From: Bacteroidia bacterium
GTDB taxonomy: Bacteria; Bacteroidota; Bacteroidia; B-17B0; Aurantibacillaceae
Length of the DNA stretch: 64,000 bases
Reading direction: 5' to 3'
NCBI GenBank assembly: GCA_016787785.1
Contig: JAEUTO010000009.1
Location: forward strand, 62,001-126,000
In this document: piece by piece, positions 1 through 64,000 of the stretch
Position numbering within the stretch: position 1 is the first letter of the stretch
How the letters are laid out: each line of letters opens with the position of its first letter
Made by a program: the position numbers and the translations under genes
The notes under the pieces: generated by a model
What the model was told of the DNA's origin: nothing
The model's database searches: none
What the model saw: only the letters and a program-made list of their open reading frames with translations

Positions 1-722
1 CACAATTGGCTGGTTATGTAAATTACGCAAAACAAGTTGAGGGTATACAGGGGGCAGGTTTTGTAAATTGCGCATTGCGCGAAGTAAAGGGTATACAAGT
101 TGCAGGCTTTATAAATCACGCTAAGGAATTAGAAGGAACGCAAGTTGCAGGCTTTATAAATCACGCCAAATTTGTAAAAAAAGGGTTGCAAATAGCTGTA
201 GTAAATATTTCCGATTCATGTAAAGGATTGCCTATTGGCGTTTTTAGTTTCGTGAAAACAGGCGTACATCAATTGGAGATATCGGGCGATGAAATTTTTA
301 AGGCAAACATCGGTTTCAGAACAGGTGTTCCTAAATTTTACAATATTTTTAATATTAGCATTGATGGCGGAAGCAGCGAGCCTTTATGGTCTTTTGGTTA
401 CGGGCTGGGAACTTCCTTTAAAATTAAAAATAAATTGCGTAGTGATGTTACTTTAACTGCCAATCATGTAAGTAAAGGGCAGTTTAGATTTGCCGAAAGC
501 GAATTGTATAAATTATATTGGGGCATTGAATATAAATTTAAAAAGAAATTCTCAGTAGCTGTTGGTCCAACGCTTAATTTATATGTGTCAGACACTTATT
601 CATCGGATTATGAAACTAATTATAGTAACATAGCACCAAACCCATTTTATAATAATACTTCTTCTGATGGCTTTAATTTTAAAAGCTGGGTGGGCGGAAA
701 AATCTCTATACGTTTTTTCTAA
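1..722 (+). CDS. Surface repeat protein of the LA_2272-like type, 5' truncated
   Basis: The gene enters from the left edge; the frame is open from base 3 and the first possible start inside (TTG at 6) is probably not the real one. The first 60 visible residues are near-identical 15-16 residue repeats of the form GIQVAGFINHAK. They then change to GLPIGVFSFVK and an approximately 150-residue C-terminal part rich in alternating hydrophobic residues and aromatics that ends in IRFF, as in an outer-membrane beta barrel. This layout resembles the Bacteroidota/Leptospira family annotated as LA_2272 surface repeat proteins. Function is unknown; an outer-membrane or surface location is inferred from the barrel-like end. 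Confidence 0.7.
   Translation, partial: QLAGYVNYAKQVEGIQGAGFVNCALREVKGIQVAGFINHAKELEGTQVAGFINHAKFVKKGLQIAVVNISDSCKGLPIGVFSFVKTGVHQLEISGDEIFKANIGFRTGVPKFYNIFNISIDGGSSEPLWSFGYGLGTSFKIKNKLRSDVTLTANHVSKGQFRFAESELYKLYWGIEYKFKKKFSVAVGPTLNLYVSDTYSSDYETNYSNIAPNPFYNNTSSDGFNFKSWVGGKISIRFF
96..166 (+). repeat. Two perfect 26-bp repeats, 45-bp period
   Basis: The 26 bases at 96-121 recur exactly at 141-166. They encode the core of the QVAGFINHA repeat unit. Identity at the DNA level suggests recent duplication or gene conversion, while the flanking repeats (13-95) have diverged. Confidence 0.85.
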
Positions 723-789
723 ATATTTTACTTTTTATTAGGGGTAAACGTTTTCATAATTGTCTTTAAGTTATAAAGGCAGATAATTT

Positions 790-885
790 ATGAAGCTTAC
801 AATTTTTTTTCTTTTAGCTATAACTGTTTATGTTGTATCCAACATAGCAGTTAAAGAAATTTCAAAAGATCAGGATCATATTTAA
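790..885 (+). CDS. Putative 31-residue hydrophobic peptide
   Basis: ATG at 790 opens a 31-codon frame. It has a Lys at position 2, a hydrophobic stretch of about 18 residues and a charged tail ending KDQDHI, like a signal peptide or single-pass membrane peptide. Its TAA ends one base before the ATG of the next small gene (887), a spacing typical of translational coupling. No family is recognised, and it could be a chance frame in AT-rich DNA. Confidence 0.35.
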   Translation: MKLTIFFLLAITVYVVSNIAVKEISKDQDHI

Positions 886-886
886 T

Positions 887-1186
887 ATGAAAATTTTTAA
901 ACAGATAATCTTTAGCACAAGCTTTATTTTTGCGTTGCACACAAATATGTTGGCGCAGAATGGCCCTCTTGTAGTTTTAAAAAACTCGTCCGATAAAGCA
1001 CTTCTTGCTTCAAATAAAAAGCTTAAATTATTGCAGATATCTGCCAGCGCATCTTCGCTGAAGTTTCCGCCATTACTGAATACAAAAAATGTTAAGCAAC
1101 GCACAATGACACAAGTCCTTGGATGGGACATGAAATTTAAATTCCGGTTATCACACAATTTAAATATCATTTTTAGCTATAATTAA
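887..1186 (+). CDS. Small secreted protein, unknown function
   Basis: A 99-residue protein with a signal peptide (MKIFKQIIFSTSFIFALHTN, cleavage likely after MLAQ near residue 23). The mature part is basic and ends with alternating aromatic and hydrophobic residues (FKFRLSHNLNIIFSYN), which could be one or two beta strands. No domain is recognised. A frame on the other strand covers the same bases but has no comparable start or signal; the plus frame is preferred because of its signal peptide and its one-base distance from the preceding mini-gene. Confidence 0.5.
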   Translation: MKIFKQIIFSTSFIFALHTNMLAQNGPLVVLKNSSDKALLASNKKLKLLQISASASSLKFPPLLNTKNVKQRTMTQVLGWDMKFKFRLSHNLNIIFSYN

Positions 1187-1252
1187 TTTAATAAGAAGTA
1201 GGGGTAAGGTTAATATGAAATGTCTCTAGTATATAACAATAAAACAAACAAA

Positions 1253-1975
1253 ATGAAAACATTTAAATTTTTGATACCGGCAATAATTGTCCTTTTGAGT
1301 ATACAGGCTTGTAACAAAGGAAGGATCTGGGGAATTCACGGAAAAGGAAGTAACATCAGTGAAACCAGGAACGCCGGCGCATTTATAGGAATTGATCTGC
1401 GTTGTGATGCAGATGTGGAACTCGTTCGCGATTCAACCTTTAGTATTGAAATAACAGGACAGGGCAATATCTTAAAAGTATTAGACACAAAAGTAGATAA
1501 TGGTAATTTGGTTATAGATTACAAAAAGCGTGTGTGGCATCATAATAAAATAAAGATGATCGTGCATATAGGTAATATTCAATCAGTTTTTTTAAGCGGC
1601 AGTGGTAATATCACTATTCAAAGTAACCTTAGTGCAAGTAGTATGGATATTAAAATAAATGGCTCAGGAAATATTAACACTTCGGCATTAAATGTAAACA
1701 CGCTTACTGCACATATCAGCGGCAGCGGAAATATAAAGATCGCTTCAGGTTCTGTTCAAACGGGAAGATTTAGTATAAGTGGCTCCGGTAACATAAGTTC
1801 TGAAGATGTTAACTCAGCAGCAATGGATGCACAGATCAGCGGTTCAGGAAATATTACCGTAAACGTGAGCGAAACTCTAAACGCTTCTATATCTGGTAGT
1901 GGTGATATAAAATACAGGGGTAACCCAATTGTTACAGTAAACATCAGCGGGTCAGGTAAAGTAACCCATATTTAA
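1253..1975 (+). CDS. Lipoprotein with head GIN domain (DUF2807)
   Basis: 240 residues from the ATG at 1253. That start is preferred over an in-frame ATG at 1220 because it opens directly into a lipoprotein signal (MKTFKFLIPAIIVLL) with lipobox IQAC, giving a lipidated Cys at residue 20. The body is a parallel beta-helix type with SGSGNI or close variants repeated about seven times between residues 110 and 235, the signature of the 'putative auto-transporter adhesin, head GIN domain' family. It is likely anchored in the outer membrane or periplasm. It sits 20 bp upstream of a TonB receptor and is probably co-transcribed. Its ligand is unknown. Confidence 0.85.
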   Translation: MKTFKFLIPAIIVLLSIQACNKGRIWGIHGKGSNISETRNAGAFIGIDLRCDADVELVRDSTFSIEITGQGNILKVLDTKVDNGNLVIDYKKRVWHHNKIKMIVHIGNIQSVFLSGSGNITIQSNLSASSMDIKINGSGNINTSALNVNTLTAHISGSGNIKIASGSVQTGRFSISGSGNISSEDVNSAAMDAQISGSGNITVNVSETLNASISGSGDIKYRGNPIVTVNISGSGKVTHI

Positions 1976-1995
1976 AAAATTTAAAACAAAAGATA

Positions 1996-4356
1996 ATGAA
2001 AATTAAAATGATTTTAGCACTCGTGCTGAGCGGCATTGTGTGCGCATTAAATTCGCAAGTACTTGTTCAAACCGTAAGAGGTAGTGTAGTAGATAAAATA
2101 TCGCAAACACCTATACCAGGAGCTGTTATACAGGTAATAAATATCGATCCTGCAATGGTTACAACCACAGATGAAAATGGTAAGTTTACTTTTATTAATG
2201 TGCCGGTTGGTAAACAAAGTTTAAACATTACGTATTTAGGATACAAACCTTCCACACTTCAAAATCTTTCTGTGAATTCAGGAAAGGAGTTAGTGCTTAA
2301 CGTAAATCTTGAAGAAGACATTAAACAAATGAATGAAGTGGAGGTAACTGCAAAGGTGCAAAAGAATAAACCTTTAAATGACATGTCAACCGTGAGCACC
2401 AGAGCTTTCTCTGTTGAAGAAACACAAAAGTTTGCAGCGGCTGCAAATGATCCTGCACGTATGGCATTGGCTTTTGCAGGTGTTATATCGGGGCCCGATG
2501 GTAATAATATGATCTCTATCCGTGGCAATTCACCTAACGGTTTATTATGGCGTATGGAAGGTGTGGAGATCCCAAATCCAAATCATTTTTCAAACGTTGG
2601 TACCTCCGGCGGTGGAATCTCGATCTTAAGTTCACAGCTTTTAAATAATTCCGATTTTTCCACTGGTGCGTTTGCAGCAGAATATGGGAATGCACTTTCA
2701 GGCGTATTTGATCTTAAATTAAGAAAAGGTAATAATCAAAAAAGAGAATATACCTTTCAACTCGGTGTTTTAGGTGCCGACGTGGCAGCTGAAGGTCCGT
2801 TTAAAAAAGGATATGATGGGTCGTATTTAATAAATTACCGCTATTCTACTTTGTCTGTTTTGGGCAAAATAGGCATTCCCTTAGGAGATGCGATCACTAA
2901 CTTTCAGGATCTTTCTTTTAATATTTATTTGCCGACTAAAAAAATCGGCGCTTTTAGCATGTTTGGATTTGGTGGCATAAGCGATCAAACTTCTTATGCA
3001 AAAAAAGATTCCTTAAAATGGGAGGAGGACGAATGGTTGCGCTACAATTCTAAATTTTATGCAAATACGGGTGCTATAGGATTAACTAATACAAAATTAT
3101 TCAGCAATCAGTCTTATTTAAAAACAGCTTTGGTTTTTTCGGGAACACAAAATGGGGATATTGAGCATAAATTAGGAAAAGATTATACGAGTTTTACAAA
3201 GGAGTACGAACAAAATTTTGTGCAATCAAAAGTTACGCTTTCTACGGTATACACGCAAAAAATTAACGCAAAGAGCAATGTTAGGAGTGGGTTTATCTTA
3301 AATCAGTTAGGTTATAATCTTTCGCAAAGCGATATGGGCGATTCAACTGTTTTAATTGAACGCATAAACGTAAAGGGCAGCACGCAAACCGCTCAGGCAT
3401 TTTTTCAGTGGAATTATAAGTTAACCCCAAAATTAACAAGTAACGTTGGGTTACATTATTTTCAATTGCTTTTAAATAATTCTAATTCGGTAGAACCACG
3501 CGCATCTTTAAAATATGAGTTTACTCAAAAAAATATTCTTACCATGGGTTACGGTCTGCACAGTCAATTACAACCAATCGGTGTTTATTTCGCAAAAAAG
3601 CAGGATGAGTTCAGTACTTTTTCTACTCCTAACAAAAATCTACAGTTGAGCAAAGCGCATCATATTGTTTTGGGATACGATCGGATCATTAATGATTTCT
3701 CGCACATAAAGACAGAAATATATTACCAGCATTTATTTAATGTACCAGTGAGTATTGATAAAACAAGTACCTACTCTATGTTAAATGCAACAGACGGTTA
3801 CAATACTGATCCTTTAGTTAATAAGGGTCTTGGCAGAAATTACGGACTGGAATTGACTTATGAGCGTTTCCTGCATAAGAATCTATATTATATTTTATCA
3901 AGTTCTTTATATAATTCAGAATATAAAGCCGCAAACGATGTTTGGTATAACACCCGTTTTAACACAAATTATGCTGTAACATTTACAGCGGGTAAAGAGT
4001 GGACCTTATCTGAAAAAAGAAAAAACCGCATTATTGGTTTTAATATTAAATCAATTTATGTTGGCGGCTATCGCTACACACCAATTGACCTGCCGGCTTC
4101 TATAGCGGCTGGACAAACGAAGTACGATACCCAAAAAACATTTGAGAATAAAAACCCTGATTATTATAGGTTAGATATTCGCATAAGTATGAAACGTAAT
4201 TTTAAGCATGTAACAAGTACTTTGGCGTTAGACATTCAAAATACAACTAACCGTAAGAATGTAGGCGGGCAATATTTTGATATGAAAACAGGAAGCGTGA
4301 AGTATTGGTATCAAACACCTTTATTGCCTTTATTGAGTTATCGATTAGAGTTTTAA
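1996..4356 (+). CDS. TonB-dependent receptor with carboxypeptidase-like domain
   Basis: 786 residues. A signal peptide (about 1-25) is followed by a carboxypeptidase regulatory-like domain at 27-110 (GSVVDKISQTPIPGAVIQ, then TTTDENGKFTFINVPVG), a plug domain from about 120 to 245 (MISIRGNSPNGLLWRMEGVE) and a 22-strand-type barrel to the C-terminal Phe (YRLEF). It is shorter than SusC proteins and has no SusD partner nearby, so it more likely imports a metal chelate, cofactor or small molecule than glycans. The substrate cannot be read from the sequence. It follows the GIN lipoprotein by 20 bp. Confidence 0.9.
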   Translation: MKIKMILALVLSGIVCALNSQVLVQTVRGSVVDKISQTPIPGAVIQVINIDPAMVTTTDENGKFTFINVPVGKQSLNITYLGYKPSTLQNLSVNSGKELVLNVNLEEDIKQMNEVEVTAKVQKNKPLNDMSTVSTRAFSVEETQKFAAAANDPARMALAFAGVISGPDGNNMISIRGNSPNGLLWRMEGVEIPNPNHFSNVGTSGGGISILSSQLLNNSDFSTGAFAAEYGNALSGVFDLKLRKGNNQKREYTFQLGVLGADVAAEGPFKKGYDGSYLINYRYSTLSVLGKIGIPLGDAITNFQDLSFNIYLPTKKIGAFSMFGFGGISDQTSYAKKDSLKWEEDEWLRYNSKFYANTGAIGLTNTKLFSNQSYLKTALVFSGTQNGDIEHKLGKDYTSFTKEYEQNFVQSKVTLSTVYTQKINAKSNVRSGFILNQLGYNLSQSDMGDSTVLIERINVKGSTQTAQAFFQWNYKLTPKLTSNVGLHYFQLLLNNSNSVEPRASLKYEFTQKNILTMGYGLHSQLQPIGVYFAKKQDEFSTFSTPNKNLQLSKAHHIVLGYDRIINDFSHIKTEIYYQHLFNVPVSIDKTSTYSMLNATDGYNTDPLVNKGLGRNYGLELTYERFLHKNLYYILSSSLYNSEYKAANDVWYNTRFNTNYAVTFTAGKEWTLSEKRKNRIIGFNIKSIYVGGYRYTPIDLPASIAAGQTKYDTQKTFENKNPDYYRLDIRISMKRNFKHVTSTLALDIQNTTNRKNVGGQYFDMKTGSVKYWYQTPLLPLLSYRLEF

Positions 4357-4375
4357 TTTCATAAAGGATAAAATA

Positions 4376-4446
4376 CTACATAATGACAATAGGGGCATTT
4401 AGTCTACATTATGTAGAACTACTTCCCAAAGTGGTTTATGGGAAGT
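4376..4446. repeat. Two adjacent inverted repeats before the ompA-like gene
   Basis: CTACATAATG at 4376-4385 is inverted exactly as CATTATGTAG at 4407-4416; the second copy is itself inside a 13-bp palindrome (CTACATTATGTAG, 4404-4416). Directly after it, ACTTCCCA (4421-4428) pairs with TGGGAAGT (4439-4446). No T-run follows either stem, so these do not look like simple terminators. They may be protein-binding sites or an mRNA leader structure for the gene at 4517. Confidence 0.6.
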
Positions 4447-4516
4447 GAGGATTTCCACAGTTTCCGCACGTACTACTCAGGAATAACAATTGCCATATTA
4501 CAATTAAAAATTGTTT

Positions 4517-6526
4517 ATGAAAAAAGTTATTATCCTCTTCATGTTTATTCTACCCTTCTTTGTTAATTCTCAAACCGTTCAATGGGCTTATAAAGTAGTT
4601 GAACATTCATCGCAGGTTGGCACAAAAGAATATTCTGCTAAGCAAGTCTTGGGTCGACCAAATGTGTTGCCCCGCAGCGGTAAAAATGCTAATGCCTGGG
4701 AGCCAAAAGGTGGCGGCGAAAAAACAGAATTCATTAAAGTTAACTTTTTAACACCAATGAAAGCAAAATATATATTAGTAGGAGAATCAAATCATCCCGG
4801 TTATTTAAGCAAGATTATTGCTTACGATTCATTGGACCATGAAAAAGAGGTTATCGCTTATACCTTTAAAAAAGGATTAAGCGGAAGCCGTTTATTGAAT
4901 ATAGATGCGTCGGCAATTGATTTTAAAATTGCAGCTGTAAAAATTATTTTTCAATCCGTTAAAGATGTTCCTGTTGCAATTGATGCTATTGGTTTATTAG
5001 AATCAGATAAACCTATGGAAATAAAACTAAGTGAGTCAGACATTGTAAAATCAGGAATGGTTGCTACTAAATTAACCGGTGGCGTAAATAGTCAATATCC
5101 TGAAATGGGGCCGTTGGTTTCGCCGGATGGTAACACGCTTTATTTTAGCCGTTACCGCGATCCGGGCAATGTGGGGGGGAAAGATGATGATGAAGATATT
5201 TGGTATGCAGACTGGGATGCTAAAGCAAACGCATGGGGCGAGGCAAAAAATATCGGTGCACCTTTAAATAATAAATTTCCCAATTTTATTAATTCAATTT
5301 CGCCGGATGGCAACACTATACTTTTAGGAAATGCTTATAGTGTTGATGGATCGATGCGTCAGGGTGTTTCTATGAGTCATCGTACTGCAACAGGTTGGAG
5401 TTTTCCAAAAACGATTCAAATAGAAGATGATTTTAATAACAGCGAGTTTGTTGCATATTACCTTTCCAATAGTCAGAAATATTTATTGATGGCTAAAGAA
5501 ATTAAAAAAGACACCTATGGTAAACTTGATATTTATGTAAGTACGATGAAGGATGATAGTACCTGGACAAAACCAATTAATCTTGGACACCAGGTAAATA
5601 GTCGCGGTGCCGAGAGCGCGCCGTTCTTAGCTGCCGATGACCGTACCTTATACTATACATCAGATGGTTTAACAGGTTATGGTGGAAGCGATGTTTACAT
5701 GACAAGAAGATTGGATGATACCTGGACAAACTGGTCTATACCTGAAAATCTTGGTCCTGTAGTAAATACGTCGCATGATGAGTCTTTTTTCTCAGTATCC
5801 GCTTCAGGTAACAAAGTATATTTTACTACCGAAAGTGAAACGGCGGGTGATTATGACCTTTATTCATTAGCCCTTGTAAAAACATTAAAACCAACACCTG
5901 TTGTTTTGGTAAAAGGAAAAGTAATAAACAGTAAAACCAACCAGCCCGTTTCGGATGTAAGAATTTTCTTTGAAAATTTAACTGACGGAAGAAAATCTGG
6001 CATCGCTGTTTCTAATCCTGTAACCGGAGAATACGCCATTGTGTTACCTTCAGGAACAAGCTATGGTTACCTTGCAGAAAAAAAGGGTTTTATTTCGGTG
6101 AACTCAAACATCGACTTAAATAAATTACCAGAATATAAAGAAATGACACAGGATCTTTATATTACGCCAATTGAGGCGGGACAATCGATCGCCATCAACA
6201 ATATCTTTTTTGATTTTGATAAAGCTGAATTAAAAAAAGAATCGAATTACGAGTTAGATCGTTTGGTAAAATTATTTAAAGAGTATCCTTCTATGACAGT
6301 TGAGATCTCGGGCCATACTGATAACGTTGGTGCAAAAGCATACAATGATCAGTTAGCATATAAACGTGCAGAGGCAGTTTCGAAATATTTAAAAACTAAA
6401 TTAGGTGTAAGCGAAGCTCAGGTAACTTTAAAAAGTTTTGGCGAAACACAACCGGTTGCAAGTAATGAAACAGCTAAAGGGCGCAAGTTAAACCGTAGGG
6501 TAGAGTTTAAAATTTTGGCTAAGTAA
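4517..6526 (+). CDS. OmpA-family protein with WD40-like (PD40) repeats
   Basis: 669 residues. The ATG at 4517 gives a clean signal peptide (MKKVIILFMFILPFFVNSQ); a TTG two codons earlier is less likely. The order is an N-terminal discoidin-like region (about 25-165), PD40 propeller blades (about 190-460, with repeats such as SPDGNTLYFSR and SPDGNTILLGN), a carboxypeptidase-like fold (about 470-560) and a C-terminal OmpA peptidoglycan-binding domain with FFDFDKAELK and SGHTDNVGAKAYN. It should anchor the outer membrane to peptidoglycan. Similar proteins occur near PorP/SprF-type genes of gliding or type IX systems, but no such neighbour is present here. Confidence 0.88.
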   Translation: MKKVIILFMFILPFFVNSQTVQWAYKVVEHSSQVGTKEYSAKQVLGRPNVLPRSGKNANAWEPKGGGEKTEFIKVNFLTPMKAKYILVGESNHPGYLSKIIAYDSLDHEKEVIAYTFKKGLSGSRLLNIDASAIDFKIAAVKIIFQSVKDVPVAIDAIGLLESDKPMEIKLSESDIVKSGMVATKLTGGVNSQYPEMGPLVSPDGNTLYFSRYRDPGNVGGKDDDEDIWYADWDAKANAWGEAKNIGAPLNNKFPNFINSISPDGNTILLGNAYSVDGSMRQGVSMSHRTATGWSFPKTIQIEDDFNNSEFVAYYLSNSQKYLLMAKEIKKDTYGKLDIYVSTMKDDSTWTKPINLGHQVNSRGAESAPFLAADDRTLYYTSDGLTGYGGSDVYMTRRLDDTWTNWSIPENLGPVVNTSHDESFFSVSASGNKVYFTTESETAGDYDLYSLALVKTLKPTPVVLVKGKVINSKTNQPVSDVRIFFENLTDGRKSGIAVSNPVTGEYAIVLPSGTSYGYLAEKKGFISVNSNIDLNKLPEYKEMTQDLYITPIEAGQSIAINNIFFDFDKAELKKESNYELDRLVKLFKEYPSMTVEISGHTDNVGAKAYNDQLAYKRAEAVSKYLKTKLGVSEAQVTLKSFGETQPVASNETAKGRKLNRRVEFKILAK

Positions 6527-6543
6527 TAATGCCAACATCAAAT

Positions 6544-6577
6544 AAAAAGGCCTTTCATTTCGTGAAAGGCCTTTTTT
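6544..6577. terminator. Bidirectional terminator between convergent genes
   Basis: AAAAAGGCCTTTCA (6544-6557), a five-base loop, then TGAAAGGCC followed by six T (6563-6577). The A-run on one side and T-run on the other let it work for the gene ending at 6526 and for the minus-strand gene ending at 6594. Confidence 0.9.
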
Positions 6578-6593
6578 AAACAACAGATATTTT

Positions 6594-7625
6594 CTAAATA
6601 GAATTCCACCATAAGCTATCAGGCAAAGAACTTCCAAGAATAACCGGTTCACCGATCATTGGTGTTACAACCTTTACCTTTAACTCATGTGCTTTTTTTA
6701 GCACACGATCAATTGGTTCGTTCCAGGCATGCATGGCTAAAGAGAATTTTCCCCAATGCACCGGTAATAATATTTTTGCCTTAAGATCAATACTTGCCTG
6801 CACCGTTTCTTCGGGCATCATATGAATGTTTGGCCATGATTTGTTGTATTGTCCAGATTCAAGGATCGCAACATCAAATGGACCAAATTTTTCTCCTATC
6901 TCGTTAAAATGGTTATCATAACCCGAATCACCACCTAAAAATAAATTGTGCGATTCCGTTTTTAAAATAAAAGACGACCAAAGTGTTTGACCTCTTTTTA
7001 TTCCTCTTCCGGTAAAATGTCTTGCGGGTGTTGTTGTTAAACTAAGATCATTATCAGAATAAGTTTCCCACCAATCTAATTCTGTAATTTTGTTTTTTGA
7101 AATGCCCCAATGTTCTAAGTGCGAACCAAGACCAAGTGAACAAACAATTTTTTTAACCTTTGCGTTTAATTTAATAACGGTCTTATGATCTAAATGATCG
7201 TAGTGATCATGCGTTAGGATCAGGACATCAATGGTGGGCATGTCATCAACCGAGTACACATCTGCACCTTTAAAGGCTCTTATCATAAAAGAAACCGGCG
7301 CCGCGTTGCCACTAAAAACGGGATCAACTAAAATTGTTTTATTATTTATTTTAATAATGTAAGACGAATGGCCAAACCATATTATCGTTGGCTTATCTGA
7401 AGTTAACTTTTTGAGATCTGTTTTAACGGATGGCAGAGTGGAAGCTGGGGTAACTGTTTTAGGTTTGTTAAAAAAATCCTTCATAGTCTTACAAAAGGAG
7501 GCATCTTCTGCCATAGCATTTGTTTTAGAAATATTTTGAAAAGCGCCATTTTTATAGTTTGGAGATGCTTTTATGCGCTGGAGGCGATCGCCAGAAGGAA
7601 GTTTACCGTAAATGCTTAATGACAT
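6594..7625 (-). CDS. MBL-fold metal-dependent hydrolase (UlaG/NAPE-PLD-like)
   Basis: 343 residues. A metallo-beta-lactamase fold starts near residue 78 (IIWFGHSSYIIKI, NNKTILVDPVF) and has the metal motif THDHYDHLDH near 137-146, a later metal His in ARHFTGRG, an Asp in GGDSGYDNHF and a His in LPVHWGKF. The domain order and the DPVFSG motif match the family of UlaG and N-acylphosphatidylethanolamine phospholipase D-like enzymes. No signal peptide is evident, so it is probably cytosolic. The substrate is unknown. It faces the OmpA-like gene across a terminator. Confidence 0.85.
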   Translation of the reverse strand: MSLSIYGKLPSGDRLQRIKASPNYKNGAFQNISKTNAMAEDASFCKTMKDFFNKPKTVTPASTLPSVKTDLKKLTSDKPTIIWFGHSSYIIKINNKTILVDPVFSGNAAPVSFMIRAFKGADVYSVDDMPTIDVLILTHDHYDHLDHKTVIKLNAKVKKIVCSLGLGSHLEHWGISKNKITELDWWETYSDNDLSLTTTPARHFTGRGIKRGQTLWSSFILKTESHNLFLGGDSGYDNHFNEIGEKFGPFDVAILESGQYNKSWPNIHMMPEETVQASIDLKAKILLPVHWGKFSLAMHAWNEPIDRVLKKAHELKVKVVTPMIGEPVILGSSLPDSLWWNSI

Positions 7626-7658
7626 GATAAAGGATTAGACACAGTAAAATTAAGTAAT

Positions 7659-8678
7659 TTACTCAATTATTATTTTTTTTGATAATAAATTAATGCCGTC
7701 GTTTAAACGTATAAAGTAAATTCCCGTATTAAACGCAGATGTGCTTAAATGAACTATCTCGCCGGGCTCTATGTTTTCGGAGAAAACCTTTTTACCTGAT
7801 ATATCTATTATAGCAATGTTTGCAGTATTTTTTAATTTAGCCGATGAAATCGTAAGTGTTTTGAGCGTTGGATCTGTGTATGCCTGTAAAGAACATTGTT
7901 CATTATTATTTTCGGCTATTCCTGTTGAAAGATTTGTGGAGAACATATTAGCCATATACACTTCTTTCGTGTTTTTATTTTGAACAAAGGCAACAATCCT
8001 TACTTGTGTATTATTTTTAATTTTTTGCATGGGCCAGTTAAATGTGATTGTGTCTTTTCCATTTATGCTGCGGTTAACTAAGAACGAACCGCTTTGATCT
8101 GGTAGCATTTTACGCATCACATATTCATAATTGGTCTCTGCATTTGCACCGGGGGAAGCTGCGTAAGAACTTTTAAGCACATTTTTTTCTATAACAACGA
8201 TGTGAGCACGTAATGTATCGTTTACATTTGAAGCGCTTAATGATTCGAAAACGATCTTTGTATTAAGATTATTTCCACTTATTGTAGTATTTACATTACT
8301 GATGTTATATTTGTTTGCAATGGTTTTTCTGGTATTAATAGTATTAGCCATAACGGGGATAAAACTAGACGAGGAGTTGCTGTAATAATTTCCATCAACA
8401 AAAGATTGCGGCACACCAAAAGAACCATAATAAGAAACACGGGCGTTTGACTCCACCGGATTCTCAAAATACATGCTATCGCTGTAGGGATAAGATGTAT
8501 GATAACCAATAGCAACCACATCAGCCGGGTTATTATTTACATAATTAAATACCGGTGGAGTGGACGCGGCGCAGGGCGGACAACCCGAATTGGTGAACTG
8601 TTCTATTAGAACTATCCTTTGTGCAGGTGCGATCTTACAAATACAAACACAACAAAACAATACAAAATGCTTTTTCAT
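7659..8678 (-). CDS. Omp28-related secreted protein with thioredoxin-like motif and type IX sorting signal
   Basis: 339 residues. A signal peptide (about 1-19, Cys-rich) is followed by a thioredoxin-like segment with a CPPC motif (SGCPPCAAS, near residue 33) and GVPQSFVDG, as in Omp28-like proteins. The last 70 residues form a type A C-terminal sorting domain (IDISGKKVFSENI, FNTGIYFIRL, ending in KKIIIE), which marks it for type IX secretion. A disulfide-related function outside the cell is plausible but unproven. It lies 33 bp upstream of the metallo-hydrolase on the same strand. Confidence 0.85.
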   Translation of the reverse strand: MKKHFVLFCCVCICKIAPAQRIVLIEQFTNSGCPPCAASTPPVFNYVNNNPADVVAIGYHTSYPYSDSMYFENPVESNARVSYYGSFGVPQSFVDGNYYSNSSSSFIPVMANTINTRKTIANKYNISNVNTTISGNNLNTKIVFESLSASNVNDTLRAHIVVIEKNVLKSSYAASPGANAETNYEYVMRKMLPDQSGSFLVNRSINGKDTITFNWPMQKIKNNTQVRIVAFVQNKNTKEVYMANMFSTNLSTGIAENNNEQCSLQAYTDPTLKTLTISSAKLKNTANIAIIDISGKKVFSENIEPGEIVHLSTSAFNTGIYFIRLNDGINLLSKKIIIE

Positions 8679-8766
8679 AATATTAAATTTAGCTAAAATG
8701 GCTTTAATAATAGTTTAGACGAAGCAAATCGCAATTACTTACAAGAAAAATGTTAATTTTTCTTGG

Positions 8767-8774
8767 TAAATTTG
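8767..8774 (+). promoter_or_regulatory. Bacteroidota -7 box TAAATTTG
   Basis: A perfect TAnnTTTG match eight bases before the ATG at 8783. It supports that start over the in-frame ATG at 8750, which would lie upstream of the promoter box. No clear -33 TTG is seen. Confidence 0.45.
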
Positions 8775-8782
8775 TAATTACA

Positions 8783-9538
8783 ATGTTCATATCCAAATCC
8801 ATATTATTCTTTAGTAGCATTATTTTTTTATTAATGGGCTATATTGTTTATTTATGGATCAAAGCCAAGCGGTTAAATAAAATTCACCAAAAGCTCCAAT
8901 CTGATCTTAAAATTCTTGAAAATAAAGTAAATTCCTTTGAACTTGAAGGGATCAAATACAAGATCAATCCGCATTTATTCAAAAATATTTTAAATTCTAT
9001 TCAATCACATGCTTACCAAACCTACTTTTCGCTTGATAAACTAAGTAATGTGTTGGATTATATACTTTATGAAACCGACAAACAATTTGTTAGTGTGAAA
9101 GAAGAAATGGATTTTGCCTTGAATTTGATCGAAATAAACAAATTGAAATTAAGTCCGTTATTTGATATTAAGATCAAAAACAGAATTAACGAAGAACATC
9201 CTTTATTCGGCCAGGAATTGCTGGCGCCTATGATATCGGTTGACTTGATTGAGAATGCTTTTAAGCATGCCGACTTGCAAAGTGCTGATTCGTTCATCTC
9301 CATTACATTTGAATTGAAAGACGATTTTTTCGCATTAACTGTTGCCAACAAGATCAGTTCAAAACCAAATCTTAAAAAGCCAAATAGTGGCCTTGGAAAA
9401 GAAAGTATGCAAAAACGTTTGGATATTATTTATAAGGATTGTTACAAATTGGAACAGTTTATAGAGAATGATGTTTTTATTTCACACCTAAAATTAAATT
9501 TGTTTGAATACAAAGCTAAAATGCTTGCTGCTGGATGA
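8783..9538 (+). CDS. LytS-type sensor histidine kinase
   Basis: About 251 residues from ATG 8783 (262 if ATG 8750 is used). One N-terminal transmembrane helix (about 3-27) is followed by a His-kinase region of the LytS/YehU type (KYKINPHLFKNILNSIQS, phospho-acceptor His near residue 71) and an HATPase_c domain with N-box DLIENAFKHA and G-box NSGLGKES. It lacks a large sensor domain, so the signal is probably sensed at or in the membrane or through a partner. Its 3' end overlaps the response regulator gene by 35 bases, a strong sign that they are translated together as a pair. Confidence 0.85.
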   Translation: MFISKSILFFSSIIFLLMGYIVYLWIKAKRLNKIHQKLQSDLKILENKVNSFELEGIKYKINPHLFKNILNSIQSHAYQTYFSLDKLSNVLDYILYETDKQFVSVKEEMDFALNLIEINKLKLSPLFDIKIKNRINEEHPLFGQELLAPMISVDLIENAFKHADLQSADSFISITFELKDDFFALTVANKISSKPNLKKPNSGLGKESMQKRLDIIYKDCYKLEQFIENDVFISHLKLNLFEYKAKMLAAG

Positions 9539-10229
9539 TGAACTACCGGCACTAAGCTATATAAAAGTTATGTGTGAACAGATCTCAAATGTTGAGGTTG
9601 TAAAAGCATTTGATGATCCAAAGAAATTCCTCGAAGCAATACAGCGATTAGATTTTAATACATGTATTTTAGATATTCAAATGCCTGGTGTCAGTGGTTT
9701 GGAAGTTGCAACTCATTTAAAAAATAAACTCATTATTTTTACAACTGCTCATAAAGAATTTGCGGCAGAAGCTTTTGATATTAACGCCATAGATTATATC
9801 AGGAAACCTATCCAAAAAGAACGTTTCGAAAAAGCAATAGCAAAAGCTTTGAATAGTTTAAATTCTCAGGGAGAAACACAAAAGAAGCAGGCCCTATGGA
9901 ATACAGATAAGGGTAGGGCAGTGTTAAATTTTAATGACATTCTCTATATTACTTCTTCTGAAACCGACAGCCGCGATAAGGTTGTGTATTTGAGCAGTGG
10001 CGCTAAAACTACTATCAAAAATGCAGGTTTCGAGCAGATCCTTTCGGTTCTTCCGGCCGCGAAGTTTTGCCGTATTAACAAAAAAGATGTTATTGCGCTT
10101 AAAACTGTACTGCATTTTACCTCTGATGAAATAACTACAAGCATCAGTTTAAAACCTAATTCGCAGGAAAATTTGTTGTTAAGCGAAGTTTACCGTGAGG
10201 AGTTCAAACAAAAGATCAGGTCATTCTAA
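9504..10229 (+). CDS. LytTR-family response regulator
   Basis: 241 residues. The receiver domain (1-115) has acidic pair DDE near residue 11, phospho-Asp in CILDIQMPG near 53, Thr in FTTAH and Lys in IRKP. The C-terminal half is a LytTR DNA-binding domain (DILYITSSETDSRDKVVYL, FCRINKKDVI). No ATG is available at the N-terminus: the frame opens with TTG at 9504 inside the kinase gene, and that start fits the receiver fold. It is the cognate partner of the kinase before it, and its targets are not evident. Confidence 0.85.
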   Translation: MNTKLKCLLLDDELPALSYIKVMCEQISNVEVVKAFDDPKKFLEAIQRLDFNTCILDIQMPGVSGLEVATHLKNKLIIFTTAHKEFAAEAFDINAIDYIRKPIQKERFEKAIAKALNSLNSQGETQKKQALWNTDKGRAVLNFNDILYITSSETDSRDKVVYLSSGAKTTIKNAGFEQILSVLPAAKFCRINKKDVIALKTVLHFTSDEITTSISLKPNSQENLLLSEVYREEFKQKIRSF

Positions 10230-10284
10230 AATCTAAGGATTTCGTTACATTTTTTTTGCCTTTTATTACATAAGAATTACCTTC

Positions 10285-10317
10285 TTTGCGTTACTATTTA
10301 TAATGCGCGTACTTTTG
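10285..10317 (+). promoter_or_regulatory. Promoter of the antiporter gene
   Basis: TTTG at 10285-10288 and TACTTTTG at 10310-10317 match the Bacteroidota -33 and -7 elements with 21 bases between them. The ATG follows at 10352, leaving a leader of roughly 28 bases. Confidence 0.6.
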
Positions 10318-10351
10318 TAAAAGCAAAAAATCAATACAAAATAAAGCGCGT

Positions 10352-12631
10352 ATGAGTAGTGTTAAAAACATGTTGTTTTATGTTTTTACCGTCGGCGGTT
10401 TTTTTTGCCTTATGTATCTTATTGTTTTAAAAGGTACGCCTCTTGAGGCAGGTAAAATTACAAAGGTTCAAACTGTACCAAAATCAAACAGTATTGGCCA
10501 GATCACCGATACGCTACATCACAACGTTACGCACCCTTTAGCAATTCTTTTATTGCAAATAATTACCATTATAATTGCGGCGCGTATATTTGGCTTTATT
10601 TTTAAAAAGATCGGACAACCCACCGTAATAGGCGAAATAATTGCCGGCATTTTTTTAGGCCCCTCATTTATAGGCATGTTCTTTCCAGAATTCTCTTTGT
10701 TTTTATTTCCAAAATCATCTTTGCCAAATCTCCAGTTCATTAGCCAAATAGGTTTGATCCTCTTTATGTTCATTGTAGGAATGGAACTTGATCTAAAGAC
10801 GTTGAGGAAAAAAGCGCACGAGGCTGTCATCATCAGCCATGCAAGTATTATTTTCCCCTTTGCTTTAGGCATGGGTCTGGCCTATATTATCTATCAAACT
10901 TATGCGCCTGAAAATATTAATTTTTTATCTTTCTCACTATTTATTGGTATTTCCATGAGTATAACTGCCTTTCCGGTTTTGGCAAGAATTGTACAGGAAA
11001 GGCAACTTACCAAAACACGCATTGGCACAATTGTAATTACTTGCGCCGCGGCAGATGATATTACTGCCTGGTGTATTTTAGCAGCAGTTATTGCTATTGT
11101 AAAAGCTGGTTCGGTTGTAAGTTCTATTTATATTATTGCCATGGCAGTTGCTTATGTTTTTTTAATGCTAAAAGTTGTTCAACCTTTTTTAAAGCGGTTA
11201 GGAGATATTTATTCGCATCAGGATACGCTTAGCAAACCCGTTGTAGCTATTTTTTTTACAACACTGCTTATTTCGTCCTATTTAACAGAAGTGATAGGTA
11301 TACATGCCTTGTTCGGCGCTTTTATGGCTGGCGCAATCATGCCGCAAAATTTGCATTTCAGGAACGTATTTATCGAAAAGGTTGAGGATGTTTCGCTGGT
11401 ATTATTACTTCCTTTATTTTTTGTATTCACAGGGCTAAGAACGCAAATTGGTTTATTGAATGACGTTGACCTTTGGCAAACATGCGGGTTGATAGTTGCT
11501 GTTGCTGTTATTGGTAAATTTTTCGGAAGCGCTGTCGCAGCAAAAGTTGTTGGGCAATCCTGGAAGGATAGTTTAATGATAGGTGCTTTAATGAATACCC
11601 GCGGTTTAATGGAGTTGATAGTTTTGAATATTGGTTTCGATCTTGGCATATTGCCGCCTTCTATTTTTGCTATGATGGTGATTATGGCCTTAGCTACGAC
11701 TTTTATGACCGGTCCTGCGCTTGATCTTATTAATTATGTTTTCAAAGATAAAAAAGAGGATGTTTTGGCCAGTGAGGTACAAAAACATAACAAATATAAA
11801 ATTCTATTTTCTTTTGGCGATTCAGAACGCGGTAAAAGTATGATTCGTATAGTGAATTCTCTTGTTGGTAAAACTGCCAACAATTGTTTAATATCTGCCT
11901 TGCATCTTGAGCCGAGTAATGAATTGCATCAATACAATATTCGCGAAGTAGAAAGAGATAGTTTTAAACCTATTAAGCGCGAAGCGAATAAATACAATCT
12001 TGCAGTACAAACTCAATTTAAACCGACACTGGATTTTGAAAAAGAAATAATTGACACTGCCAATCAAGGCGATTACGATCTTTTAATTGTTGGCATGGGT
12101 CAATCTATGTATGAAGGAAGTTTTTTAGGAAAAATAATTGGTATTACCACAACAATTATTAATCCGGAAAAATTATTTAATACATTGGCTGGTAACGAAA
12201 AAATAATTGGTAATAATGGTTTTGATAACAGAACTAATGCCATCGTTAGATCTGTAAAAATGGAACTGGGAATATTTGCCGACAAAGGATTAAAAAAGGT
12301 GGATGATGTTGTTATTATAATGCTTAACAACGAAGACGAATTTTTAATGAACTACGCGCAAAAAATGATCAATAATAATGCTTCACGCATTATGATAATA
12401 GATTATTATGACAAAATAAAGCAGAGTCTAACGATTAAAGAAACGATAAGAGCCATTGAACATCATGCGCCAAACCATATTGCTCTTTATCCTAAAGAGA
12501 ACCTGACGGCAGATTTTTTACAAAACAAAGATCTTGGTTTATTAAGTCTTGGTGCATGGAACTATTTTATTGAGAACGAACCCGAGTGGTTAGCACATGT
12601 ACCATCTTTATTGATTCTAAAAAAAGCGTAG
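10352..12631 (+). CDS. CPA2-family cation:proton antiporter with C-terminal Usp-like domain
   Basis: 759 residues. After an isolated N-terminal helix (9-27), residues 65-450 form a Na+/H+ exchanger domain with about 12 helices and the family motifs GQPTVIGEIIAGIFLGPSF and ITCAAADDITAW (the AADD-type ion-binding pair). The cytosolic C-terminal 280 residues resemble universal stress protein folds (YKILFSFGDSERGKSMIRIV; YDLLIVGMG). This is the architecture of K+/H+ or Na+/H+ antiporters of the KefB/NhaS class in Bacteroidota. It probably controls cytosolic pH or K+. A promoter is visible upstream. Confidence 0.9.
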   Translation: MSSVKNMLFYVFTVGGFFCLMYLIVLKGTPLEAGKITKVQTVPKSNSIGQITDTLHHNVTHPLAILLLQIITIIIAARIFGFIFKKIGQPTVIGEIIAGIFLGPSFIGMFFPEFSLFLFPKSSLPNLQFISQIGLILFMFIVGMELDLKTLRKKAHEAVIISHASIIFPFALGMGLAYIIYQTYAPENINFLSFSLFIGISMSITAFPVLARIVQERQLTKTRIGTIVITCAAADDITAWCILAAVIAIVKAGSVVSSIYIIAMAVAYVFLMLKVVQPFLKRLGDIYSHQDTLSKPVVAIFFTTLLISSYLTEVIGIHALFGAFMAGAIMPQNLHFRNVFIEKVEDVSLVLLLPLFFVFTGLRTQIGLLNDVDLWQTCGLIVAVAVIGKFFGSAVAAKVVGQSWKDSLMIGALMNTRGLMELIVLNIGFDLGILPPSIFAMMVIMALATTFMTGPALDLINYVFKDKKEDVLASEVQKHNKYKILFSFGDSERGKSMIRIVNSLVGKTANNCLISALHLEPSNELHQYNIREVERDSFKPIKREANKYNLAVQTQFKPTLDFEKEIIDTANQGDYDLLIVGMGQSMYEGSFLGKIIGITTTIINPEKLFNTLAGNEKIIGNNGFDNRTNAIVRSVKMELGIFADKGLKKVDDVVIIMLNNEDEFLMNYAQKMINNNASRIMIIDYYDKIKQSLTIKETIRAIEHHAPNHIALYPKENLTADFLQNKDLGLLSLGAWNYFIENEPEWLAHVPSLLILKKA

Positions 12632-12637
12632 TGTGGC

Positions 12638-13012
12638 TTATATCAGTATGCCTTTTGATACCCAGTTAATAGCCCTTTTTATTTCTTTGTGGGGAAATGC
12701 CTTAAACTCTCCGGGTACAAGAAAACTGAAGATCATTGTAAAAAATTTAATGAGCTTTGAATCGGTTATGATAGCAGCGCGATTCCATTTGGTAATATGT
12801 CTTAATCCCATCAACACATCTTTTATCCATGCAAAAAAAGTAAAATCCCTCACCGAGGTTTTTAATACCAACATGTAATTTATTTGCCCCATTTTTTCTA
12901 CATGTTTTTCAACACAGGGTATTACCACCTCCTCAAAGTCTTTTTTTGTTACCTTCCATTCAGCTTTAAAGCCTATCATATTTGGAGGAAGATCTAATAT
13001 CTGATACATCAT
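12638..13012 (-). CDS. SpoIIAA-like (STAS-fold) protein
   Basis: 124 residues, running towards the antiporter gene with six bases between the ends. The pattern KKDFEEVVIPCVEKHVEKMGQINYMLVL, then WIKDVLMGLRHITKWNRAAIITD and ending with GEFKAFPHKEIKRAINWV matches the DUF3478/SpoIIAA-like family. The W-x-x-D-xx-x-G-L and F-x-x-xx-AxxW elements are typical. These small cytosolic proteins are often stress-induced and their biochemical role is unclear. An overlapping plus-strand frame is a shadow. Confidence 0.75.
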   Translation of the reverse strand: MMYQILDLPPNMIGFKAEWKVTKKDFEEVVIPCVEKHVEKMGQINYMLVLKTSVRDFTFFAWIKDVLMGLRHITKWNRAAIITDSKLIKFFTMIFSFLVPGEFKAFPHKEIKRAINWVSKGILI

Positions 13013-13107
13013 AATACGTGGTTTTAATTTAATCGATGCAAAACAAATGCCAATGCCTTGTTACCGATAAGCAGTTGTTAAACTTCGATAAATACTTTCA
13101 GTTTTAA

Positions 13108-13124
13108 TAGTTTGGTACAAACTA
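13108..13124. promoter_or_regulatory. Perfect 17-bp palindrome, operator-like
   Basis: TAGTTTG-GTA-CAAACTA reads the same on both strands with a 3-bp centre. It lies in the 151-bp gap between the divergent SpoIIAA-like gene and the broken Hpt gene, 40 bp before the latter. No T-run follows. It could be the site of a dimeric repressor; no cognate is recognised. Confidence 0.45.
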
Positions 13125-13163
13125 AATAGCTGTGTAAACGTATAAATAGTAGATACTTCTTTT

Positions 13164-13436
13164 ATGCAGCACTCAAAAAAAAATAATAAATCGGTTGTCG
13201 AAAAACATTATAGCTACGATCTAAGTGAACTTATTCAATTAAGTAACGGTAGTAACGACTTTGTTGCAAATATGATAGAGATATTTATTAGAAAATCTGC
13301 CGGCACTATTGCTAAAATTGAAAGTGACTAGAAAGAAATTTCGTTACATGCTCATAAAGCAGCGTCTGAAAAATCGGTAGGAACGAGTAGTGTTTTTATG
13401 ATCGCAATTTTTAAACTGAACCATCGTACTAACTAA
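13164..13436 (+). pseudogene. Broken Hpt (histidine phosphotransfer) domain gene
   Basis: ATG at 13164 opens a frame with Hpt-like sequence (YDLSELIQLSNGSNDFVANM, then IEIFIRKSAGTIAKIESD) that meets TAG at 13329. The same frame continues as KEISLHAHKAASEKSVGTSS to TAA at 13434. A W-to-stop change (TGG to TAG) fits the usual D-W before the conserved region. The usual HAHKLKPS motif is also eroded (HAHKAASEK). About 90 codons remain, and the C-terminal helix is short or missing. It is probably a recently decayed phosphorelay gene; a functional 55-residue N-terminal piece is unlikely because it would lack the phospho-His. Confidence 0.65.
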
Positions 13437-13458
13437 TTTGTTCTAAAAAACATGTTCA

Positions 13459-13944
13459 TTATTTTCGTTTAAAATAAGGCATTATTACATATGTTAAAAC
13501 AAAACCTGAAACAATCCCTTCAATTCCAACAATTCCTGCAATACACGGTACCACGGGGTTTAAAAATTTACCGAAACTGGAATTTGTTTGTATGAAGGTT
13601 ACAAACGCAGGATCCATTTTTAAATACAAGGCTATAAAAATAACATATGGAATAGTTGCGGCAAGTGTTACCTGAATTCCAACACGGATGCCTCTTAAAT
13701 AATCTACCTTGTGGGCTATTTTACTGCTGCAAAAATACTCTGCAACAAGGATACCGGCTAAAAGGAAAAATAGATTTAACAATCTTAAATAAAAGATCTG
13801 TTCCACAGCAAAATTCCTTAAGAGTAAAAAATACCCCATTAAAACTATCGACACAACTGCACCGACGCTAATCGATATTGTTGAAATTGATGAATCACTT
13901 TTTTTAAAGTGTTTGTCTTTTGAATATACCTGTGTAGTTTCCAT
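13459..13944 (-). CDS. DUF4199-like membrane protein
   Basis: 161 residues with four predicted transmembrane helices (about 27-47, 55-72, 88-110 and 135-157) and short charged linkers. Length, helix pattern and the motif YLRGIRVGIQVTLAATIPYV fit the DUF4199 family found across Bacteroidota. Function is unknown. It stands alone, running away from pbpC with 125 bp between their ends. Confidence 0.6.
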   Translation of the reverse strand: METTQVYSKDKHFKKSDSSISTISISVGAVVSIVLMGYFLLLRNFAVEQIFYLRLLNLFFLLAGILVAEYFCSSKIAHKVDYLRGIRVGIQVTLAATIPYVIFIALYLKMDPAFVTFIQTNSSFGKFLNPVVPCIAGIVGIEGIVSGFVLTYVIMPYFKRK

Positions 13945-14069
13945 AATGAACGTTTTTAATTACAATATTTGTTTATTACTTATTTTTACGTTCAAGTTTA
14001 ATGCCAGCAGGAAATTTTTTATGAATTGTTAATTTTCGGGCTTAACTGGGTAAACAGATGGGCAAAATT

Positions 14070-16454
14070 TTAGTTGTCTCTCCCCAATGTCTCAAATTTC
14101 ATGGATAATGATATCCCATTCTCATCAATTAGCATTAATTTATGTTTGCCAATGGATGGATTTAACGCCAACTGATGGATCTCTTTTGTTTCTCCAATAA
14201 ACTCATCATCCAAATGCCAGAATACTTTGGTGTTTACATTCCGATGCGCTGCTTCAAAAACAGTGCGACCCGTTCTTCCATCGATCTCAATTGGCACATA
14301 TATTTTACTGTTTGGTTTTGGATATAAAACGGCGATAGCCTTGTCAGATATTTTTGCCAGGCACTCGGGTTTAAAATCAGGAAGCACCCTGTAATTGGGA
14401 TGATTGAATTTATAATACCTCTCCACTAAAGGCGGAAGAATGAACCAGGTAACATGTTTCATATTATAAACGTTCTCGCATTCGCTATCAACCCTGTACA
14501 ATTTATTTTTTGTAAGGTGTATGATCTGATGATAAGGACAGGCGGTTGTATTTGAACAATTTTTTGGCATCCAAACCAATTCGGTTTTTTCGCATAGGTC
14601 AGAAGCTCGGTGACCACTTTCGCTACACATATTTATTTTGCTCATACCATCCCGGGGTTCTGCAAACCAGGATGAAGATCGCGGTAATTGCGCAAATACA
14701 TCAAACAATAAAGGTGCTGCAGCTTTTATTCCGGTTAATCCCGGTCGACCTTCGCCATCGGCATTACCTATCCAAACCGCTACAACATAATCGGGGGTAA
14801 TGCCAATAGCCCAGGCATCTCTAAAACCAAAACTTGTTCCAGTTTTCCATGCAATTTTTTGTGCTGAAGCAAAAGCCCGCCAGTTGCCGTCTTCATCCGG
14901 GCGATTAACATCTACCATTGCCTGAAAGGTACTATAGATGGATGCTTTATCGGTTTTTAATTTTAAATTATTTTTTTCTTTATTTTTCTTGTCTAATTTT
15001 TTGTTTTTTTCTGTAACCAATAAAATGGGTTTGCTTTTACCAAATTTTAATTCCTGGGCCATTTGCGTGTAGGCTTTACTTAATTCATCCAGTCGTGCTT
15101 CTGCACCACCAAGTATTAAAGAGAGGCCATAATGTTTTGCAGGTTTGTGTAAAGTAGTTATACCATAATTTTTAAGGTCGCGGTGAAATTTTTCGAGGCC
15201 ATATTCATTTAGCAAACGCACCATGGGAATATTTAAACTTCTTGCAAGTGCTTTATTAGCGGCAACAGCACCGTCATACTGTTTCGTAAAATTCTTTGGC
15301 GAGAAACTTCCAAATTGTGTTGGAATATCCGGGATCAACATGTTTGGTGTAATTAATCCATCCTCTAAACATTTTGCGTATAAAAAAGGTTTTAAGATAC
15401 TACCGGTACTTCTTGGTGCGCTAATGCAATCTACATCGCTACTATATTCTTTATTTGTCGATCTTGTATTTCCTATATAAGCTAAAACTTTTCCGGTTTT
15501 CACAGAAGTAATAATAACGGCGCCATTAAAAATTTTATTTTCCTGTAAACGTTCGCTATGTATTTGTAAAAGTTGTGCGGTTTTTTGTTGCAAGTTATTA
15601 TCAAGTGTACTTTGTATGGTTTTTCCTTTATATCCTTCTTTTATTAATTTGGCCAATAAATGCGGTGCGAGTTGTGGCAATGGCAAAGGCTTATCCGGCA
15701 ATGGTTCTGAAAGCGCCAAATGATACGTTGTTTCATCTATTTTTTTTATATCATACAAACGTTTTAATAACCGGTTGCGTTTATCCAATAAACGTTTGTG
15801 GTTTTTGCCTGGATAAATCAAACCCGGTGCATTTGGTAAAACGGCTAACGTTGCGCTCTCTGCCCAACTCAAAGAATTCGAATTCCTGCCAAAATATCGC
15901 CAGGATGCAGCTTCCAAACCAACTACATTGTTACCGAACGGTGCGTTGGCGGTATAATAATTTAGAATCTCTTTTTTATCAAATCTTATTTCCATTCGGG
16001 TAGCAAGCAACATTTCTAGTACTTTTTCGCGCAGGGTACGGGCCGGATTTTTTTTCATGATACGTGCCAATTGCATGGTAAGTGTACTACCGCCACTAAC
16101 AACACGTTTATATTTTATATTTTGCGAAATAGCTCTGCCTATACCTCTTGCGCTAATTCCATAATGTCCGTAAAAATTCCTGTCCTCAAATTCTAAGAGA
16201 CAGATCTCAAATTTTGCTGGAATTGTCTTGCCGGCACTGAAACGCCATTGTCCATCCGCTGATATTTTGGCGCCCAGTAAATTACCGTCTTTATCCAGCA
16301 GAACCGTAGAAGTGCTGTTATTAAATAGCTCATCCGGCAGGCAATTAATGTACCATATTGTAAAAATGATGGCGAAAACCAGTAATGACCTGTTTCTCCA
16401 TTTTTTTATGGTGCTTTTATGTTGTTTGAAGGTATTAAAGGCTTTCCTTATCAT
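14070..16454 (-). CDS. pbpC: Penicillin-binding protein 1C
   Basis: 794 residues. After a short cytosolic tail and one membrane anchor (about 22-39), the glycosyltransferase 51 domain carries EDRNFYGHYGI (catalytic Glu90) and GGSTLTMQLARI. The transpeptidase domain has the serine motif STGSILKPF, SLN and KTGTSFGF. A C-terminal penicillin-binding protein 1C domain (BiPBP_C) ends the protein. It polymerises and cross-links peptidoglycan in the periplasm. In many bacteria it pairs with an alpha-2-macroglobulin-like lipoprotein (YfhM) in one operon. Here that gene lies about 4 kb upstream on the same strand, separated by a two-component system. Confidence 0.93.
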   Translation of the reverse strand: MIRKAFNTFKQHKSTIKKWRNRSLLVFAIIFTIWYINCLPDELFNNSTSTVLLDKDGNLLGAKISADGQWRFSAGKTIPAKFEICLLEFEDRNFYGHYGISARGIGRAISQNIKYKRVVSGGSTLTMQLARIMKKNPARTLREKVLEMLLATRMEIRFDKKEILNYYTANAPFGNNVVGLEAASWRYFGRNSNSLSWAESATLAVLPNAPGLIYPGKNHKRLLDKRNRLLKRLYDIKKIDETTYHLALSEPLPDKPLPLPQLAPHLLAKLIKEGYKGKTIQSTLDNNLQQKTAQLLQIHSERLQENKIFNGAVIITSVKTGKVLAYIGNTRSTNKEYSSDVDCISAPRSTGSILKPFLYAKCLEDGLITPNMLIPDIPTQFGSFSPKNFTKQYDGAVAANKALARSLNIPMVRLLNEYGLEKFHRDLKNYGITTLHKPAKHYGLSLILGGAEARLDELSKAYTQMAQELKFGKSKPILLVTEKNKKLDKKNKEKNNLKLKTDKASIYSTFQAMVDVNRPDEDGNWRAFASAQKIAWKTGTSFGFRDAWAIGITPDYVVAVWIGNADGEGRPGLTGIKAAAPLLFDVFAQLPRSSSWFAEPRDGMSKINMCSESGHRASDLCEKTELVWMPKNCSNTTACPYHQIIHLTKNKLYRVDSECENVYNMKHVTWFILPPLVERYYKFNHPNYRVLPDFKPECLAKISDKAIAVLYPKPNSKIYVPIEIDGRTGRTVFEAAHRNVNTKVFWHLDDEFIGETKEIHQLALNPSIGKHKLMLIDENGISLSMKFETLGRDN

Positions 16455-16535
16455 TTATAGGCCAAAAGTAGAGGGTATAAATGGCAAATTTTGAGGCTTT
16501 TATTATTCGCTGCACTTTTAGTGGAAAGTGTTTTT

Positions 16536-16543
16536 TATCTTTG
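16536..16543 (+). promoter_or_regulatory. Bacteroidota -7 box TATCTTTG
   Basis: A perfect TAnnTTTG match in the divergent gap between pbpC and the propeller kinase. Transcription would begin around 16548-16552, at or just after the TTG discussed for the kinase start. Confidence 0.5.
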
Positions 16544-16565
16544 ATTAATTGAAATTCCACTTTTT

Positions 16566-19500
16566 ATTAAAAAACCTATTACATATCTCTGTTTATTTCT
16601 AGCCCTTTCTTTAGCAGGCATTGCTCAGCAGTATAACTTTCATAATTATTCGGTAAAAGATGGTGTTGCACAATCGCAGGTTTATTCTTTGCTGCAGGAT
16701 TCGCGCGGTTATTTATGGATGGGAACACAGGGCGGCGGAATTACTTCTTTTGATGGTATTAATTTTAAAACCTATACTGTAAAAGATGGATTGATCAATA
16801 ATTATATCTCATGTATTAAAGAGGATGTAAAACATAATTTGTGGATAGGCACCATGAATGGTGTTTGTATGTATAATGGACTGGAATTTAAAAAGTATAA
16901 ATTGGTTGGCGATTCGGCGCAGGTAAGCATAAAAGCAATTGATTTTGATAGTAAAGGAAGAAAGTGGCTGGCTACAAATGTGGGTGTTCTTTTTTTGGAT
17001 GAAACGGGAATAACCAATGTATCGGAGTTACTAAAAGACAAAAGAACTGTTATCACTTCTATCTTAGTTGATAAAAATGATAATGTTTGGTATGGCAACG
17101 CAGAGGGCCTTTATAGAATAACCGGAAGCAATAATGTATTTGAAAAAATAAAGTTTGATAAGTCGAACGGCTTTACAAATAATTCTATTCCCTTTATTAA
17201 ACAAGATGCAAAAGGAAATTTATGGATAGGAACTTATGGGGATGGCGTTTATGTTTATGATGGAAACAAGTTTTTTAGGATAGATCTTAATCTTGAATTG
17301 TACAAACAAACTATTTTAGATTGTTATTTTGATAAGCGCGACAATGTTTGGTTGGCAACATTAAATCACGGTGTGGCGCAATACAATACTGTTTCAAAGA
17401 GTTTTTCGTGGATCACAGAAAATGAAGGCCTAAGTAATAATCACGTAAGGAGTATTATCCAGGACAAAAGCGGGAACTATTGGTTTGGCACTTCCGGTGG
17501 CGGCGTTTGCAATTATTTTGGGAAGCAATTTACAGTGTACGATAAAACGGCCGGCTTAGGAGGTAATTTTATTTACAGTATTTTCCGCGATAGCAAACAA
17601 CGGTTATGGGTTGGTACATCAGATAAGGGTGTAACGGTATTTGACAGTTCGCGTTTTACCGGTTATAATGCAGCAAAGGGTTTCGCAGATGTAAAGGTAA
17701 AAGCCATAAATGAAGACAACAACGGAAATATTTACTTTGGAACAGATGGGCAAGGCGTTTTTGTAACAAATGATGGATTTACGTTTAGAGCAATTGACGA
17801 ATTAAATAAAAAATATATTCGTGCCATTGTCAAAGATAAGAACGGAGATCTTTGGATAGCGACGGCCGGCGCGGGTTTATATAAACTGATCCTAAAAGGT
17901 TCGCCGTTGTTGGTAAATTTTGCAGTTAAAGAAGGGTTGCTTCATCCACGATTAACTGCTTTACATTACGACAAGCAAGGCAGGCTTTGGTACGCTACCG
18001 AAAATAATGGCATCGGTTTTATTGAGAATGATAAGATCAAAAAACCTGTTTTTGCGGGAAAAGAAAATTTTCCTGCAAGCTCTATTCGCTGCTTTGCAGA
18101 AGATGAAAATGGTTATTTGTGGGCAGGAACCGGTGGCGATGGATTACTTTGTTTTCCTTTGTATCAGGGCGATCTTAAATTAAAAAGATACGACCACAAC
18201 AATGGTTTAACCTCCTCCAATATTTATTTATTAAGTTGCGATAAGAACAATAATTTATTTGTTGGCACCGAAACAGGACTCGATCATATTTTTTTGGATA
18301 ATGAAAGAAAACCAAAAGAAATAAAACATTATGGTAAAGGCGAAGGTTTTACTGGCATTGAAACCTGCCAGAACTCTGTGTTTAGCGATGCTAACGGAGC
18401 AATTTGGTTTGGTACCATTAACGGACTCACAAAATACGATCCATCAAATTTGGTGAAGAACCAGAACGAACCTGTTACAACAATTACAGACGTAAAGTTA
18501 TTTAATACCACTATTTCGAAAACAGAATATAAAAATTTTATGGGCGACTGGAATACAATTTCTGATCTTCAGTTACCCTATGATCAAAATAATTTAAGTT
18601 TTGATTTTTCCGGAATTAATTTTAGTAATCCAGATGCTGTTAAGTACCAATGGAAACTGCAAGGCTCTGATAAAGAATGGTCGCCGGTAACGGCACAAAG
18701 GAATATTAACTATTCAAACCTTGGCGCTGGCGATTATACCTTTATGGTTAAAGCCTGTAATGAAGATGGTGTTTGGAACAAGCAACCTGTAACGTTTAAA
18801 TTTCATATTTCTCCACCATTTTGGAAACGCTGGTGGTTTATTACTATTATTCTTTTGGCCGCCTCTGGAATCGTATTAGCTGTATTCAGATGGCGTGTTA
18901 ATACTATTCAAGCAAAAGCCGATGAATCGCAAAAAAAATTACTGCTTGAGAAAGAAGTTGTGGAGTTGGAACAAAAAGCGTTGCGTTTGCAAATGAATCC
19001 GCATTTTATTTTTAACGCTTTAAATTCTATCCAATCTCAAATTGGAACTGATAACGAAGAGGCGGCGCGTTATTATCTTGCCAAGTTCTCACGCCTGATG
19101 CGCCAGATCCTTGATAACTCACGCAATGCAAGTATTACGCTGGAAGAAGAAGTGAATACGTTGGAAAACTATTTACTGATAGAGAAATTTTGTAACGGCG
19201 ATAGGTTTGATTATAAAATTACGGTGGATGAGAGTCTTGAAAAAGATTATGTCAAAATTCCACCCATGTTGTTGCAACCTTTTATTGAGAATGCTATTAA
19301 ACATGGTTTAAAATATATTGATGGCAAAAAAGGTTTTATAGAAGTAAACTTTAGTGAAACGAATAATATTTTAGTGTGTTCAGTAACCGATAACGGTATT
19401 GGAAGAGCCAAGGCGGAAGAATTAAATAAAATAAGTAAGGAAACCTATCACAAGTCTACAGCTTTGATTGTTACGCAAGAAAGATTGGATCTTTTAAAAG

Positions 19501-19598
19501 AAGATTCTGAAATCAAGTCGCTTGAGATCATTGATCTTTACGATGAACAGAATAATGCTACCGGAACGAAAGTAATTGTCAGGATACCTCTAACATAA
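16566..19598 (+). CDS. Two-component sensor with ligand-binding propeller and LytS-type kinase domain
   Basis: About 1010 residues. Two seven-bladed propellers of Reg_prop repeats (motifs like DSRGYLWMGTQGGGI and DKSGNYWFGTSGGG) fill 40-640, followed by a Y_Y_Y domain (about 650-745), a transmembrane helix (WWFITIILLAASGIVLAVF), a His-kinase region (LQMNPHFIFNALNSIQSQI) and an HATPase_c domain (IENAIKHGL). The start is odd. The signal peptide KKPITYLCLFLALSLAGIAQ is in frame, but no ATG, GTG or TTG precedes it before the stop at 16542; ATT at 16566 is the best in-frame codon. A TTG at 16549 reads MKFHFLLK in another frame and would join by a -1 shift on A-AAA-AAC at 16569-16575. It pairs with the LytTR regulator 199 bp downstream. 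Confidence 0.85.
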   Translation: MKKPITYLCLFLALSLAGIAQQYNFHNYSVKDGVAQSQVYSLLQDSRGYLWMGTQGGGITSFDGINFKTYTVKDGLINNYISCIKEDVKHNLWIGTMNGVCMYNGLEFKKYKLVGDSAQVSIKAIDFDSKGRKWLATNVGVLFLDETGITNVSELLKDKRTVITSILVDKNDNVWYGNAEGLYRITGSNNVFEKIKFDKSNGFTNNSIPFIKQDAKGNLWIGTYGDGVYVYDGNKFFRIDLNLELYKQTILDCYFDKRDNVWLATLNHGVAQYNTVSKSFSWITENEGLSNNHVRSIIQDKSGNYWFGTSGGGVCNYFGKQFTVYDKTAGLGGNFIYSIFRDSKQRLWVGTSDKGVTVFDSSRFTGYNAAKGFADVKVKAINEDNNGNIYFGTDGQGVFVTNDGFTFRAIDELNKKYIRAIVKDKNGDLWIATAGAGLYKLILKGSPLLVNFAVKEGLLHPRLTALHYDKQGRLWYATENNGIGFIENDKIKKPVFAGKENFPASSIRCFAEDENGYLWAGTGGDGLLCFPLYQGDLKLKRYDHNNGLTSSNIYLLSCDKNNNLFVGTETGLDHIFLDNERKPKEIKHYGKGEGFTGIETCQNSVFSDANGAIWFGTINGLTKYDPSNLVKNQNEPVTTITDVKLFNTTISKTEYKNFMGDWNTISDLQLPYDQNNLSFDFSGINFSNPDAVKYQWKLQGSDKEWSPVTAQRNINYSNLGAGDYTFMVKACNEDGVWNKQPVTFKFHISPPFWKRWWFITIILLAASGIVLAVFRWRVNTIQAKADESQKKLLLEKEVVELEQKALRLQMNPHFIFNALNSIQSQIGTDNEEAARYYLAKFSRLMRQILDNSRNASITLEEEVNTLENYLLIEKFCNGDRFDYKITVDESLEKDYVKIPPMLLQPFIENAIKHGLKYIDGKKGFIEVNFSETNNILVCSVTDNGIGRAKAEELNKISKETYHKSTALIVTQERLDLLKEDSEIKSLEIIDLYDEQNNATGTKVIVRIPLT

Positions 19599-19613
19599 AA
19601 ATATTAAAATTAA

Positions 19614-19751
19614 ACCACATAGACACATAATTAAAACGATAGGGTTAATGCCTAAAAGTATACATAGTTGCTTCGTCAACGACGAAGCAAAGCCTATGTT
19701 TCTCTTATGCATCAATCGTTGAATTTATGACTTTCTATGTTTCTATGTGGT
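19614..19751. repeat. 138-bp imperfect fold-back element
   Basis: The outer arms ACCACATAGA (from 19614) and TCTATGTGGT (to 19751) are inverted copies, with further pairing around ACGAT and ATCGT. Inside, CATAGTTGCTTCGTC and GACGAAGCAAAGCCTATG form a second strong stem centred near 19680. The repeated ATAGAAACATAG-type sequence is common in Bacteroidota intergenic regions. It could be a terminator for the sensor kinase, a MITE-like remnant or both. It fills the gap between the kinase and its regulator. Confidence 0.6.
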
Positions 19752-19797
19752 AAGTTTTTTTAGTTTAATTCGGCGCATTTTTCTAAATTAGCATTCA

Positions 19798-20541
19798 ATG
19801 ATAAAAGCAATAATAATAGACGATATTGAGCAGGCCCGCGTAACGCTGAAAAAAGATTTGCAGGTATATGCAAAGGATATAGAAATAATTGGTGAGGCAA
19901 ATGGAGTAGTAGAAGGTGCAAAATTGCTTAAGACAACAAAACCGGATATTTTGTTTCTTGATATTCAAATGCAGGATGGCAGTGGCTTTGATCTTTTAGA
20001 TATTTTAAAAGAAATAAATTTTAAGATCATTTTTATTACCGCTTCGGACGCTCATGCAATTAAGGCTTTTCGCTATGCTGCTATTGATTATCTTTTAAAA
20101 CCGGTTGACCCTGATGAACTGGTGGCTGCTTTAAAAAAATACAGAGCGCAACAACTTAATGAGAACGAAAAATACCAACTACTGAATGATTCTTTAAAGA
20201 ACCATGCCAGGCCCCATGAACGTTTAGCTTTACATACACAGGATAAAATTCATATTGTAAACATTAATGATATCATTCGTTGCGAAAGTAATGTGAACTA
20301 TACAGAATTTTATTTTAGCAATTCAAAAAAGTTATTGGTTACAAAAACACTTAAGGATTTTGAGGATCTTTTGTGCGACCAGAGCTTTTACCGCGTGCAT
20401 CAATCTCATCTGGTAAATACCAAATACATTAAAGAATTTGTAAAAACAGACGGTGGTTATTTAATGATGAACGATGGTTGCTCTGTTCCGGTTTCCACGC
20501 GCAAACGTCCGGAAGTAATGAAAATGCTGGAAGAATTGTAA
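19798..20541 (+). CDS. LytTR-family response regulator
   Basis: 247 residues. The receiver domain (1-120) has DD at 8-9, phospho-Asp in ILFLDIQMQDG near 56, ITAS and LLKPVD. The C-terminal LytTR domain (about 140-245) contains DIIRCESNVNYTEFYF and FYRVHQSHLVNTKYI. The preceding propeller kinase is the likely partner despite the 199-bp gap with its fold-back element. The regulator probably has its own promoter or is expressed by read-through. Target genes are not evident. Confidence 0.88.
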   Translation: MIKAIIIDDIEQARVTLKKDLQVYAKDIEIIGEANGVVEGAKLLKTTKPDILFLDIQMQDGSGFDLLDILKEINFKIIFITASDAHAIKAFRYAAIDYLLKPVDPDELVAALKKYRAQQLNENEKYQLLNDSLKNHARPHERLALHTQDKIHIVNINDIIRCESNVNYTEFYFSNSKKLLVTKTLKDFEDLLCDQSFYRVHQSHLVNTKYIKEFVKTDGGYLMMNDGCSVPVSTRKRPEVMKMLEEL

Positions 20542-20550
20542 AATAAAAAT

Positions 20551-20578
20551 GCAGGCGGGAAAACTATAACCCGCCCGC
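20551..20578. terminator. GC-rich hairpin between convergent genes
   Basis: GCAGGCGGG (20551-20559) and CCCGCCCGC (20570-20578) pair with one mismatch. On the minus strand it is followed by ATTTTTATTTT, and on the plus strand by a later T-run near 20588. It serves the regulator ending at 20541 and the small gene ending at 20593. Confidence 0.8.
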
Positions 20579-20592
20579 AGAACAACTCTTTT

Positions 20593-20739
20593 TTACTTTT
20601 TACCTTTAGAAGCCAAGTTATTTGAGTTTTGCTGATTGGATTTGTTATCCTGTGCAGCCTTGTGTGCCTGGTTATTTGGATTCTTTACATTAGAACGTTG
20701 ATCGTTTCCTTTGTTTGATCCGTTATTTTGTTTGCTCAT
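20593..20739 (-). CDS. 48-residue Asn/Gln/Lys-rich hydrophilic protein
   Basis: MSKQNNGSNKGNDQRSN opens a 48-residue, strongly hydrophilic and probably disordered protein (about a third Asn or Gln) ending NNLASKGKK. It is preceded by AGGAGGTG at 20746-20753, a perfect Shine-Dalgarno sequence six bases from the ATG, which is exceptional because most Bacteroidota genes lack one. It starts 33 bases after the alpha-2-macroglobulin gene on the same strand and is followed by a terminator, so it is probably the last gene of that transcript, translated much more efficiently. Function is unknown. Confidence 0.75.
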   Translation of the reverse strand: MSKQNNGSNKGNDQRSNVKNPNNQAHKAAQDNKSNQQNSNNLASKGKK

Positions 20740-20745
20740 TTTTTA

Positions 20746-20753
20746 CACCTCCT
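20746..20753 (-). promoter_or_regulatory. Perfect Shine-Dalgarno sequence
   Basis: On the minus strand the bases read AGGAGGTG, then six bases (TAAAAA) and ATG at 20739. This fixes the start of the 48-residue gene. The other starts examined in this window have A-rich leaders instead. Confidence 0.8.
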
Positions 20754-20771
20754 TTCTTCATTTTTTAAATT

Positions 20772-23700
20772 TTATTTTGCAGCTACAACGCCTGCATCTT
20801 TTACTACTTCTACCCAACGGCCGGGTACTTTAGCGTTTATCATATTATCGTACATGGCCTCGCTATAAACGGTTGGTAAATAAAATTTGCCCAGGTAAGT
20901 TGCGTTTAAGTGTATCACAAATGTTTTGTGCGTATTCTCTGCCAACTCATAATAACTATAAACTCTGTCGTCTCTTATATCCTGGTAACGTGCGGGGTTA
21001 GTTGTAGCGGTTTCATCCATGCGGCTGTTATGGATCTCCCATCCACTAGGAAAGATCTGGTTTAGAGCCATCTCTTTTAAAAATCCTTTTGTGCCCGGAT
21101 TTGAAATACTTACTTCGGCTACAAATTCTGTTCCCTGCACTAATTTATCAGGTTGAATTTCTTTTCCTTTCATGTCTTTGTACTTCACTTCCATTTTTAG
21201 GTCTTTAGCTGAGGCCGTTTTATCACCGATCAAAGGAACGCCTTCTATAATTACTTTTGCGAACAATGTACTTTTACCTGTATTTTTTAAAGAGACAATT
21301 CCTTTTTGCGCAAGATCTGCGTCTGAATATTTTACCTGGTAAAGCGATTTTTTAGAACTGTTATTTTTTTCTTCACGATTTAAAGTATAAGAGAAACTCA
21401 TCTCGCCATTATTTTCTTTTACACCTGTGTATTCGCACATAGCTAATAAACTGTAAGCAGTTTCCTGCGTGCTCATCCATGTTTGCGAGCTTAAATTTTT
21501 AGCAATTTGTTTTGCTAATGGGCCGGCCTTTGTTTTTTCGTGTAATAAACTTAATGTTTCTAAGATCATCGCTTCATCACGTGTGTGTGATCCGTAACTG
21601 TATGATAGTTCTTTATAATTGGGAACCGTGGTAGCTAAACCTTCAATCAATTTTGTTGCAACCTCTGTTTGACCTACCAATTTGTAAGCTGCGGCTAATC
21701 TCCATTTTGCGGTAGAAGAAAGGTTTTTTTCTTCACGTAAACGGTTCATCGCGCCCATTTCTGCATTATTGCTTAACGCCAGAACAAATAAACGATAGGC
21801 CTGTATTACTTCATTGGTTTCGTTGCCATGAGGGTGCGTGTACATGCCATTGTTGCTTGCCCAGTTACGCGCTTGTTGTTGTTGGTATTTTACCCACTTT
21901 GTTTTTAAATTGGCGGGTAAACTATAACCTTGCTTCTCCGCTTCAATTAAAAAGTGGCCTGCATAATTACTTCCCCATTCGCTGTCATAGCCCTCACCCG
22001 GCCAGTATGAAAAGCCACCATTTGCAGTTTGAAATAATTGCAAACGTTTTAAGCCTGCTTTAATATTATTACTCACTTTTAATTTTTGAGATTCTTTCAT
22101 GTCCATTAAATTCATTACAAACAATTGCGGAAATACTGATGATGTTGTTTGCTCGATACAACCATGAGGGTATTGAATTAAATAATCTAAACGTTTTTCT
22201 AATCCCATTGATGGAATACTAGAGAACTCAATCGTTGCTTTATTTGTACCTGCAATACCTTTAAAATTAATTTCAGTATCCCATTCTTTGCCGGGTTCTA
22301 AAACCATTTCAGTTCCTTCTGTTACTTTCGGATTTGGTGTCCGTACATCCAACTCAATTTCTTGCACAGCTTTTTCTTTTCCACTGGTGGCAGTAATTTT
22401 TACTTTAGCGATTCCAATTTTTTGCGCTACATTCAATTTAAAATTGATGACTTCATCACCAACCTGAGTAAAATGCATTGTTTGTTGTTTAGCTCCATCT
22501 AATTCCAGAAAATCATTTACTTCAACTTCTATTTTTACATCTTTAACATGTTTTTCCATTGCAAAAATATCTACAGGTAAATACACATTTTCACCCGGAC
22601 CTAACACGCGTGGTAAAGTTGCTAAGATCATTAAAGGTTTTCTTACTGCAACGGCTTTTTCAGCATTACCGTATGAACCTTCATTTTCAGCTACCACCAT
22701 TACTCTTACTGAGCCAACATAATTTGGAATTTCAACTGTATGATTTTTTTCCTGGCCTGCTTCTAAAGTAAAGGGGCCCATGAATTTTACCATCGGTTTA
22801 AAACGGTTTGCCTTAACACCTTTTCCTGCATTAGCGTCACCATCACCACCCACACTTAAAAGTTTTTCTAATTTTCCAGCGTAAGCACCAATAACGGCAT
22901 CGTACATATCCCAGGTTTTTACACCTAACGCCTCGCGGGCATAAAACGTATTCCAGGGTTGAGGCGTTTTAAAACGGGTAAGGTCTAATAATCCTTCATC
23001 CACCATAGCTAATGTGTAAGTCATTTTTCTACCTTTTTTTTCTTTTACTTTTATGTTCGTAAAAGATTCCGGTTTTATTACATCAAGCATTTTTATTTCG
23101 GGTTCTAAATGTGTTAAAGGTTCATCCACTAAGATTGGCACAACACCATACATACGAATTGGCAGATCGTTCTTTGTATTAGCGTGTGGTTGAATTAATG
23201 TTACGTGAACGTATGCATTTGGCGACATATCGGCTGTTGCTGCAAATTCGTGAACGGTTTCTCCTTTTTTGGTGGCGATCCAGAATTTTTTCACCACCTT
23301 ACTTCCTGTTTCAATACTTACCAGAGCAATACCTTCTGCCGGTGAGGGAAAAGATAATTTCACATTTTCACCAGATACATATTTGTCTTTATCACAGGCA
23401 AAATTAAGCATGTTGGCATTTTCGTTATTGCTACGGTTAGCGCGACTCCAATAAGGCCAATCAATAGTTACAACTTTTCCGGTTTGATGACCGCCTTTTA
23501 GATCTGTAACCGTAATTAAATAGCGGCCATATTCAGGATATTGCACATGAAATTTAAATGACCCTTTACCTTCAGTTGTTTTTATAAGTGTATCTTTTAA
23601 AACAATTGTTCCTGCACGCGAAATATATTGTGCTAATTCATCTTCTCCCTTTTCGTACCACCAACGCCATTGCACTTTATATATTTTTACCTGCAGATTA

Positions 23701-26444
23701 CTTGTTGTAACGGGTATGCCTTTATTATTTACAGTTACCACATCAAAATTATAATTGCTACCGGTTTGTAAAGTGTTATCAAAACTCTTTGTTTCGGGGC
23801 TATGTAAACCTACATAAGTTTTATAAGGCGAGTAGGAAATAGAGTAGCGGTCAATACTAAAATCGCCACCTTCTTCAAATACTTTGGAAATGTAGGTAGC
23901 GCGTAACATACCCGGAGCGGTTTGTCCAACATTAATGTAAGTATTGAGAGCAGCTTCGCCTTTTTCATTTAAATTGCCGTCAAATATTGCTTCGGCTTCC
24001 GAATAATAATTTCTTATAGGTGAATCGAATTCATAAGACTTGTATTTCTCGAAAGTAGTTTTTGTTTGGTTAACGCTGACATTTACTAAAGCGTGTAAAT
24101 TTTTAGCAACGGCACCATGTAACCATCTTACGGATAATTTGGCGATGCTGTCGCTTTCTTTGTCGAAATAGATCTTTAAACGATTTGGTTTTACAGTCTC
24201 AATTTTAAAATTCTCTGAAAATATACGATTACCTACTTTAGCAATAGCAGTGTAGTTACCTGTTAAAGCTTCCGTGCCTGTTGAAGTACGAAAATCGTAA
24301 AGGCCATTTAAATTTTTTGTTTTAGTTGTTTGATAAACAATTGTTCCGTTAGGATCTTGCAATTCAAATTTAACCGGGTGATTTGCAGGTAAACGTTTTT
24401 CTTTATCTTCCATAATAAAGTTAATGTAAAGCGAATCGCCTGGACGCCAGACGCCACGCTCGCCATAAATAAAACCTTTAATACCTTTTTGAACGATCTC
24501 ACCCTCTACGTCAAATTTGCTAAGCGAATTTGCATAACCATCTAATAATTTTAAATAGCCACGTTGTTTACCTGATCTGGCTAACATTAAAAATGGTTTA
24601 CGTTTAAGAGGTAGATCTAACATGCCGTTTGCATCGCTTGTACCTTGTGCAATTAATTGTTTTGTATAATCATAATATTCAATGGTAGCATTCGCAATTG
24701 GTTTTGCTGTTATCATATTACTTACAAAGGCGTGCGACATTTTATTATCGTCCAGTTTGTATATCAAGCCAATATCTGAAGCTAAAATATTTCTGCTTAC
24801 TGCTTTTCCATAATAATAATTACTGTTGCAGGGCGAATAATCTTCGTTGTAATAGCTCCAGTTATCATAACCGCCGTCAAAACTGTACCTGTATGCGTCA
24901 TTGTCGTTCCAGTTATCTTTTTCTTCTGTTGTTGCAACATCAGTGGGTTGTTCGTCATTCTCATTTTCTCCTTCTCCTTCGCTTTCCTCATTAACGCCTT
25001 CACAATCACAAACAGCGTATTTTTTGGAATATTTTATACTTACCCTGTAAATTGCACCGGGATCGGGTGTAATTAATTTTCCAAGATCAATAACGTGTTT
25101 GTTCCACTGCTTTAAATTTGTTTTTTTATTATAATCCAATTTAATTGTTTTTTCGGCAACAACTTTTCCAACGCGTGTTAAACCATCCTGGCCATCTAAA
25201 TTATTTGATTGAAGGAACTGGTGAACGTTATTCTCAAAAATTTTAATTACACGAACATCTACAGCTTTTAAACTAATGGCTTCAAAAGGAAAGATCAATC
25301 CGTTTGAATTGGGTAAAATGCTACCATTACCTTTAATACGCACCAAAGGTTTTGGTTCTTCAAAGGTTAAACTTTTCGTAAAAGCTGTATTCATTTTATA
25401 GCCTTTAAAATTTTTAATACCCGTTGTTACGGTAATCAACTTCTCACCAATAACGCGATTAGGCAAAAAGATCCTCACCACATTGTTTTCAATAGCGTAG
25501 GTAAGATTGTCTACGCCTTGTATATTGATAATACCTTTTAAATTTTGGTTATAATCAATCGGATCGCTAAAACTTAGTTCAACGGATTGATCTTCGTTAT
25601 CAACCACGCGTGCATCGGAGATTGAAAAATCACCAAGAGCGGGGATCTTTATTTCCTGGCTGCCGTTACTGATGGCTTTTATTTCTTCACCTTTCCAATT
25701 TACTATAAGATTTCCAGCTTTTGCTTTTCGCTCAATGCTATCTACGTAAAAATAAAATTCATTGTTGTTATAACTGTAGTTGATCTTTACAGGCATAGCT
25801 TTTCCATTCTGCGTTACACTTAAAACTTTTCTTATCGATGCTGTATCTTCATAATCTGAAGTTGTAATTTTGCCTGTTAGTTTTTGCCATTCTATATTGT
25901 AATCATCATAGCTGCGTAACCCATCAATAGTTACAAATATGTTTTGAGGGAAGGTAGATAGCTGAAAATTAAAATGCTCTAAGCCATCTTCTACTTTAGC
26001 AACCTCTTTTAATTTAAAATCAACATTGTAAAATTGATTAGCTGGTAGAATTTCTGAAGGAATGAACTCTATTACTTTATCACTTATCCAAACGGCTCTT
26101 CCTTCTATTTTTGGTTCAAAGGTAAAAGCGTCCTTTAATAAATTTGAATCAGGTAGTTGCAATGATCTTAAAAGTGCCGCCGAATCCTGTGCAATTGACG
26201 TGGTTGAAATACTCATTTTATTAACCGTACCGGCAGTTATCGTTTTATTTTCATTCATCCCGTGTGAAAGCTCAATTCGGATCGTAGATTTTCGCGAAAC
26301 CATTCCGGAAGTATAGCCAGAGATGTATTTTCCGAATGCCGGGTTAATGGTATTGATCTTAGGCCTTGTTTGGAAACAAGCAGTGAATAAAACTGTGCAT
26401 ATTACCGTGGTAACTGTTGCAAATAAAAAGAGTTTGGTTTTCAT
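20772..26444 (-). CDS. yfhM: Bacterial alpha-2-macroglobulin family lipoprotein
   Basis: 1890 residues. The N-terminus is a lipoprotein signal with lipobox LFTAC (Cys near 23). A string of macroglobulin-like beta domains includes an MG2 domain (GFIYGERGVWRPGDSLYINF) and the ANYVGSVRVMVVA-like A2M region. The thioester motif GCIEQ, near residue 1440, is intact. An alpha-toroid thioester domain (LFQTANGGFSYWPG, near 1480) and a receptor-like C-terminus follow. The protein should trap attacking proteases in the periplasm through the thioester and protect the cell when peptidoglycan is breached. Its usual partner is PBP1C, present at 14070-16454. A Glu/Asn/Asp-rich acidic loop occurs near residues 480-500. 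Confidence 0.92.
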   Translation of the reverse strand: MKTKLFLFATVTTVICTVLFTACFQTRPKINTINPAFGKYISGYTSGMVSRKSTIRIELSHGMNENKTITAGTVNKMSISTTSIAQDSAALLRSLQLPDSNLLKDAFTFEPKIEGRAVWISDKVIEFIPSEILPANQFYNVDFKLKEVAKVEDGLEHFNFQLSTFPQNIFVTIDGLRSYDDYNIEWQKLTGKITTSDYEDTASIRKVLSVTQNGKAMPVKINYSYNNNEFYFYVDSIERKAKAGNLIVNWKGEEIKAISNGSQEIKIPALGDFSISDARVVDNEDQSVELSFSDPIDYNQNLKGIINIQGVDNLTYAIENNVVRIFLPNRVIGEKLITVTTGIKNFKGYKMNTAFTKSLTFEEPKPLVRIKGNGSILPNSNGLIFPFEAISLKAVDVRVIKIFENNVHQFLQSNNLDGQDGLTRVGKVVAEKTIKLDYNKKTNLKQWNKHVIDLGKLITPDPGAIYRVSIKYSKKYAVCDCEGVNEESEGEGENENDEQPTDVATTEEKDNWNDNDAYRYSFDGGYDNWSYYNEDYSPCNSNYYYGKAVSRNILASDIGLIYKLDDNKMSHAFVSNMITAKPIANATIEYYDYTKQLIAQGTSDANGMLDLPLKRKPFLMLARSGKQRGYLKLLDGYANSLSKFDVEGEIVQKGIKGFIYGERGVWRPGDSLYINFIMEDKEKRLPANHPVKFELQDPNGTIVYQTTKTKNLNGLYDFRTSTGTEALTGNYTAIAKVGNRIFSENFKIETVKPNRLKIYFDKESDSIAKLSVRWLHGAVAKNLHALVNVSVNQTKTTFEKYKSYEFDSPIRNYYSEAEAIFDGNLNEKGEAALNTYINVGQTAPGMLRATYISKVFEEGGDFSIDRYSISYSPYKTYVGLHSPETKSFDNTLQTGSNYNFDVVTVNNKGIPVTTSNLQVKIYKVQWRWWYEKGEDELAQYISRAGTIVLKDTLIKTTEGKGSFKFHVQYPEYGRYLITVTDLKGGHQTGKVVTIDWPYWSRANRSNNENANMLNFACDKDKYVSGENVKLSFPSPAEGIALVSIETGSKVVKKFWIATKKGETVHEFAATADMSPNAYVHVTLIQPHANTKNDLPIRMYGVVPILVDEPLTHLEPEIKMLDVIKPESFTNIKVKEKKGRKMTYTLAMVDEGLLDLTRFKTPQPWNTFYAREALGVKTWDMYDAVIGAYAGKLEKLLSVGGDGDANAGKGVKANRFKPMVKFMGPFTLEAGQEKNHTVEIPNYVGSVRVMVVAENEGSYGNAEKAVAVRKPLMILATLPRVLGPGENVYLPVDIFAMEKHVKDVKIEVEVNDFLELDGAKQQTMHFTQVGDEVINFKLNVAQKIGIAKVKITATSGKEKAVQEIELDVRTPNPKVTEGTEMVLEPGKEWDTEINFKGIAGTNKATIEFSSIPSMGLEKRLDYLIQYPHGCIEQTTSSVFPQLFVMNLMDMKESQKLKVSNNIKAGLKRLQLFQTANGGFSYWPGEGYDSEWGSNYAGHFLIEAEKQGYSLPANLKTKWVKYQQQQARNWASNNGMYTHPHGNETNEVIQAYRLFVLALSNNAEMGAMNRLREEKNLSSTAKWRLAAAYKLVGQTEVATKLIEGLATTVPNYKELSYSYGSHTRDEAMILETLSLLHEKTKAGPLAKQIAKNLSSQTWMSTQETAYSLLAMCEYTGVKENNGEMSFSYTLNREEKNNSSKKSLYQVKYSDADLAQKGIVSLKNTGKSTLFAKVIIEGVPLIGDKTASAKDLKMEVKYKDMKGKEIQPDKLVQGTEFVAEVSISNPGTKGFLKEMALNQIFPSGWEIHNSRMDETATTNPARYQDIRDDRVYSYYELAENTHKTFVIHLNATYLGKFYLPTVYSEAMYDNMINAKVPGRWVEVVKDAGVVAAK

Positions 26445-26487
26445 TGATTTTTAATTTATACCTCAAAGGTGGGCTGATTAAAAACCA

Positions 26488-26519
26488 AAAGCCGGTAGCT
26501 TTTATAGGCTGCCGACTTT
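26488..26519 (-). terminator. Terminator after the paralogous secreted-protein pair
   Basis: On the minus strand AAAGTCGGCAGC and GCTACCGGCTTT pair (two G-U positions) and are followed by TTGGTTTTT. It separates the gene ending at 26563 from the alpha-2-macroglobulin gene. Confidence 0.7.
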
Positions 26520-26562
26520 AATTTATTAAGTGTGGCTTTTTAGCGATTATTTGAAATCGAGA

Positions 26563-27057
26563 TTAATTGCCTCTTTTACCATAGGTGCCGGAACTGTGAT
26601 GATCGTGAGATCCGCCGTGACTTCCGCCGCAGCCAAGCAGGGCTATCTCCAAAGCTACCCTACAAGCAAAGCCCAGAACGCGAAGGCCAATATAAGCCGC
26701 GTCAGCTATTGCTTGATTCCTAGCGATCCTTTTATTAGATAAAGGATCTGGCGATGGAAGGGCTTCCTGCTCATTGTTATTATTTGAATCGGCTAATTTA
26801 GAATTGTTTGAAGTGCTATCTGCTAAAAAGGTATCGTAAGAACCATTCGCGTAACGAATAGATTTCAACTTCGAAATATCAATCACAGAGTATTGGTCCT
26901 GCGTGTTTTCGGTTAAGTTTTTATATTGAACTTCGTTTGCTCTTACTTCAAGAACTTTAGCAGGAATTGTCTTTCCGTTTTGTGTGAAAAGCGTGTCTTG
27001 CGAAAAACCCGCAAGGCTAATAAATAACAATAAGGTTGATAAATAAATTTTCTTCAT
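26563..27057 (-). CDS. Small secreted protein, paralogue of the upstream gene
   Basis: 164 residues. A signal peptide (about 1-20, ending AGFSQ) is followed by a region of about 65 residues with DTLFTQNGKTIPAKVLEV and ISKLKSIRYANGSYDTF. This shares its order with the neighbour at 27065 (DTLYTTKGKIITGQVKEI; IVLIHYKNGSKEVF). The C-terminal half has a hydrophobic Cys-containing segment and a Gly/His-rich tail (GSHGGSHDHHSSG). It lies seven bases after the paralogue. The shared module is a beta-rich domain common in Bacteroidota secreted proteins. Function is unknown. Confidence 0.7.
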   Translation of the reverse strand: MKKIYLSTLLLFISLAGFSQDTLFTQNGKTIPAKVLEVRANEVQYKNLTENTQDQYSVIDISKLKSIRYANGSYDTFLADSTSNNSKLADSNNNNEQEALPSPDPLSNKRIARNQAIADAAYIGLRVLGFACRVALEIALLGCGGSHGGSHDHHSSGTYGKRGN

Positions 27058-27064
27058 ATATTAA

Positions 27065-27553
27065 TTATCTGCGACCGCCGCCTCTGCGTCCGTAATGTTT
27101 AAAATAGTTGTGATGGTTATGGTGCCAGTGGTGTCCGTAACTTCTATAATACCCACCATAGTAAGGTCTGTTCCAGCCCCAACCTCCCCAGCCCCAGCCC
27201 CAACCGCCTGCAAAAGCGTAAAGTGGCGCAGCACCAACTACAATATTTACCCGCGGCCTTGTATTTACATAAACCGGATCGGAATTATCATCTGAAGAAA
27301 CACTTGTAGCAGCAGATCCGGAGTTTTCAAAAACTTCTTTGCTGCCGTTCTTATAATGTATAAGTACAATATCCGTTTTATCTACAACATATAAGGGGCC
27401 ATCAGGATTTGCGGCTCTTTTGTATTTAATTTCGTGTTGTGTAATTTCTTTAACCTGGCCGGTAATAATCTTTCCTTTCGTGGTATAAAGTGTGTCTTGC
27501 GCAAAAGCACTGATGCCAAAAATTGCTAACAGGATAAATAAAATACTTTTCAT
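27065..27553 (-). CDS. Small secreted protein with Gly/His/Tyr-rich tail
   Basis: 162 residues. A signal peptide (1-18, ISAFAQ) precedes the same module as the next gene (residues 19-80). The C-terminal 50 residues are very rich in Gly, Trp, Tyr and His (GGWGWGWGGWGW, HHWHHNHHNYF) and end in RRGGGRR. The His-rich tail could bind metals, and the Gly/Tyr pattern resembles surface or membrane-associated low-complexity tails. It is probably first in a two-gene operon that ends at the 26488-26519 terminator. Confidence 0.7.
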   Translation of the reverse strand: MKSILFILLAIFGISAFAQDTLYTTKGKIITGQVKEITQHEIKYKRAANPDGPLYVVDKTDIVLIHYKNGSKEVFENSGSAATSVSSDDNSDPVYVNTRPRVNIVVGAAPLYAFAGGWGWGWGGWGWNRPYYGGYYRSYGHHWHHNHHNYFKHYGRRGGGRR

Positions 27554-27660
27554 AATAGAAATCTTTTATTTGTTCTAATAAAGATACAAAATAAAGATTG
27601 CGTGGTAAATTTTAGACTGTTAAAAAGGATAGTTCGGAATTATTTAACAAATTTTGATAA

Positions 27661-28362
27661 TTAATGGCGATTTTTCATTTTTTTCAACTGAATTATGTCA
27701 ACCAAAAATGCAAAAGCCATTGAAAAATAAATATATCCTTTCGGTATTGTAAAATGTAAACCTTCTGCAATAAGAGTAATTCCTATCATCATTAAAAAAC
27801 ATATTGCAAGAATTTTAAACGAAGGATGTTTCTGAATAAACGCGCTAATTGGTTTTGAAGCAAACAACATAATTGTAACAGCTACAATCACTGCTACGTA
27901 CATAATCCACAATTCCTGAACCATGCCTACGGCTGTGATTATGGAGTCGATAGAGAACACAAGGTCCAGTAAAATTATTTCTAATAATAATTTTTTAAAA
28001 CTTCCGCTTTTGGATCTCATAGTTGCAGCTTCATCCGTAACATTTTCTGTTTTATGAAGTATTTCCTTTGTGCTTTTATACAATAAAAATAAACCACCTG
28101 CAATGAGAATGAGACTTTTTCCTGAAAAATCAATATCAAAAGCAGTGAACAAAACTTGATCAAGTTTAAGGATCCATGAAACTGCGGCTAACAAGACAAG
28201 TCTTATCAGCATAGCAAGGCCCAGTCCCCAGATCCTTAATTTATTTCTGTTCTCTTCGGGAAGCTTATCGGCTAGAATAGAGATGAAGATAATATTATCA
28301 ATGCCGAGAATAACTTCTAAAGCTATTAACGAAAGTAAAGGAACAATTGCATCGGTAAACAT
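27661..28362 (-). CDS. TerC-family integral membrane protein
   Basis: 233 residues with about seven transmembrane helices. It carries both TerC acidic signatures: LEVILGIDNIIFISILA near residue 15 and LDLVFSIDSIITAVGM near 130. The buried Asp residues are thought to handle metal ions; related proteins export Mn2+ or act in redox or metal homeostasis of secreted proteins. The name comes from tellurite resistance plasmids, but tellurite should not be inferred here. It is a single gene. Confidence 0.9.
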   Translation of the reverse strand: MFTDAIVPLLSLIALEVILGIDNIIFISILADKLPEENRNKLRIWGLGLAMLIRLVLLAAVSWILKLDQVLFTAFDIDFSGKSLILIAGGLFLLYKSTKEILHKTENVTDEAATMRSKSGSFKKLLLEIILLDLVFSIDSIITAVGMVQELWIMYVAVIVAVTIMLFASKPISAFIQKHPSFKILAICFLMMIGITLIAEGLHFTIPKGYIYFSMAFAFLVDIIQLKKMKNRH

Positions 28363-28531
28363 ATTCTTATAACTAACAAGCGAAAAATAAAATAGTTTAA
28401 ATAAATATGACGCTTAATTAGTATGAGATTTATCGTTGGAAACGTTAATAGCTTACAACTGAGCAAATTATTTTGTTTAATTCACTTAGCAGAAAATAAA
28501 TTGGAAATTTCGAGTATTTTTTTTGGTGATT

Positions 28532-28918
28532 TTAGGCCTTTGATGGTAAAAATGTTTTAAGCCAGTCAATAGCTTCTTCTTTGGTTGGAAAAACACGTGT
28601 TGGTACTGTAGGTTTATTGTACTTTATGTAAAAATTTGCTAGTAGTTTTTGTGCGAGGTTACAGTAAGCGATCGCATCCGCCAAGGTATACAAATTACTT
28701 TCCGCAGCAGCTGAAAATATTCTGGCTTCCTTGTCAACACTGCTAAATTCACCCGCGTCTATCAAAATTGGAAATTTTCTTCCTTTGCCCAGTTTTCCCA
28801 TCGCTTCAACAATAAATACGGCATCGGATAATTCAATTTCTTGACCTGACTTTAAATGAATATGGATAATATTATCATCAATACTCACAACTGATTTCTC
28901 TAATTCTATTGTTTCCAT
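28532..28918 (-). CDS. STAS/SpoIIAA-like small protein
   Basis: 128 residues from the ATG at 28918 (a TTG three codons earlier is less likely). The order is a beta strand, HIHLKSGQEIELSDAVFIVE, a glycine turn, RKFPILIDAGEFSSVDKEAR and a C-terminal PTRVFPTKEEAIDWLKTFL. This matches the STAS-like proteins of Bacteroidota (DUF7793-type). The ending xxFxxxEEAxxWL resembles that of the SpoIIAA-like protein at 12638. It is probably transcribed from the palindrome-controlled promoter near 29084, together with the broken lipoprotein frame between them. Confidence 0.6.
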   Translation of the reverse strand: METIELEKSVVSIDDNIIHIHLKSGQEIELSDAVFIVEAMGKLGKGRKFPILIDAGEFSSVDKEARIFSAAAESNLYTLADAIAYCNLAQKLLANFYIKYNKPTVPTRVFPTKEEAIDWLKTFLPSKA

Positions 28919-28932
28919 TACAAGCAAATTTG

Positions 28933-29043
28933 TTATTTCTGCGAACTATTTTGATTTAATATTAATGAGCTGTTAAAACCGCAAGAAGTAAGTAGAATTA
29001 AGCTCACTAAGATGAGTAAAATTTAAAAATTTTTTATTATCAT
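28933..29043 (-). pseudogene. Tiny lipoprotein frame interrupted by TAA
   Basis: On the minus strand ATG at 29043 reads MIIKNF, then TAA, and continues in the same frame as ILLILVSLILLTSCGFNSS to a second TAA at 28933-28935. With one base changed at the internal stop (for example AAA for TAA) it would be a 36-residue lipoprotein with a perfect lipobox LTSC, similar in size to entericidin-type lipoproteins. It lies in the leader between a predicted CRP/FNR-type promoter and the STAS-like gene. It may be a decayed gene, use a rare start downstream of the stop, or be chance. Confidence 0.4.
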
Positions 29044-29076
29044 AAGAAGCAGATAAAATAATTTAGTTTAACATCA

Positions 29077-29119
29077 CAAAAATCTTGCTTAATAGTATAA
29101 TTAAAAATGATCAGCATCA
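29077..29119 (-). promoter_or_regulatory. CRP/FNR-type site with class II spacing
   Basis: The palindrome TGATCAGCATCA (29108-29119) is followed on the minus strand, 35 bp from its first base, by GATTTTTG (29084-29077), one mismatch from TAnnTTTG. It would start a transcript near 29073 that covers the broken lipoprotein frame and the STAS-like gene. Confidence 0.55.
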
Positions 29120-29154
29120 TAAGTGTAAATGAAGTTGATCATTAAAAAATTTAT

Positions 29155-30528
29155 TTAGAAAAGGACTGACGTTTGATTTAGCTGTGGTGCAACCGCCAGC
29201 CATCCATAATTCTCCTTGATCTTCTCAATTAGTGTTTTAGCAGCTATCTTTTCACCATGCGTAATGAATATTTTTTCAGGCTTATTTTTCACCTTTGAAA
29301 GCCAATGGATAAGTTCAGATTGATCAGCATGTGCAGATAATCCTTCTATTAAAGAGATAGAGGCGTTTACCTTCCATAATTTGCCGCGCATTTTTATTTC
29401 CTTTGCGCCGTCTAATAGCGCGCGCCCTCGTGTTCCTTCTCCCTGGTAACCTGCTAGAAGAATGGTGGCTTTTGCATCTCCGATATATTTTTCAAAATAG
29501 GATAGAACCCTTCCGCCGGTAGCCATGCCACTACTAGCTATAATTATTTTTGGGGTTTTATCTCTTAGTATTTTTTCAGTTTCAACTTCGTTCTTAATTA
29601 TTCTGATTTGGCTGCATATCTCAATCGATTCAACTAATGATAGTTTATGCCATTTGAGATTTTTATGAAATACTTCTAATACATGGCTCCCCATGGGGCT
29701 ATCCATATATATAGGTATTTTTGGTATTTTTTTTTCGTTTCCAAGTTGCCATAGCAAGAACATGATTAACTGAGTTCTTTCAACGGCAAAACTTGGAATG
29801 ATAATTGTGCCCTGCTTTGATTCGGCTTTATTTATTTCATTAGCTAATAATTGCTTTGGGTCCTCTGAATGTAACCTGTTGCCATAGGTTGATTCCATAA
29901 CGATCACATCGGCTGTTTCCGGATAGTCAGTTTCGTACATCAATGGATCGTTGATCCTACCGATGTCGCCGGAAAAGACAATAGTTTTATTTTTTATTTT
30001 TAATTCGATGAAACAGGCGCCAAGTATATGACCATTATATTTAAATTGGAACGAAACATCATTAGTTATCTCAATTGGTATTTTTAATGGCTTACTTTCA
30101 AAAAACGGGAAAACAGCTTCGGCCTCTTTGGTATCATAAAGCGGTTTTGCCGGTTTGTGTTTACTGTAATTGTTGCGATTCGCTCTTTCTGCATCTTCTT
30201 CTTGAATTTTTGCACTATCGAGCAAAATTAGTTTTGTTATTTCTACCGTAGGTTCGGTTGCAAATATTTTTCCGTTAAAGCCTTGTTTTATTAGTAAGGG
30301 CAAATAACCAACATGATCTAAGTGCCCGTGTGTTAAGATCACAAGGTCAATAGAAGAAACATCTACCGGTAACACATTCCAGTTAAGAAGTCTCAAGTCT
30401 TTAAGGCCTTGAAACAATCCACAATCTATTAAGATGTTTTTTGTTGGCGTTTTTAATAAATACTTTGATCCGGTTACAGTGCCGGCAGCGCCAAGAAAAG
30501 TGAGACTGGTTTGTTGTTCTTTGTTCAT
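29155..30528 (-). CDS. MBL-fold beta-CASP metallo-hydrolase (RNA-processing type)
   Basis: 457 residues. The N-terminal metallo-beta-lactamase part has GAAGTVTGSKYLL and HGHLDHVG (near 66-73). The beta-CASP part has SFAVERTQLIMFLL and SSGMATGGRV. The C-terminal RMMBL region has GLSAHADQSELIHWL and a final metal His in ITHGE. This matches YSH1/CPSF73-like bacterial proteins thought to act as RNases. It is cytosolic, without a signal. It lies 100 bp after the ATP-cone nuclease gene on the same strand and is probably in the same transcript. The substrate here is not known. Confidence 0.9.
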   Translation of the reverse strand: MNKEQQTSLTFLGAAGTVTGSKYLLKTPTKNILIDCGLFQGLKDLRLLNWNVLPVDVSSIDLVILTHGHLDHVGYLPLLIKQGFNGKIFATEPTVEITKLILLDSAKIQEEDAERANRNNYSKHKPAKPLYDTKEAEAVFPFFESKPLKIPIEITNDVSFQFKYNGHILGACFIELKIKNKTIVFSGDIGRINDPLMYETDYPETADVIVMESTYGNRLHSEDPKQLLANEINKAESKQGTIIIPSFAVERTQLIMFLLWQLGNEKKIPKIPIYMDSPMGSHVLEVFHKNLKWHKLSLVESIEICSQIRIIKNEVETEKILRDKTPKIIIASSGMATGGRVLSYFEKYIGDAKATILLAGYQGEGTRGRALLDGAKEIKMRGKLWKVNASISLIEGLSAHADQSELIHWLSKVKNKPEKIFITHGEKIAAKTLIEKIKENYGWLAVAPQLNQTSVLF

Positions 30529-30628
30529 TTAGCTAGATATTTTTTAATACTAATTTTGTTTTCGGTATTGCTAAATTCAGTTTTCCACCAAACATTTTTC
30601 AACCGCACGTGTTTCTTCTACAATAATG

Positions 30629-31513
30629 CTAATGTTCATTTATTATGCTGTTTTTTGTTTCTTTTTCTTTGAACAGATGGGCGCATAATTGCTCGGCCTC
30701 TTTCATTACCGTATAAATTCGTGATTGCTTTATGCCGCTGGCTTCGAGTAGCTTTTTATTATTATATATCTCTTTGCACAGAACGATCTTTTTTTCAAGT
30801 AAACGTCCTTTCTCGGCTTTGGTGAGCGATGTTAAACAGGTAATAGGATATAAACCCAACGTGTCAATTTGTTCGCGCAAACTACCTTTTACCGGATAGT
30901 CCCATCCGATTAAATTTAAACCCACACATTTCCCATACTGTACCGCGTCTATAGAAAATTTTGTATTTGTAAAAACCCAACCCTGATAAAACCTGGTTAC
31001 ATGGGCTGCCATTTTTATCCATTGGGCTTCTACATCTTTAAATCTTGATTGTATATAAAGAGGAATTTTTACATCACAAAATATGCCGGGTAAATTATGA
31101 TATTTACATTCAATCATATAACAATGATCTCCTTTTTCCGCGATCACATCTATTTCATGCGTTACACATTGCCCCTGAACTATTTCTCCAACTTTAGTTT
31201 GGTATCCCTGATATTTTAAGATCTCGGCAACATATTTTTCGAAGGGATAACCTGAGGGGCCAAGTTCCATTAGTGCTTGTTTTAAATGATAACGTGCTGC
31301 CAGGTGCCGTGAACTTTCCTTTAAAAGTGTAAAAGCTAGTTTGTAAATTTCTTTTGTTGAGATGCCTTCAAATATTTTGTTACCAACTTCTTTTGTGATA
31401 AATTTAATTTGTTCTTCCGAGGCTCCTGCACGTTGCAGCGACATTCTTAGTTTTTTTTCAGAAAACTGAGTTTTCTCTCCGGAAGCTTTTGTTACAAGTA
31501 AGTTTGTGTACAT
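30629..31513 (-). CDS. ATP-cone domain fused to an Mrr-like restriction endonuclease fold
   Basis: 294 residues from ATG 31513; the GTG at 31540 would overlap the predicted -7 box and is rejected. An ATP-cone (about 1-90: VTKASGEKTQFSEKKLRMSL, then a helical region with ARYHLKQALMELGP) is followed by a PD-(D/E)XK nuclease core (about 92-190) with HEIDVIAEKG and MIECKYHN; Asp122, Glu135 and Lys137 are the likely catalytic set. ATP-cones sense ATP/dATP in ribonucleotide reductases, so nuclease action may depend on nucleotide state. A C-terminal helical tail (about 230-285) is of unknown role. No methylase is nearby, so it is not a standard restriction system. Confidence 0.85.
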   Translation of the reverse strand: MYTNLLVTKASGEKTQFSEKKLRMSLQRAGASEEQIKFITKEVGNKIFEGISTKEIYKLAFTLLKESSRHLAARYHLKQALMELGPSGYPFEKYVAEILKYQGYQTKVGEIVQGQCVTHEIDVIAEKGDHCYMIECKYHNLPGIFCDVKIPLYIQSRFKDVEAQWIKMAAHVTRFYQGWVFTNTKFSIDAVQYGKCVGLNLIGWDYPVKGSLREQIDTLGLYPITCLTSLTKAEKGRLLEKKIVLCKEIYNNKKLLEASGIKQSRIYTVMKEAEQLCAHLFKEKETKNSIINEH

Positions 31514-31524
31514 ATTATTTTCTT

Positions 31525-31589
31525 TAAAAGTAGGCTTCACTCCGGCGGCATCTTATGACGGCAATTAGAGTAGATACTGATCTATATCA
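31525..31589 (-). promoter_or_regulatory. CRP/FNR-type site with class I spacing, ATP-cone nuclease promoter
   Basis: TGATCTATATCA (31578-31589) stands exactly 57 bp upstream on the minus strand of TACTTTTA (31532-31525), one mismatch from TAnnTTTG. The ATG follows at 31513. The palindrome overlaps the 3' end of the TauE-like gene, so the nuclease gene has its own regulated promoter. Confidence 0.65.
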
Positions 31590-32322
31590 TATTTCGGATT
31601 TGGTTACCTAATGTTACCAATCCAACAAGTAGAATAAGAAAAAGTACAATAGATTTGAACTGCTCTTGCGAAAATCGTTTTAATATTTTTTTGCCAACAT
31701 AGGTGCCTACAATAGCAACAACAAGTAAAATGGGTACCAAATAAAGATCGTGTTTATGCATGTAACCATTTGAAAAATAAACCACACTTCTGCTTAGATC
31801 TATACCTAGGTCGATAATTGCGGAGGTAGCTATAAAGATTTCCTTTTTAAGATTAAAAGCTGCAAGCGTTAATCCCCTTATTGCGCCGCCTGAACCTAAA
31901 AGACCCGCCGTTATTCCAGAGAAAGCGCCGCCACTTATGGAATTAAACAACGTGGGCTTTAATTTTAGGTTTTTAAAGATCAATAAAATAACACTTATTG
32001 CAATAAGGAATATAGCAAGAAATATTTCCAGTAATTTGCTGTCGAAATATTGCGTCAAAAATGCGCCTACTATTACGAATAGTACAGCGGGTATTCCAAT
32101 AGTAATGATGAGTTTTTTGTCGAAACCAGTTCTGAAAAGTGCGATCTTTGAAATATTACTTGACAAATGAAATAAGGCGGTAATACCTAATACTGAGTGG
32201 AAATCGAAAAAAAAGCCCGCAATAGGCACAAAAAAAAGTGACGATCCGAAACCGCCAACGGTTCCAATAACTTCTGCTAAAAGAGCAAGGATTGCAAATA
32301 ATAATAAAGTTTCAATTTCCAT
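31582..32322 (-). CDS. TauE/SafE-family membrane permease
   Basis: 246 residues, about eight hydrophobic helices. The start LFAILALLAEVIGTVGGFGSS and the internal repeat GGAFSGITAGLLGSGGAIRG are the two inverted repeats typical of TauE/SafE (sulfite or organosulfonate exporter) proteins. It presumably moves a small anion across the inner membrane. It ends 40 bp before the ATP-cone gene and starts 28 bp after the DUF998 gene, consistent with one long transcript from the 36.2-kb promoter. Confidence 0.85.
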   Translation of the reverse strand: MEIETLLLFAILALLAEVIGTVGGFGSSLFFVPIAGFFFDFHSVLGITALFHLSSNISKIALFRTGFDKKLIITIGIPAVLFVIVGAFLTQYFDSKLLEIFLAIFLIAISVILLIFKNLKLKPTLFNSISGGAFSGITAGLLGSGGAIRGLTLAAFNLKKEIFIATSAIIDLGIDLSRSVVYFSNGYMHKHDLYLVPILLVVAIVGTYVGKKILKRFSQEQFKSIVLFLILLVGLVTLGNQIRNMI

Positions 32323-32350
32323 AACTCTCTTACTCTTTTGTAAATTTTAT

Positions 32351-33037
32351 TTAATTAATACTTCGGTCCACTTTTTGTGAATTAGATTTCAATAAATACA
32401 CTGCAAATATAACTATCCATAGACAACCGATAATGATCGATGAACGTTGAAGGATTCCTGCAATATTAACTAAATAAGGGGTTTGTTTAAAACCAATTCC
32501 TGCCAAAAAGAATGTAACAAGAACACTAATTGCGGTAAAAGTGCAGTATTTTGCCAATCCAAATTGAGAACGAGTAATAAAATATTTTCTAAAAACTAAG
32601 CACGCCCATGGCAGACATATGAATACGAGAATTGAAAAAAGATCATGAAGATGTCCGCGAAGTGTATATTGCGCTAACAACAAGGGTTGATTTTCAGGAT
32701 ATCCATAAACAGGATCAGTGGTAAAAAGACCTGCACCGACCAATCCTGCACCAACCAGTCCAACTAACAAAACTCCTTTGCCTTTGTAGTTGTTTAGGGA
32801 TAGTTTTAACCCAACCGCAAAAGCAATAAATAATAAACCAGAAGTGATAAAGTTGGCTACCTGTGTCCAGCCACAATTTCCTATTGACAAAGAACTTACG
32901 GGGTAACGAAACGTATCGTAATCTGTTCTTACGGCACCCTCAATAATAAAAGAAAAAACGAATAATAAAGAACCTATTGCGCCACATGAAAGCAATATCT
33001 TCGTTTTTGTATTAAAATGAAACTCATTAGCCAGCAT
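32351..33037 (-). CDS. DUF998 membrane protein
   Basis: 228 residues and six predicted transmembrane helices. Features are FSFIIEGAVRTDYDTFRYPVSSLSIG after the first helix, GLFTTDPVYGYP near residue 103 and a conserved His in RGHLHDLFSILVF. This is the pattern of DUF998. Function is unknown. It starts three bases after the preceding gene and is followed after 28 bp by the TauE-like permease. Confidence 0.8.
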   Translation of the reverse strand: MLANEFHFNTKTKILLSCGAIGSLLFVFSFIIEGAVRTDYDTFRYPVSSLSIGNCGWTQVANFITSGLLFIAFAVGLKLSLNNYKGKGVLLVGLVGAGLVGAGLFTTDPVYGYPENQPLLLAQYTLRGHLHDLFSILVFICLPWACLVFRKYFITRSQFGLAKYCTFTAISVLVTFFLAGIGFKQTPYLVNIAGILQRSSIIIGCLWIVIFAVYLLKSNSQKVDRSIN

Positions 33038-33040
33038 GGT

Positions 33041-33505
33041 CTATTTTAGCTCAGCGCTATTTTGATTTTTTTTGTATTTCGTCTTATGCAATTCAACAGC
33101 CTCCTCAATGGAATGTGATACAGATAAAATACTTTCTTTTTTTGCCAATTCGGATAGTTTACTGTAAAAGGTTCCAAGAGTTTCCAATTCTTGCTCGCTT
33201 AAATTTTCTACATCTATTAGCCTATTGCTCGGGCCGTTTAAGGCTGCTACCAATTCATTTAGTTTAAGATGTATAGCTCGCGAATCTTTGTTTTGCATTC
33301 TTTGAATTAAAAATACCATTAAAAAAGTTACGATCGTGGTTCCGGTATTAATCACCAATTGCCATGTATCGGAGAATTTAAAATATGGCCCGGTGATAAG
33401 CCAAACAAGTATTATTAAAAAGGCGATCATAAATGCCAAGGTTGAGCCGCTAAAAGCTGTTACCTGGTGCGCCAGTTTTTCAAATATATTACCCCGTTTC
33501 TTCAT
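33041..33505 (-). CDS. Low-affinity iron permease-like membrane protein
   Basis: 154 residues. Two transmembrane helices (about 18-38 and 47-66) are joined by LITGPYFKFSDTWQLVINTGTTI. They are followed by FLIQRMQNKDSRAIHLKLNEL, the signature of the family named after yeast low-affinity iron permease Fet4. The C-terminal 80 residues are cytosolic and helical. The bacterial members have no proven transport role. It is four bases downstream of mlaD. Confidence 0.75.
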   Translation of the reverse strand: MKKRGNIFEKLAHQVTAFSGSTLAFMIAFLIILVWLITGPYFKFSDTWQLVINTGTTIVTFLMVFLIQRMQNKDSRAIHLKLNELVAALNGPSNRLIDVENLSEQELETLGTFYSKLSELAKKESILSVSHSIEEAVELHKTKYKKNQNSAELK

Positions 33506-33509
33506 AACA

Positions 33510-34478
33510 TTATTTTTTAGATATTTGTTTACTTTTTTTTCTAAAATATTTTTTGAAAGGCCAGGAATGTTTTACAGCTTCCATATTTTCGTTAAAGTTA
33601 TAAGCGCCTGATTTTACAGACTCCATACTTTTATTCAAATTATAAATCAGCGAAGTGTCATTAAGGAGAACACCCACAGTACCTTTACCTTGCTTGATCC
33701 CTTTTATTACTTGACTCAGGTCTCCGGTTATTATTGCAGCAGTATCGCTCAGGCGTTTCAATTTCACAACGGTTTGACTGATCTCTGAAGAAAGTACAGT
33801 GTCGGTAACTAATGCGCCAATACTACCTTTACCTTTTTTTATCCCATTCATCATGCCGGAGAGATCACCCGTTATGAGTAGGCCACGATTACTCATTAAC
33901 TTAAGATTAACTACAGTGGATTTAACGTTTTCTGCGACTATTGTATCTAATAACAAATTCCACAAACTGTTCTTGCTATTTATTTTGTCTGTTATATTGC
34001 GGAGGTTTGAAGAAATTACTTTTATATTTTCATTTGTAACATTTAACGTTCTAACCATTTCGTCCATTTCTATTGGGCTAAGGGTTTGAAGACGGGAATT
34101 TTCGCTAATATTTGGTGCAGGTTCATTTATTGAATTAATATTAACTAATTTGTTACCCATTAGGCCATCCGTTCCAACACTTGCCAATGCATTGGTCTTA
34201 ATAAAGCGTTGCGCCTTTTTTTCTAAAAGCATTATCACTTCAACTGTTGAATCGCTTACTATTTCTACCGACTCTACGGTGCCAACATTTATACCAGCGT
34301 AGCGAACATTATTCCCTTGCATTAAACCGTTTACATTGTGAAATCTCGCATTAATTCTAAAGGTGTCACCAAATAAATTTTGTTTTTTTCCAATAAAATA
34401 AAATGCAGTTATAAGCAATATTGTTGCTATAATTACAAATAAACCGAGTCTGATATTTTTCGTGCCTTCGCTCATCAT
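33510..34478 (-). CDS. mlaD: MlaD-like MCE-domain lipid transport protein
   Basis: 322 residues. One N-terminal transmembrane helix (about 12-30) is followed by an MCE domain (about 38-115: FRINARFHNVNGLMQGNNVRYAGINVG). The C-terminal helical region contains two copies of a unit of the form ITGDLSxxxxGIKxGKGxxGxLxxDT (near 205-230 and 250-275). MlaD subunits form hexamers that pass phospholipids between the membranes. Four-base overlaps link it to mlaF. It is longer than E. coli MlaD because of the C-terminal coils. Confidence 0.85.
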   Translation of the reverse strand: MMSEGTKNIRLGLFVIIATILLITAFYFIGKKQNLFGDTFRINARFHNVNGLMQGNNVRYAGINVGTVESVEIVSDSTVEVIMLLEKKAQRFIKTNALASVGTDGLMGNKLVNINSINEPAPNISENSRLQTLSPIEMDEMVRTLNVTNENIKVISSNLRNITDKINSKNSLWNLLLDTIVAENVKSTVVNLKLMSNRGLLITGDLSGMMNGIKKGKGSIGALVTDTVLSSEISQTVVKLKRLSDTAAIITGDLSQVIKGIKQGKGTVGVLLNDTSLIYNLNKSMESVKSGAYNFNENMEAVKHSWPFKKYFRKKSKQISKK

Positions 34479-35248
34479 TTAAAGAATAGTTTGATTTTTT
34501 CATCATCAGAGGTTTGAAGGTCCTCATAACTTCCCTGTGCGTAGCACTTTCCATCAATTAGCATTACGATCTTGTCTGCAACAATTTTTACGCAATTAAG
34601 ATCATGAGAAATAACGATCGAAGATGTGTTATATTTTTTTGCTAACTCGCACATTAGATTACTGATCTCTTTTCCGGTAATTGGATCGAGACCAGTTGTA
34701 GGTTCATCATAAAGAATTATTTCTGGTTTTAAGATCAACGTTCGTGCAAGGGCAATTCTCTTTTTCATGCCACCTGAAAGTTCAGAAGGAGTCATATCAA
34801 CCGTATGCTCAAGCCCTACGCTATTGAGTGCTTCCCGAACGAGTTCATCAATTTGATTAGTTGTCATATTTGCCCTGTGTCGCCGAAGGGGAAATTCAAG
34901 ATTTTCGCGAACAGTCATAGAATCATAAAGCGCGTTGCTTTGGAATAAAAAGCCAACTTTGGCACGGATCTTATCTAATTGACTGTGATTTAAATCTGGA
35001 ATGTTTTGACCCAATACATTAATTGTACCAGAGTCTGGTTTAATAAGTCCGATGATACACTTTATCAATACTGATTTTCCGGAACCGGATTTTCCCAATA
35101 CTACAACATTTTCACCTTTTTTAAGATCAAACGTAAAGTCCTGCAGTACACGATTGCTGCCGAACGATTTATATACATGGCTTAACTGAATAACGGGCAT
35201 GTCATTAGTAGTATCAATACGGTTATTTAATTGAGCCTGTGCGATCAT
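34475..35248 (-). CDS. mlaF: MlaF-like ABC transporter ATP-binding subunit
   Basis: 257 residues. The ATPase has Walker A GKSGSGKSVLIKC (near 53-65), signature LSGGMKKRIALART, Walker B EIILYDEPTTGLD and a switch His in VISHDLN. This is the ATPase of a phospholipid (Mla/MCE-type) importer or exporter at the inner membrane. It overlaps mlaE by four bases upstream and mlaD by four bases downstream. No MlaB or MlaC homologue is next to it. Confidence 0.9.
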   Translation of the reverse strand: MIAQAQLNNRIDTTNDMPVIQLSHVYKSFGSNRVLQDFTFDLKKGENVVVLGKSGSGKSVLIKCIIGLIKPDSGTINVLGQNIPDLNHSQLDKIRAKVGFLFQSNALYDSMTVRENLEFPLRRHRANMTTNQIDELVREALNSVGLEHTVDMTPSELSGGMKKRIALARTLILKPEIILYDEPTTGLDPITGKEISNLMCELAKKYNTSSIVISHDLNCVKIVADKIVMLIDGKCYAQGSYEDLQTSDDEKIKLFFK

Positions 35249-36012
35249 GTTAATTTTAAAAGATCGATAATTTGTACAGCTAATAGGTCAAGAATAAAAA
35301 CAAGGAGCGAGGAAATTACAACTGCTGAATTAGCAGAACGACCAACCCCTTCTGTACCTTTATTTGAATTATAGCCTTTGTAGCATCCAATTATACCAAT
35401 TGCAAATCCAAAAAAGAAAGTTTTAAGAATTGATGGAATGATATCGCTAAAAGCAAGTGTATCAAAAACCTGATTCCAAAATAAGTCCCAGCTAACAACG
35501 CCATGTATATTTGCACCTAGATATCCGCCATAAAGAGAAACCGCATCTGCCAAAACGACTAAGATCGGAATTGTTAATGTAGCTGCCAGAACTCTTGTTG
35601 CAACCAAATATTTAAAGGGATTTGTTCCGGAAACTTCCATAGCATCTATTTGTTCTGTTACTTTCATGGAGCCAAGTTCAGCTCCTATTCCGGAGCCTAC
35701 TTTTCCGGCGCAAATTAATGCTGTAATAACCGGTGCTATTTCCCGAACGAGCGAAACTGAAACCATTTTTGGTAGCCACGCTTCTGCGCCAAATTCAACA
35801 AGAGTAGGGCGAGATTGAATTGTAATTACCAGGCCCATAATAAAAGCAGTTATTGCTACCAAAGGCAAAGATTTATATCCTATAAAAAAACACTGTTTTA
35901 AAAATTCTGATAATTCATATCTCGGTCTAAAAGCTTCTGCAAAAAAACGCGCCGTAAATCGTGAAATATCGCCGGTTTCGGATAAGAAATTTTGTAGAAA
36001 TTTTGATTTCAT
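35245..36012 (-). CDS. mlaE: MlaE-like ABC permease
   Basis: 255 residues with about five to six membrane helices and the MlaE signature REIAPVITALICAGKVGSG, then GAELGSMKVTEQIDAMEVSG. It is the inner-membrane permease of the Mla-type transporter encoded with mlaF and mlaD. It follows a 65-residue membrane protein by four bases. The operon promoter lies before that small gene. Confidence 0.9.
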   Translation of the reverse strand: MKSKFLQNFLSETGDISRFTARFFAEAFRPRYELSEFLKQCFFIGYKSLPLVAITAFIMGLVITIQSRPTLVEFGAEAWLPKMVSVSLVREIAPVITALICAGKVGSGIGAELGSMKVTEQIDAMEVSGTNPFKYLVATRVLAATLTIPILVVLADAVSLYGGYLGANIHGVVSWDLFWNQVFDTLAFSDIIPSILKTFFFGFAIGIIGCYKGYNSNKGTEGVGRSANSAVVISSLLVFILDLLAVQIIDLLKLT

Positions 36013-36016
36013 GATA

Positions 36017-36214
36017 TTATTGTTTCATTTTTTTAGACCATAAATAAATAACCCAAATAACGGTGGCCGAAAAAGCTGCTACAAATTCAAATAAATGACC
36101 ACTAAGAAAATCATAAAAAAATGTCCCAATAATAATTCCCCCGCATGCGGCACAAAACTTATATAACCATAATTCGCCATTTGACCAGGTGGTTTTTTGT
36201 TTAAAGAAATTCAT
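36017..36214 (-). CDS. Small two-helix membrane protein heading the mla operon
   Basis: 65 residues from ATG 36214 (MNFFKQKTTW). Two hydrophobic helices (about 18-34 and 40-58) surround a short polar loop, and the end is basic (WSKKMKQ). No family is recognised. A TTG-free longer frame (to 36235) exists but would contain the -7 box TATTTTTG at 36218-36225, so the later start is chosen; the transcript would be nearly leaderless. It may assist or regulate the transporter that follows four bases later. Confidence 0.6.
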   Translation of the reverse strand: MNFFKQKTTWSNGELWLYKFCAACGGIIIGTFFYDFLSGHLFEFVAAFSATVIWVIYLWSKKMKQ

Positions 36215-36217
36215 GAA

Positions 36218-36282
36218 CAAAAATAACTGCTGCACCTGATCATAGTAATGACAGAACTCAACTAAAAAAATGATCTTTGTCA
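36218..36282 (-). promoter_or_regulatory. CRP/FNR-type site with class I spacing, mla operon promoter
   Basis: TGATCTTTGTCA (36271-36282) is exactly 57 bp upstream, on the minus strand, of a perfect TATTTTTG (36225-36218). It should control the 65-residue protein, mlaEFD and the genes beyond. Confidence 0.75.
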
Positions 36283-36516
36283 GTGTTATAGATAAAAATG
36301 ATTGGAATATAGTTGGGAATTGGGAAACCGTTAGTGATCCCTTTTTGTATTACAACCAAATCGCAAGCTGAAATTCGTTTGCCAATTTCTGATATAAAAG
36401 AAAAAACGCTAAAAGGTCAACATGTCAAAAATTTATTAATTACAACCGCATAAAAATTGAAATCAGTTGTTTTTTTATCTTTTAAGACAAATTGTAGGCA
36501 AATCATTTAAATGAAT
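36283..36516. other. Intergenic stretch without a supported gene
   Basis: The full gap between the small membrane gene and the universal stress gene is about 300 bp. It holds the regulated promoter at one end. The rest is AT-rich with no tRNA, no strong hairpin and no convincing frame. A 33-codon plus-strand frame (36270-36371) starts inside the operator and has no recognisable homology. Confidence 0.5.
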
Positions 36517-37320
36517 TTATTCATGAATTGCCATTACAGGCACTTTGGCTGCAAATGCAACCTTTTTAGTATGCGATTCAATAAAAAGGTCATAAAATAT
36601 AGAGTGCTTTTTGCTTATAATAGCCACCAGATCGCAACTGTTTATTGCACAATACCTTTTTACACCGTTCTGTATATCTTTTGATCTTTTTTCTTCGATA
36701 GGCAATACTTTATCGTTGATCTTTAGTGTTGTTTTGATCGGATGAAATAATTCATCCTCAGTTCTTACATGCAACAAAGAAAGTTTTGATTTAGAATTTT
36801 CTATAAATCTCTCAAAACCCTTTAACGTAGATCTTTGTAATTTCTCATTACTGTCAACTGTTAATACTACTTTAGATAATTTATGGGTTTTATAGGATGA
36901 TGGCACAATTATAACCGGACAGTTGATTTTTCCGGCAAGTTCAACACCGTGGCTGCCGAATATAAATTTTGAAATTTTACTTTTAGTGGCAAGACCTAAA
37001 ACGGCTGCCTCTATTTGGTGTTCGGTGATAAAATTTTCGAGTTCGCGTTTAAAACCACCAAACGTAACAAAGTAGTCGATAGATATTTTCGGGAACTGGC
37101 TTTGCAATTGTTTAACAAATTTGCCGGTTCTTTGCAGGCTTTCATTTTTTTGGCCAGTATATGAGATCCCGTATAAACCAACGTTGGAGTGAATAATTGG
37201 CGCTTCAAACAGATTAAAGATAATTAGTTTGCAATTTAGTTTTTGTGCTAAAAATGCTGCGTATTCACAAGCGTTTGTTGAAGCGGGTGTAAAATCCGTT
37301 CCTGCTATGATTGTTTTCAT
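36517..37320 (-). CDS. Universal stress protein, two-domain
   Basis: 267 residues, two tandem UspA folds. The N-terminal domain starts IIAGTDFTPASTNACEYAAF and has a partly degenerate nucleotide motif (GLATKSKISKFIFGSHG: the second Gly of G-x2-G is Thr). The C-terminal domain starts VVLTVDSNEKLQRSTLKGFE. Such proteins help survival under stress, often when oxygen or energy is low. It follows hsp20 with a terminator between them, so it is expressed by read-through or its own promoter; no palindrome is visible directly upstream. Confidence 0.85.
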   Translation of the reverse strand: MKTIIAGTDFTPASTNACEYAAFLAQKLNCKLIIFNLFEAPIIHSNVGLYGISYTGQKNESLQRTGKFVKQLQSQFPKISIDYFVTFGGFKRELENFITEHQIEAAVLGLATKSKISKFIFGSHGVELAGKINCPVIIVPSSYKTHKLSKVVLTVDSNEKLQRSTLKGFERFIENSKSKLSLLHVRTEDELFHPIKTTLKINDKVLPIEEKRSKDIQNGVKRYCAINSCDLVAIISKKHSIFYDLFIESHTKKVAFAAKVPVMAIHE

Positions 37321-37349
37321 TGTGTTTTGTTTTAGAATTTATAAAAAAT

Positions 37350-37382
37350 AAAGCCCAATCCTGGAACAAAGATTGGGCTTTT
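37350..37382 (-). terminator. Terminator after hsp20
   Basis: AAAGCCCAATC (37350-37360) pairs with GATTGGGCTTT (37371-37381) around a ten-base loop. On the minus strand the stem is followed by ATTTTTTAT. It lies between hsp20 and the universal stress gene at 36517. Confidence 0.85.
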
Positions 37383-37394
37383 GGGAACTTATCT

Positions 37395-37838
37395 CTAAGC
37401 AACCTTAATTTCCTTCTTCGGCAAAGATTTTGTCTCAACCAACTTAGGAACGCTTAAATTCAGGATCCCAGCTTCATATTTTGCGTCTATTTTTTCAGCG
37501 TTTACATTTTCAGGTAAAGTAAATGAACGTGAGAAAGAATGATAAGAAAATTCTTTCCTGGTAAACCTTTTATTTTCTTCTTTTTTTTCTTCTTCCTTTT
37601 CAGCACTAATTGTTAACACATTATTATCAACACTAATTTTGAAATCGTCTTTTTTGAAACCAGGTGCAACGAAGTCCATATTGAACTCTTTGTTGCCTTC
37701 CTTAATGTTTACAGCCGGTAGCGACTGACCGAATTCTTTTTCTATCCAATTTTTGCCGAAGAATTTTGCATTGTCGAAAATATCCGTAAACAAGCTCGGC
37801 GTAAAAGTTTCACTTTTGTTTGTTTTTTCGTTTTTCAT
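37395..37838 (-). CDS. Small heat shock protein (Hsp20 family)
   Basis: 147 residues. The alpha-crystallin domain spans about 40-140: VNIKEGNKEFNMDFVAPGFK, FKISVDNNVLTISAEKEEE, FSRSFTLPENVNAEKIDAKY and the closing EAGILNLSVPK. The short C-terminal tail has KEIKVA. It is an ATP-independent chaperone that holds unfolded proteins in the cytosol. It lies 81 bp after the 129-residue gene in an operon of stress genes. Confidence 0.92.
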   Translation of the reverse strand: MKNEKTNKSETFTPSLFTDIFDNAKFFGKNWIEKEFGQSLPAVNIKEGNKEFNMDFVAPGFKKDDFKISVDNNVLTISAEKEEEKKEENKRFTRKEFSYHSFSRSFTLPENVNAEKIDAKYEAGILNLSVPKLVETKSLPKKEIKVA

Positions 37839-37919
37839 TTTGTTAGATTTTAATAGTTAAACATTTTTATTGACGAAAATTATTCTGTTTGTTTCAAATA
37901 TCACCTCACTCAAAAAAAC

Positions 37920-38309
37920 TCACCTATCATTATCAATTTTAACCGGCACTTTACTCAGCGATTCACCCTGACTGTTTTGTTCATCTAATGTCCAGCCATC
38001 CGTAACGGTAGTTTCTAACCACACCTTACCTGATTTTCTAAAGACCTGGACGCCCAAGCCGTATACATCTCCAAAATTTTGCTCAAGATCCGAAACAGTC
38101 ATATTAGGCGTGATGGTAATTTTTCCTTTATTATGAATTGTCCGGCATTCCCCTAACGTTTTGCTGTTATGCTTTATTTGTTTTTTCGGTGATCCGCCAC
38201 CTGCGGTGTGCGGCTTCGCAAAGAATTCAAGTTTAAGATAAGGGAATAATTTGCTGAATTCTTCCTGAATTGCAAATATCTTTCTGCTGTCGTTTATGGT
38301 TATTTTCAT
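37920..38309 (-). CDS. Conserved protein of unknown function
   Basis: 129 residues, soluble, no signal peptide. The sequence includes RKIFAIQEEFSKLFPYLKLE, a Gly/Ser-rich turn (HTAGGGSPKKQ), ITPNMTVSDLEQNFGDVYGL and GVQVFRKSGKVWLETTVTDG. It looks like a compact alpha/beta fold. I do not recognise a named family. Its position between two stress genes (Usp and Hsp20) on the same strand suggests a role in the same stress response. Confidence 0.6.
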   Translation of the reverse strand: MKITINDSRKIFAIQEEFSKLFPYLKLEFFAKPHTAGGGSPKKQIKHNSKTLGECRTIHNKGKITITPNMTVSDLEQNFGDVYGLGVQVFRKSGKVWLETTVTDGWTLDEQNSQGESLSKVPVKIDNDR

Positions 38310-38370
38310 AGTTCGTTTTTATGTTAATTTTCTATTTTGCTGATTGGGCGTTTTTTTCATAAGGTCTAAT

Positions 38371-39195
38371 TTAATGTATGGCCAATAACGGAACGATGGA
38401 ATGAAAAGCCATTTTTTTTGTATTTGGTTCATTAAAAATATTCCTCAGCACAGAATGTTTGCGAGGAATCATAACAACCATGTCCATTTTACCTTCGCTA
38501 ACAAATTCATTTATACCATCTATTATTTTTTCATTGGACAGATAGTGGAACGAATGAGTAGTATCGGCCAGGGTGTGTTCAAGTTTAATAAAATCAGATA
38601 CTACTTCGGTTACAGGTTCAACCGGTTCTGATTTACGTAATACGTTCAATACATAAACATGAGATTTGAACAAGTGTGCAAATTCTTTCATGGGTTCAAG
38701 TACTTTTTTGTTTTCTGTTTCGTTGTAGTCACAGGCTAACACTATTTTTCTTATGCTTCTGAATTTCACCTTCTCATCAATAACCAGTACCGGGCAATTG
38801 GATGTTTGTATCAGAGATGTGGTAACACTACCAATAAGTTTTTCAGTTAAATATCCAGCACCTTTCATGCCCACAACAATCAGGTCAATTTTAGAATTTT
38901 GAGTATATTGGTTGATTTCATCCACCGGAAAACCACATTTAACAATGCACTCAATATTGGTAGTGCTTAGTTTTGAATGTAGTCTGGTTGAAATCTGCAA
39001 TAACCCTTCCATGCAATCTTTTTCAAGTTCATCAACATTTGGCAGCACTATCGGAACTTCGGTTGCTGTAACGGGCATATGATAAACGTGAAATAAGATC
39101 AATTTAGCTTTCGTTACTTTTGCAATTTCAGCCGCATAGTTAACAGCGTTTTCAGAAACCGTTGAAAAATCTGTAGGTACTAAAATTGTTTTCAT
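38371..39195 (-). CDS. Universal stress protein, two-domain
   Basis: 274 residues, two UspA folds. The N-terminal domain starts ILVPTDFSTVSENAVNYAAE and has a complete ATP-binding motif GMKGAGYLTEKLIGSV (G-x2-G-x9-G-S). The second domain starts KIVLACDYNETENKKVLEP and lacks a clear motif. It is 14 bp after a small membrane gene and 61 bp before the 129-residue gene, within the operon driven from about 39.99 kb. Confidence 0.88.
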   Translation of the reverse strand: MKTILVPTDFSTVSENAVNYAAEIAKVTKAKLILFHVYHMPVTATEVPIVLPNVDELEKDCMEGLLQISTRLHSKLSTTNIECIVKCGFPVDEINQYTQNSKIDLIVVGMKGAGYLTEKLIGSVTTSLIQTSNCPVLVIDEKVKFRSIRKIVLACDYNETENKKVLEPMKEFAHLFKSHVYVLNVLRKSEPVEPVTEVVSDFIKLEHTLADTTHSFHYLSNEKIIDGINEFVSEGKMDMVVMIPRKHSVLRNIFNEPNTKKMAFHSIVPLLAIH

Positions 39196-39209
39196 GACTG
39201 TAAGACTCT

Positions 39210-39530
39210 CTAGCTAAAAATAAGAACTGCAACATCCATTAAAATGGCAAGGCTGCATACATATATAATTAATTTCATAGGCGAAACTGCCAAAATAAGT
39301 GCCAATGCTATAATGGTTGGAAACACGATCATTCCAAGTTTAATAAAATCGCCATTAGCTCCGAACGATGCAGCAAATCCGCCAATACATCCAATAAAAA
39401 GTATCGCCATTGAGATGATACCGAAACGGTTAAACTCAGCGTTCTCCCAGAATTTAGACATTGAACCTGTGCTTGTTTTTGTGTTACTTAAACTGCTGTT
39501 TGTTTGTTTTGCTTTGATTGATGTTTCCAT
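39210..39530 (-). CDS. Small membrane protein, unknown
   Basis: 106 residues. A polar Ser/Thr-rich N-terminus (1-35) is followed by three hydrophobic helices (about 36-55, 62-81 and 86-104). No family is recognised. It lies ten bases after the DoxX-like gene and 14 bp before the Usp gene, so it belongs to the same operon. Confidence 0.6.
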   Translation of the reverse strand: METSIKAKQTNSSLSNTKTSTGSMSKFWENAEFNRFGIISMAILFIGCIGGFAASFGANGDFIKLGMIVFPTIIALALILAVSPMKLIIYVCSLAILMDVAVLIFS

Positions 39531-39540
39531 GATTTAGGTT

Positions 39541-39966
39541 TTATAGGTTAAAAATTAAATGATCTAAAGACAATAAGTTCCAACTCTGAGGAACGATTAA
39601 TAGAAATAGTAGTAATAACATTCTTGGAAGAACGTGACGCGTATCCCACATAGCCGTGTTGATTCCAAAACCAATGGCTGCAATAATTAAATTAAGTCCT
39701 AACAGATACAGGGCCAAATATTCAAAAAGACCCAGAACTAAAAACACGCCACAAACAAGTTCTGTATAAGAAGTAAACCAGGATGAGGAAACAATTAAAA
39801 ATTTTGGAACACTTTTATTTTCGAAAGTTACCAGGAAACTGGCTACCACATTTTTTACCTTAATGTTAAAAACTGCGTCATATCCCTGAAATAGAAAAAG
39901 GCAGCCTAAAAAGACTCTGGCAATAAATACTGCAGCTATTTCGTGATATTGATTGATAACCTCCAT
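39541..39966 (-). CDS. DoxX-like membrane protein
   Basis: 141 residues, four helices. ARVFLGCLFLFQGYDAVFNI at the start, a TELVCGVFLVLGLFEYLA segment and the final hydrophobic run are typical of the DoxX family. Members are linked to redox or oxidative stress, sometimes next to oxidases; the exact role is unknown. It is first in the DoxX-Usp-Hsp20 operon and has a clear palindrome-controlled promoter. Confidence 0.75.
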   Translation of the reverse strand: MEVINQYHEIAAVFIARVFLGCLFLFQGYDAVFNIKVKNVVASFLVTFENKSVPKFLIVSSSWFTSYTELVCGVFLVLGLFEYLALYLLGLNLIIAAIGFGINTAMWDTRHVLPRMLLLLFLLIVPQSWNLLSLDHLIFNL

Positions 39967-39991
39967 TAATCTTATTTAAATGAATACAATA

Positions 39992-40056
39992 CAAAAATAG
40001 AGAGGTTAGAATGGGTAAAGAATGAGGGAGGTCAGGAGTGATTATGACCTTTATCA
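39992..40056 (-). promoter_or_regulatory. CRP/FNR-type site with class I spacing, DoxX-Usp-Hsp20 operon
   Basis: TGACCTTTATCA (40045-40056) lies exactly 57 bp upstream, on the minus strand, of a perfect TATTTTTG (39999-39992). The first gene starts at 39966. Confidence 0.75.
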
Positions 40057-40187
40057 GGACTATCCTATACCTGCATTTTGCTGTTACTCTGGCTATTGAT
40101 TGGCCAAATGTGGCTTTAAAAAGCTTCCAGATAGTGACCCTGCTGTAAATGACCCTCAAAGATCAAACCAGGTAATTTTGTAAACCT

Positions 40188-40195
40188 TATATTTG
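40188..40195 (+). promoter_or_regulatory. Bacteroidota -7 box TATATTTG
   Basis: A perfect TAnnTTTG match 15 bases before the ATG at 40211. No CRP/FNR-type palindrome is at 35 or 57 bp from it; only half-sites (TGACC) occur at 40135 and 40150. Confidence 0.5.
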
Positions 40196-40210
40196 CCTGA
40201 ACAAATGCTT

Positions 40211-41077
40211 ATGAAAAATTTACTTTTAGCTTGCACTGCCTTTTTAATAATGAGTTTTGCCGGCGTTAACCTGGATAAAATGGCCTATGTGCTTTATAGT
40301 TCAAAAGGAATAAAGACTACTTATGATGAGCTTCTTGCAGAGGCCAAAAAAGCTGATATCGTTCTTTTTGGCGAACTTCACGACAATCCAATGTCGCACT
40401 GGCTGCAAAGAGAGTTAACACAAGATCTTTATGACGATAAAAAGGAAAACCTTGTTCTTGGTGCCGAGATGTTTGAGGCAGATGATCAGGTGGCCCTTGA
40501 TGAATATTTAGCCGGAAGAACTTCAGAAAAGACAATGAAAGAAGAGGTAAAACTTTGGAATAATTACGCTACAGACTACAAACCCCTTTTAGATATCGCT
40601 AAAACTAAACACCTTAAATTCATTGCCTGCAATATTCCGCGCCGTTATGCAAATATGGTTTATTCGCGTGGCGAAAAAGCCCTTGATAGTATTGATGTGG
40701 AGGCTAAAAAATGGATCGCACCTTTTCCTATCAAATACGATGGCAATTTAAAATGTTATAAGGAAATTTTTGAAAACGCCGGTGGACATGGGGGCGAGAA
40801 TTTACCTAAATCTCAGGCGTATAAGGATGCAACAATGGCTAATTTTATTTTAAAGAATTGGTCAAAAGGAAAAACGTTTATTCATTATAACGGAGCTTAT
40901 CATAGCAATTATCATCAGGCAATAGCGTGGTACTTAAAGCAACAAAACCCGGGTTTAAAGATATTAGTTATCTCTACAACAGAGCAAAAGGATAATTCTA
41001 AATTAGATGAAAAAACTTTTGGAAGCGGAGATTTTATTATTTGCACGCCGGAGTCAATGACCAAAACGTACAAATAA
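40211..41077 (+). CDS. ChaN-family haem-binding-type protein
   Basis: 288 residues from ATG 40211, which directly opens a signal peptide (MKNLLLACTAFLIMSFAG); an earlier TTG at 40193 overlaps the -7 box. The motif DIVLFGELHDNPMSHWLQRE (near 50-70), then LGAEMFEADDQ and FIACNIPRRYANMV, marks the ChaN/Tiki-like family. In Campylobacter ChaN binds haem at the outer membrane, while eukaryotic Tiki relatives are proteases. A role in iron or haem handling would suit the neighbouring cytochrome genes, but this is inference. Confidence 0.8.
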   Translation: MKNLLLACTAFLIMSFAGVNLDKMAYVLYSSKGIKTTYDELLAEAKKADIVLFGELHDNPMSHWLQRELTQDLYDDKKENLVLGAEMFEADDQVALDEYLAGRTSEKTMKEEVKLWNNYATDYKPLLDIAKTKHLKFIACNIPRRYANMVYSRGEKALDSIDVEAKKWIAPFPIKYDGNLKCYKEIFENAGGHGGENLPKSQAYKDATMANFILKNWSKGKTFIHYNGAYHSNYHQAIAWYLKQQNPGLKILVISTTEQKDNSKLDEKTFGSGDFIICTPESMTKTYK

Positions 41078-41111
41078 CTTAGCTTATAGATTAGAATGAA
41101 AAATGAAATAG

Positions 41112-41417
41112 TTATTTCTTAGTGCGAAGTTTTTCGAGTATAGCCGTGCTCATGGTATCGGTAGATGTGCCATAACCGGTTACCAATACCCCTTTTAAAC
41201 CCGATTTGGATTCAATGGCATATACCGTTGCTTCGTCAGCAGGATCAGTATTGCCTTCATATCGATAAACGTCAACAAGTTCAAACTCTTCCGGCAAAAA
41301 TTTTTCAGGGTGACAAACAATGCAATTTTCCTCTAAATTAAAATCAGTTGTGTATCCTTTTTTTCTCAGTTCATTAATTGCTTCTGATACGGTTGCATAG
41401 TGATTTTCTCGTTCCAT
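41112..41417 (-). CDS. Conserved small protein, unknown
   Basis: 101 residues, soluble. The start YATVSEAINELRKKGYTTDF, followed by NLEENCIVCHPEKFLPEEFE and VDVYRYEGNTDPADEATVYA, recurs in a Bacteroidota family of about 100 residues that is sometimes misnamed phosphoribosylpyrophosphate synthetase. A CIVCH motif could bind a metal or a thiol ligand. The gene starts one base after the response regulator and so is probably part of the kinase-regulator operon. Confidence 0.6.
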   Translation of the reverse strand: MERENHYATVSEAINELRKKGYTTDFNLEENCIVCHPEKFLPEEFELVDVYRYEGNTDPADEATVYAIESKSGLKGVLVTGYGTSTDTMSTAILEKLRTKK

Positions 41418-41418
41418 G

Positions 41419-42477
41419 TTAATTTTTTAAGTTAATTAACTTATCATAATTGAGGATAGAGATCGTACTTCCCGATATTTCAATTAATTTTTCTTCTTTA
41501 AAATCGCTCAATGTACGAATAACAGTCTCGGTAGCAGTTCCAACAATATTAGCAAGATCTTCCCTCGAAACATTCATACTAAATTTAATATCGGTTTCTT
41601 TTTTATATTTATCCGATAGTTTTACCAGAGCTTCTGCCACTCTTTTTCTAACCGAATTGTATGCAAGTTTTACGAGTTGTTTTTCTTTCTCCAATAAACT
41701 ATTGGATAATATCTCAATAAATTTCTTTGACACTTCCGCGTTTCTGTAGATCAATGAAAAGAAATCCTCTTTAGGTAACATATATATATCACAATCCTCA
41801 AGAGCAGTGGCTGAACTTGTATATTTTTCGTCTTTAAGTAAAGATAGATGGCCAAAAAAATCTCCTTCTTTATATAACTCAGTAATTAGTTCTTTTCCAG
41901 ATTCGCTTGCCTGAACAAGTTTTACTTTTCCTTTACTTATAAAATATATTCCTTTTGGAATGCCGCCTTCTTTATAAATATCATCTTTCTTTTTATAAGC
42001 TCTAATTTCCCTTTCTTCAGAAAGTTTTTTAAGAGAGTCTATTCCTTTGGCTTGATTAATAAAATCATTAATGCCTGCCATATTTTTTGTAAATTCTTTC
42101 TTAAGTATCTCGGTTTTCTTTAAACGACTTTCTATTGCATTTAGAAGTTCAACTTCATCAAAAGGTTTTGTCAAATAATCATCAGCCCCCATTTCCATCC
42201 CTTTTCTAAAGTCGCTTCTTTCAGCTTTTGCTGTTAAAAAGATAAAAGGAATACTTGCTGTTTCTTCGTTTTTGGAAAGTAGATGCAATGCACCGTGCCC
42301 ATCTAACACAGGCATCATAATATCACAAATAATAAGGTCAGGTTTTTCTTTTTGAGCCAGTTCTACACCTTCTTTGCCGTCTTTGGCAGTAACAACGTTA
42401 TACTGGGCCAAGCCCAATATCTCTGCGGTATTTTCCCGCACATCCTTGTTGTCTTCTATTAAAAGAATTTTTTTCAT
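41419..42477 (-). CDS. Hybrid response regulator: receiver plus CRP/FNR-type DNA-binding domains
   Basis: 352 residues. The receiver (1-120) has Asp9, phospho-Asp52 (IICDIMMP), Thr82 and Lys104. A linker helix leads to a cyclic-nucleotide-fold effector domain (about 145-255: GGIPKGIYFISKGKVKLV, GDFFGHLSLL) and an HTH_Crp domain (about 275-350) with recognition helix TATETVIRTLSDFKEE. Glu317 and Arg321 match the Glu and Arg with which CRP and FNR read TGA half-sites. There is no N-terminal Cys cluster as in FNR, so oxygen is not sensed by an iron-sulfur centre here; phosphorylation by the adjacent PAS kinase is the likely input. It is the best candidate binder of the ten TGAYnnnnRTCA sites. 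Confidence 0.88.
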   Translation of the reverse strand: MKKILLIEDNKDVRENTAEILGLAQYNVVTAKDGKEGVELAQKEKPDLIICDIMMPVLDGHGALHLLSKNEETASIPFIFLTAKAERSDFRKGMEMGADDYLTKPFDEVELLNAIESRLKKTEILKKEFTKNMAGINDFINQAKGIDSLKKLSEEREIRAYKKKDDIYKEGGIPKGIYFISKGKVKLVQASESGKELITELYKEGDFFGHLSLLKDEKYTSSATALEDCDIYMLPKEDFFSLIYRNAEVSKKFIEILSNSLLEKEKQLVKLAYNSVRKRVAEALVKLSDKYKKETDIKFSMNVSREDLANIVGTATETVIRTLSDFKEEKLIEISGSTISILNYDKLINLKN

Positions 42478-42479
42478 TT

Positions 42480-43658
42480 TTATTGCTGTATTATTATGGT
42501 AAAAGTTGTTCCTTTATTTTCAATACTCTCAAAATCTAACGAGCCATTCATTAATTCAACATATTTGGCAACTATATTTAACCCCAAACCGGTACCTTGA
42601 ATGTGTGTTGCATTATGTCCTCTAAAAAAACGTTCAAATAAATGTTTTTGATCTTCTTTTGAAATGCCGATACCATTATCTTTTACTGAAATTTTAACCG
42701 AAGTATCCGAGGCTTCTGAAGTTATTTCAACCAGGCCTGCTTCAGGTGTGAATTTGAGCGCATTTGAAATAAGATTGAACATCACATTTTTGATTAATTT
42801 TTTATCAAGTGAAGTAATGTCTAAGCCTGCATGTGTGTAAGTAATTTTTTGGCCATTAGTTGCCATAGTATACATTTCGGTAATAATATCTGCTATAAAT
42901 GCTTTCAAATTTAATTCTTCCGGCATATTCTCAATCTTCCCTTCTTCAAGTTTGCTTATAGAAAGGAAATCGTTAAGGATATCTGTTAGATTATTTATAG
43001 AGGTTTTTATTTTACCAACATGTTTATTGTGATTTTCTTTATCGTTATTGTCCCTATATTTAGATACCAATGATAAAGACGACATCATGGTGGTGAGAGG
43101 GGTTCTGAATTCGTGGGAGGCCATAGAAACAAAGCGTGATTTTAACTCATTTAACTGCCTTTCTTTATCAAGAGCATTGTGCAGTTCTTTTTTGGTTTGT
43201 TGTAATTCCTGCACGGCCTCTTCTAAAATAAGCGTTCTATTGTTAACCTGCTTTTCTAACTCAACCGAATAATTTTTTAATCGTTCTTCGGCTTGTTTAC
43301 GTAAAGTAATGTCTATAATAAAAGCTACAACAAATTTTCCTTCATTCGTTGTATAAGGGCTTAAACTAATTTCTACAGGCATTTCGGTGCCGTCTTTTTT
43401 TAACCCAAAAAGATCCATTCCACTACCCATAGATCGTGGATGTGGGTTTTGGTTGTATGTTTCTCTGTGTTCTGTGTGTTTTGAAAATCGTTTCGGGATC
43501 AATATTTCAACGGTTTTTCCTATCAGTTCTTTTTCTGTATAACCAAAGAGTTTTAGCGCGCTCGGATTTACGCGTAAAATTTCGCCTTTTTCATTTGTTA
43601 TGAATATACCTTCTGTGGCATACAAAAAAAGAGCGTCGATGCCTTCCTTACTTTCCAT
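42480..43658 (-). CDS. PAS-domain sensor histidine kinase
   Basis: 392 residues from ATG 43658 (a TTG at 43682 would add eight residues). A single PAS domain (about 8-120: FLYATEGIFITNEKGEILRV, FGYTEKELIGKTVEIL, KKDGTEMPVEISLSPYTTNE) leads through a coiled coil (125-175) to a HisKA domain with SHEFRTPLTTMMSS and an HATPase_c with N-box NLISNALKF, DNGIGISKED and GTGLGLNI. There are no membrane helices, so it is a soluble sensor. It is two bases upstream of the hybrid regulator and should phosphorylate it. The ligand of the PAS domain cannot be read from the sequence. Confidence 0.9.
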   Translation of the reverse strand: MESKEGIDALFLYATEGIFITNEKGEILRVNPSALKLFGYTEKELIGKTVEILIPKRFSKHTEHRETYNQNPHPRSMGSGMDLFGLKKDGTEMPVEISLSPYTTNEGKFVVAFIIDITLRKQAEERLKNYSVELEKQVNNRTLILEEAVQELQQTKKELHNALDKERQLNELKSRFVSMASHEFRTPLTTMMSSLSLVSKYRDNNDKENHNKHVGKIKTSINNLTDILNDFLSISKLEEGKIENMPEELNLKAFIADIITEMYTMATNGQKITYTHAGLDITSLDKKLIKNVMFNLISNALKFTPEAGLVEITSEASDTSVKISVKDNGIGISKEDQKHLFERFFRGHNATHIQGTGLGLNIVAKYVELMNGSLDFESIENKGTTFTIIIQQ

Positions 43659-43705
43659 CCTGGTTCCTATTGAATTTTTCAAGGTAAATTTAGCTATTTA
43701 TAATG

Positions 43706-43801
43706 TAAATGTAAAAAGCCGGGTTTTAAGCGAACATGACCAATGTCATATCCTGTTCTGACGCTACTCAGAGGGCTTTCTGACCATTTTACCGACTTTT
43801 G
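43706..43801. promoter_or_regulatory. Shared CRP/FNR-type site for two divergent promoters
   Basis: TGACCAATGTCA (43737-43748) lies 35 bp from TACATTTA on the minus strand (43713-43706), which leads to the kinase-regulator operon. It is also 57 bp from GACTTTTG on the plus strand (43794-43801), which leads to the gene at 43827. Each box has one mismatch to TAnnTTTG. One site would thus act in class II and class I positions at once and could let the regulator control its own operon. Confidence 0.65.
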
Positions 43802-43826
43802 CTATCATAATTTAAACACGAGTCAC

Positions 43827-44210
43827 ATGAAAACAACGGAGAAGATTTACACGCAACACGAAGAAAACAAAGAATGGGCAAGTAGCTTATCATTTTATAC
43901 TATTGAGATCAAGGCAATGAATAATCGTCTGGCTGAGATCGCTTCGAAAAACACTTCAAAAGAGCTATTGGCTCAGGTAGAACATTTCCAGAATCAATTG
44001 ATCATTCAAAAAGAGCATATAGATAATATAAATCACGAGATACATATTAGCGAAGACGCAATCAGGCGCGAGATCAATAAAAACGAAACAGCGGCCGATC
44101 ATAGAAGTATAGAAGATCATAAAGTTGTTAGAGATAACATGAGATCGTTTGAAACTATTTTCGCTTCACTTAAAAGCGAATTAAATAGTTTTTTGAGCAA
44201 GCATATGTAA
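43827..44210 (+). CDS. Coiled-coil protein, unknown
   Basis: 127 residues, almost entirely helical and charged, with no signal or membrane segment. Heptad-like stretches run from about 25 to 120 (EIKAMNNRLAEIASKNTSKE, HFQNQLIIQKEHIDNINHEI). The ATG at 43827 is used because an upstream ATG at 43743 lies in the operator region. It is nine bases before the thioredoxin-like gene, in one operon. No family is recognised. Confidence 0.65.
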   Translation: MKTTEKIYTQHEENKEWASSLSFYTIEIKAMNNRLAEIASKNTSKELLAQVEHFQNQLIIQKEHIDNINHEIHISEDAIRREINKNETAADHRSIEDHKVVRDNMRSFETIFASLKSELNSFLSKHM

Positions 44211-44219
44211 GCAGATCCA

Positions 44220-44612
44220 ATGAAAGCTATTTTTCATTCTATTATTTTAATTACTTTATTTTTCTCTGCTCAGGCGCAAATGCAGGATACATCCGTTATT
44301 ACGCTCAAAGAATACAACAAGCGTGTAGCAGATAAGGAAAAACTTGTTCTGGTATATTTTTCAGCAGATTGGTGTAGCGTGTGTCAAAGAATGAGGCCGG
44401 CTATTGAGGAAATTTCAAAACAGAACATGTTAAAATTAAATGTTCTGAAGATCAATACAGACAGAGATAAAGAACTTAAAGACGAGTTTGAGATTGACGC
44501 GCTTCCCGTATTAATGATCTATAAGAATGGCTGCAGGGAATGGTTGAATATTGGTATAATTAGTGATAAAGAGCTGAAATATATTGTGGAACATTTTCTA
44601 AAAGCAAAATAA
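44220..44612 (+). CDS. Secreted thioredoxin-like protein
   Basis: 130 residues. A signal peptide (about 1-20, FFSAQAQ) is followed by a thioredoxin fold with active site DWCSVCQRMRP (CxxC near residues 51-54) and a cis-Pro region DALPVLMIYKNG. It should act in the periplasm in reduction or disulfide transfer, for example preparing cytochrome c haem sites or copper sites for the cbb3 oxidase encoded nearby; this last link is inference. Confidence 0.85.
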   Translation: MKAIFHSIILITLFFSAQAQMQDTSVITLKEYNKRVADKEKLVLVYFSADWCSVCQRMRPAIEEISKQNMLKLNVLKINTDRDKELKDEFEIDALPVLMIYKNGCREWLNIGIISDKELKYIVEHFLKAK

Positions 44613-44634
44613 TTTTTTTGATTTTTAGGTATAA

Positions 44635-44677
44635 TGACCAAGGTCATTTTCAAAGGCTTTAATTTTTTTTAATTTAG
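44635..44677 (+). promoter_or_regulatory. CRP/FNR-type site with class II spacing
   Basis: TGACCAAGGTCA (44635-44646), with five matching bases in each arm, is 35 bp upstream of TAATTTAG (44670-44677), one mismatch from TAnnTTTG. The ATG at 44681 follows three bases later, so the mRNA would be nearly leaderless. Confidence 0.6.
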
Positions 44678-44680
44678 ATC

Positions 44681-45025
44681 ATGCCGATTAAGAAAAATGA
44701 TATCTGGGAAAATCTTATGGTTATTGCCAACGAATGCTACTCAAAAGGTATTGACTATAATGAGATACATAAGATCTTGCTAAACACGCATGATGACGAA
44801 GCGATGGTTTATGCCGTTATTAAAAAGCTAAAATCAGAACATTATGCAGAAAAAGCAAAGGAAGGAAGGAAATTTCTGCTGATCGGATTTTTATTAATAA
44901 TTGTTGGTTTTATTATTACCTGCATTAATTTTCATTCAAATCAATCGATAGCCTTTGCCATGTATGGATTAACAACGGCAGGTCTGGTATTTGTTTTTTA
45001 CGGTCTGTATAAAATTATTGGATGA
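44681..45025 (+). CDS. Small two-helix membrane protein, unknown
   Basis: 114 residues. The N-terminal 60 residues are soluble and helical (NDIWENLMVIANECYSKGID, then a region with NTHDDEAMVYAVIKKL), followed by two transmembrane helices (about 66-86 and 92-112). No family is recognised. It has its own predicted regulated promoter and is followed by another regulated promoter, so it may be a single-gene unit. Confidence 0.6.
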   Translation: MPIKKNDIWENLMVIANECYSKGIDYNEIHKILLNTHDDEAMVYAVIKKLKSEHYAEKAKEGRKFLLIGFLLIIVGFIITCINFHSNQSIAFAMYGLTTAGLVFVFYGLYKIIG

Positions 45026-45034
45026 TTACTTTTA

Positions 45035-45077
45035 TGACCGTAGTCATTTGATACGAAAAGTACAGATAGTTAATTTG
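45035..45077 (+). promoter_or_regulatory. CRP/FNR-type site with class II spacing
   Basis: TGACCGTAGTCA (45035-45046) is 35 bp upstream of TTAATTTG (45070-45077), one mismatch from TAnnTTTG. The ATG follows at 45091. Confidence 0.6.
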
Positions 45078-45090
45078 TGCCAATAAATAA

Positions 45091-46086
45091 ATGATGAAAC
45101 TAAGCGAACTAGACAAGATAAATTATTTCAACATTTTTTTGATGTTGATGAGTTGCGTTGTAGCAATTGTTATGCCCTTTGAATTATTTTTATTTGCTTA
45201 TGCTATTTTAGGCCCACTTCATTATTTAACGGAAATTAGCTGGCTACACGACAGGCAGTATTATTCGAAAGGAAAATATGACGGATGGTTTTTTTTACTA
45301 TTAGGCATTTTAATTGCTCTGCCGGTAATAGCACCTTTATTAAATCTAAAAAGCAACACCAGTGGAAACGATATAAATCATTATATCTACCTGGCTGTTG
45401 TGGGTGGTTTATTATTTGCTTTAACCAAAAATGTGTATTTCCGAATAGTTGGTTTATTATTAGCTTTTCTTAGTTTTCGTATCGCCGATAATTTCTTTTT
45501 ATTTTTTTCGGTCTTTCTTCCAACGCTAATACATGTTTTTGTTTTTACAGCGTTATTTGTGCTCTACGGTGCGTTAAAAACAAAAAGTAGAAGTGGTTAT
45601 ATCTCTTTTGCAGTAATGTTGGCATGCCCGGTTATTTTATTTCTTGTTCTTCCGGGGCAAACTGACAGACTGTTTTCAGATTATAGCTTAAGGTCATACA
45701 GCAATTTCGAGGCCATTAATTTTTATTCTCTAAAATATCTATTTAATATCGAAATAGCCAAGGATAATATGATCGAAAATATTTATTTTTCTAGAACTGG
45801 CATCCTCCTTATGCGCTTCATAGCATTCGCATACACGTACCACTATCTCAATTGGTTTTCCAAAACAAACGTTATTAAATGGCATAAAGTTCCAAAAGCA
45901 CGCCTTGTAGTCATTACTGCACTTTGGATCACTTCAATTTCTCTCTATGTATATGACTACAAAATTGGTTTTAGCTGTTTGTTTTTGCTTAGTTTCTTGC
46001 ATGTACTTCTGGAGTTACCTTTAAATGTGGTTTCAATAAGGGGGATTTTTCAGGAAAGTGTATTGTTGTTGAAAAAAAATAACTGA
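45091..46086 (+). CDS. His-rich polytopic membrane protein, unknown
   Basis: 331 residues (329 or 330 if the second ATG is used), about nine to ten transmembrane helices. Histidines recur at the membrane: GPLHYLTEISWLHDRQYY near residue 45-62, LIHVFVF, YHYLNWFSKTNVIKWHK and SFLHVLLELPLN near the end. Repeated intramembrane His-x pairs suggest metal or haem ligation. A loose likeness to Brp/Blh-type carotenoid oxygenases is too weak to use. It lies between regulated promoters and just before the P-type ATPase, whose operator overlaps its stop codon. Confidence 0.6.
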   Translation: MMKLSELDKINYFNIFLMLMSCVVAIVMPFELFLFAYAILGPLHYLTEISWLHDRQYYSKGKYDGWFFLLLGILIALPVIAPLLNLKSNTSGNDINHYIYLAVVGGLLFALTKNVYFRIVGLLLAFLSFRIADNFFLFFSVFLPTLIHVFVFTALFVLYGALKTKSRSGYISFAVMLACPVILFLVLPGQTDRLFSDYSLRSYSNFEAINFYSLKYLFNIEIAKDNMIENIYFSRTGILLMRFIAFAYTYHYLNWFSKTNVIKWHKVPKARLVVITALWITSISLYVYDYKIGFSCLFLLSFLHVLLELPLNVVSIRGIFQESVLLLKKNN

Positions 46087-46148
46087 TTTATATCATCTTA
46101 CTCTCAAATCTAGGTCATGTTTGGCTTTTGTAGAAGTCTTTAGTTTTG
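46084..46148 (+). promoter_or_regulatory. CRP/FNR-type site with class I spacing, CcoI-type ATPase promoter
   Basis: TGATTTATATCA (46084-46095) is exactly 57 bp upstream of a perfect TAGTTTTG (46141-46148). A -33 TTG at 46121-46123 gives a 17-base gap. The TGA of the operator is also the stop codon of the preceding gene. Confidence 0.8.
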
Positions 46149-46154
46149 TCAACC

Positions 46155-48584
46155 ATGGAAAAGGAAATAAAAAGCAAAACTATTTGTTACCATTGTGGAG
46201 AATCTTGTGATGATGAGATCATTCATATTGAACACAAATATTTTTGTTGCCAGGGTTGTAAAACCGTTTATGAAATTTTGAATAAAGTAGAATTATGTAA
46301 TTACTATTCTATCGAGGCTCATCCGGGGCAGAAGCAAAAAACGCAGATGCGTAATGATAAATTTGCTTTTTTAGACGATGAACAAATTCAACTAAAGCTT
46401 ATTCATTTCAAAGATGCACATCAAAGTCATGTGACCTTTTATCTACCTCAAATGCATTGCAGTTCGTGCATTTGGCTGTTGGAGAATTTAACGAAACTTG
46501 ATAAAAACATTGTTCGCTCGCAAGTAAATTTTTTAAAGAAAGAGGTCAGTGTAGTATTTGATCATAAAAATACGTCGATAAGAAAAGTTGCTGAAATTCT
46601 TACTTTGATTGGTTATGAACCACATTTGAGTTTAAATGACATTTCAGAAAAAAAGATAAGAAAGTATGATAAAAGCCGGATCTATAAGATAGGAATCGTA
46701 GGATTTTGTTTTGGTAATATTATGCTCCTAAGCTTTCCAGAATATTTTTCGCTTGGCAAAGTAGAGGAGAAAGGGCTAAAACTATTATTCTCTTATTTAA
46801 TATTATTTTTATCACTTCCGGTTTTTTTTTATGGAGCATCAGAGTTTTTTACATCGGCATGGAAAAGTATCCGGCAAAAATTCCTCAATATTGATGCGCC
46901 TATAGCGCTGGCCATACTTATTACATTTGGGCGGAGCGTTTATGAAATAGTAACAGATACTGGCGCCGGGTATCTGGATTCTATGACGGGTATTGTGTTT
47001 TTTATGTTGCTTGGTCGGTTTTTTCAAAATAAGACATACAACACCTTATCATTTAATCGCGATTATACTTCTTATTTCCCCTTAAGTGTTTCTCTGATTC
47101 TGGAGAGTGGCGAGGAAAAACAAATACCTGTTTCAGAGCTAAAAACTGGTCAGCGTATAAAGATAAGAAGTGAAGAGATCATTCCAGCTGATTGCATACT
47201 TTTTTTTGGTAAAGCAAAGATCGATTACAGTTTCGTTTCAGGCGAGTCGCTACCCATCGAAAAAAATATTGGAGAGATCATTTACGCCGGTGGTAAACAA
47301 TTAGGTGGCGCTATTGAGATGGAAGTTGTTAAAGATGTCTCTCAAAGTTACCTTACTCAGCTTTGGAACAACGACGCTTTTCAAAAAAACGAGGAAAAAA
47401 GTACGTCATTCATTCACAGTACAAGTAAATATTTTACAATTGTTTTGTTTAGCATTGCCTTGCTAACCGGCATTTATTGGTATTTAAATGATGTTTCTCA
47501 TTTTTGGAATTCTATTACTTCTATTTTGATCGTGGCATGCCCCTGCGCACTGTTATTATCGTCAACTTTTACAAATGGTAATATGTTGCGTGTACTTCAA
47601 AAATTTGGTTTCTACGCACGAAATGCGAATGTAATTGAACAGGTTGCGCTATCTGATGCAATTGTTTTTGATAAGACAGGCACTATCACTAGGCAAGAAC
47701 GATCTACGTTTATTTATGAGGGTGTGAAATTAAGTTTCGAGCAAGAACAAATAGTTAGGTCTCTGGCGAGCCAATCCAGTCATCCTTTTAGTAAAGCTGT
47801 AATGCAAGCATTGCCTGCTTCTAAAATACTTGCGGTAAAAGCGTTTAAAGTAAGGCCTGGATTTGGTATCGAAGGTGATGTTCTGGGGAACCAAGTTATT
47901 ATTGGATCTGCAGTTTATGTCGAAGAAGAGAAGAGGATCGATCAGGAAAATGGAAGTAAAGTTTACATAAAAATTAATGGCGATGTACTTGGCAGTTTTA
48001 CTATAAAAGCTAAATATAGAAACGGCTTAACAACAGTATTTAGATCTTTAAAAAAACGCTACCAACTTTCGCTGCTTTCGGGCGATAATGATGCCGAGCA
48101 AAATAATTTGAAAGATAATTTTAATTCCGGACTATTATTCGATCAATCGCCCCAACAAAAACTTGAGTATATAAGAAATTTGCAGGATAAGGGGCGTAAG
48201 GTCATTATGGTTGGCGATGGTTTGAACGATGCGGGAGCTTTGCAACAAAGCAATGTTGGCATAGCTATTACCGATAATGTAAATAATTTTTCACCTGCCT
48301 GCGACGTAATTATGAGCGGAAAAAGTTTTAGTTATTTTGATCTGCTACTAAGTTATTGTAAATATAATAAGGTAATTATCAATTTAAGTTTCATTATATC
48401 CATTTTGTATAATATAGTTGGTCTGTATTTCGCGGTGCAGGATAGACTTCAACCAGTAATTGCAGCGATATTAATGCCCGTGAGCTCTGTTACCATTGTT
48501 TTATTTACTACCGGAATGAGTTCGCTATTGGCTTATAAGCTCAAAAAATTCGGATCAAAAACGACGAATGAGAATAATAACTGA
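46155..48584 (+). CDS. ccoI: Copper-type P-type ATPase for cbb3 oxidase assembly (CcoI/FixI-like)
   Basis: 809 residues from ATG 46155. The N-terminal metal-binding module is Cys-rich (CYHCGESC, KYFCCQGCKTVYEI) and is followed by a heavy-metal-associated domain (MHCSSCIWLLENL). The ATPase core has the transport motif IVACPCALLLS, the phosphorylation site DKTGTI, SQSSHPFSKA and GDGLNDAGAL. This architecture is typical of CcoI/FixI (CtpA-like) exporters that supply copper to the CcoN active site of cbb3 oxidase in the periplasm. It lies directly before ccoS and is separately controlled by a class I palindrome. Confidence 0.92.
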   Translation: MEKEIKSKTICYHCGESCDDEIIHIEHKYFCCQGCKTVYEILNKVELCNYYSIEAHPGQKQKTQMRNDKFAFLDDEQIQLKLIHFKDAHQSHVTFYLPQMHCSSCIWLLENLTKLDKNIVRSQVNFLKKEVSVVFDHKNTSIRKVAEILTLIGYEPHLSLNDISEKKIRKYDKSRIYKIGIVGFCFGNIMLLSFPEYFSLGKVEEKGLKLLFSYLILFLSLPVFFYGASEFFTSAWKSIRQKFLNIDAPIALAILITFGRSVYEIVTDTGAGYLDSMTGIVFFMLLGRFFQNKTYNTLSFNRDYTSYFPLSVSLILESGEEKQIPVSELKTGQRIKIRSEEIIPADCILFFGKAKIDYSFVSGESLPIEKNIGEIIYAGGKQLGGAIEMEVVKDVSQSYLTQLWNNDAFQKNEEKSTSFIHSTSKYFTIVLFSIALLTGIYWYLNDVSHFWNSITSILIVACPCALLLSSTFTNGNMLRVLQKFGFYARNANVIEQVALSDAIVFDKTGTITRQERSTFIYEGVKLSFEQEQIVRSLASQSSHPFSKAVMQALPASKILAVKAFKVRPGFGIEGDVLGNQVIIGSAVYVEEEKRIDQENGSKVYIKINGDVLGSFTIKAKYRNGLTTVFRSLKKRYQLSLLSGDNDAEQNNLKDNFNSGLLFDQSPQQKLEYIRNLQDKGRKVIMVGDGLNDAGALQQSNVGIAITDNVNNFSPACDVIMSGKSFSYFDLLLSYCKYNKVIINLSFIISILYNIVGLYFAVQDRLQPVIAAILMPVSSVTIVLFTTGMSSLLAYKLKKFGSKTTNENNN

Positions 48585-48646
48585 TATATATCATATTACA
48601 ACTTGATTATCCTCATTCTTCGACTGACGCAACTAAAATACCTTTG
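48582..48646 (+). promoter_or_regulatory. CRP/FNR-type site with class I spacing, cco operon promoter
   Basis: TGATATATATCA (48582-48593), a full match to the FNR half-sites TGAT and ATCA, is exactly 57 bp upstream of a perfect TACCTTTG (48639-48646). The ccoS ATG is at 48661. This promoter should drive the whole nine-gene operon to hemN. Confidence 0.82.
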
Positions 48647-48660
48647 ACCATCTAAAAAAA

Positions 48661-48842
48661 TGAGCGTAATTTTTGTACTAATACTCGCAAGTCTCCTAAT
48701 AGCAATCGGTTTTTTATTTGCCTTTATATGGTCTGTTAAAACCGATCAATACGAAGACGATTACACGCCATCAGTGAGAATACTTTTTGAAAACGAAGTA
48801 AAACAACCCGTTGAACCCCTTAATAAAGAAAAAAAGAAATAG
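48661..48842 (+). CDS. ccoS: cbb3 oxidase assembly protein CcoS
   Basis: 60 residues. A single N-terminal transmembrane helix (3-25) is followed by WSVKTDQYEDDYTPSVRILF, the CcoS signature (a Gln/Asp-rich turn after the helix). CcoS is needed to insert cofactors into cbb3 oxidase. It is first in the operon and ends two bases before ccoNO. Confidence 0.92.
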
Positions 48843-48844
48843 TT

Positions 48845-50977
48845 ATGGAGCTACAAAAATTTCAGTATGACAACAAAATTGTAAAATGGTTTGCCTATGC
48901 CACAATGGTTTGGGGAGTAGTAGGTATGGTAGCAGGATTACTTGCCGCGCTACAATTATGCATTCCCGCCCTAAATTTGAACTTACCTTTCACCACGTTT
49001 GGCAGGGTAAGACCAATACACACAAATGCTGTAATTTTTGCATTTGTTGGTAATGGAATTTTTATGGGGGTTTATTATTCTTTGCAGCGTTTATTGAAAG
49101 CGCGTATGTTTAGTGATTTTTTAAGCAAAGTTCATTTTTTCGGATGGCAATTGATCATTGTGTTAGCAGCAATATCTCTTGCGCTCGGAAAAACAACCGG
49201 TAAAGAATACGCAGAATTAGAATGGCCAATTGATATATTAATTACTCTTGTTTGGGTGGTTTTTGGTTGGAACATGTTTGGAACAATTATAAGAAGAAGG
49301 GAGCGCCATTTATACGTTGCTATTTGGTTTTACATTGGCACTCTGGTAACCGTTGCCATGCTACACATCGTTAATTCAATTGAAATTCCTGTTTCATTCT
49401 GGAAGTCTTATTCATGGTATGCAGGTGTTCAGGATGCGCTGGTTCAATGGTGGTATGGCCATAACGCCGTAGCTTTCTTTTTAACCACCCCATACCTGGG
49501 TATGATGTATTATTTTTTACCTAAAGCTGCAAATCGCCCGGTATATTCTTATCGTTTATCTATCATTCACTTTTGGTCTTTAATTTTTATTTACATCTGG
49601 GCTGGGCCGCATCATTTATTGTACACTGCAGTACCAGATTGGGCTCAATCATTAGGAGTGGTTTTTTCTGTAATGTTAATTGCTCCGTCATGGGGCGGCA
49701 TGATCAATGGTTTACTTACATTACGTGGTGCATGGGATAAAGTGCGTGAGGAAGTTGTTTTAAAATTTATGGTAGTGGCTGTTACAGCCTATGGTATGGC
49801 AACATTTGAAGGCCCTATGCTGTCGCTTAAAAATGTAAGTGCAATTTCACACTACACAGATTGGATCGTAGCCCACGTTCATGTTGGCGCTCTTGGATGG
49901 AATGGTTTTTTAACTTTTGGTATTTTGTATTGGTTAATTCCAAAAATGTTTCGTACCGAACTTTATTCAAAAAAATTGGCCAACGCCCATTTTTGGATAG
50001 GCACTTTAGGAATAGTTTTATATGCTGTGCCAATGTACTGGAGTGGTATCATGCAAAGTTTAATGTGGAAAGAATTTACACCAGAGGGGCAATTAAAATG
50101 GCAGTTTATGGATACAGTAACCAAAATGATCCCATTTTATGCGACAAGAGCTATTGGCGGTACCCTATATTTAGTGGGTGTTGTTTTAATGGTTTATAAT
50201 ATAATTAAAACCACAAAAAAAGGATCTTTCCTTGCAAATGAAGATGCAGAAGCACCAGCTCTGGCAAAAGATGTTTCAGAGCACAAAAATGAACATTGGC
50301 ATCGTTGGATCGAGCGCAAGCCGGTACAAATGATGATCGTAAGTTTAGTTGTGGTGATGATAGGTGGTATTATTGAATTTGTTCCAACGTTCTTAGTGAA
50401 ATCAAACATCCCTACAATTACAAGTGTTAAGCCATATACACCTCTTGAGTTGCAAGGTAGAGATATTTATATAAGGGAAGGATGTTACACCTGTCACTCA
50501 CAAATGATTCGTCCGTTCAGAAGTGAAACCGCGCGTTATGGAGAGTATTCAAAGGCAGGAGAATTTGTTTATGATCATCCGTTTCAATGGGGAAGTAAGC
50601 GAACAGGACCCGATCTTGCACGGGTTGGCGGTAAATATCCAGACAGTTGGCATTACACCCATATGTTAGATCCTACTTCCATGTCACCAGGCTCAATCAT
50701 GCCGTCGTATCCCTGGTTGTTTGATGATCAAATAGATGTTTCATCAACAGTTGCAAAAATTAAAGCAATGAAACGTTTAGGCGTGCCATATCCTGATGGC
50801 TTTGAAAATATTGCTGCAAAAGACATGGAGAAGCAAGCTAAGGTTATTGCCGAGAATTTAAATAAAGATGGAATACAGACTTTGCCAGATAGAGAGATTG
50901 TTGCGCTCATCGCGTACTTACAGCGCATGGGAACTGATATTAAGAATCAACAAAAAGATACATTAAGAAAAAATTAA
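48845..50977 (+). CDS. ccoNO: cbb3-type cytochrome c oxidase, fused subunits I and II (CcoNO)
   Basis: 710 residues. Residues 1-460 form CcoN with 12 helices and haem/copper His ligands (RPIHTNAVIFAFVGNGIF near the start, QWWYGHNAVAFF, GPHHLLYTAVPDW, IVAHVHVGALGWNG). A linker and a further helix lead to CcoO with one haem c site (CYTCHSQMIRPFRSE, near 545) and MPSYPWLF as distal ligand region. The fusion is characteristic of Bacteroidota. It is the high-affinity terminal oxidase that reduces oxygen to water at low oxygen while pumping protons. Confidence 0.95.
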   Translation: MELQKFQYDNKIVKWFAYATMVWGVVGMVAGLLAALQLCIPALNLNLPFTTFGRVRPIHTNAVIFAFVGNGIFMGVYYSLQRLLKARMFSDFLSKVHFFGWQLIIVLAAISLALGKTTGKEYAELEWPIDILITLVWVVFGWNMFGTIIRRRERHLYVAIWFYIGTLVTVAMLHIVNSIEIPVSFWKSYSWYAGVQDALVQWWYGHNAVAFFLTTPYLGMMYYFLPKAANRPVYSYRLSIIHFWSLIFIYIWAGPHHLLYTAVPDWAQSLGVVFSVMLIAPSWGGMINGLLTLRGAWDKVREEVVLKFMVVAVTAYGMATFEGPMLSLKNVSAISHYTDWIVAHVHVGALGWNGFLTFGILYWLIPKMFRTELYSKKLANAHFWIGTLGIVLYAVPMYWSGIMQSLMWKEFTPEGQLKWQFMDTVTKMIPFYATRAIGGTLYLVGVVLMVYNIIKTTKKGSFLANEDAEAPALAKDVSEHKNEHWHRWIERKPVQMMIVSLVVVMIGGIIEFVPTFLVKSNIPTITSVKPYTPLELQGRDIYIREGCYTCHSQMIRPFRSETARYGEYSKAGEFVYDHPFQWGSKRTGPDLARVGGKYPDSWHYTHMLDPTSMSPGSIMPSYPWLFDDQIDVSSTVAKIKAMKRLGVPYPDGFENIAAKDMEKQAKVIAENLNKDGIQTLPDREIVALIAYLQRMGTDIKNQQKDTLRKN

Positions 50978-50988
50978 AAAAAACTTTT

Positions 50989-51201
50989 ATGAAATTTATA
51001 AATTATCTTGAAAGTATGACAGGTGTGGGCATTTATCCCTTAACTGCATTGATCATTTTCTTTGTTTTTTTTATCGGCGTGGCCTACTATATTATCAGGG
51101 GTAGCAAAGAGTATTTTGATACGCTTTCTCAATTGCCTTTGAATTCTTCAAATGATTTATTAACTCCAAAAACAAAAGGTTATGATGACGCCCAAAAATA
51201 A
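50989..51201 (+). CDS. ccoQ: CcoQ-like small subunit
   Basis: 70 residues with one transmembrane helix (about 15-37) between a polar N-terminus and a soluble tail (RGSKEYFDTLSQLPLN). Its place between ccoNO and ccoP and its single helix match CcoQ, which stabilises the complex. Sequence conservation in this family is low, so the call rests mostly on position. It overlaps ccoP by 20 bases. Confidence 0.7.
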   Translation: MKFINYLESMTGVGIYPLTALIIFFVFFIGVAYYIIRGSKEYFDTLSQLPLNSSNDLLTPKTKGYDDAQK

Positions 51202-52342
51202 AAACAAATTCATTTTTTTGGTTTTGCTATTTTTGCCAATAATCAATTTTGCACAAGATGCAAACGTATCAAATAGCTTAAGTTATTTTTCAAATGCACT
51301 ATTTAATACGCTTTTAACATTAATTATTGTATTGCTGATAGTAGTGATTGCGCTTACACAAGCGCTTAAAAATATCGCTAGCAGTGATTATATATTAAAT
51401 AAGTTCAATAAAAAGGGAGACAGTAATGATAAAAAGGATAATACAAAAATCACAACGGTAGTTTTATTTTTAATGTCCGGCTATTATTTACAAGCACAGA
51501 GTAAAACCAATGTTGATAACAGTTGGCTAATTGGCGGCCTTGATATGTTTACATTTTATAGCATGATATCTATTATCTTTCTTGAGGCTGTGGTTATATT
51601 AATTCTTTATTATTTAATAATGAGTTTTATAAAAACAGAACAAAAGGTTGTTGCTAAAAAGGTTAAGACAAAAACAATTTTAGAAAAATTAAACGCTTCT
51701 GTTGACATTGAAAAAGAACACGATATTTTATTGGATCATGATTATGATGGTATTAAAGAGCTCAACAATGATCTTCCGCCTTGGTGGAAATACGGTTTTT
51801 ACTTAACCATCGGCGTTGGTGTAGTTTATTTAATAAATTTTCACGTATTGGGTACTGGTGATCTTCAAAAGGCTGAGTACGATAAATCCATCGCACAGGC
51901 AAAAATAGATCTGGAAGAATATATGAAGACCGCGGCAAATAATGTTGATGAAACAACTGTTAAAGAATTGAGCGGGGCTGATGTAGATGCCGGAAAAGAA
52001 TTATTCATAGCTACATGTGCAGCATGTCATGGGAAAGACGGCAGGGGAACAGTTGGCCCGAATTTAACCGACGAATATTGGTTACATGGCGGAAGCATAG
52101 CAGACATATTTAAAACAATTAAGTATGGATGGGTAGATAAAGGAATGAAGTCGTGGAAGGATGATCTTTCTGCAATGCAGATGGCGCAAATCGCAAGTTT
52201 TATAAGAACATTAAAGGGTACAAATCCTGCAGGAGCAAAAGCACCACAAGGCGATCTTTATAAAGAAGAAATAAAAGAAGCTACCGATTCAACATTGGTA
52301 GTTAGCGATACGCTTCTAGTAAAAAAAGATACCTTAAAATAG
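51182..52342 (+). CDS. ccoP: cbb3 oxidase subunit III (CcoP), apparently mono-haem
   Basis: 386 residues. The N-terminal extension has a signal-like helix (9-24, ending NFAQ) and two more helices (about 40-60 and 120-145). The typical CcoP anchor PPWWKYGFYLTIGVGVVYL follows near 200-220. The C-terminal cytochrome c domain has CAACHGKDGRGTVGPNL (haem c near 278-282) and later Met residues. Only one CxxCH is present, whereas proteobacterial CcoP carries two haems c. The acidic Thr/Ser/Lys tail is unusual. It is part of the cco operon. Confidence 0.92.
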   Translation: MMTPKNKNKFIFLVLLFLPIINFAQDANVSNSLSYFSNALFNTLLTLIIVLLIVVIALTQALKNIASSDYILNKFNKKGDSNDKKDNTKITTVVLFLMSGYYLQAQSKTNVDNSWLIGGLDMFTFYSMISIIFLEAVVILILYYLIMSFIKTEQKVVAKKVKTKTILEKLNASVDIEKEHDILLDHDYDGIKELNNDLPPWWKYGFYLTIGVGVVYLINFHVLGTGDLQKAEYDKSIAQAKIDLEEYMKTAANNVDETTVKELSGADVDAGKELFIATCAACHGKDGRGTVGPNLTDEYWLHGGSIADIFKTIKYGWVDKGMKSWKDDLSAMQMAQIASFIRTLKGTNPAGAKAPQGDLYKEEIKEATDSTLVVSDTLLVKKDTLK

Positions 52343-52355
52343 AACTGTCCTAAAA

Positions 52356-53759
52356 ATGGAAATCGTACAAGATAATTCTGAATCTTTTCGTGATCATATT
52401 GGTACGATCGATGATAATGGCAAACGAAAATGGATCTTTCCAAATAAGCCCTCTGGTAAATTATTCAACTATAGGAAATATTTAAGTTATATCTATCTTC
52501 TTGTATTTTTCGGACTGCCTTTTATTAAGGTTCACGAAGAGCCATTGTTCTTAATCAATATACTTGAAAGAAAATTTATTTTATTTGGAACGATATTCTG
52601 GCCTCAGGATTTTTTCATCTTCGGCCTTGGAATGCTCATTTTTATTGTATTTATAGCACTTTTTACCGTTATTTTTGGACGTGTGTTTTGCGGGTGGGCT
52701 TGTCCACAAACGATATTTATGGAAATGTTGTTCCGTAGAATTGAATATTGGATCGATGGCGATGCGCCACATCAAAGAGCTTTGAAAAAAGCACCAATGA
52801 ATGGAGAAAAAATAATGAAGCGGGTATCAAAATATACTTTGTTTGCCTTATTGTCATTTTTGATCTCAAATACTTTTCTCGCTTACATTATTGGAATTGA
52901 CGAATTATTAAAAATCATGACTGAGCCAATAAGTTTGCACGTTGGTGGTTTTACATCTATTTTAATTTTTACAGGAGTGTATTTTTTTATCTACTCGTGG
53001 TTCAGGGAGCAGGTTTGCCTTATTGTTTGTCCCTACGGCAGAATGCAAGGAGTTTTATTAGATAAAAATTCTATTGTTGTTGCTTATGATTATTTAAGGG
53101 GTGAGAATCGTCATAAATTTAAAAAGAACGAGACGCGTGTAGGCGGAGATTGTATCGATTGTGATCTATGTGTAAAAGTTTGCCCTACCGGAATTGATAT
53201 CAGAAATGGAACACAGCTTGAATGTACAAATTGCACCGCTTGTATTGATGCATGTGACCACATGATGGAAAGCGTTGGACTTGAAAAGGGATTGATACGA
53301 TTTGATTCTGAAAACGGAATCAAAAATAAAGTTAAACTCGCTTTTACAAATAGAATGAAAGCATATACCGCAGTTTTAATTTTATTGATAAGTGTTGAAA
53401 CTTTTTTGTTGGTAAGCCGATCGGATTATGATGCAACTATTATTCGCGCAAAAGGTATGTTATATCAGGAACAGCCGAATAACCAGGTAAGTAATTTGTT
53501 TACAATTAAACTCGTTAACAAAACACGCAAGGCTTTACCTGTTACTATAAAAGTGGAAGGCTATGCGCATGCAACTATTCAAATAATTGGTAAAGAACTT
53601 CAAGTAAAAAAAGAAGATGTTACCCAGGGGAGCTTTTTTCTGTTCTTAAATAAAAGCGATATCAAAAAAAGAAAAACAGAATTGAAGATCGGAATTTACA
53701 GTAACGGCAAATTAATAAAAACAGTAAAAACAAATTTCTTAGGACCTGTAACGGCATAA
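52356..53759 (+). CDS. ccoG: cbb3 oxidase accessory ferredoxin-type protein CcoG (FixG)
   Basis: 467 residues. Several helices (about 35-55, 80-105, 155-175, 190-212) are followed by polyferredoxin Cys motifs: GWACPQTIFMEMLF, EQVCLIVCPYGRMQG and the 4Fe-4S motifs CIDCDLCVKVCPTG and CTNCTACIDAC. A last helix and a periplasmic immunoglobulin-like domain (about 385-465) end the protein. CcoG reduces Cu2+ for CcoI-dependent copper loading of the oxidase. It lies 13 bp after ccoP. Confidence 0.94.
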   Translation: MEIVQDNSESFRDHIGTIDDNGKRKWIFPNKPSGKLFNYRKYLSYIYLLVFFGLPFIKVHEEPLFLINILERKFILFGTIFWPQDFFIFGLGMLIFIVFIALFTVIFGRVFCGWACPQTIFMEMLFRRIEYWIDGDAPHQRALKKAPMNGEKIMKRVSKYTLFALLSFLISNTFLAYIIGIDELLKIMTEPISLHVGGFTSILIFTGVYFFIYSWFREQVCLIVCPYGRMQGVLLDKNSIVVAYDYLRGENRHKFKKNETRVGGDCIDCDLCVKVCPTGIDIRNGTQLECTNCTACIDACDHMMESVGLEKGLIRFDSENGIKNKVKLAFTNRMKAYTAVLILLISVETFLLVSRSDYDATIIRAKGMLYQEQPNNQVSNLFTIKLVNKTRKALPVTIKVEGYAHATIQIIGKELQVKKEDVTQGSFFLFLNKSDIKKRKTELKIGIYSNGKLIKTVKTNFLGPVTA

Positions 53760-53776
53760 ATTTAAAATAACATAAA

Positions 53777-54214
53777 ATGAGTTGGGGAACAAAAATAACA
53801 ATAGTATATATCGGCTTTGTAATTCTTATTGTGAGTTTGGTATTTATAAGTGCTAATAATAAGAACGAATTAGTTTCAAAAAACTATTACGAACAGGAAC
53901 TGGCATATCAGGACAGGATAGACGCCGTTAACAATGAAAAACAATTAGCAGTAACCATCAATTACGAAATATTAGATGAGTTTATTGTTTTGGAATATTT
54001 ACGCAATGAAATAAAAAAAGATTTTAAAGGCGAAATTTTATTTTTTAGGCCTTCTGATTCTACAAAAGACAAAAAAATTGAGTTAAAATTTGATCAGGAA
54101 GGTGAACAGGCCATTAGTAAAAACATATTAAGTAAAGGCGTTTATAAAATGTGCATTTCCTGGAAAAACGATAAAAAAAGTTATTATAAAGATGCAATCA
54201 TAACTATTAAATGA
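53777..54214 (+). CDS. ccoH: FixH/CcoH-family assembly protein
   Basis: 145 residues. One N-terminal helix (7-27) is followed by NKNELVSKNYYEQELAYQ, the FixH signature (charged YYEQ motif), and a periplasmic beta domain. It helps to assemble or stabilise cbb3 oxidase. It ends overlapping the next gene by four bases. Confidence 0.88.
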   Translation: MSWGTKITIVYIGFVILIVSLVFISANNKNELVSKNYYEQELAYQDRIDAVNNEKQLAVTINYEILDEFIVLEYLRNEIKKDFKGEILFFRPSDSTKDKKIELKFDQEGEQAISKNILSKGVYKMCISWKNDKKSYYKDAIITIK

Positions 54215-54945
54215 GTTTTATTTTAGCTGCCATATCATTGGGTTTTTTAGGGAGTTTTCATTGCATCGGCATGTGCGGACCTATTGCCCTTGCTCTGCCG
54301 GTACACAATAAAACAAAACTTGAAAAATTTACCGCAATACTTACCTACAACTTTGGGAGAATTTTAACCTATTCAATTTTTGGTTTGGTTTTTGGTGCAA
54401 TAGGTCAAAGCCTTGCTTTATTTGGGTACCAGCAAAAGTTATCTATTTTATTGGGTTTACTTATACTTACAGGTCTTTTGATGCCAAAGAAAATAATAAA
54501 TAGGTCTGGATTGCTTAGCAAGGTATATACCGGATTAAACAAATTAAAAAATAAAATTGCAGAGCAGTTTCAAAAAAGTGGCATACGATCTTTCTTTAGT
54601 ATTGGGTTGCTAAATGGCCTATTACCCTGCGGACTTGTTTATATCGCTATTGCAGGATCTGTGGCAACCGGTAGTATTCTAAAAAGTATGGCTTTTATGG
54701 CTGCATTTGGCCTTGGCACTTTGCCTTTTATGTTCGCTATCAGCTCAGCAAGCTATCTATTTGGTTCAAAAGCAAGAAGTACTATGCGAAAGGCTGTTCC
54801 GGTTATGGTTGGAATAATGGCAGTTTTATTAATACTACGAGGTTTAAATTTAGGTATAAGCTATATCAGTCCAAAAATTTCTGAAGAAAACGCTGTTGTA
54901 ACTAATGCCTGTCATAAATCAATAGAGTGTTGTCATAAAAAGTAA
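54211..54945 (+). CDS. Sulfite-exporter-like (TauE/UreH-type) membrane protein
   Basis: 244 residues with six to seven helices. The motifs GFLGSFHCIGMCGPIALALP near the N-terminus and GLLNGLLPCGLVYIAIAG (near 132-150) are those of the UreH/CcoA-like half of the TauE/DsbD superfamily that is normally found after ccoGHS in cbb3 clusters; copper handling is suspected in that context. The end carries Cys-His pairs (NACHKSIECCHKK), a possible metal-binding tail. Confidence 0.85.
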   Translation: MSFILAAISLGFLGSFHCIGMCGPIALALPVHNKTKLEKFTAILTYNFGRILTYSIFGLVFGAIGQSLALFGYQQKLSILLGLLILTGLLMPKKIINRSGLLSKVYTGLNKLKNKIAEQFQKSGIRSFFSIGLLNGLLPCGLVYIAIAGSVATGSILKSMAFMAAFGLGTLPFMFAISSASYLFGSKARSTMRKAVPVMVGIMAVLLILRGLNLGISYISPKISEENAVVTNACHKSIECCHKK

Positions 54946-54946
54946 T

Positions 54947-56191
54947 ATGTTCTGGGAAAAATATTCATACTCGCAAATAAAAAGTAAAGTATTCGAAGCT
55001 TTAAGCAAAAATACAAACTACAGAACTGAAAAGATCCTGGGCATTCCAGGTACTTTTTTAGATACTGAAATATTTTACGATGATGCAGCTTTTCTAAAAG
55101 ACGCTCCATTTCTATCTACCTTAATAGCAAATCCAAATCATATTGGCGTACATACTTTTGGCGATGAACATGAAGATTTTTTCAGCGGCACACATGAGAT
55201 CGAAAAAGATCTTATTAAAATTTGCTCTGAAGAAATATTTGAAGCAGAGCCTGGCTCTTATGATGGGTATGTAGCCAGCGGCGGCACCGAGGCAAATATT
55301 GAAGCTCTATGGATCTATCGAAATTTTTATACTAAAAATTATAATGCAACACTAAATGAGATAGCTGTTGTTTATTCTGCAGATACACACTATTCAATCC
55401 CAAAAGCCTTAGATCTCTTAAATCTACAGGGAGTGGAAATAATGGTAGATCCGGTGTCGCGTGAGATATTAATTAAAGATTTTGAAAAAAAAATTGAAGA
55501 GGCGCTATCAAAAGGGGTAAAATATTTTATTATAAATATGAACATGTCAACCACCATGTTCGGTTCGGTGGATGACATAGATAAAATAACATCTTTTTTA
55601 GATCTTTTACATATTAACTATAAATTGCACGTAGATGGTGCGTATGGGGGCTTTATATATCCTTTCACCAAAAGTGGCAGTTCGTATACATTTAAAAATA
55701 GAAACATTTCATCTTTCTCGATTGACGGGCACAAGATGTTACAGGCGCCATATGGTACTGGTATTTTCTTGATCAGGAAAGGGTATTTAAAATATGTATG
55801 TACTAATGAAGCGGGCTATGTAAAAGGAAAAGATTTTACATTATGTGGCAGTCGTTCCGGGGCAAATGCCGTTTGTGTTTGGATGATATTAAGAATACAC
55901 GGTTCTGCGGGATGGCGTGTAAAAATGCATCATTTAATAGACAGAACCACTTTCCTTTGTGAAAAACTAAACGAATTAAATATTCAATATTTTAGAAATC
56001 CGGATTTAAATATTGTAACTATAAGAGCAAATTGTATTAGCGATACACTTGCAAAAAAATACCATTTGGTTCCTGATAATCATCTAAGGCCTGAGTGGTA
56101 TAAGATTGTTGTAATGTCGCACGTAAAGCAAGGTATAATAGATCAATTTCTTGCTGAATTAAAAAATGAAGAACTGATAAATACGAAATAA
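54947..56191 (+). CDS. Pyridoxal-phosphate-dependent decarboxylase (group II)
   Basis: 414 residues. The group II decarboxylase fold has GYVASGGTEANIEALW (near 102-118), HVDGAYGGF (PLP-binding Asp) and the Schiff-base Lys in SIDGHKMLQAPYG (near 262). It is cytosolic. The closest named relatives decarboxylate histidine, glutamate or tyrosine; the substrate cannot be read here. It is inside the cco operon between the TauE-like gene (one base) and hemN (five bases), so it is co-expressed with the oxidase and may serve acid resistance or proton consumption. That role is inference. Confidence 0.88.
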   Translation: MFWEKYSYSQIKSKVFEALSKNTNYRTEKILGIPGTFLDTEIFYDDAAFLKDAPFLSTLIANPNHIGVHTFGDEHEDFFSGTHEIEKDLIKICSEEIFEAEPGSYDGYVASGGTEANIEALWIYRNFYTKNYNATLNEIAVVYSADTHYSIPKALDLLNLQGVEIMVDPVSREILIKDFEKKIEEALSKGVKYFIINMNMSTTMFGSVDDIDKITSFLDLLHINYKLHVDGAYGGFIYPFTKSGSSYTFKNRNISSFSIDGHKMLQAPYGTGIFLIRKGYLKYVCTNEAGYVKGKDFTLCGSRSGANAVCVWMILRIHGSAGWRVKMHHLIDRTTFLCEKLNELNIQYFRNPDLNIVTIRANCISDTLAKKYHLVPDNHLRPEWYKIVVMSHVKQGIIDQFLAELKNEELINTK

Positions 56192-56196
56192 GAATC

Positions 56197-57546
56197 ATGG
56201 ATTTGGTCTCTAAATATAATATTCCTGCGCCGCGCTACACCAGTTACCCAACAGTGCCGTATTGGGAAAATAACTTGAGCGAAGAAGCATGGTTCAAATA
56301 TGTGAAAGAGTCATTCACAATAAATAATAAAAATGGCATTAGCCTTTATATTCATTTACCTTTTTGTGAAAGTCTATGCACTTACTGCGCGTGTAATACC
56401 CGAATCACTGTAAATCACAGGGTTGAAATGCCTTATATTAATGCGTTAATTAAGGAGTGGCATTTATATCTGGCACAATTTGAAAACATTCCATTAATAA
56501 AAGAGATACACCTTGGTGGCGGCACTCCAACTTTTTTTTCAGCGGAGAATTTAGCTTATCTTTTAAGTAGTATTATAAGCACGTGTAACATAAGTGAAAG
56601 CGCAGATTTTAGTTTTGAAGGTCATCCTGGAAATACCACGGAGCTGCACCTTCAAACATTATACAATTTAGGTTTCAGGCGTGTAAGTTTTGGTGTACAG
56701 GATTTTGATCATAAAGTGCAAGAAACCATTAATAGATATCAAACCTTTGAAGAAGTTAAAGTGGTGATGCAAAAGGCGAGAGACATTGGCTACCGATCAA
56801 TCAATATAGACCTAGTGTACGGTTTACCTTTTCAAACAGTTGATACGATTAGATCTACCATTGAAAAGATAGTTGACTTAAAGCCGGAACGAATAGCTTT
56901 TTATAGTTACGCACACGTGCCATGGTTAAAGCCAGGACAAAGAAAATATACTGAAAAAGAACTTCCTGTTTCTTCAGAAAAAAGAAAATTATATGAAACC
57001 GGAAAAGAAATTTTCTTGGCTGCTGGTTATATTGATATTGGCATGGATCATTTTTCCCTGGGAGATGATGAACTCCTAACTGCATTTAAGAAAGGAAGGT
57101 TATATCGCAATTTCATGGGCTATACAACTAGTGATACAAAATTATTAATTGGACTTGGAGCTTCGGCTATAAGTGACACATGGTCAGCCTTCTCGCAAAA
57201 TATAAAAACGGTTGAGGAATATCAACAAAGTATTGAAAACGGAAAATTACCAATAAGTAAAGGACATGCGCTGAGCAACAAAGATATGCTTATAAGGCAA
57301 CACATCTTAAATTTTATGTGTCGACACGAAAGTGATTTTAATTCTACATTTTGTGATCAAATGCTACTTGATAAGACCATGGGTAGGTTATCTGAATTAA
57401 TTAATGATCAATTAATAAGCATTGATCGTAATAAAGTTTCCCTTTCTGAAAACGGAAAATTTTTCTTAAGGAACATTTGCCTGGCATTTGATGAACGTTA
57501 TTGGAATAAAACACCGGATAAAAATATTTTTAGTACAACTGCATAA
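56197..57546 (+). CDS. hemN: Oxygen-independent coproporphyrinogen III oxidase
   Basis: 449 residues. Radical SAM enzyme with CESLCTYCAC (CxxxCxxC cluster Cys near 58-65), GGGTPTFF and the YTSYPTVPYW N-terminus typical of HemN. It converts coproporphyrinogen III to protoporphyrinogen IX without oxygen, supplying haem at low oxygen. As last gene of the cco operon it links haem supply to oxidase synthesis. Confidence 0.94.
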   Translation: MDLVSKYNIPAPRYTSYPTVPYWENNLSEEAWFKYVKESFTINNKNGISLYIHLPFCESLCTYCACNTRITVNHRVEMPYINALIKEWHLYLAQFENIPLIKEIHLGGGTPTFFSAENLAYLLSSIISTCNISESADFSFEGHPGNTTELHLQTLYNLGFRRVSFGVQDFDHKVQETINRYQTFEEVKVVMQKARDIGYRSINIDLVYGLPFQTVDTIRSTIEKIVDLKPERIAFYSYAHVPWLKPGQRKYTEKELPVSSEKRKLYETGKEIFLAAGYIDIGMDHFSLGDDELLTAFKKGRLYRNFMGYTTSDTKLLIGLGASAISDTWSAFSQNIKTVEEYQQSIENGKLPISKGHALSNKDMLIRQHILNFMCRHESDFNSTFCDQMLLDKTMGRLSELINDQLISIDRNKVSLSENGKFFLRNICLAFDERYWNKTPDKNIFSTTA

Positions 57547-57611
57547 CATAATTGCTACTCATTTACAGATCAACTGATCTTTATAACTCGTAATATTAAA
57601 AAATTATAATT

Positions 57612-58259
57612 ATGGAAAATGATATTAGTAAACTCCGTACTCATTACGAGGGCGAATTGTTGGATGAAAAATTTGTTTCCCGCTATCCAATAGAACAATT
57701 TAAGGTTTGGTTTGATGAAGCATTAAATGCGAAAGTTGAAGAGCCTAACGCAATGATACTTGCAACCGCAAACAGATCGGGTATCCCCACGGCAAGAACT
57801 GTTCTGTTAAAAGATTTTGATCAAAAAGGCTTCACGTTTTACACAAATTACAATAGTAGAAAAGGAAAAGATCTGGATGAAAATCCGAATGCCTCCATAC
57901 TATTTTTTTGGCCGCAGCTTCACAGGCAGATAAGGATCGATGGTGTTGCATCGCAAATTGACCCCGCAGTTTCTCAAGCCTACTTTAAAGAACGCCCTAG
58001 AGGGAGTCAAATTTCCGCTTGGGTCTCTGCGCAAAGTTGTGAGGTCGAAAATAAATTCACCCTTGAAAATAATTATAAATTATTTGATACGGAGTGTATG
58101 GGAAAAGAAGTGCCGTATCCATCCTTTTGGGGCGGGTATTGCTTAAAACCAAATTCGTATGAATTTTGGCAGGGTCAACCTAACCGTTTGCATGATAGAA
58201 TAAAGTACACATTTGATCACGAAAATGATAAATGGCTTATTAGCAGGCTTGCCCCTTAA
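57612..58259 (+). CDS. pdxH: Pyridoxamine 5'-phosphate oxidase
   Basis: 215 residues, full length. FMN and substrate motifs include FTFYTNYNSRKGKDLDENPN, FFWPQLHRQIRIDG, RPRGSQISAWVSAQS and the C-terminal PNRLHDRIKY. It oxidises pyridoxine or pyridoxamine phosphate to PLP, using oxygen. It begins 65 bp after hemN. A near-site AGATCAACTGATCT lies upstream at 57567-57580 but has no box at 35 or 57 bp. It may supply PLP for the decarboxylase two genes earlier. Confidence 0.94.
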   Translation: MENDISKLRTHYEGELLDEKFVSRYPIEQFKVWFDEALNAKVEEPNAMILATANRSGIPTARTVLLKDFDQKGFTFYTNYNSRKGKDLDENPNASILFFWPQLHRQIRIDGVASQIDPAVSQAYFKERPRGSQISAWVSAQSCEVENKFTLENNYKLFDTECMGKEVPYPSFWGGYCLKPNSYEFWQGQPNRLHDRIKYTFDHENDKWLISRLAP

Positions 58260-58267
58260 ATCCATCA

Positions 58268-58332
58268 TGATGAATGTCATTGCTGTCAATGATTGGCCTC
58301 ATAAGTAAAAGCTAAATCATTTAAGAATTTTG
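58268..58332 (+). promoter_or_regulatory. CRP/FNR-type site with class I spacing, terB-usp operon
   Basis: TGATGAATGTCA (58268-58279) is exactly 57 bp upstream of GAATTTTG (58325-58332), one mismatch from TAnnTTTG. A second palindrome TCATTG-CTGT-CAATGA overlaps it at 58277-58292. The ATG at 58360 follows. Confidence 0.6.
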
Positions 58333-58359
58333 GATCATATAAATTCAAAACTTAAAAAC

Positions 58360-58773
58360 ATGACACCAACAGAAAATTTACACTGCGCTATAGGCGAACT
58401 CGCTTATGCAATTGCTTGTGCTGACGGACAGGTTCAAAAGGAAGAGCGTGAGAAATTTCATAATATAGTTATGGCAGAACTTCGCTGTAAGGATTATTCC
58501 TTTAACGTTTCGGATATTATCTTTCAGATAATGGACAAAGATAAAACATCAACAAAGGATGCCTACGATTGGGCAATAAAAGAACTTCATACTAATAGCC
58601 ATTATCTAAGCCCAAATCTTAAAACAACGTTTATTGCAGTGATGGAAAAAGTAGCGAAAGCTTATAAACCAGTTACCATTGACGAAGAACTTTTGATAGA
58701 AAAATTCAAAAGAGAGATCGAACCATTGCACGGCGATCCTATCTATTACGAATCGGTGATCCAAAAAAAATAA
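58360..58773 (+). CDS. TerB-like protein
   Basis: 137 residues from ATG 58360 (the earlier TTG at 58330 lies in the -7 box). Helical protein with the start LHCAIGELAYAIACADGQVQKEEREKFHN, as in the TerB fold, where acidic residues on helices bind a divalent ion. Its function is unclear; TerB proteins are linked to stress and metal responses. It is 11 bp before the universal stress gene and shares its operon. Confidence 0.75.
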   Translation: MTPTENLHCAIGELAYAIACADGQVQKEEREKFHNIVMAELRCKDYSFNVSDIIFQIMDKDKTSTKDAYDWAIKELHTNSHYLSPNLKTTFIAVMEKVAKAYKPVTIDEELLIEKFKREIEPLHGDPIYYESVIQKK

Positions 58774-58784
58774 ATCAAATTTTC

Positions 58785-59684
58785 ATGAAAAAATTTCAGA
58801 TAAAAAAAATTCTCATACCAACAGATTTTTCTAAGACCAGTTTATTGGCCGTAGAACAAGCTGCTTTTATGGCGCAATTATGCAAAGCAGATCTATATTT
58901 ACTTCACATGGTCGAAATATCAGATACTGTTTATAATATTTACAATCCGGCAATAATAATAAACGATTATGCAGCGGTAGAAAAACTTGCTTTGAAACAA
59001 TTGATTGAACTCGCTGCAAAATTAAAAAAGAAGTACGGGATCGATGTGAGGCCAATTTGTAAAGGTGGACATACAACTTCCGGAATAATAGAAACCGTTG
59101 AAGAAAAGAAAATTGACATTGTTGTAATGGGAACACATGGTGCAAGTGGGTTTGACGAGTTTTTTATGGGTAGTAATGCATACAAAACAGTAACAGTTTG
59201 CCCATGCCCTGTAATTACAATTCAAGCACATAGCAAAAAGATAGGTTTTACACATATTGTTTTACCAATTGATGATTGCGTTTATTCGAGGCAAAAAGTT
59301 GATTCAACAATTGAGCTTGCCAAACAGTATGCGGCTAAAATAAATATTTTTGGATTTATTGAGAAAGGAACTGATACCGATCTTGACAAATTCAAAGTGA
59401 AGATCGCCTCGGTTGAAAAAGCAGTTATCAAAGCTTCGTTGCCTTATGAAATTAATATTGCTAAAGGAAAGGATTTTGCAGAATCGGTTATGAAGTATTC
59501 TAAAAAGGTTCAGGCAGATCTTGTTGTTGTATTAACGGATCATGAGTCGCATGTTAAGAGTATGTTTTTAGGCGCTTTCGCTAAAAAAGTGGTCAATCAC
59601 TCGCGTATTCCTGTAATGAGCATCAAACCTGTAGATACAGGGATCTATGATCCGGTTTCGTTAGCAGGATCTAACTCAAATTAG
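58785..59684 (+). CDS. Universal stress protein, two-domain
   Basis: 299 residues with two UspA folds. The N-terminal domain starts ILIPTDFSKTSLLAVEQAAF and has an intact ATP motif GTHGASGFDEFFMGSN (near 114-129). The second starts IVLPIDDCVYSRQKVDS and ends with a degenerate motif. It belongs to the regulated TerB-Usp operon. Confidence 0.88.
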   Translation: MKKFQIKKILIPTDFSKTSLLAVEQAAFMAQLCKADLYLLHMVEISDTVYNIYNPAIIINDYAAVEKLALKQLIELAAKLKKKYGIDVRPICKGGHTTSGIIETVEEKKIDIVVMGTHGASGFDEFFMGSNAYKTVTVCPCPVITIQAHSKKIGFTHIVLPIDDCVYSRQKVDSTIELAKQYAAKINIFGFIEKGTDTDLDKFKVKIASVEKAVIKASLPYEINIAKGKDFAESVMKYSKKVQADLVVVLTDHESHVKSMFLGAFAKKVVNHSRIPVMSIKPVDTGIYDPVSLAGSNSN

Positions 59685-59790
59685 TACGCATTATTTTAAC
59701 GGTATGGCGAATAAGTAAATTGCCGGAGTAAGGAGGACTAATACGAAGATCAAGTTCAAACGAGTAGCTTGATAGCAAGAAAAAAACGTT
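59685..59790. other. Gap between convergent Usp and crt operons
   Basis: 106 bp with no clear hairpin terminator. An AAGGAGGA-like string at 59729-59737 on the plus strand has no start codon at a usable distance. Confidence 0.3.
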
Positions 59791-60888
59791 TTATTTAATT
59801 ACGTGTGCTATTTCCTGTAATTTTTCATCAACGTATTTAGCGGGAGAATCGTTTATCAATAACCCTAAATTTAATTGTTCAAGACGTTTAACATTCCATT
59901 CCTGCTCAAAATGACTCGTTATGCAAAGCATAAATATATTGTGTTTTAGTCCTTCATAAATAGTACCGTTGCCTCCATGACAGATCATAAATGAGCAAGT
60001 GGGTAAGATCTCGTTTAGATTAATAAAATCTTTATGGTATATATGGGCGCCTGTTAATGTGCGATTAATATCACCAGCAACAATAATGTTTACAAAAGCA
60101 TATTTTTGTTCTGATAAAAAATTAAGATTTTCCCATGTGCCACTGCTACCAAGGCAAACACAAATATTATGTTTTTTTGGATCTAAAGTGTTTAATAATT
60201 CATCTTCTTTTAAATTGGTTGAATAGAGTAAAGGTCCTATGATCTTATAATTTTGGGGTAGACCTTTTTGGGGAAATAAAAACATTTCATCGCAGATAAG
60301 ATTTTCGTCGCCTTCGAGTTCACTTAAATAATCATGTATCACTCTTAGTCCGTATTTTTTTCTGAGTGATCGAAATGGTTTATGTACGACCTTAAACGAA
60401 GCAGCTTCTGCGAACTTTGTTATAAAATTACCAATTCGCGGGGGCAATTTATTTACATATTCATAACTATAATGGGTTCTTGAAACCGGCCTAACGCCAT
60501 CATAATATTTTGACATATATCCGTTCATTAAACAAATATATTTGATGCCTGCCATCTCCGCAGCCATTTTTAAACTCGGTGCAGTATCGCCAATAACAAG
60601 ATAAGGTTTATAGTCTTTTAACGCATTAATCTGTGATAAAAACACCTTTTCTATTTCAGCATAATTTAACCAGGAGAAATCAAATTTAATAATGCACTTC
60701 ATCACTTCCTCCGCATTAAAAGTTTCTACCTTAAAAGAGCCATATCCTGCTTTTTTTACAAACGGATCGTATTTTTCCGAATAAGCAAATAATATCTCAT
60801 GATCATTATATTGCTTTGCAAGGGCTATGCAGCGCAGGTAGTGCGACATAAGATCAAATGGAAATATTAGAATCCTTTTTTTAAACAT
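59791..60888 (-). CDS. Glycosyltransferase, likely carotenoid (CrtX-like)
   Basis: 365 residues from ATG 60888 (MFKKRILIFP), chosen because it overlaps the cyclase gene by eight bases; a longer frame to 60915 would overlap more. The fold is GT-B: a C-terminal nucleotide-sugar site has LGSSGTWENLNFL and ICHGGNGTIYEGLKHN near 320-335, as in UDP-glucuronosyl/glucosyl transferases. Being last in the crt operon suggests that it adds a sugar to a hydroxylated carotenoid such as zeaxanthin. The exact acceptor is inference. Confidence 0.75.
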   Translation of the reverse strand: MFKKRILIFPFDLMSHYLRCIALAKQYNDHEILFAYSEKYDPFVKKAGYGSFKVETFNAEEVMKCIIKFDFSWLNYAEIEKVFLSQINALKDYKPYLVIGDTAPSLKMAAEMAGIKYICLMNGYMSKYYDGVRPVSRTHYSYEYVNKLPPRIGNFITKFAEAASFKVVHKPFRSLRKKYGLRVIHDYLSELEGDENLICDEMFLFPQKGLPQNYKIIGPLLYSTNLKEDELLNTLDPKKHNICVCLGSSGTWENLNFLSEQKYAFVNIIVAGDINRTLTGAHIYHKDFINLNEILPTCSFMICHGGNGTIYEGLKHNIFMLCITSHFEQEWNVKRLEQLNLGLLINDSPAKYVDEKLQEIAHVIK

Positions 60889-61567
60889 GCTTCTTTCTAA
60901 AGCTTTCAAATACAAAAGTATTTAGCAGTAATAACAACATGCCATAAAAGACATCTTCAACAGGGATAGTTAACATTCGTATTCCGAGGTTTTCCTGATC
61001 ATTATACCATACTATCGGGGAGTCAAGTCCTGTGCCAGTTAAAATACCATTTACAATAAAAAAAGGTAATAATATAACAACATACATAAAATAAAAGGCT
61101 GAGATCCATTTTACCCTGGCTATCGAAAAACCGGATATTACTACGGCAAGTGTAATGCATGTAACACTTGTATATATTTTTGAAATATTAAAAATGCCAA
61201 CAACAAGCAGCAAGGCCACTAAGAAAACTGAAATTGTGCTAACACTAAAAGACAATATTTTTGGATAGAATAATTTGAAGCAGTGATATGTAAAAATGCT
61301 GGCGTAGGGTATACAAATAAAAAATAACACTTCTTCGATGGGCAGATTAAATAGTTTGGATCCTATTAGGTAATGATCATTAAAACCCCATACACCTATT
61401 TTTGTGTACGTAATGTCCCATATCAGGAATAGAACGGTTATAATTAAATTAGCCGGCAAGAAAGCACGCCATTCTTTATAAAATTTTATTTTAGGATGAA
61501 AGCTAAAAAGAAAGGGAACTATAAATGCTCCCAAGTCAATAAAAAGATATGTTAAATTAGCTGGCAT
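60881..61567 (-). CDS. crtYcd: Lycopene cyclase (CrtYcd-type, fused halves)
   Basis: 228 residues, about seven helices. Two homologous halves each have a P-(I/V)-E-(E/D)-V motif: PIEEVLFFICIPYASIFTYH near 76 and PVEDVFYGMLLLLLNTFVFE near 195. This is the fused heterodimer-type membrane lycopene cyclase of Bacteroidota and actinobacteria, producing beta-carotene. It overlaps crtZ by 11 bases. Confidence 0.88.
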   Translation of the reverse strand: MPANLTYLFIDLGAFIVPFLFSFHPKIKFYKEWRAFLPANLIITVLFLIWDITYTKIGVWGFNDHYLIGSKLFNLPIEEVLFFICIPYASIFTYHCFKLFYPKILSFSVSTISVFLVALLLVVGIFNISKIYTSVTCITLAVVISGFSIARVKWISAFYFMYVVILLPFFIVNGILTGTGLDSPIVWYNDQENLGIRMLTIPVEDVFYGMLLLLLNTFVFESFRKKHV

Positions 61568-62024
61568 TTCTCCGAACTTCTTTAAAATATTTTAAGGGTG
61601 CCCAAAGCATACCAAAGCATTCGCCATCCTCTTTTCCTAAGTGTTTATGATGAACTTTATGCGCTTTTCTTATCGCTCTAAAATAAGTTGCGTTCGCATT
61701 CCGCAGTACTTTTATACGTTGATGAATAAATAGATCGTGAATAAAAAAATAAGCGGCGCCATAAAGCGTAATGCCAATGGCCATCCAAAATGGTACGGAA
61801 AAATCATCGTAGCCAATAGCAAAACAAATAATAGCAGGCGTGGCAAATATGATAAAAAAAGAATCGTTCCTCTCTAATTTAGCATTTGCATTCGGTTGAT
61901 GATGGTCTTTATGCAGGCTCCATAACAAGCCATGCATAATGTATTTGTGCGCTAGCCAAGCCACGCCTTCCATTCCAACAAATGAAATAATTATTATTAT
62001 AATATTTACGATCCAATTTGCCAT
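61557..62024 (-). CDS. crtZ: Beta-carotene hydroxylase
   Basis: 155 residues, four helices. Fatty acid hydroxylase His clusters are HKYIMHGLLWSLHKDHHQ, HDLFIHQR and HKVHHKHLGKEDGECFG, the CrtZ di-iron ligands. It hydroxylates the ionone rings to zeaxanthin using oxygen. It directly follows the 167-residue gene (no gap). Confidence 0.93.
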   Translation of the reverse strand: MANWIVNIIIIIISFVGMEGVAWLAHKYIMHGLLWSLHKDHHQPNANAKLERNDSFFIIFATPAIICFAIGYDDFSVPFWMAIGITLYGAAYFFIHDLFIHQRIKVLRNANATYFRAIRKAHKVHHKHLGKEDGECFGMLWAPLKYFKEVRRNAS

Positions 62025-62528
62025 TTAACTAAATATCTTTTTTTCTTCTTTTGAGCAGGATTTTGAACTCAACATGTATTCTTTTATGCGGTTTTTTAGA
62101 TCCAGATCTTCCAGGTTATTATAACCGGTAATAATAACTTTTTTATCTTCCGATATTTTTCCTCTGTATCCAAGGAAAGCAGGGGCATTTGTCTGTACGC
62201 AAAAGCGGAGGAAACACAATTCAACATTTTTTGGATCATTTTCAATCGCAGCATCTAGTAGATCTTTGCCTTTAATAAAATAACTTAACTTATAGTAAGG
62301 ATTAAAATCAAAATTTGCCTTGATCATGTAAGACATGCCTTTATAGCCTTCAGAGAGTGAGCGCTCGATCTTTAAGTTAGCTTGCATCATTTTATAAAAT
62401 GTTTCCGCATCTGCCCTATTGGTAGACGCTTTGTAGTATAATTCTCTAATCTTTACTATGTCAGTATTCGCAGCTACCGTTGACAATGGTACTAAGAGAA
62501 AAAGAATAAATTTAAGTAAAATTCTCAT
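62025..62528 (-). CDS. Secreted helical protein of unknown function in the carotenoid operon
   Basis: 167 residues from ATG 62528 (four-base overlap with crtB stop region). A signal peptide (about 1-20, ending TVAAN) is followed by helical repeats (IVKIRELYYKASTNRADAET, FYKMMQANLKIERSLSEGYK), a tetratricopeptide-like pattern including GKDLLDAAIENDPKNVELCF. It has two conserved Cys near the middle (LCFLRFC). I do not recognise a family. It should act in the periplasm while its neighbours are cytosolic or membrane carotenoid enzymes; it may help to place carotenoids in the envelope. That is inference. Confidence 0.7.
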   Translation of the reverse strand: MRILLKFILFLLVPLSTVAANTDIVKIRELYYKASTNRADAETFYKMMQANLKIERSLSEGYKGMSYMIKANFDFNPYYKLSYFIKGKDLLDAAIENDPKNVELCFLRFCVQTNAPAFLGYRGKISEDKKVIITGYNNLEDLDLKNRIKEYMLSSKSCSKEEKKIFS

Positions 62529-63361
62529 AACATATTTAATTGGTGGCGTATCATACATTCAAACATCAAGCCAAATTTTTGCGCATTGTGTATTCTAATC
62601 CTTTCGTTTAAGATCCGGTGTGCGGGTAATGATTTGATTTTATTGAAGAGATTTTTATAGTAATAATAGGCCAGGTAAACTCCCATTCTTGAATCTGGCG
62701 GAAGTTGTTTTATACCAAGCAAAGCTTGTTTAAAATCTTTTTCAATATCTTCTTCTATATTTTTTTTGCTTTGGGCATCAAATGAATTGATCTTTACACC
62801 CGGGAAATAAATGCGGCCTAAAATTTCAAAATCGGCTTTTGCGTCCCTTAAGAAATTAACTTTTTGGAATGCAGATCCTAAATTTTTAGCAAAAGGTTTA
62901 AGGCTATGATATAGCTCGTCATTTCCTTTTACAAATACGCGTAAACACATTAAGCCAACAACCTCTGCCGAACCTAAAATGTATTTCTCATAATTTGGTT
63001 GATCATAGCTTACCTTTTCAAGATCCATTTCCATGCTTATAAGGAACGAATCAATTAACTCCCATTCAATGTTATAATCGTGTACTACTTTTTGAAACGA
63101 ATTTAAGATGGGGTTAAGGCTTATTTTTTCAGAAATTGCGCAAATTGTTTCATTCCTGAATTTTTCAAGTAATACTTTTTTATCGTAACCATGAAATGAA
63201 TCTACAATTTCATCGGCAAAGCGCACAAAACCATAAATTGAATAAATGGGGTCATGTAACTTTTTATTAAGAAATTTTATCCCCAGAGAAAAACTTGTGC
63301 TGTATTCCTGAGTTACCAATTTGCTGCACTTAGCAGAAACATTATCAAATAGCTGTTTCAT
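62525..63361 (-). CDS. crtB: Phytoene synthase
   Basis: 278 residues. Squalene/phytoene synthase with the two Asp-rich motifs DEIVDSFHGYD (near 50) and RDAKADFEILGRIYFP (near 167). It joins two geranylgeranyl diphosphates to phytoene. It overlaps crtI by four bases (ATGA) upstream. Confidence 0.93.
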   Translation of the reverse strand: MKQLFDNVSAKCSKLVTQEYSTSFSLGIKFLNKKLHDPIYSIYGFVRFADEIVDSFHGYDKKVLLEKFRNETICAISEKISLNPILNSFQKVVHDYNIEWELIDSFLISMEMDLEKVSYDQPNYEKYILGSAEVVGLMCLRVFVKGNDELYHSLKPFAKNLGSAFQKVNFLRDAKADFEILGRIYFPGVKINSFDAQSKKNIEEDIEKDFKQALLGIKQLPPDSRMGVYLAYYYYKNLFNKIKSLPAHRILNERIRIHNAQKFGLMFECMIRHQLNML

Positions 63362-64000
63362 GATCCTGCTTTTAGGTTTTTAATTAATTCCTGAGCTGCA
63401 ACCTGCCCGGATACTATAGAAGGCGGCACACCGGGACCAGGAACGGTAAGTTGACCTGCATAAAAAAAGTTTTTTATTTTTTTATTTTTTATACTTGGTT
63501 TAAGGTTTGCTGTTTGCATAAGTGTGTTAGCGAGTCCATAAGCATTGCCTTTGTATGAATTATAATCTGCAACAAAATCTTTAACACAATAGCTTTTGGT
63601 AAATACAATATTATCTACAATGTTAGCGCCCGTAAATTTTTCAAGCCGCTTCATCAGAATGGAAAAGAATTCCTGGCGAATTGAGCCATTGTCTTCAAGT
63701 CCTGCTGCAATAGGCATTAGTATAAATAAATTCTCCATGCCTTCCGGCGCAACTGATGGATCTGTTTTTGAAGGGCAGCAAACATAAAATAATGGTTTGC
63801 TTGGCCATTTTGGATCGGTGTAAATTTCTTTGGCATGCAGCGGAAAATCTGCATCAAAAAAAAGATTATGATGTTCCAGGCGGTTTAACTTACGATTAAT
63901 TCCAATGTAAAATATCAAACAAGAGGGAGCAAAGATTTTGCTTTCCCAATACTTATCAGAATAATTTCTGTGTTCCTCGATCAGTAGTTTTTTTTCTACG
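63358..64000 (-). CDS. crtI: Phytoene desaturase, 5' end cut by the window
   Basis: The frame is open through base 64000, so the N-terminal FAD-binding part lies outside. The visible C-terminal 214 residues include SCLIFYIGINRKLNRLEHHN, LFFDADFPLHAKEIYTD, PEGMENLFILMPIAAGLED and the closing GLYCxAGxxPG-like flavin motif (NFFYAGQLTVPGPGVPPSIV), then SGQVAAQELIKNL. CrtI desaturates phytoene to lycopene. It heads the visible operon. Confidence 0.93.
   Translation of the reverse strand, partial: VEKKLLIEEHRNYSDKYWESKIFAPSCLIFYIGINRKLNRLEHHNLFFDADFPLHAKEIYTDPKWPSKPLFYVCCPSKTDPSVAPEGMENLFILMPIAAGLEDNGSIRQEFFSILMKRLEKFTGANIVDNIVFTKSYCVKDFVADYNSYKGNAYGLANTLMQTANLKPSIKNKKIKNFFYAGQLTVPGPGVPPSIVSGQVAAQELIKNLKAGS

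Follow-up and report, generated by a model that had tools for sequence, protein, structure and literature searches.

ATP-cones act as the overall-activity switch of ribonucleotide reductases, as described in passages of PMC5794259. Another way of putting a nucleotide-binding domain in front of an enzyme is seen in the CARF-PD-(D/E)XK nucleases, and the first protein of the gene pair that we describe here has the same arrangement (by a weak match), with an ATP-cone in place of CARF. Its ligand is presumably ATP or dATP, not cyclic oligoadenylate. The nuclease core and C-terminal domain of this protein align with AF1548 (PDB 1Y88) across residues 103–285 (7e-36), which leaves out the cone: AF1548, which we take to be from Archaeoglobus fulgidus, is a 199-residue chain with no ATP-cone in the match, and the PDB labels it "hypothetical protein." The second protein of the pair shares MBL, beta-CASP, and RMMBL domains with RNase TTHA0252 (PDB 2DKF) and the CPSF73/Ysh1/Cas14 beta-CASP family, and residues 12–427 align. 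Unlike the members of that family, it has a cone nuclease as a partner and lies in an apparent low-oxygen island.

The bll3117-bll3116-bll3115 genes of Bradyrhizobium diazoefficiens encode an MBL hydrolase, an AMP-phosphorylase-like protein, and a PRPP synthetase (PMC6515984), and this MBL hydrolase is likely a distant counterpart of our RNase. The published data show low-oxygen, FixK2-dependent expression of this operon: at 0.5% O2, the MBL protein was up by 2.9 (log2) and its transcript was up 15.4-fold (PMC6515984, Table 2), with a change of -30.6-fold in a fixK2 mutant (PMC9104804). As evidence on the other side, PMC6515984 gives bll3115-3117 a "-" both in the soybean bacteroid data and in the 2008 direct FixK2 regulon. 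The features that our locus would share with this operon are the MBL hydrolase, control by the CRP/FNR family, and induction at low oxygen. As listed, the Bradyrhizobium operon has no cone nuclease, and its genes appear in the tables of those passages with no function given.

The window is the whole 64-kb stretch of DNA that we analyzed, and its ORF list places both genes of the pair on the minus strand (Table 1). The nuclease gene could start at an ATG (31513) or at a GTG (31540, which gives a 303-aa ORF), and we prefer the ATG because the relatives start there. In the 303-aa ORF, Pfam identifies an ATP-cone (29.3 bits, cutoff 25.8), Mrr_cat (24.3 bits, cutoff 21), and AF1548-like_C (27.5 bits, cutoff 23.9). 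The last of these (PF22357) has one match in the window's genome and none in 14 control genomes.

Table 1. Features of the window: position, strand, and the evidence for each.
Feature	Position	Strand	Evidence
DUF7793 protein, next gene downstream of the pair, with its own palindrome	28532..28927	-	PF25056 1e-29
Palindrome, same as before the pair, upstream of the DUF7793 gene	29108..29119		motif scan
Predicted MBL-fold beta-CASP RNase with RMMBL domain, TTHA0252/CPSF73 type	29155..30528	-	Pfam, PDB matches
Predicted nuclease: ATP-cone, Mrr-type PD-(D/E)XK, AF1548-like C-terminal domain	30629..31513	-	Pfam, PDB match, start from relatives
AF1548-like C-terminal domain	30686..30850	-	PF22357, residues 231-285
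Mrr_cat PD-(D/E)XK catalytic domain	30929..31255	-	PF04471, residues 96-204
ATP-cone domain	31289..31498	-	PF03477, residues 15-84 of the 303-aa ORF
CRP/FNR-type palindrome TGATCTATATCA upstream of the pair, overlapping the TauE-like stop codon	31578..31589		motif scan
TauE/SafE-like membrane protein, directly upstream of the pair	31582..32322	-	PF01925 1e-30
TGAYN4RTCA site upstream of MlaE gene	36271..36282		site scan; MlaE and MlaD domains
TGAYN4RTCA site between DoxX gene and divergent gene	40045..40056		site scan; DoxX domain
Receiver, cNMP-binding, and Crp-type HTH protein; candidate palindrome regulator	41419..42477	-	Pfam
PAS histidine kinase beside the candidate regulator	42480..43682	-	Pfam
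TGAYN4RTCA site upstream of PAS histidine kinase gene	43737..43748		site scan
TGAYN4RTCA site before ORF at 44681	44635..44646		site scan
TGAYN4RTCA site before ORF at 45091	45035..45046		site scan
Palindrome upstream of heavy-metal P-type ATPase gene (CcoI-like by position)	46084..46095		site scan; ATPase match
Palindrome upstream of cbb3 oxidase gene (COX1-FixO fusion)	48582..48593		site scan; domains
TGAYN4RTCA site before ORF at 58330	58268..58279		site scan

To examine functional residues, we used an alignment of 32 proteins (29 from the 40 loci that we read in detail, the window's, and two from plasmids). E91, D121, E134, and K136 of the nuclease domain (alignment A1 numbering) are invariant (32/32), and by sequence the putative nuclease has the D...(E/Q)xK catalytic motif of Mrr and PD-(D/E)XK nucleases. 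In the cone, conservation is 90% or higher at K8, G11, K20, and T52 and complete at Y74 and K77; these K, G, T, and Y/K positions presumably match the residues that contact nucleotide in the cones of ribonucleotide reductases. We did not use a predicted structure of the nuclease (from a 2-row alignment) because its mean pLDDT of 40 was too poor. Among the matches listed from the open-licence PMC literature that we searched, none was a study of this cone nuclease.

The other gene of the pair is a 457-aa ORF with Lactamase_B, Beta-Casp, and RMMBL domains (Pfam), and its PDB matches include Cas14 (2e-65) and RNase TTHA0252 (5e-61). Its translation contains THGHLDH, which is the HxHxDH motif of MBL proteins. 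Given this motif, its domains, and the alignment to TTHA0252, the protein is predicted to be an RNase of the TTHA0252/CPSF type. It does not appear to be a type VII Cas14, as it scores 360 bits and the NCBIfam equivalog cutoff is 800.

The pair recurs. Of 77 nuclease loci in 395 Bacteroidota genomes (window included), 43, from five families, have the RNase gene immediately 3' of the nuclease gene and in the same orientation. These 43 account for 43 of the 61 RNase matches with E below about 1e-106 (the list ended at about 1e-107), and all but one of the 44 best matches are among them, although that limit was chosen after seeing where adjacency ends (both counts include the window). The other 34 nuclease loci lack an adjacent RNase, with contig ends uncorrected. 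From the list of nucleases we excluded a second fragment in each of G440 and G279, matches to the cone alone in G207, G306, G342, and G404, and a weak match in G397. The sequence-only reading of this DNA had paired an ATP-cone nuclease with a beta-CASP enzyme behind a palindrome, and it would have been undermined if the neighborhood were not conserved; both enzymes are present as claimed, by the Pfam domains of the two ORFs, and the pair is a conserved unit.

The nuclease is present in 73 of the 395 Bacteroidota genomes (it was not found in the other 322 that were sampled) and in 18 of 60 genomes, counts that take in the window's own genome, and it is also on two plasmids. A single-sequence scan of the genome contigs with the nuclease gave one locus. 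RNase homologs at E ≤ 1e-60 are in 236/395 Bacteroidota genomes, mostly without the nuclease, and two RNase homologs on plasmids (40–41% identity) sit outside the triplet.

We also considered if the four large second cone ORFs (G207, G306, G342, and G404) might be fusions of a cone to an RNase. We rejected this for L068, which is a cone-glycoamylase fusion (Pfam); L069, another of the four, matches the same glucoamylase family.

The palindrome that precedes the pair is one of a local set of CRP/FNR-type sites. TGATN4ATCA occurs four times in the window versus 1.9 times expected from shuffles, which is weak alone (12 of 100 shuffles reached four). The broader pattern TGAYN4RTCA, which we picked after seeing the window's sites, occurs 10 times, and all 10 sites are non-coding (at most 8 of 12 bases coding; 9 of the 10 have at most 6), even though just 7.5% of the window is non-coding. 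The whole genome has 194 such sites (versus 180 for the reversed control pattern), so 2.7 would be expected per 64 kb. By the same rule, ten other 20-kb stretches of this genome (200 kb) contain 9 sites, of which 1 is non-coding. Across 41 loci, including the window, the density of sites is 7.29 per 10 kb of non-coding DNA versus 0.98 for coding DNA. The palindromes are confined to promoter regions, as expected of a CRP/FNR-type regulon. The T-flanked form of FNR sites is not clearly the motif here, as the narrower TTGATN4ATCA exceeds its reversed control by only a modest margin across the genome (40/43 versus 26/28).

At 11 of the 41 loci, a TGAYN4RTCA site lies in the gaps of, or upstream of, the same-strand run of genes leading to the nuclease, versus 1, 0, 2, 1, and 0 loci for five control palindromes; the other 30 loci have no site in this run. 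Few loci have a palindrome right in front of the nuclease (1 or 2 of 41; for TGAYN4RTCA within 300 bp, 2), so we dropped it as evidence. As in the window, L002 and L052 have a site at the end of the TauE gene that lies upstream of the nuclease, and L002 also has a site before its DUF7793 homolog; in L050, another gene intervenes and there is no site at the end of the TauE gene. The candidate regulator is adjacent to a PAS kinase, and we considered a possible resemblance of this kinase to the heme sensor FixL. Of the oxygen-type control that the sequence-only reading proposed, what stands is CRP/FNR-type control, as judged from sequence, together with the low-oxygen data for the RNase's likely counterpart in Bradyrhizobium.

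The respiration and stress genes that had been proposed as neighbors are real: domain matches identify a COX1-FixO fusion, Usp, and Hsp20 in the window. Near the nuclease in 40 other loci, we found Usp (16 loci), receiver-CRP proteins (9), PAS kinases (8), GAPDH (6), and D-2-hydroxyacid dehydrogenase (4). These 40 loci were hand-picked for spread from the nuclease matches, not at random, and the counts are approximate because we took the longest ORFs as genes (as we also did when sorting palindromes into coding and non-coding) and formed neighbor families by single-linkage clustering. One or more of eight such markers turned up in 23 of the 40 loci, versus none of ten control stretches, which came from the window's genome alone and not from the 40 other genomes; 17 of the 40 had none of the eight. 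By eye, we saw no methylase gene, no toxin-antitoxin gene, and no restriction context around the nuclease in the window's ORF lists, which agrees with the earlier claim that such context is missing, with the qualification that short antitoxins could escape notice because these lists were cut at 80–100 aa.

The sequence-only reading also knew of no assigned function for the pair. This needs qualification, as the neighbors of the RNase family elsewhere point to nucleotide breakdown or salvage. The gene order nuclease, RNase, AMP-phosphorylase-like, PRPP synthetase is found on plasmids of Pontibacter and Criblamydia and also in G254 (where a short ORF separates the first two genes) and G309 (with an extra ORF before the PRPP synthetase), for four lineages in total. 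More broadly, neighbors of the RNase in other lineages include AMP-phosphorylase-like proteins, PRPP synthetase, phosphoketolase, and acetate kinase, and proteobacterial gene sets combine the RNase with nucleotide enzymes without the nuclease. The phosphorylase beside the pair scores below the equivalog cutoff for AMP phosphorylase. The one from Pontibacter matches PDB 4GA4-4GA6, which is named "putative thymidine phosphorylase" there and which we take to be AMP phosphorylase. Unlike in the archaeal AMP-phosphorylase pathway, which includes an isomerase and RuBisCO, the partner in these bacterial loci is a PRPP synthetase.

In the window's own genome (G000), AMP phosphorylase has no matches; TIGR02645 is above its cutoff in 2 of the 395 Bacteroidota genomes, with a partial match of 368 bits in G061. 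Phosphoketolase and acetate kinase also have no matches in the window's genome (4 and 9 of 14 control genomes were positive, respectively). A small-subfamily PRPP synthetase was not found above the cutoff there, and no control genome passed either. Therefore, a full route from RNA to ATP is unsupported in this genome.

The gene neighborhood looks as if it is switched on at low oxygen or low energy, which suggests regulated breakdown of nucleic acids under stress. We give roughly an even chance that the pair is a cone-gated, low-oxygen-induced unit for degrading nucleic acids. The two genes would be transcribed together and would belong to a CRP/FNR-type regulon responsive to a shortage of oxygen or energy. 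The first protein would be a nuclease that is gated by the adenylate or deoxyadenylate state via its ATP-cone, and the second would cleave and trim RNA. When respiration fails, the pair would degrade nucleic acid, most likely RNA, and nucleotides and ribose phosphate would be recovered. In some lineages, the products may pass to the AMP-phosphorylase-like enzyme and then to the PRPP-synthetase-like enzyme encoded next door. The computation itself shows the domains, the conservation of catalytic residues, the recurrence of the pair, and the restriction of the palindromes to promoters; that the genes are co-transcribed, that the nuclease is active and gated by its cone, what it cuts, and what purpose this serves are inferences. 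The earlier interpretation, in which the pair degrades nucleic acid or arrests growth at low oxygen, is partly supported. A more specific proposal, which we consider rather doubtful, is that RNA serves as an emergency fuel: as oxygen and ATP fall, the cone-gated nuclease and the RNase would digest cellular RNA to nucleotides, and lineages that have AMP phosphorylase, PRPP synthetase, phosphoketolase, and acetate kinase too, a set found on the Criblamydia plasmid, would ferment the ribose to make ATP. The pair in Bacteroidota would then supply the first steps of this route, and some lineages, the window's among them, would have kept it without the rest.

Alternatively, the pair might be a growth-arrest module that makes cuts in specific RNAs (or DNA), so that cells stop growing and turn dormant when oxygen is low, without any catabolic purpose. 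In favor of this, the window's unit is just two nucleases near Usp and Hsp20, with the downstream catabolic enzymes unmatched in the genome. But four lineages have genes for AMP-phosphorylase-like and PRPP synthetase proteins after the pair, proteobacterial sets have the RNase with nucleotide enzymes and no nuclease, and the annotated clusters of recurring neighbors include no antitoxin, so we view growth arrest as doubtful. If instead the RNase were a mere transcriptional neighbor, the nuclease might repair or recycle DNA when the oxygen-dependent ribonucleotide reductase fails to supply dNTPs. The Mrr fold usually acts on DNA, and the ATP-cone is the overall-activity switch of ribonucleotide reductases. 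The recurring linkage to the RNase (43/77 loci) and the lack of any repair gene among the annotated neighbor clusters make this improbable.

We think it quite improbable that the cone nuclease functions in defense, as a nucleotide-sensing effector against phages or plasmids or as a type IV restriction enzyme. It has the Mrr_cat domain, its distribution is patchy, and it occurs on plasmids; also, a scan of four window proteins with the PADLOC defense library gave weak partial hits only, including matches of residues 96–149 to CARF-PDDEXK nucleases (3e-6). On the other hand, we found no match to the nuclease in 50,697 phage records, the neighbors are genes for respiration, fermentation, and stress (the annotated clusters are not defense genes), the control appears from sequence to be of CRP/FNR type, and the linked RNase has a likely counterpart that is induced by microoxia.

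If the pair is indeed a cone-gated unit for degrading nucleic acids, then placing a nuclease under the kind of ATP/dATP-sensing domain that ribonucleotide reductases have would tie the breakdown of nucleic acids directly to the energy state of the cell. A gene pair that recurs but has apparently escaped study would gain a suggested function, and there would be a possible explanation for the named MBL hydrolase that Bradyrhizobium induces in microoxia. This view would also make testable the question of how bacteria manage their RNA once respiration stops.

The nuclease contains ATP-cone, Mrr_cat, and AF1548-like_C domains, all three of which exceed the Pfam cutoffs. Among solved structures, the one closest to it in sequence is AF1548 (PDB 1Y88; 7e-36, residues 103-285). 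This match takes in the nuclease and C-terminal parts of the protein, and the cone lies outside it. In an alignment of 32 nucleases (from the window, 29 of the 40 fetched loci, and two plasmids), the residues of the PD-(D/E)XK site (E91, D121, E134, and K136) are invariant, and the lysine/glycine/threonine pattern of the cone is conserved. The RNase aligns with TTHA0252 and with CPSF-type enzymes along most of its length. It also matches the type VII Cas14 model, with a score far under the cutoff. Therefore, we do not name the protein Cas14.

Features of the window and of two loci from other genomes
Feature	Location	Strand	Remarks
beta-CASP RNase gene	29155-30528	minus	100 bp downstream of the nuclease gene
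Cone nuclease gene	30629-31513	minus	first gene of the pair
DUF7793 gene	28532-28927; L002:7484-7867		preceded by its own CRP/FNR-type palindrome in the window and in L002
129-aa ORF (cluster c11)	37920-38309		between Hsp20 and Usp genes; no Pfam or NCBIfam match; homologs in 4/40 other loci
Small protein of ~100 aa (cluster c28)	41112-41417		adjoins the receiver-CRP regulator; no Pfam match; 3 members in 3/41 loci, one in L070
Apparent carotenoid genes	59791-63918		resemble a pathway cluster, judged by eye; phytoene synthase-, cyclase-, hydroxylase-, and glycosyltransferase-like
ATP-cone fused to glycoamylase domain	L068:9851-11386		genome G207; 511 aa; PF03477 + PF10091

Counting the window's genome each time, we found the nuclease in 73 of 395 Bacteroidota genomes and 18 of 60 close relatives. 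The sequence-only reading had suggested testing whether the two families co-occur, and their pairing is conserved: at 43 of the 77 nuclease loci kept from the 395-genome search, the RNase lies directly 3' on the same strand (spacing of -10 to 331 bp), and these pairs are spread over five families (f1, f22, f26, f27, and f45). Conversely, 43 of the 61 RNase matches with E < ~1e-106 sit directly 3' of the nuclease, and 43 of the top 44 adjoin it, with a cut that was set after the list was seen. The sole exception among the 44, in genome G423, has its nuclease and RNase on separate contigs. Excluding the window, these counts are 42/76, 42/60, and 42/43. Weaker homologs of the RNase are widespread (E ≤ 1e-60 in 236/395 genomes). 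Because 34 of the 77 loci have a nuclease without an adjoining RNase (a raw count that includes contig ends), the link is strong yet not obligatory. At locus L002, whose nuclease is 86–88% identical to the window's, the gene order is TauE-like, small ORF, nuclease, cation efflux protein, RNase, and D-2-hydroxyacid dehydrogenase; starting with the nuclease, neighboring genes overlap.

The window contains ten sites with the pattern TGAYN4RTCA, which we take to be the core of CRP/FNR-type sites and which we picked after inspecting the window's own sites. All ten include at most 8 coding bases, and nine include at most 6; the non-coding share of the window is 7.5%. Seven control palindromes of the same form have 17 sites in total in the window, 6 of them non-coding. 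The whole genome has 194 TGAYN4RTCA sites, and the reversed pattern occurs 180 times. At this genome-wide density the window should contain 2.7 sites, and ten other 20-kb stretches have 9 sites, with 1 non-coding. By these counts, the window is rich in sites that keep to promoter regions, and the compared stretches are not. They stand ahead of the pair, DUF7793, the PAS kinase, the heavy-metal P-type ATPase, and the cbb3 oxidase genes, among others. The palindrome that precedes the two genes shares bases with the stop codon of the TauE-like gene; loci L002 and L052 also have a site at the end of this gene (with different central bases in L052), and L050 has none there.

Across 41 nuclease loci (including the window), there are 7.29 sites per 10 kb of non-coding sequence vs. 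0.98 in coding sequence. At 11 of the 41, a site lies either between the genes of the same-strand run that leads up to the nuclease or ahead of that run, and several of these stand some kilobases from it; the same search found no site at the other 30 loci. Five control palindromes gave 0–2 of 41. Judging from sequence, the receiver-CRP protein and the PAS kinase encoded in the window are candidate regulators of the palindromes; their homologs are near 9/40 and 8/40 of the other nuclease copies, respectively.

Among the 40 loci from other genomes, recurring neighbors of the nuclease include universal stress proteins (Usp; 16), heavy-metal P-type ATPase (14), GAPDH (6), D-2-hydroxyacid dehydrogenase (4), and PFK, Hsp20, and cbb3 oxidase (3 each). 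At least one of eight low-oxygen/energy markers, which do not include the P-type ATPase, is found at 23 of the 40, and the same rule gave 0/10 for control stretches of the window's genome. At L068, the cone-glycoamylase ORF is just 3' of the nuclease, and a glutaredoxin-like ORF (scoring below cutoff) separates the two; here, in a similar neighborhood, the cone is borne by a second enzyme unrelated to the nuclease. Second cone ORFs likewise adjoin the nuclease in G306, G342, and G404.

On plasmids of Pontibacter actiniarum and Criblamydia sequanensis, the nuclease and RNase are followed by a "thymidine phosphorylase family protein" and a ribose-phosphate pyrophosphokinase (PRPP synthetase), all in a row. 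The Criblamydia plasmid additionally encodes phosphoketolase, acetate kinase, and glucan phosphorylase. Both phosphorylases pass NCBIfam general cutoffs and miss the AMP-phosphorylase equivalog cutoff of 535 bits (480 and 507 bits); the Pontibacter protein matches PDB 4GA4-4GA6, presumably AMP phosphorylase. The same set is present in genomes G254, where a short ORF separates nuclease and RNase, and G309, with an extra ORF ahead of the PRPP synthetase. The RNase-phosphorylase pair is also common on plasmids without the cone nuclease. Among the matches listed (40 of 159 phosphorylase records and 50 of 269 RNase records), at least 22 plasmid records, including these two, have both genes, less than 100 bp apart in 21 of the 22; in the remaining record, they lie on either side of the origin. 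All four proteobacterial regions that we read contain RNase, phosphorylase, and PRPP synthetase genes, and the PRPP synthetase is directly next in three; in Ciceribacter, it is upstream, ahead of a large gene whose annotation names a xylulose-5-phosphate enzyme. Heavy-metal P-type ATPase genes are near these genes on all four proteobacterial plasmids (L092-L095). Two RNase homologs (40–41% identity) lie outside such sets.

Published data on a likely counterpart support low-oxygen control. Table 2 of PMC6515984 lists bll3115-3117 of Bradyrhizobium diazoefficiens as MBL fold metallo-hydrolase, ribose-phosphate pyrophosphokinase, and thymidine phosphorylase family protein. Going by name and gene order, bll3115 is likely the counterpart of the window's RNase. 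At 0.5% O2, that table gives protein log2 increases of 2.9, 4.4, and 2.1 and transcript increases of 15.4-, 7.7-, and 5.1-fold, respectively. The rows for these genes in PMC6515984 are marked "-" for soybean bacteroids and for direct FixK2 targets. According to PMC9104804, bll3115 and bll3117 are down 30.6-fold and 6.6-fold in a fixK2 mutant, and a site ATGATCTGGGTCAA at -74 is given; the phosphoketolase-acetate kinase operon bll2518-bll2517 likewise falls in the mutant (-10.0 and -10.2).

Most likely, the pair is induced at low oxygen, and we predict that it degrades nucleic acid and is gated by the adenylate state via the cone. The component parts are known, and as far as we found, the combination is apparently undescribed: among the matches listed from the open-licence literature, there was no study of the cone nuclease or of its pairing with the RNase. 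What is new is the sensor and the partner of a presumably nucleotide-gated PD-(D/E)XK nuclease. A wider reading is that RNA is digested when oxygen and ATP are low and that its ribose is fermented to make ATP, via AMP phosphorylase, phosphoketolase, and acetate kinase. For our organism, whose genome has an estimated completeness of 100%, the strongest argument against this is that none of these three enzymes has a match there. Therefore, the pair would serve recycling, controlled decay, or arrest here.
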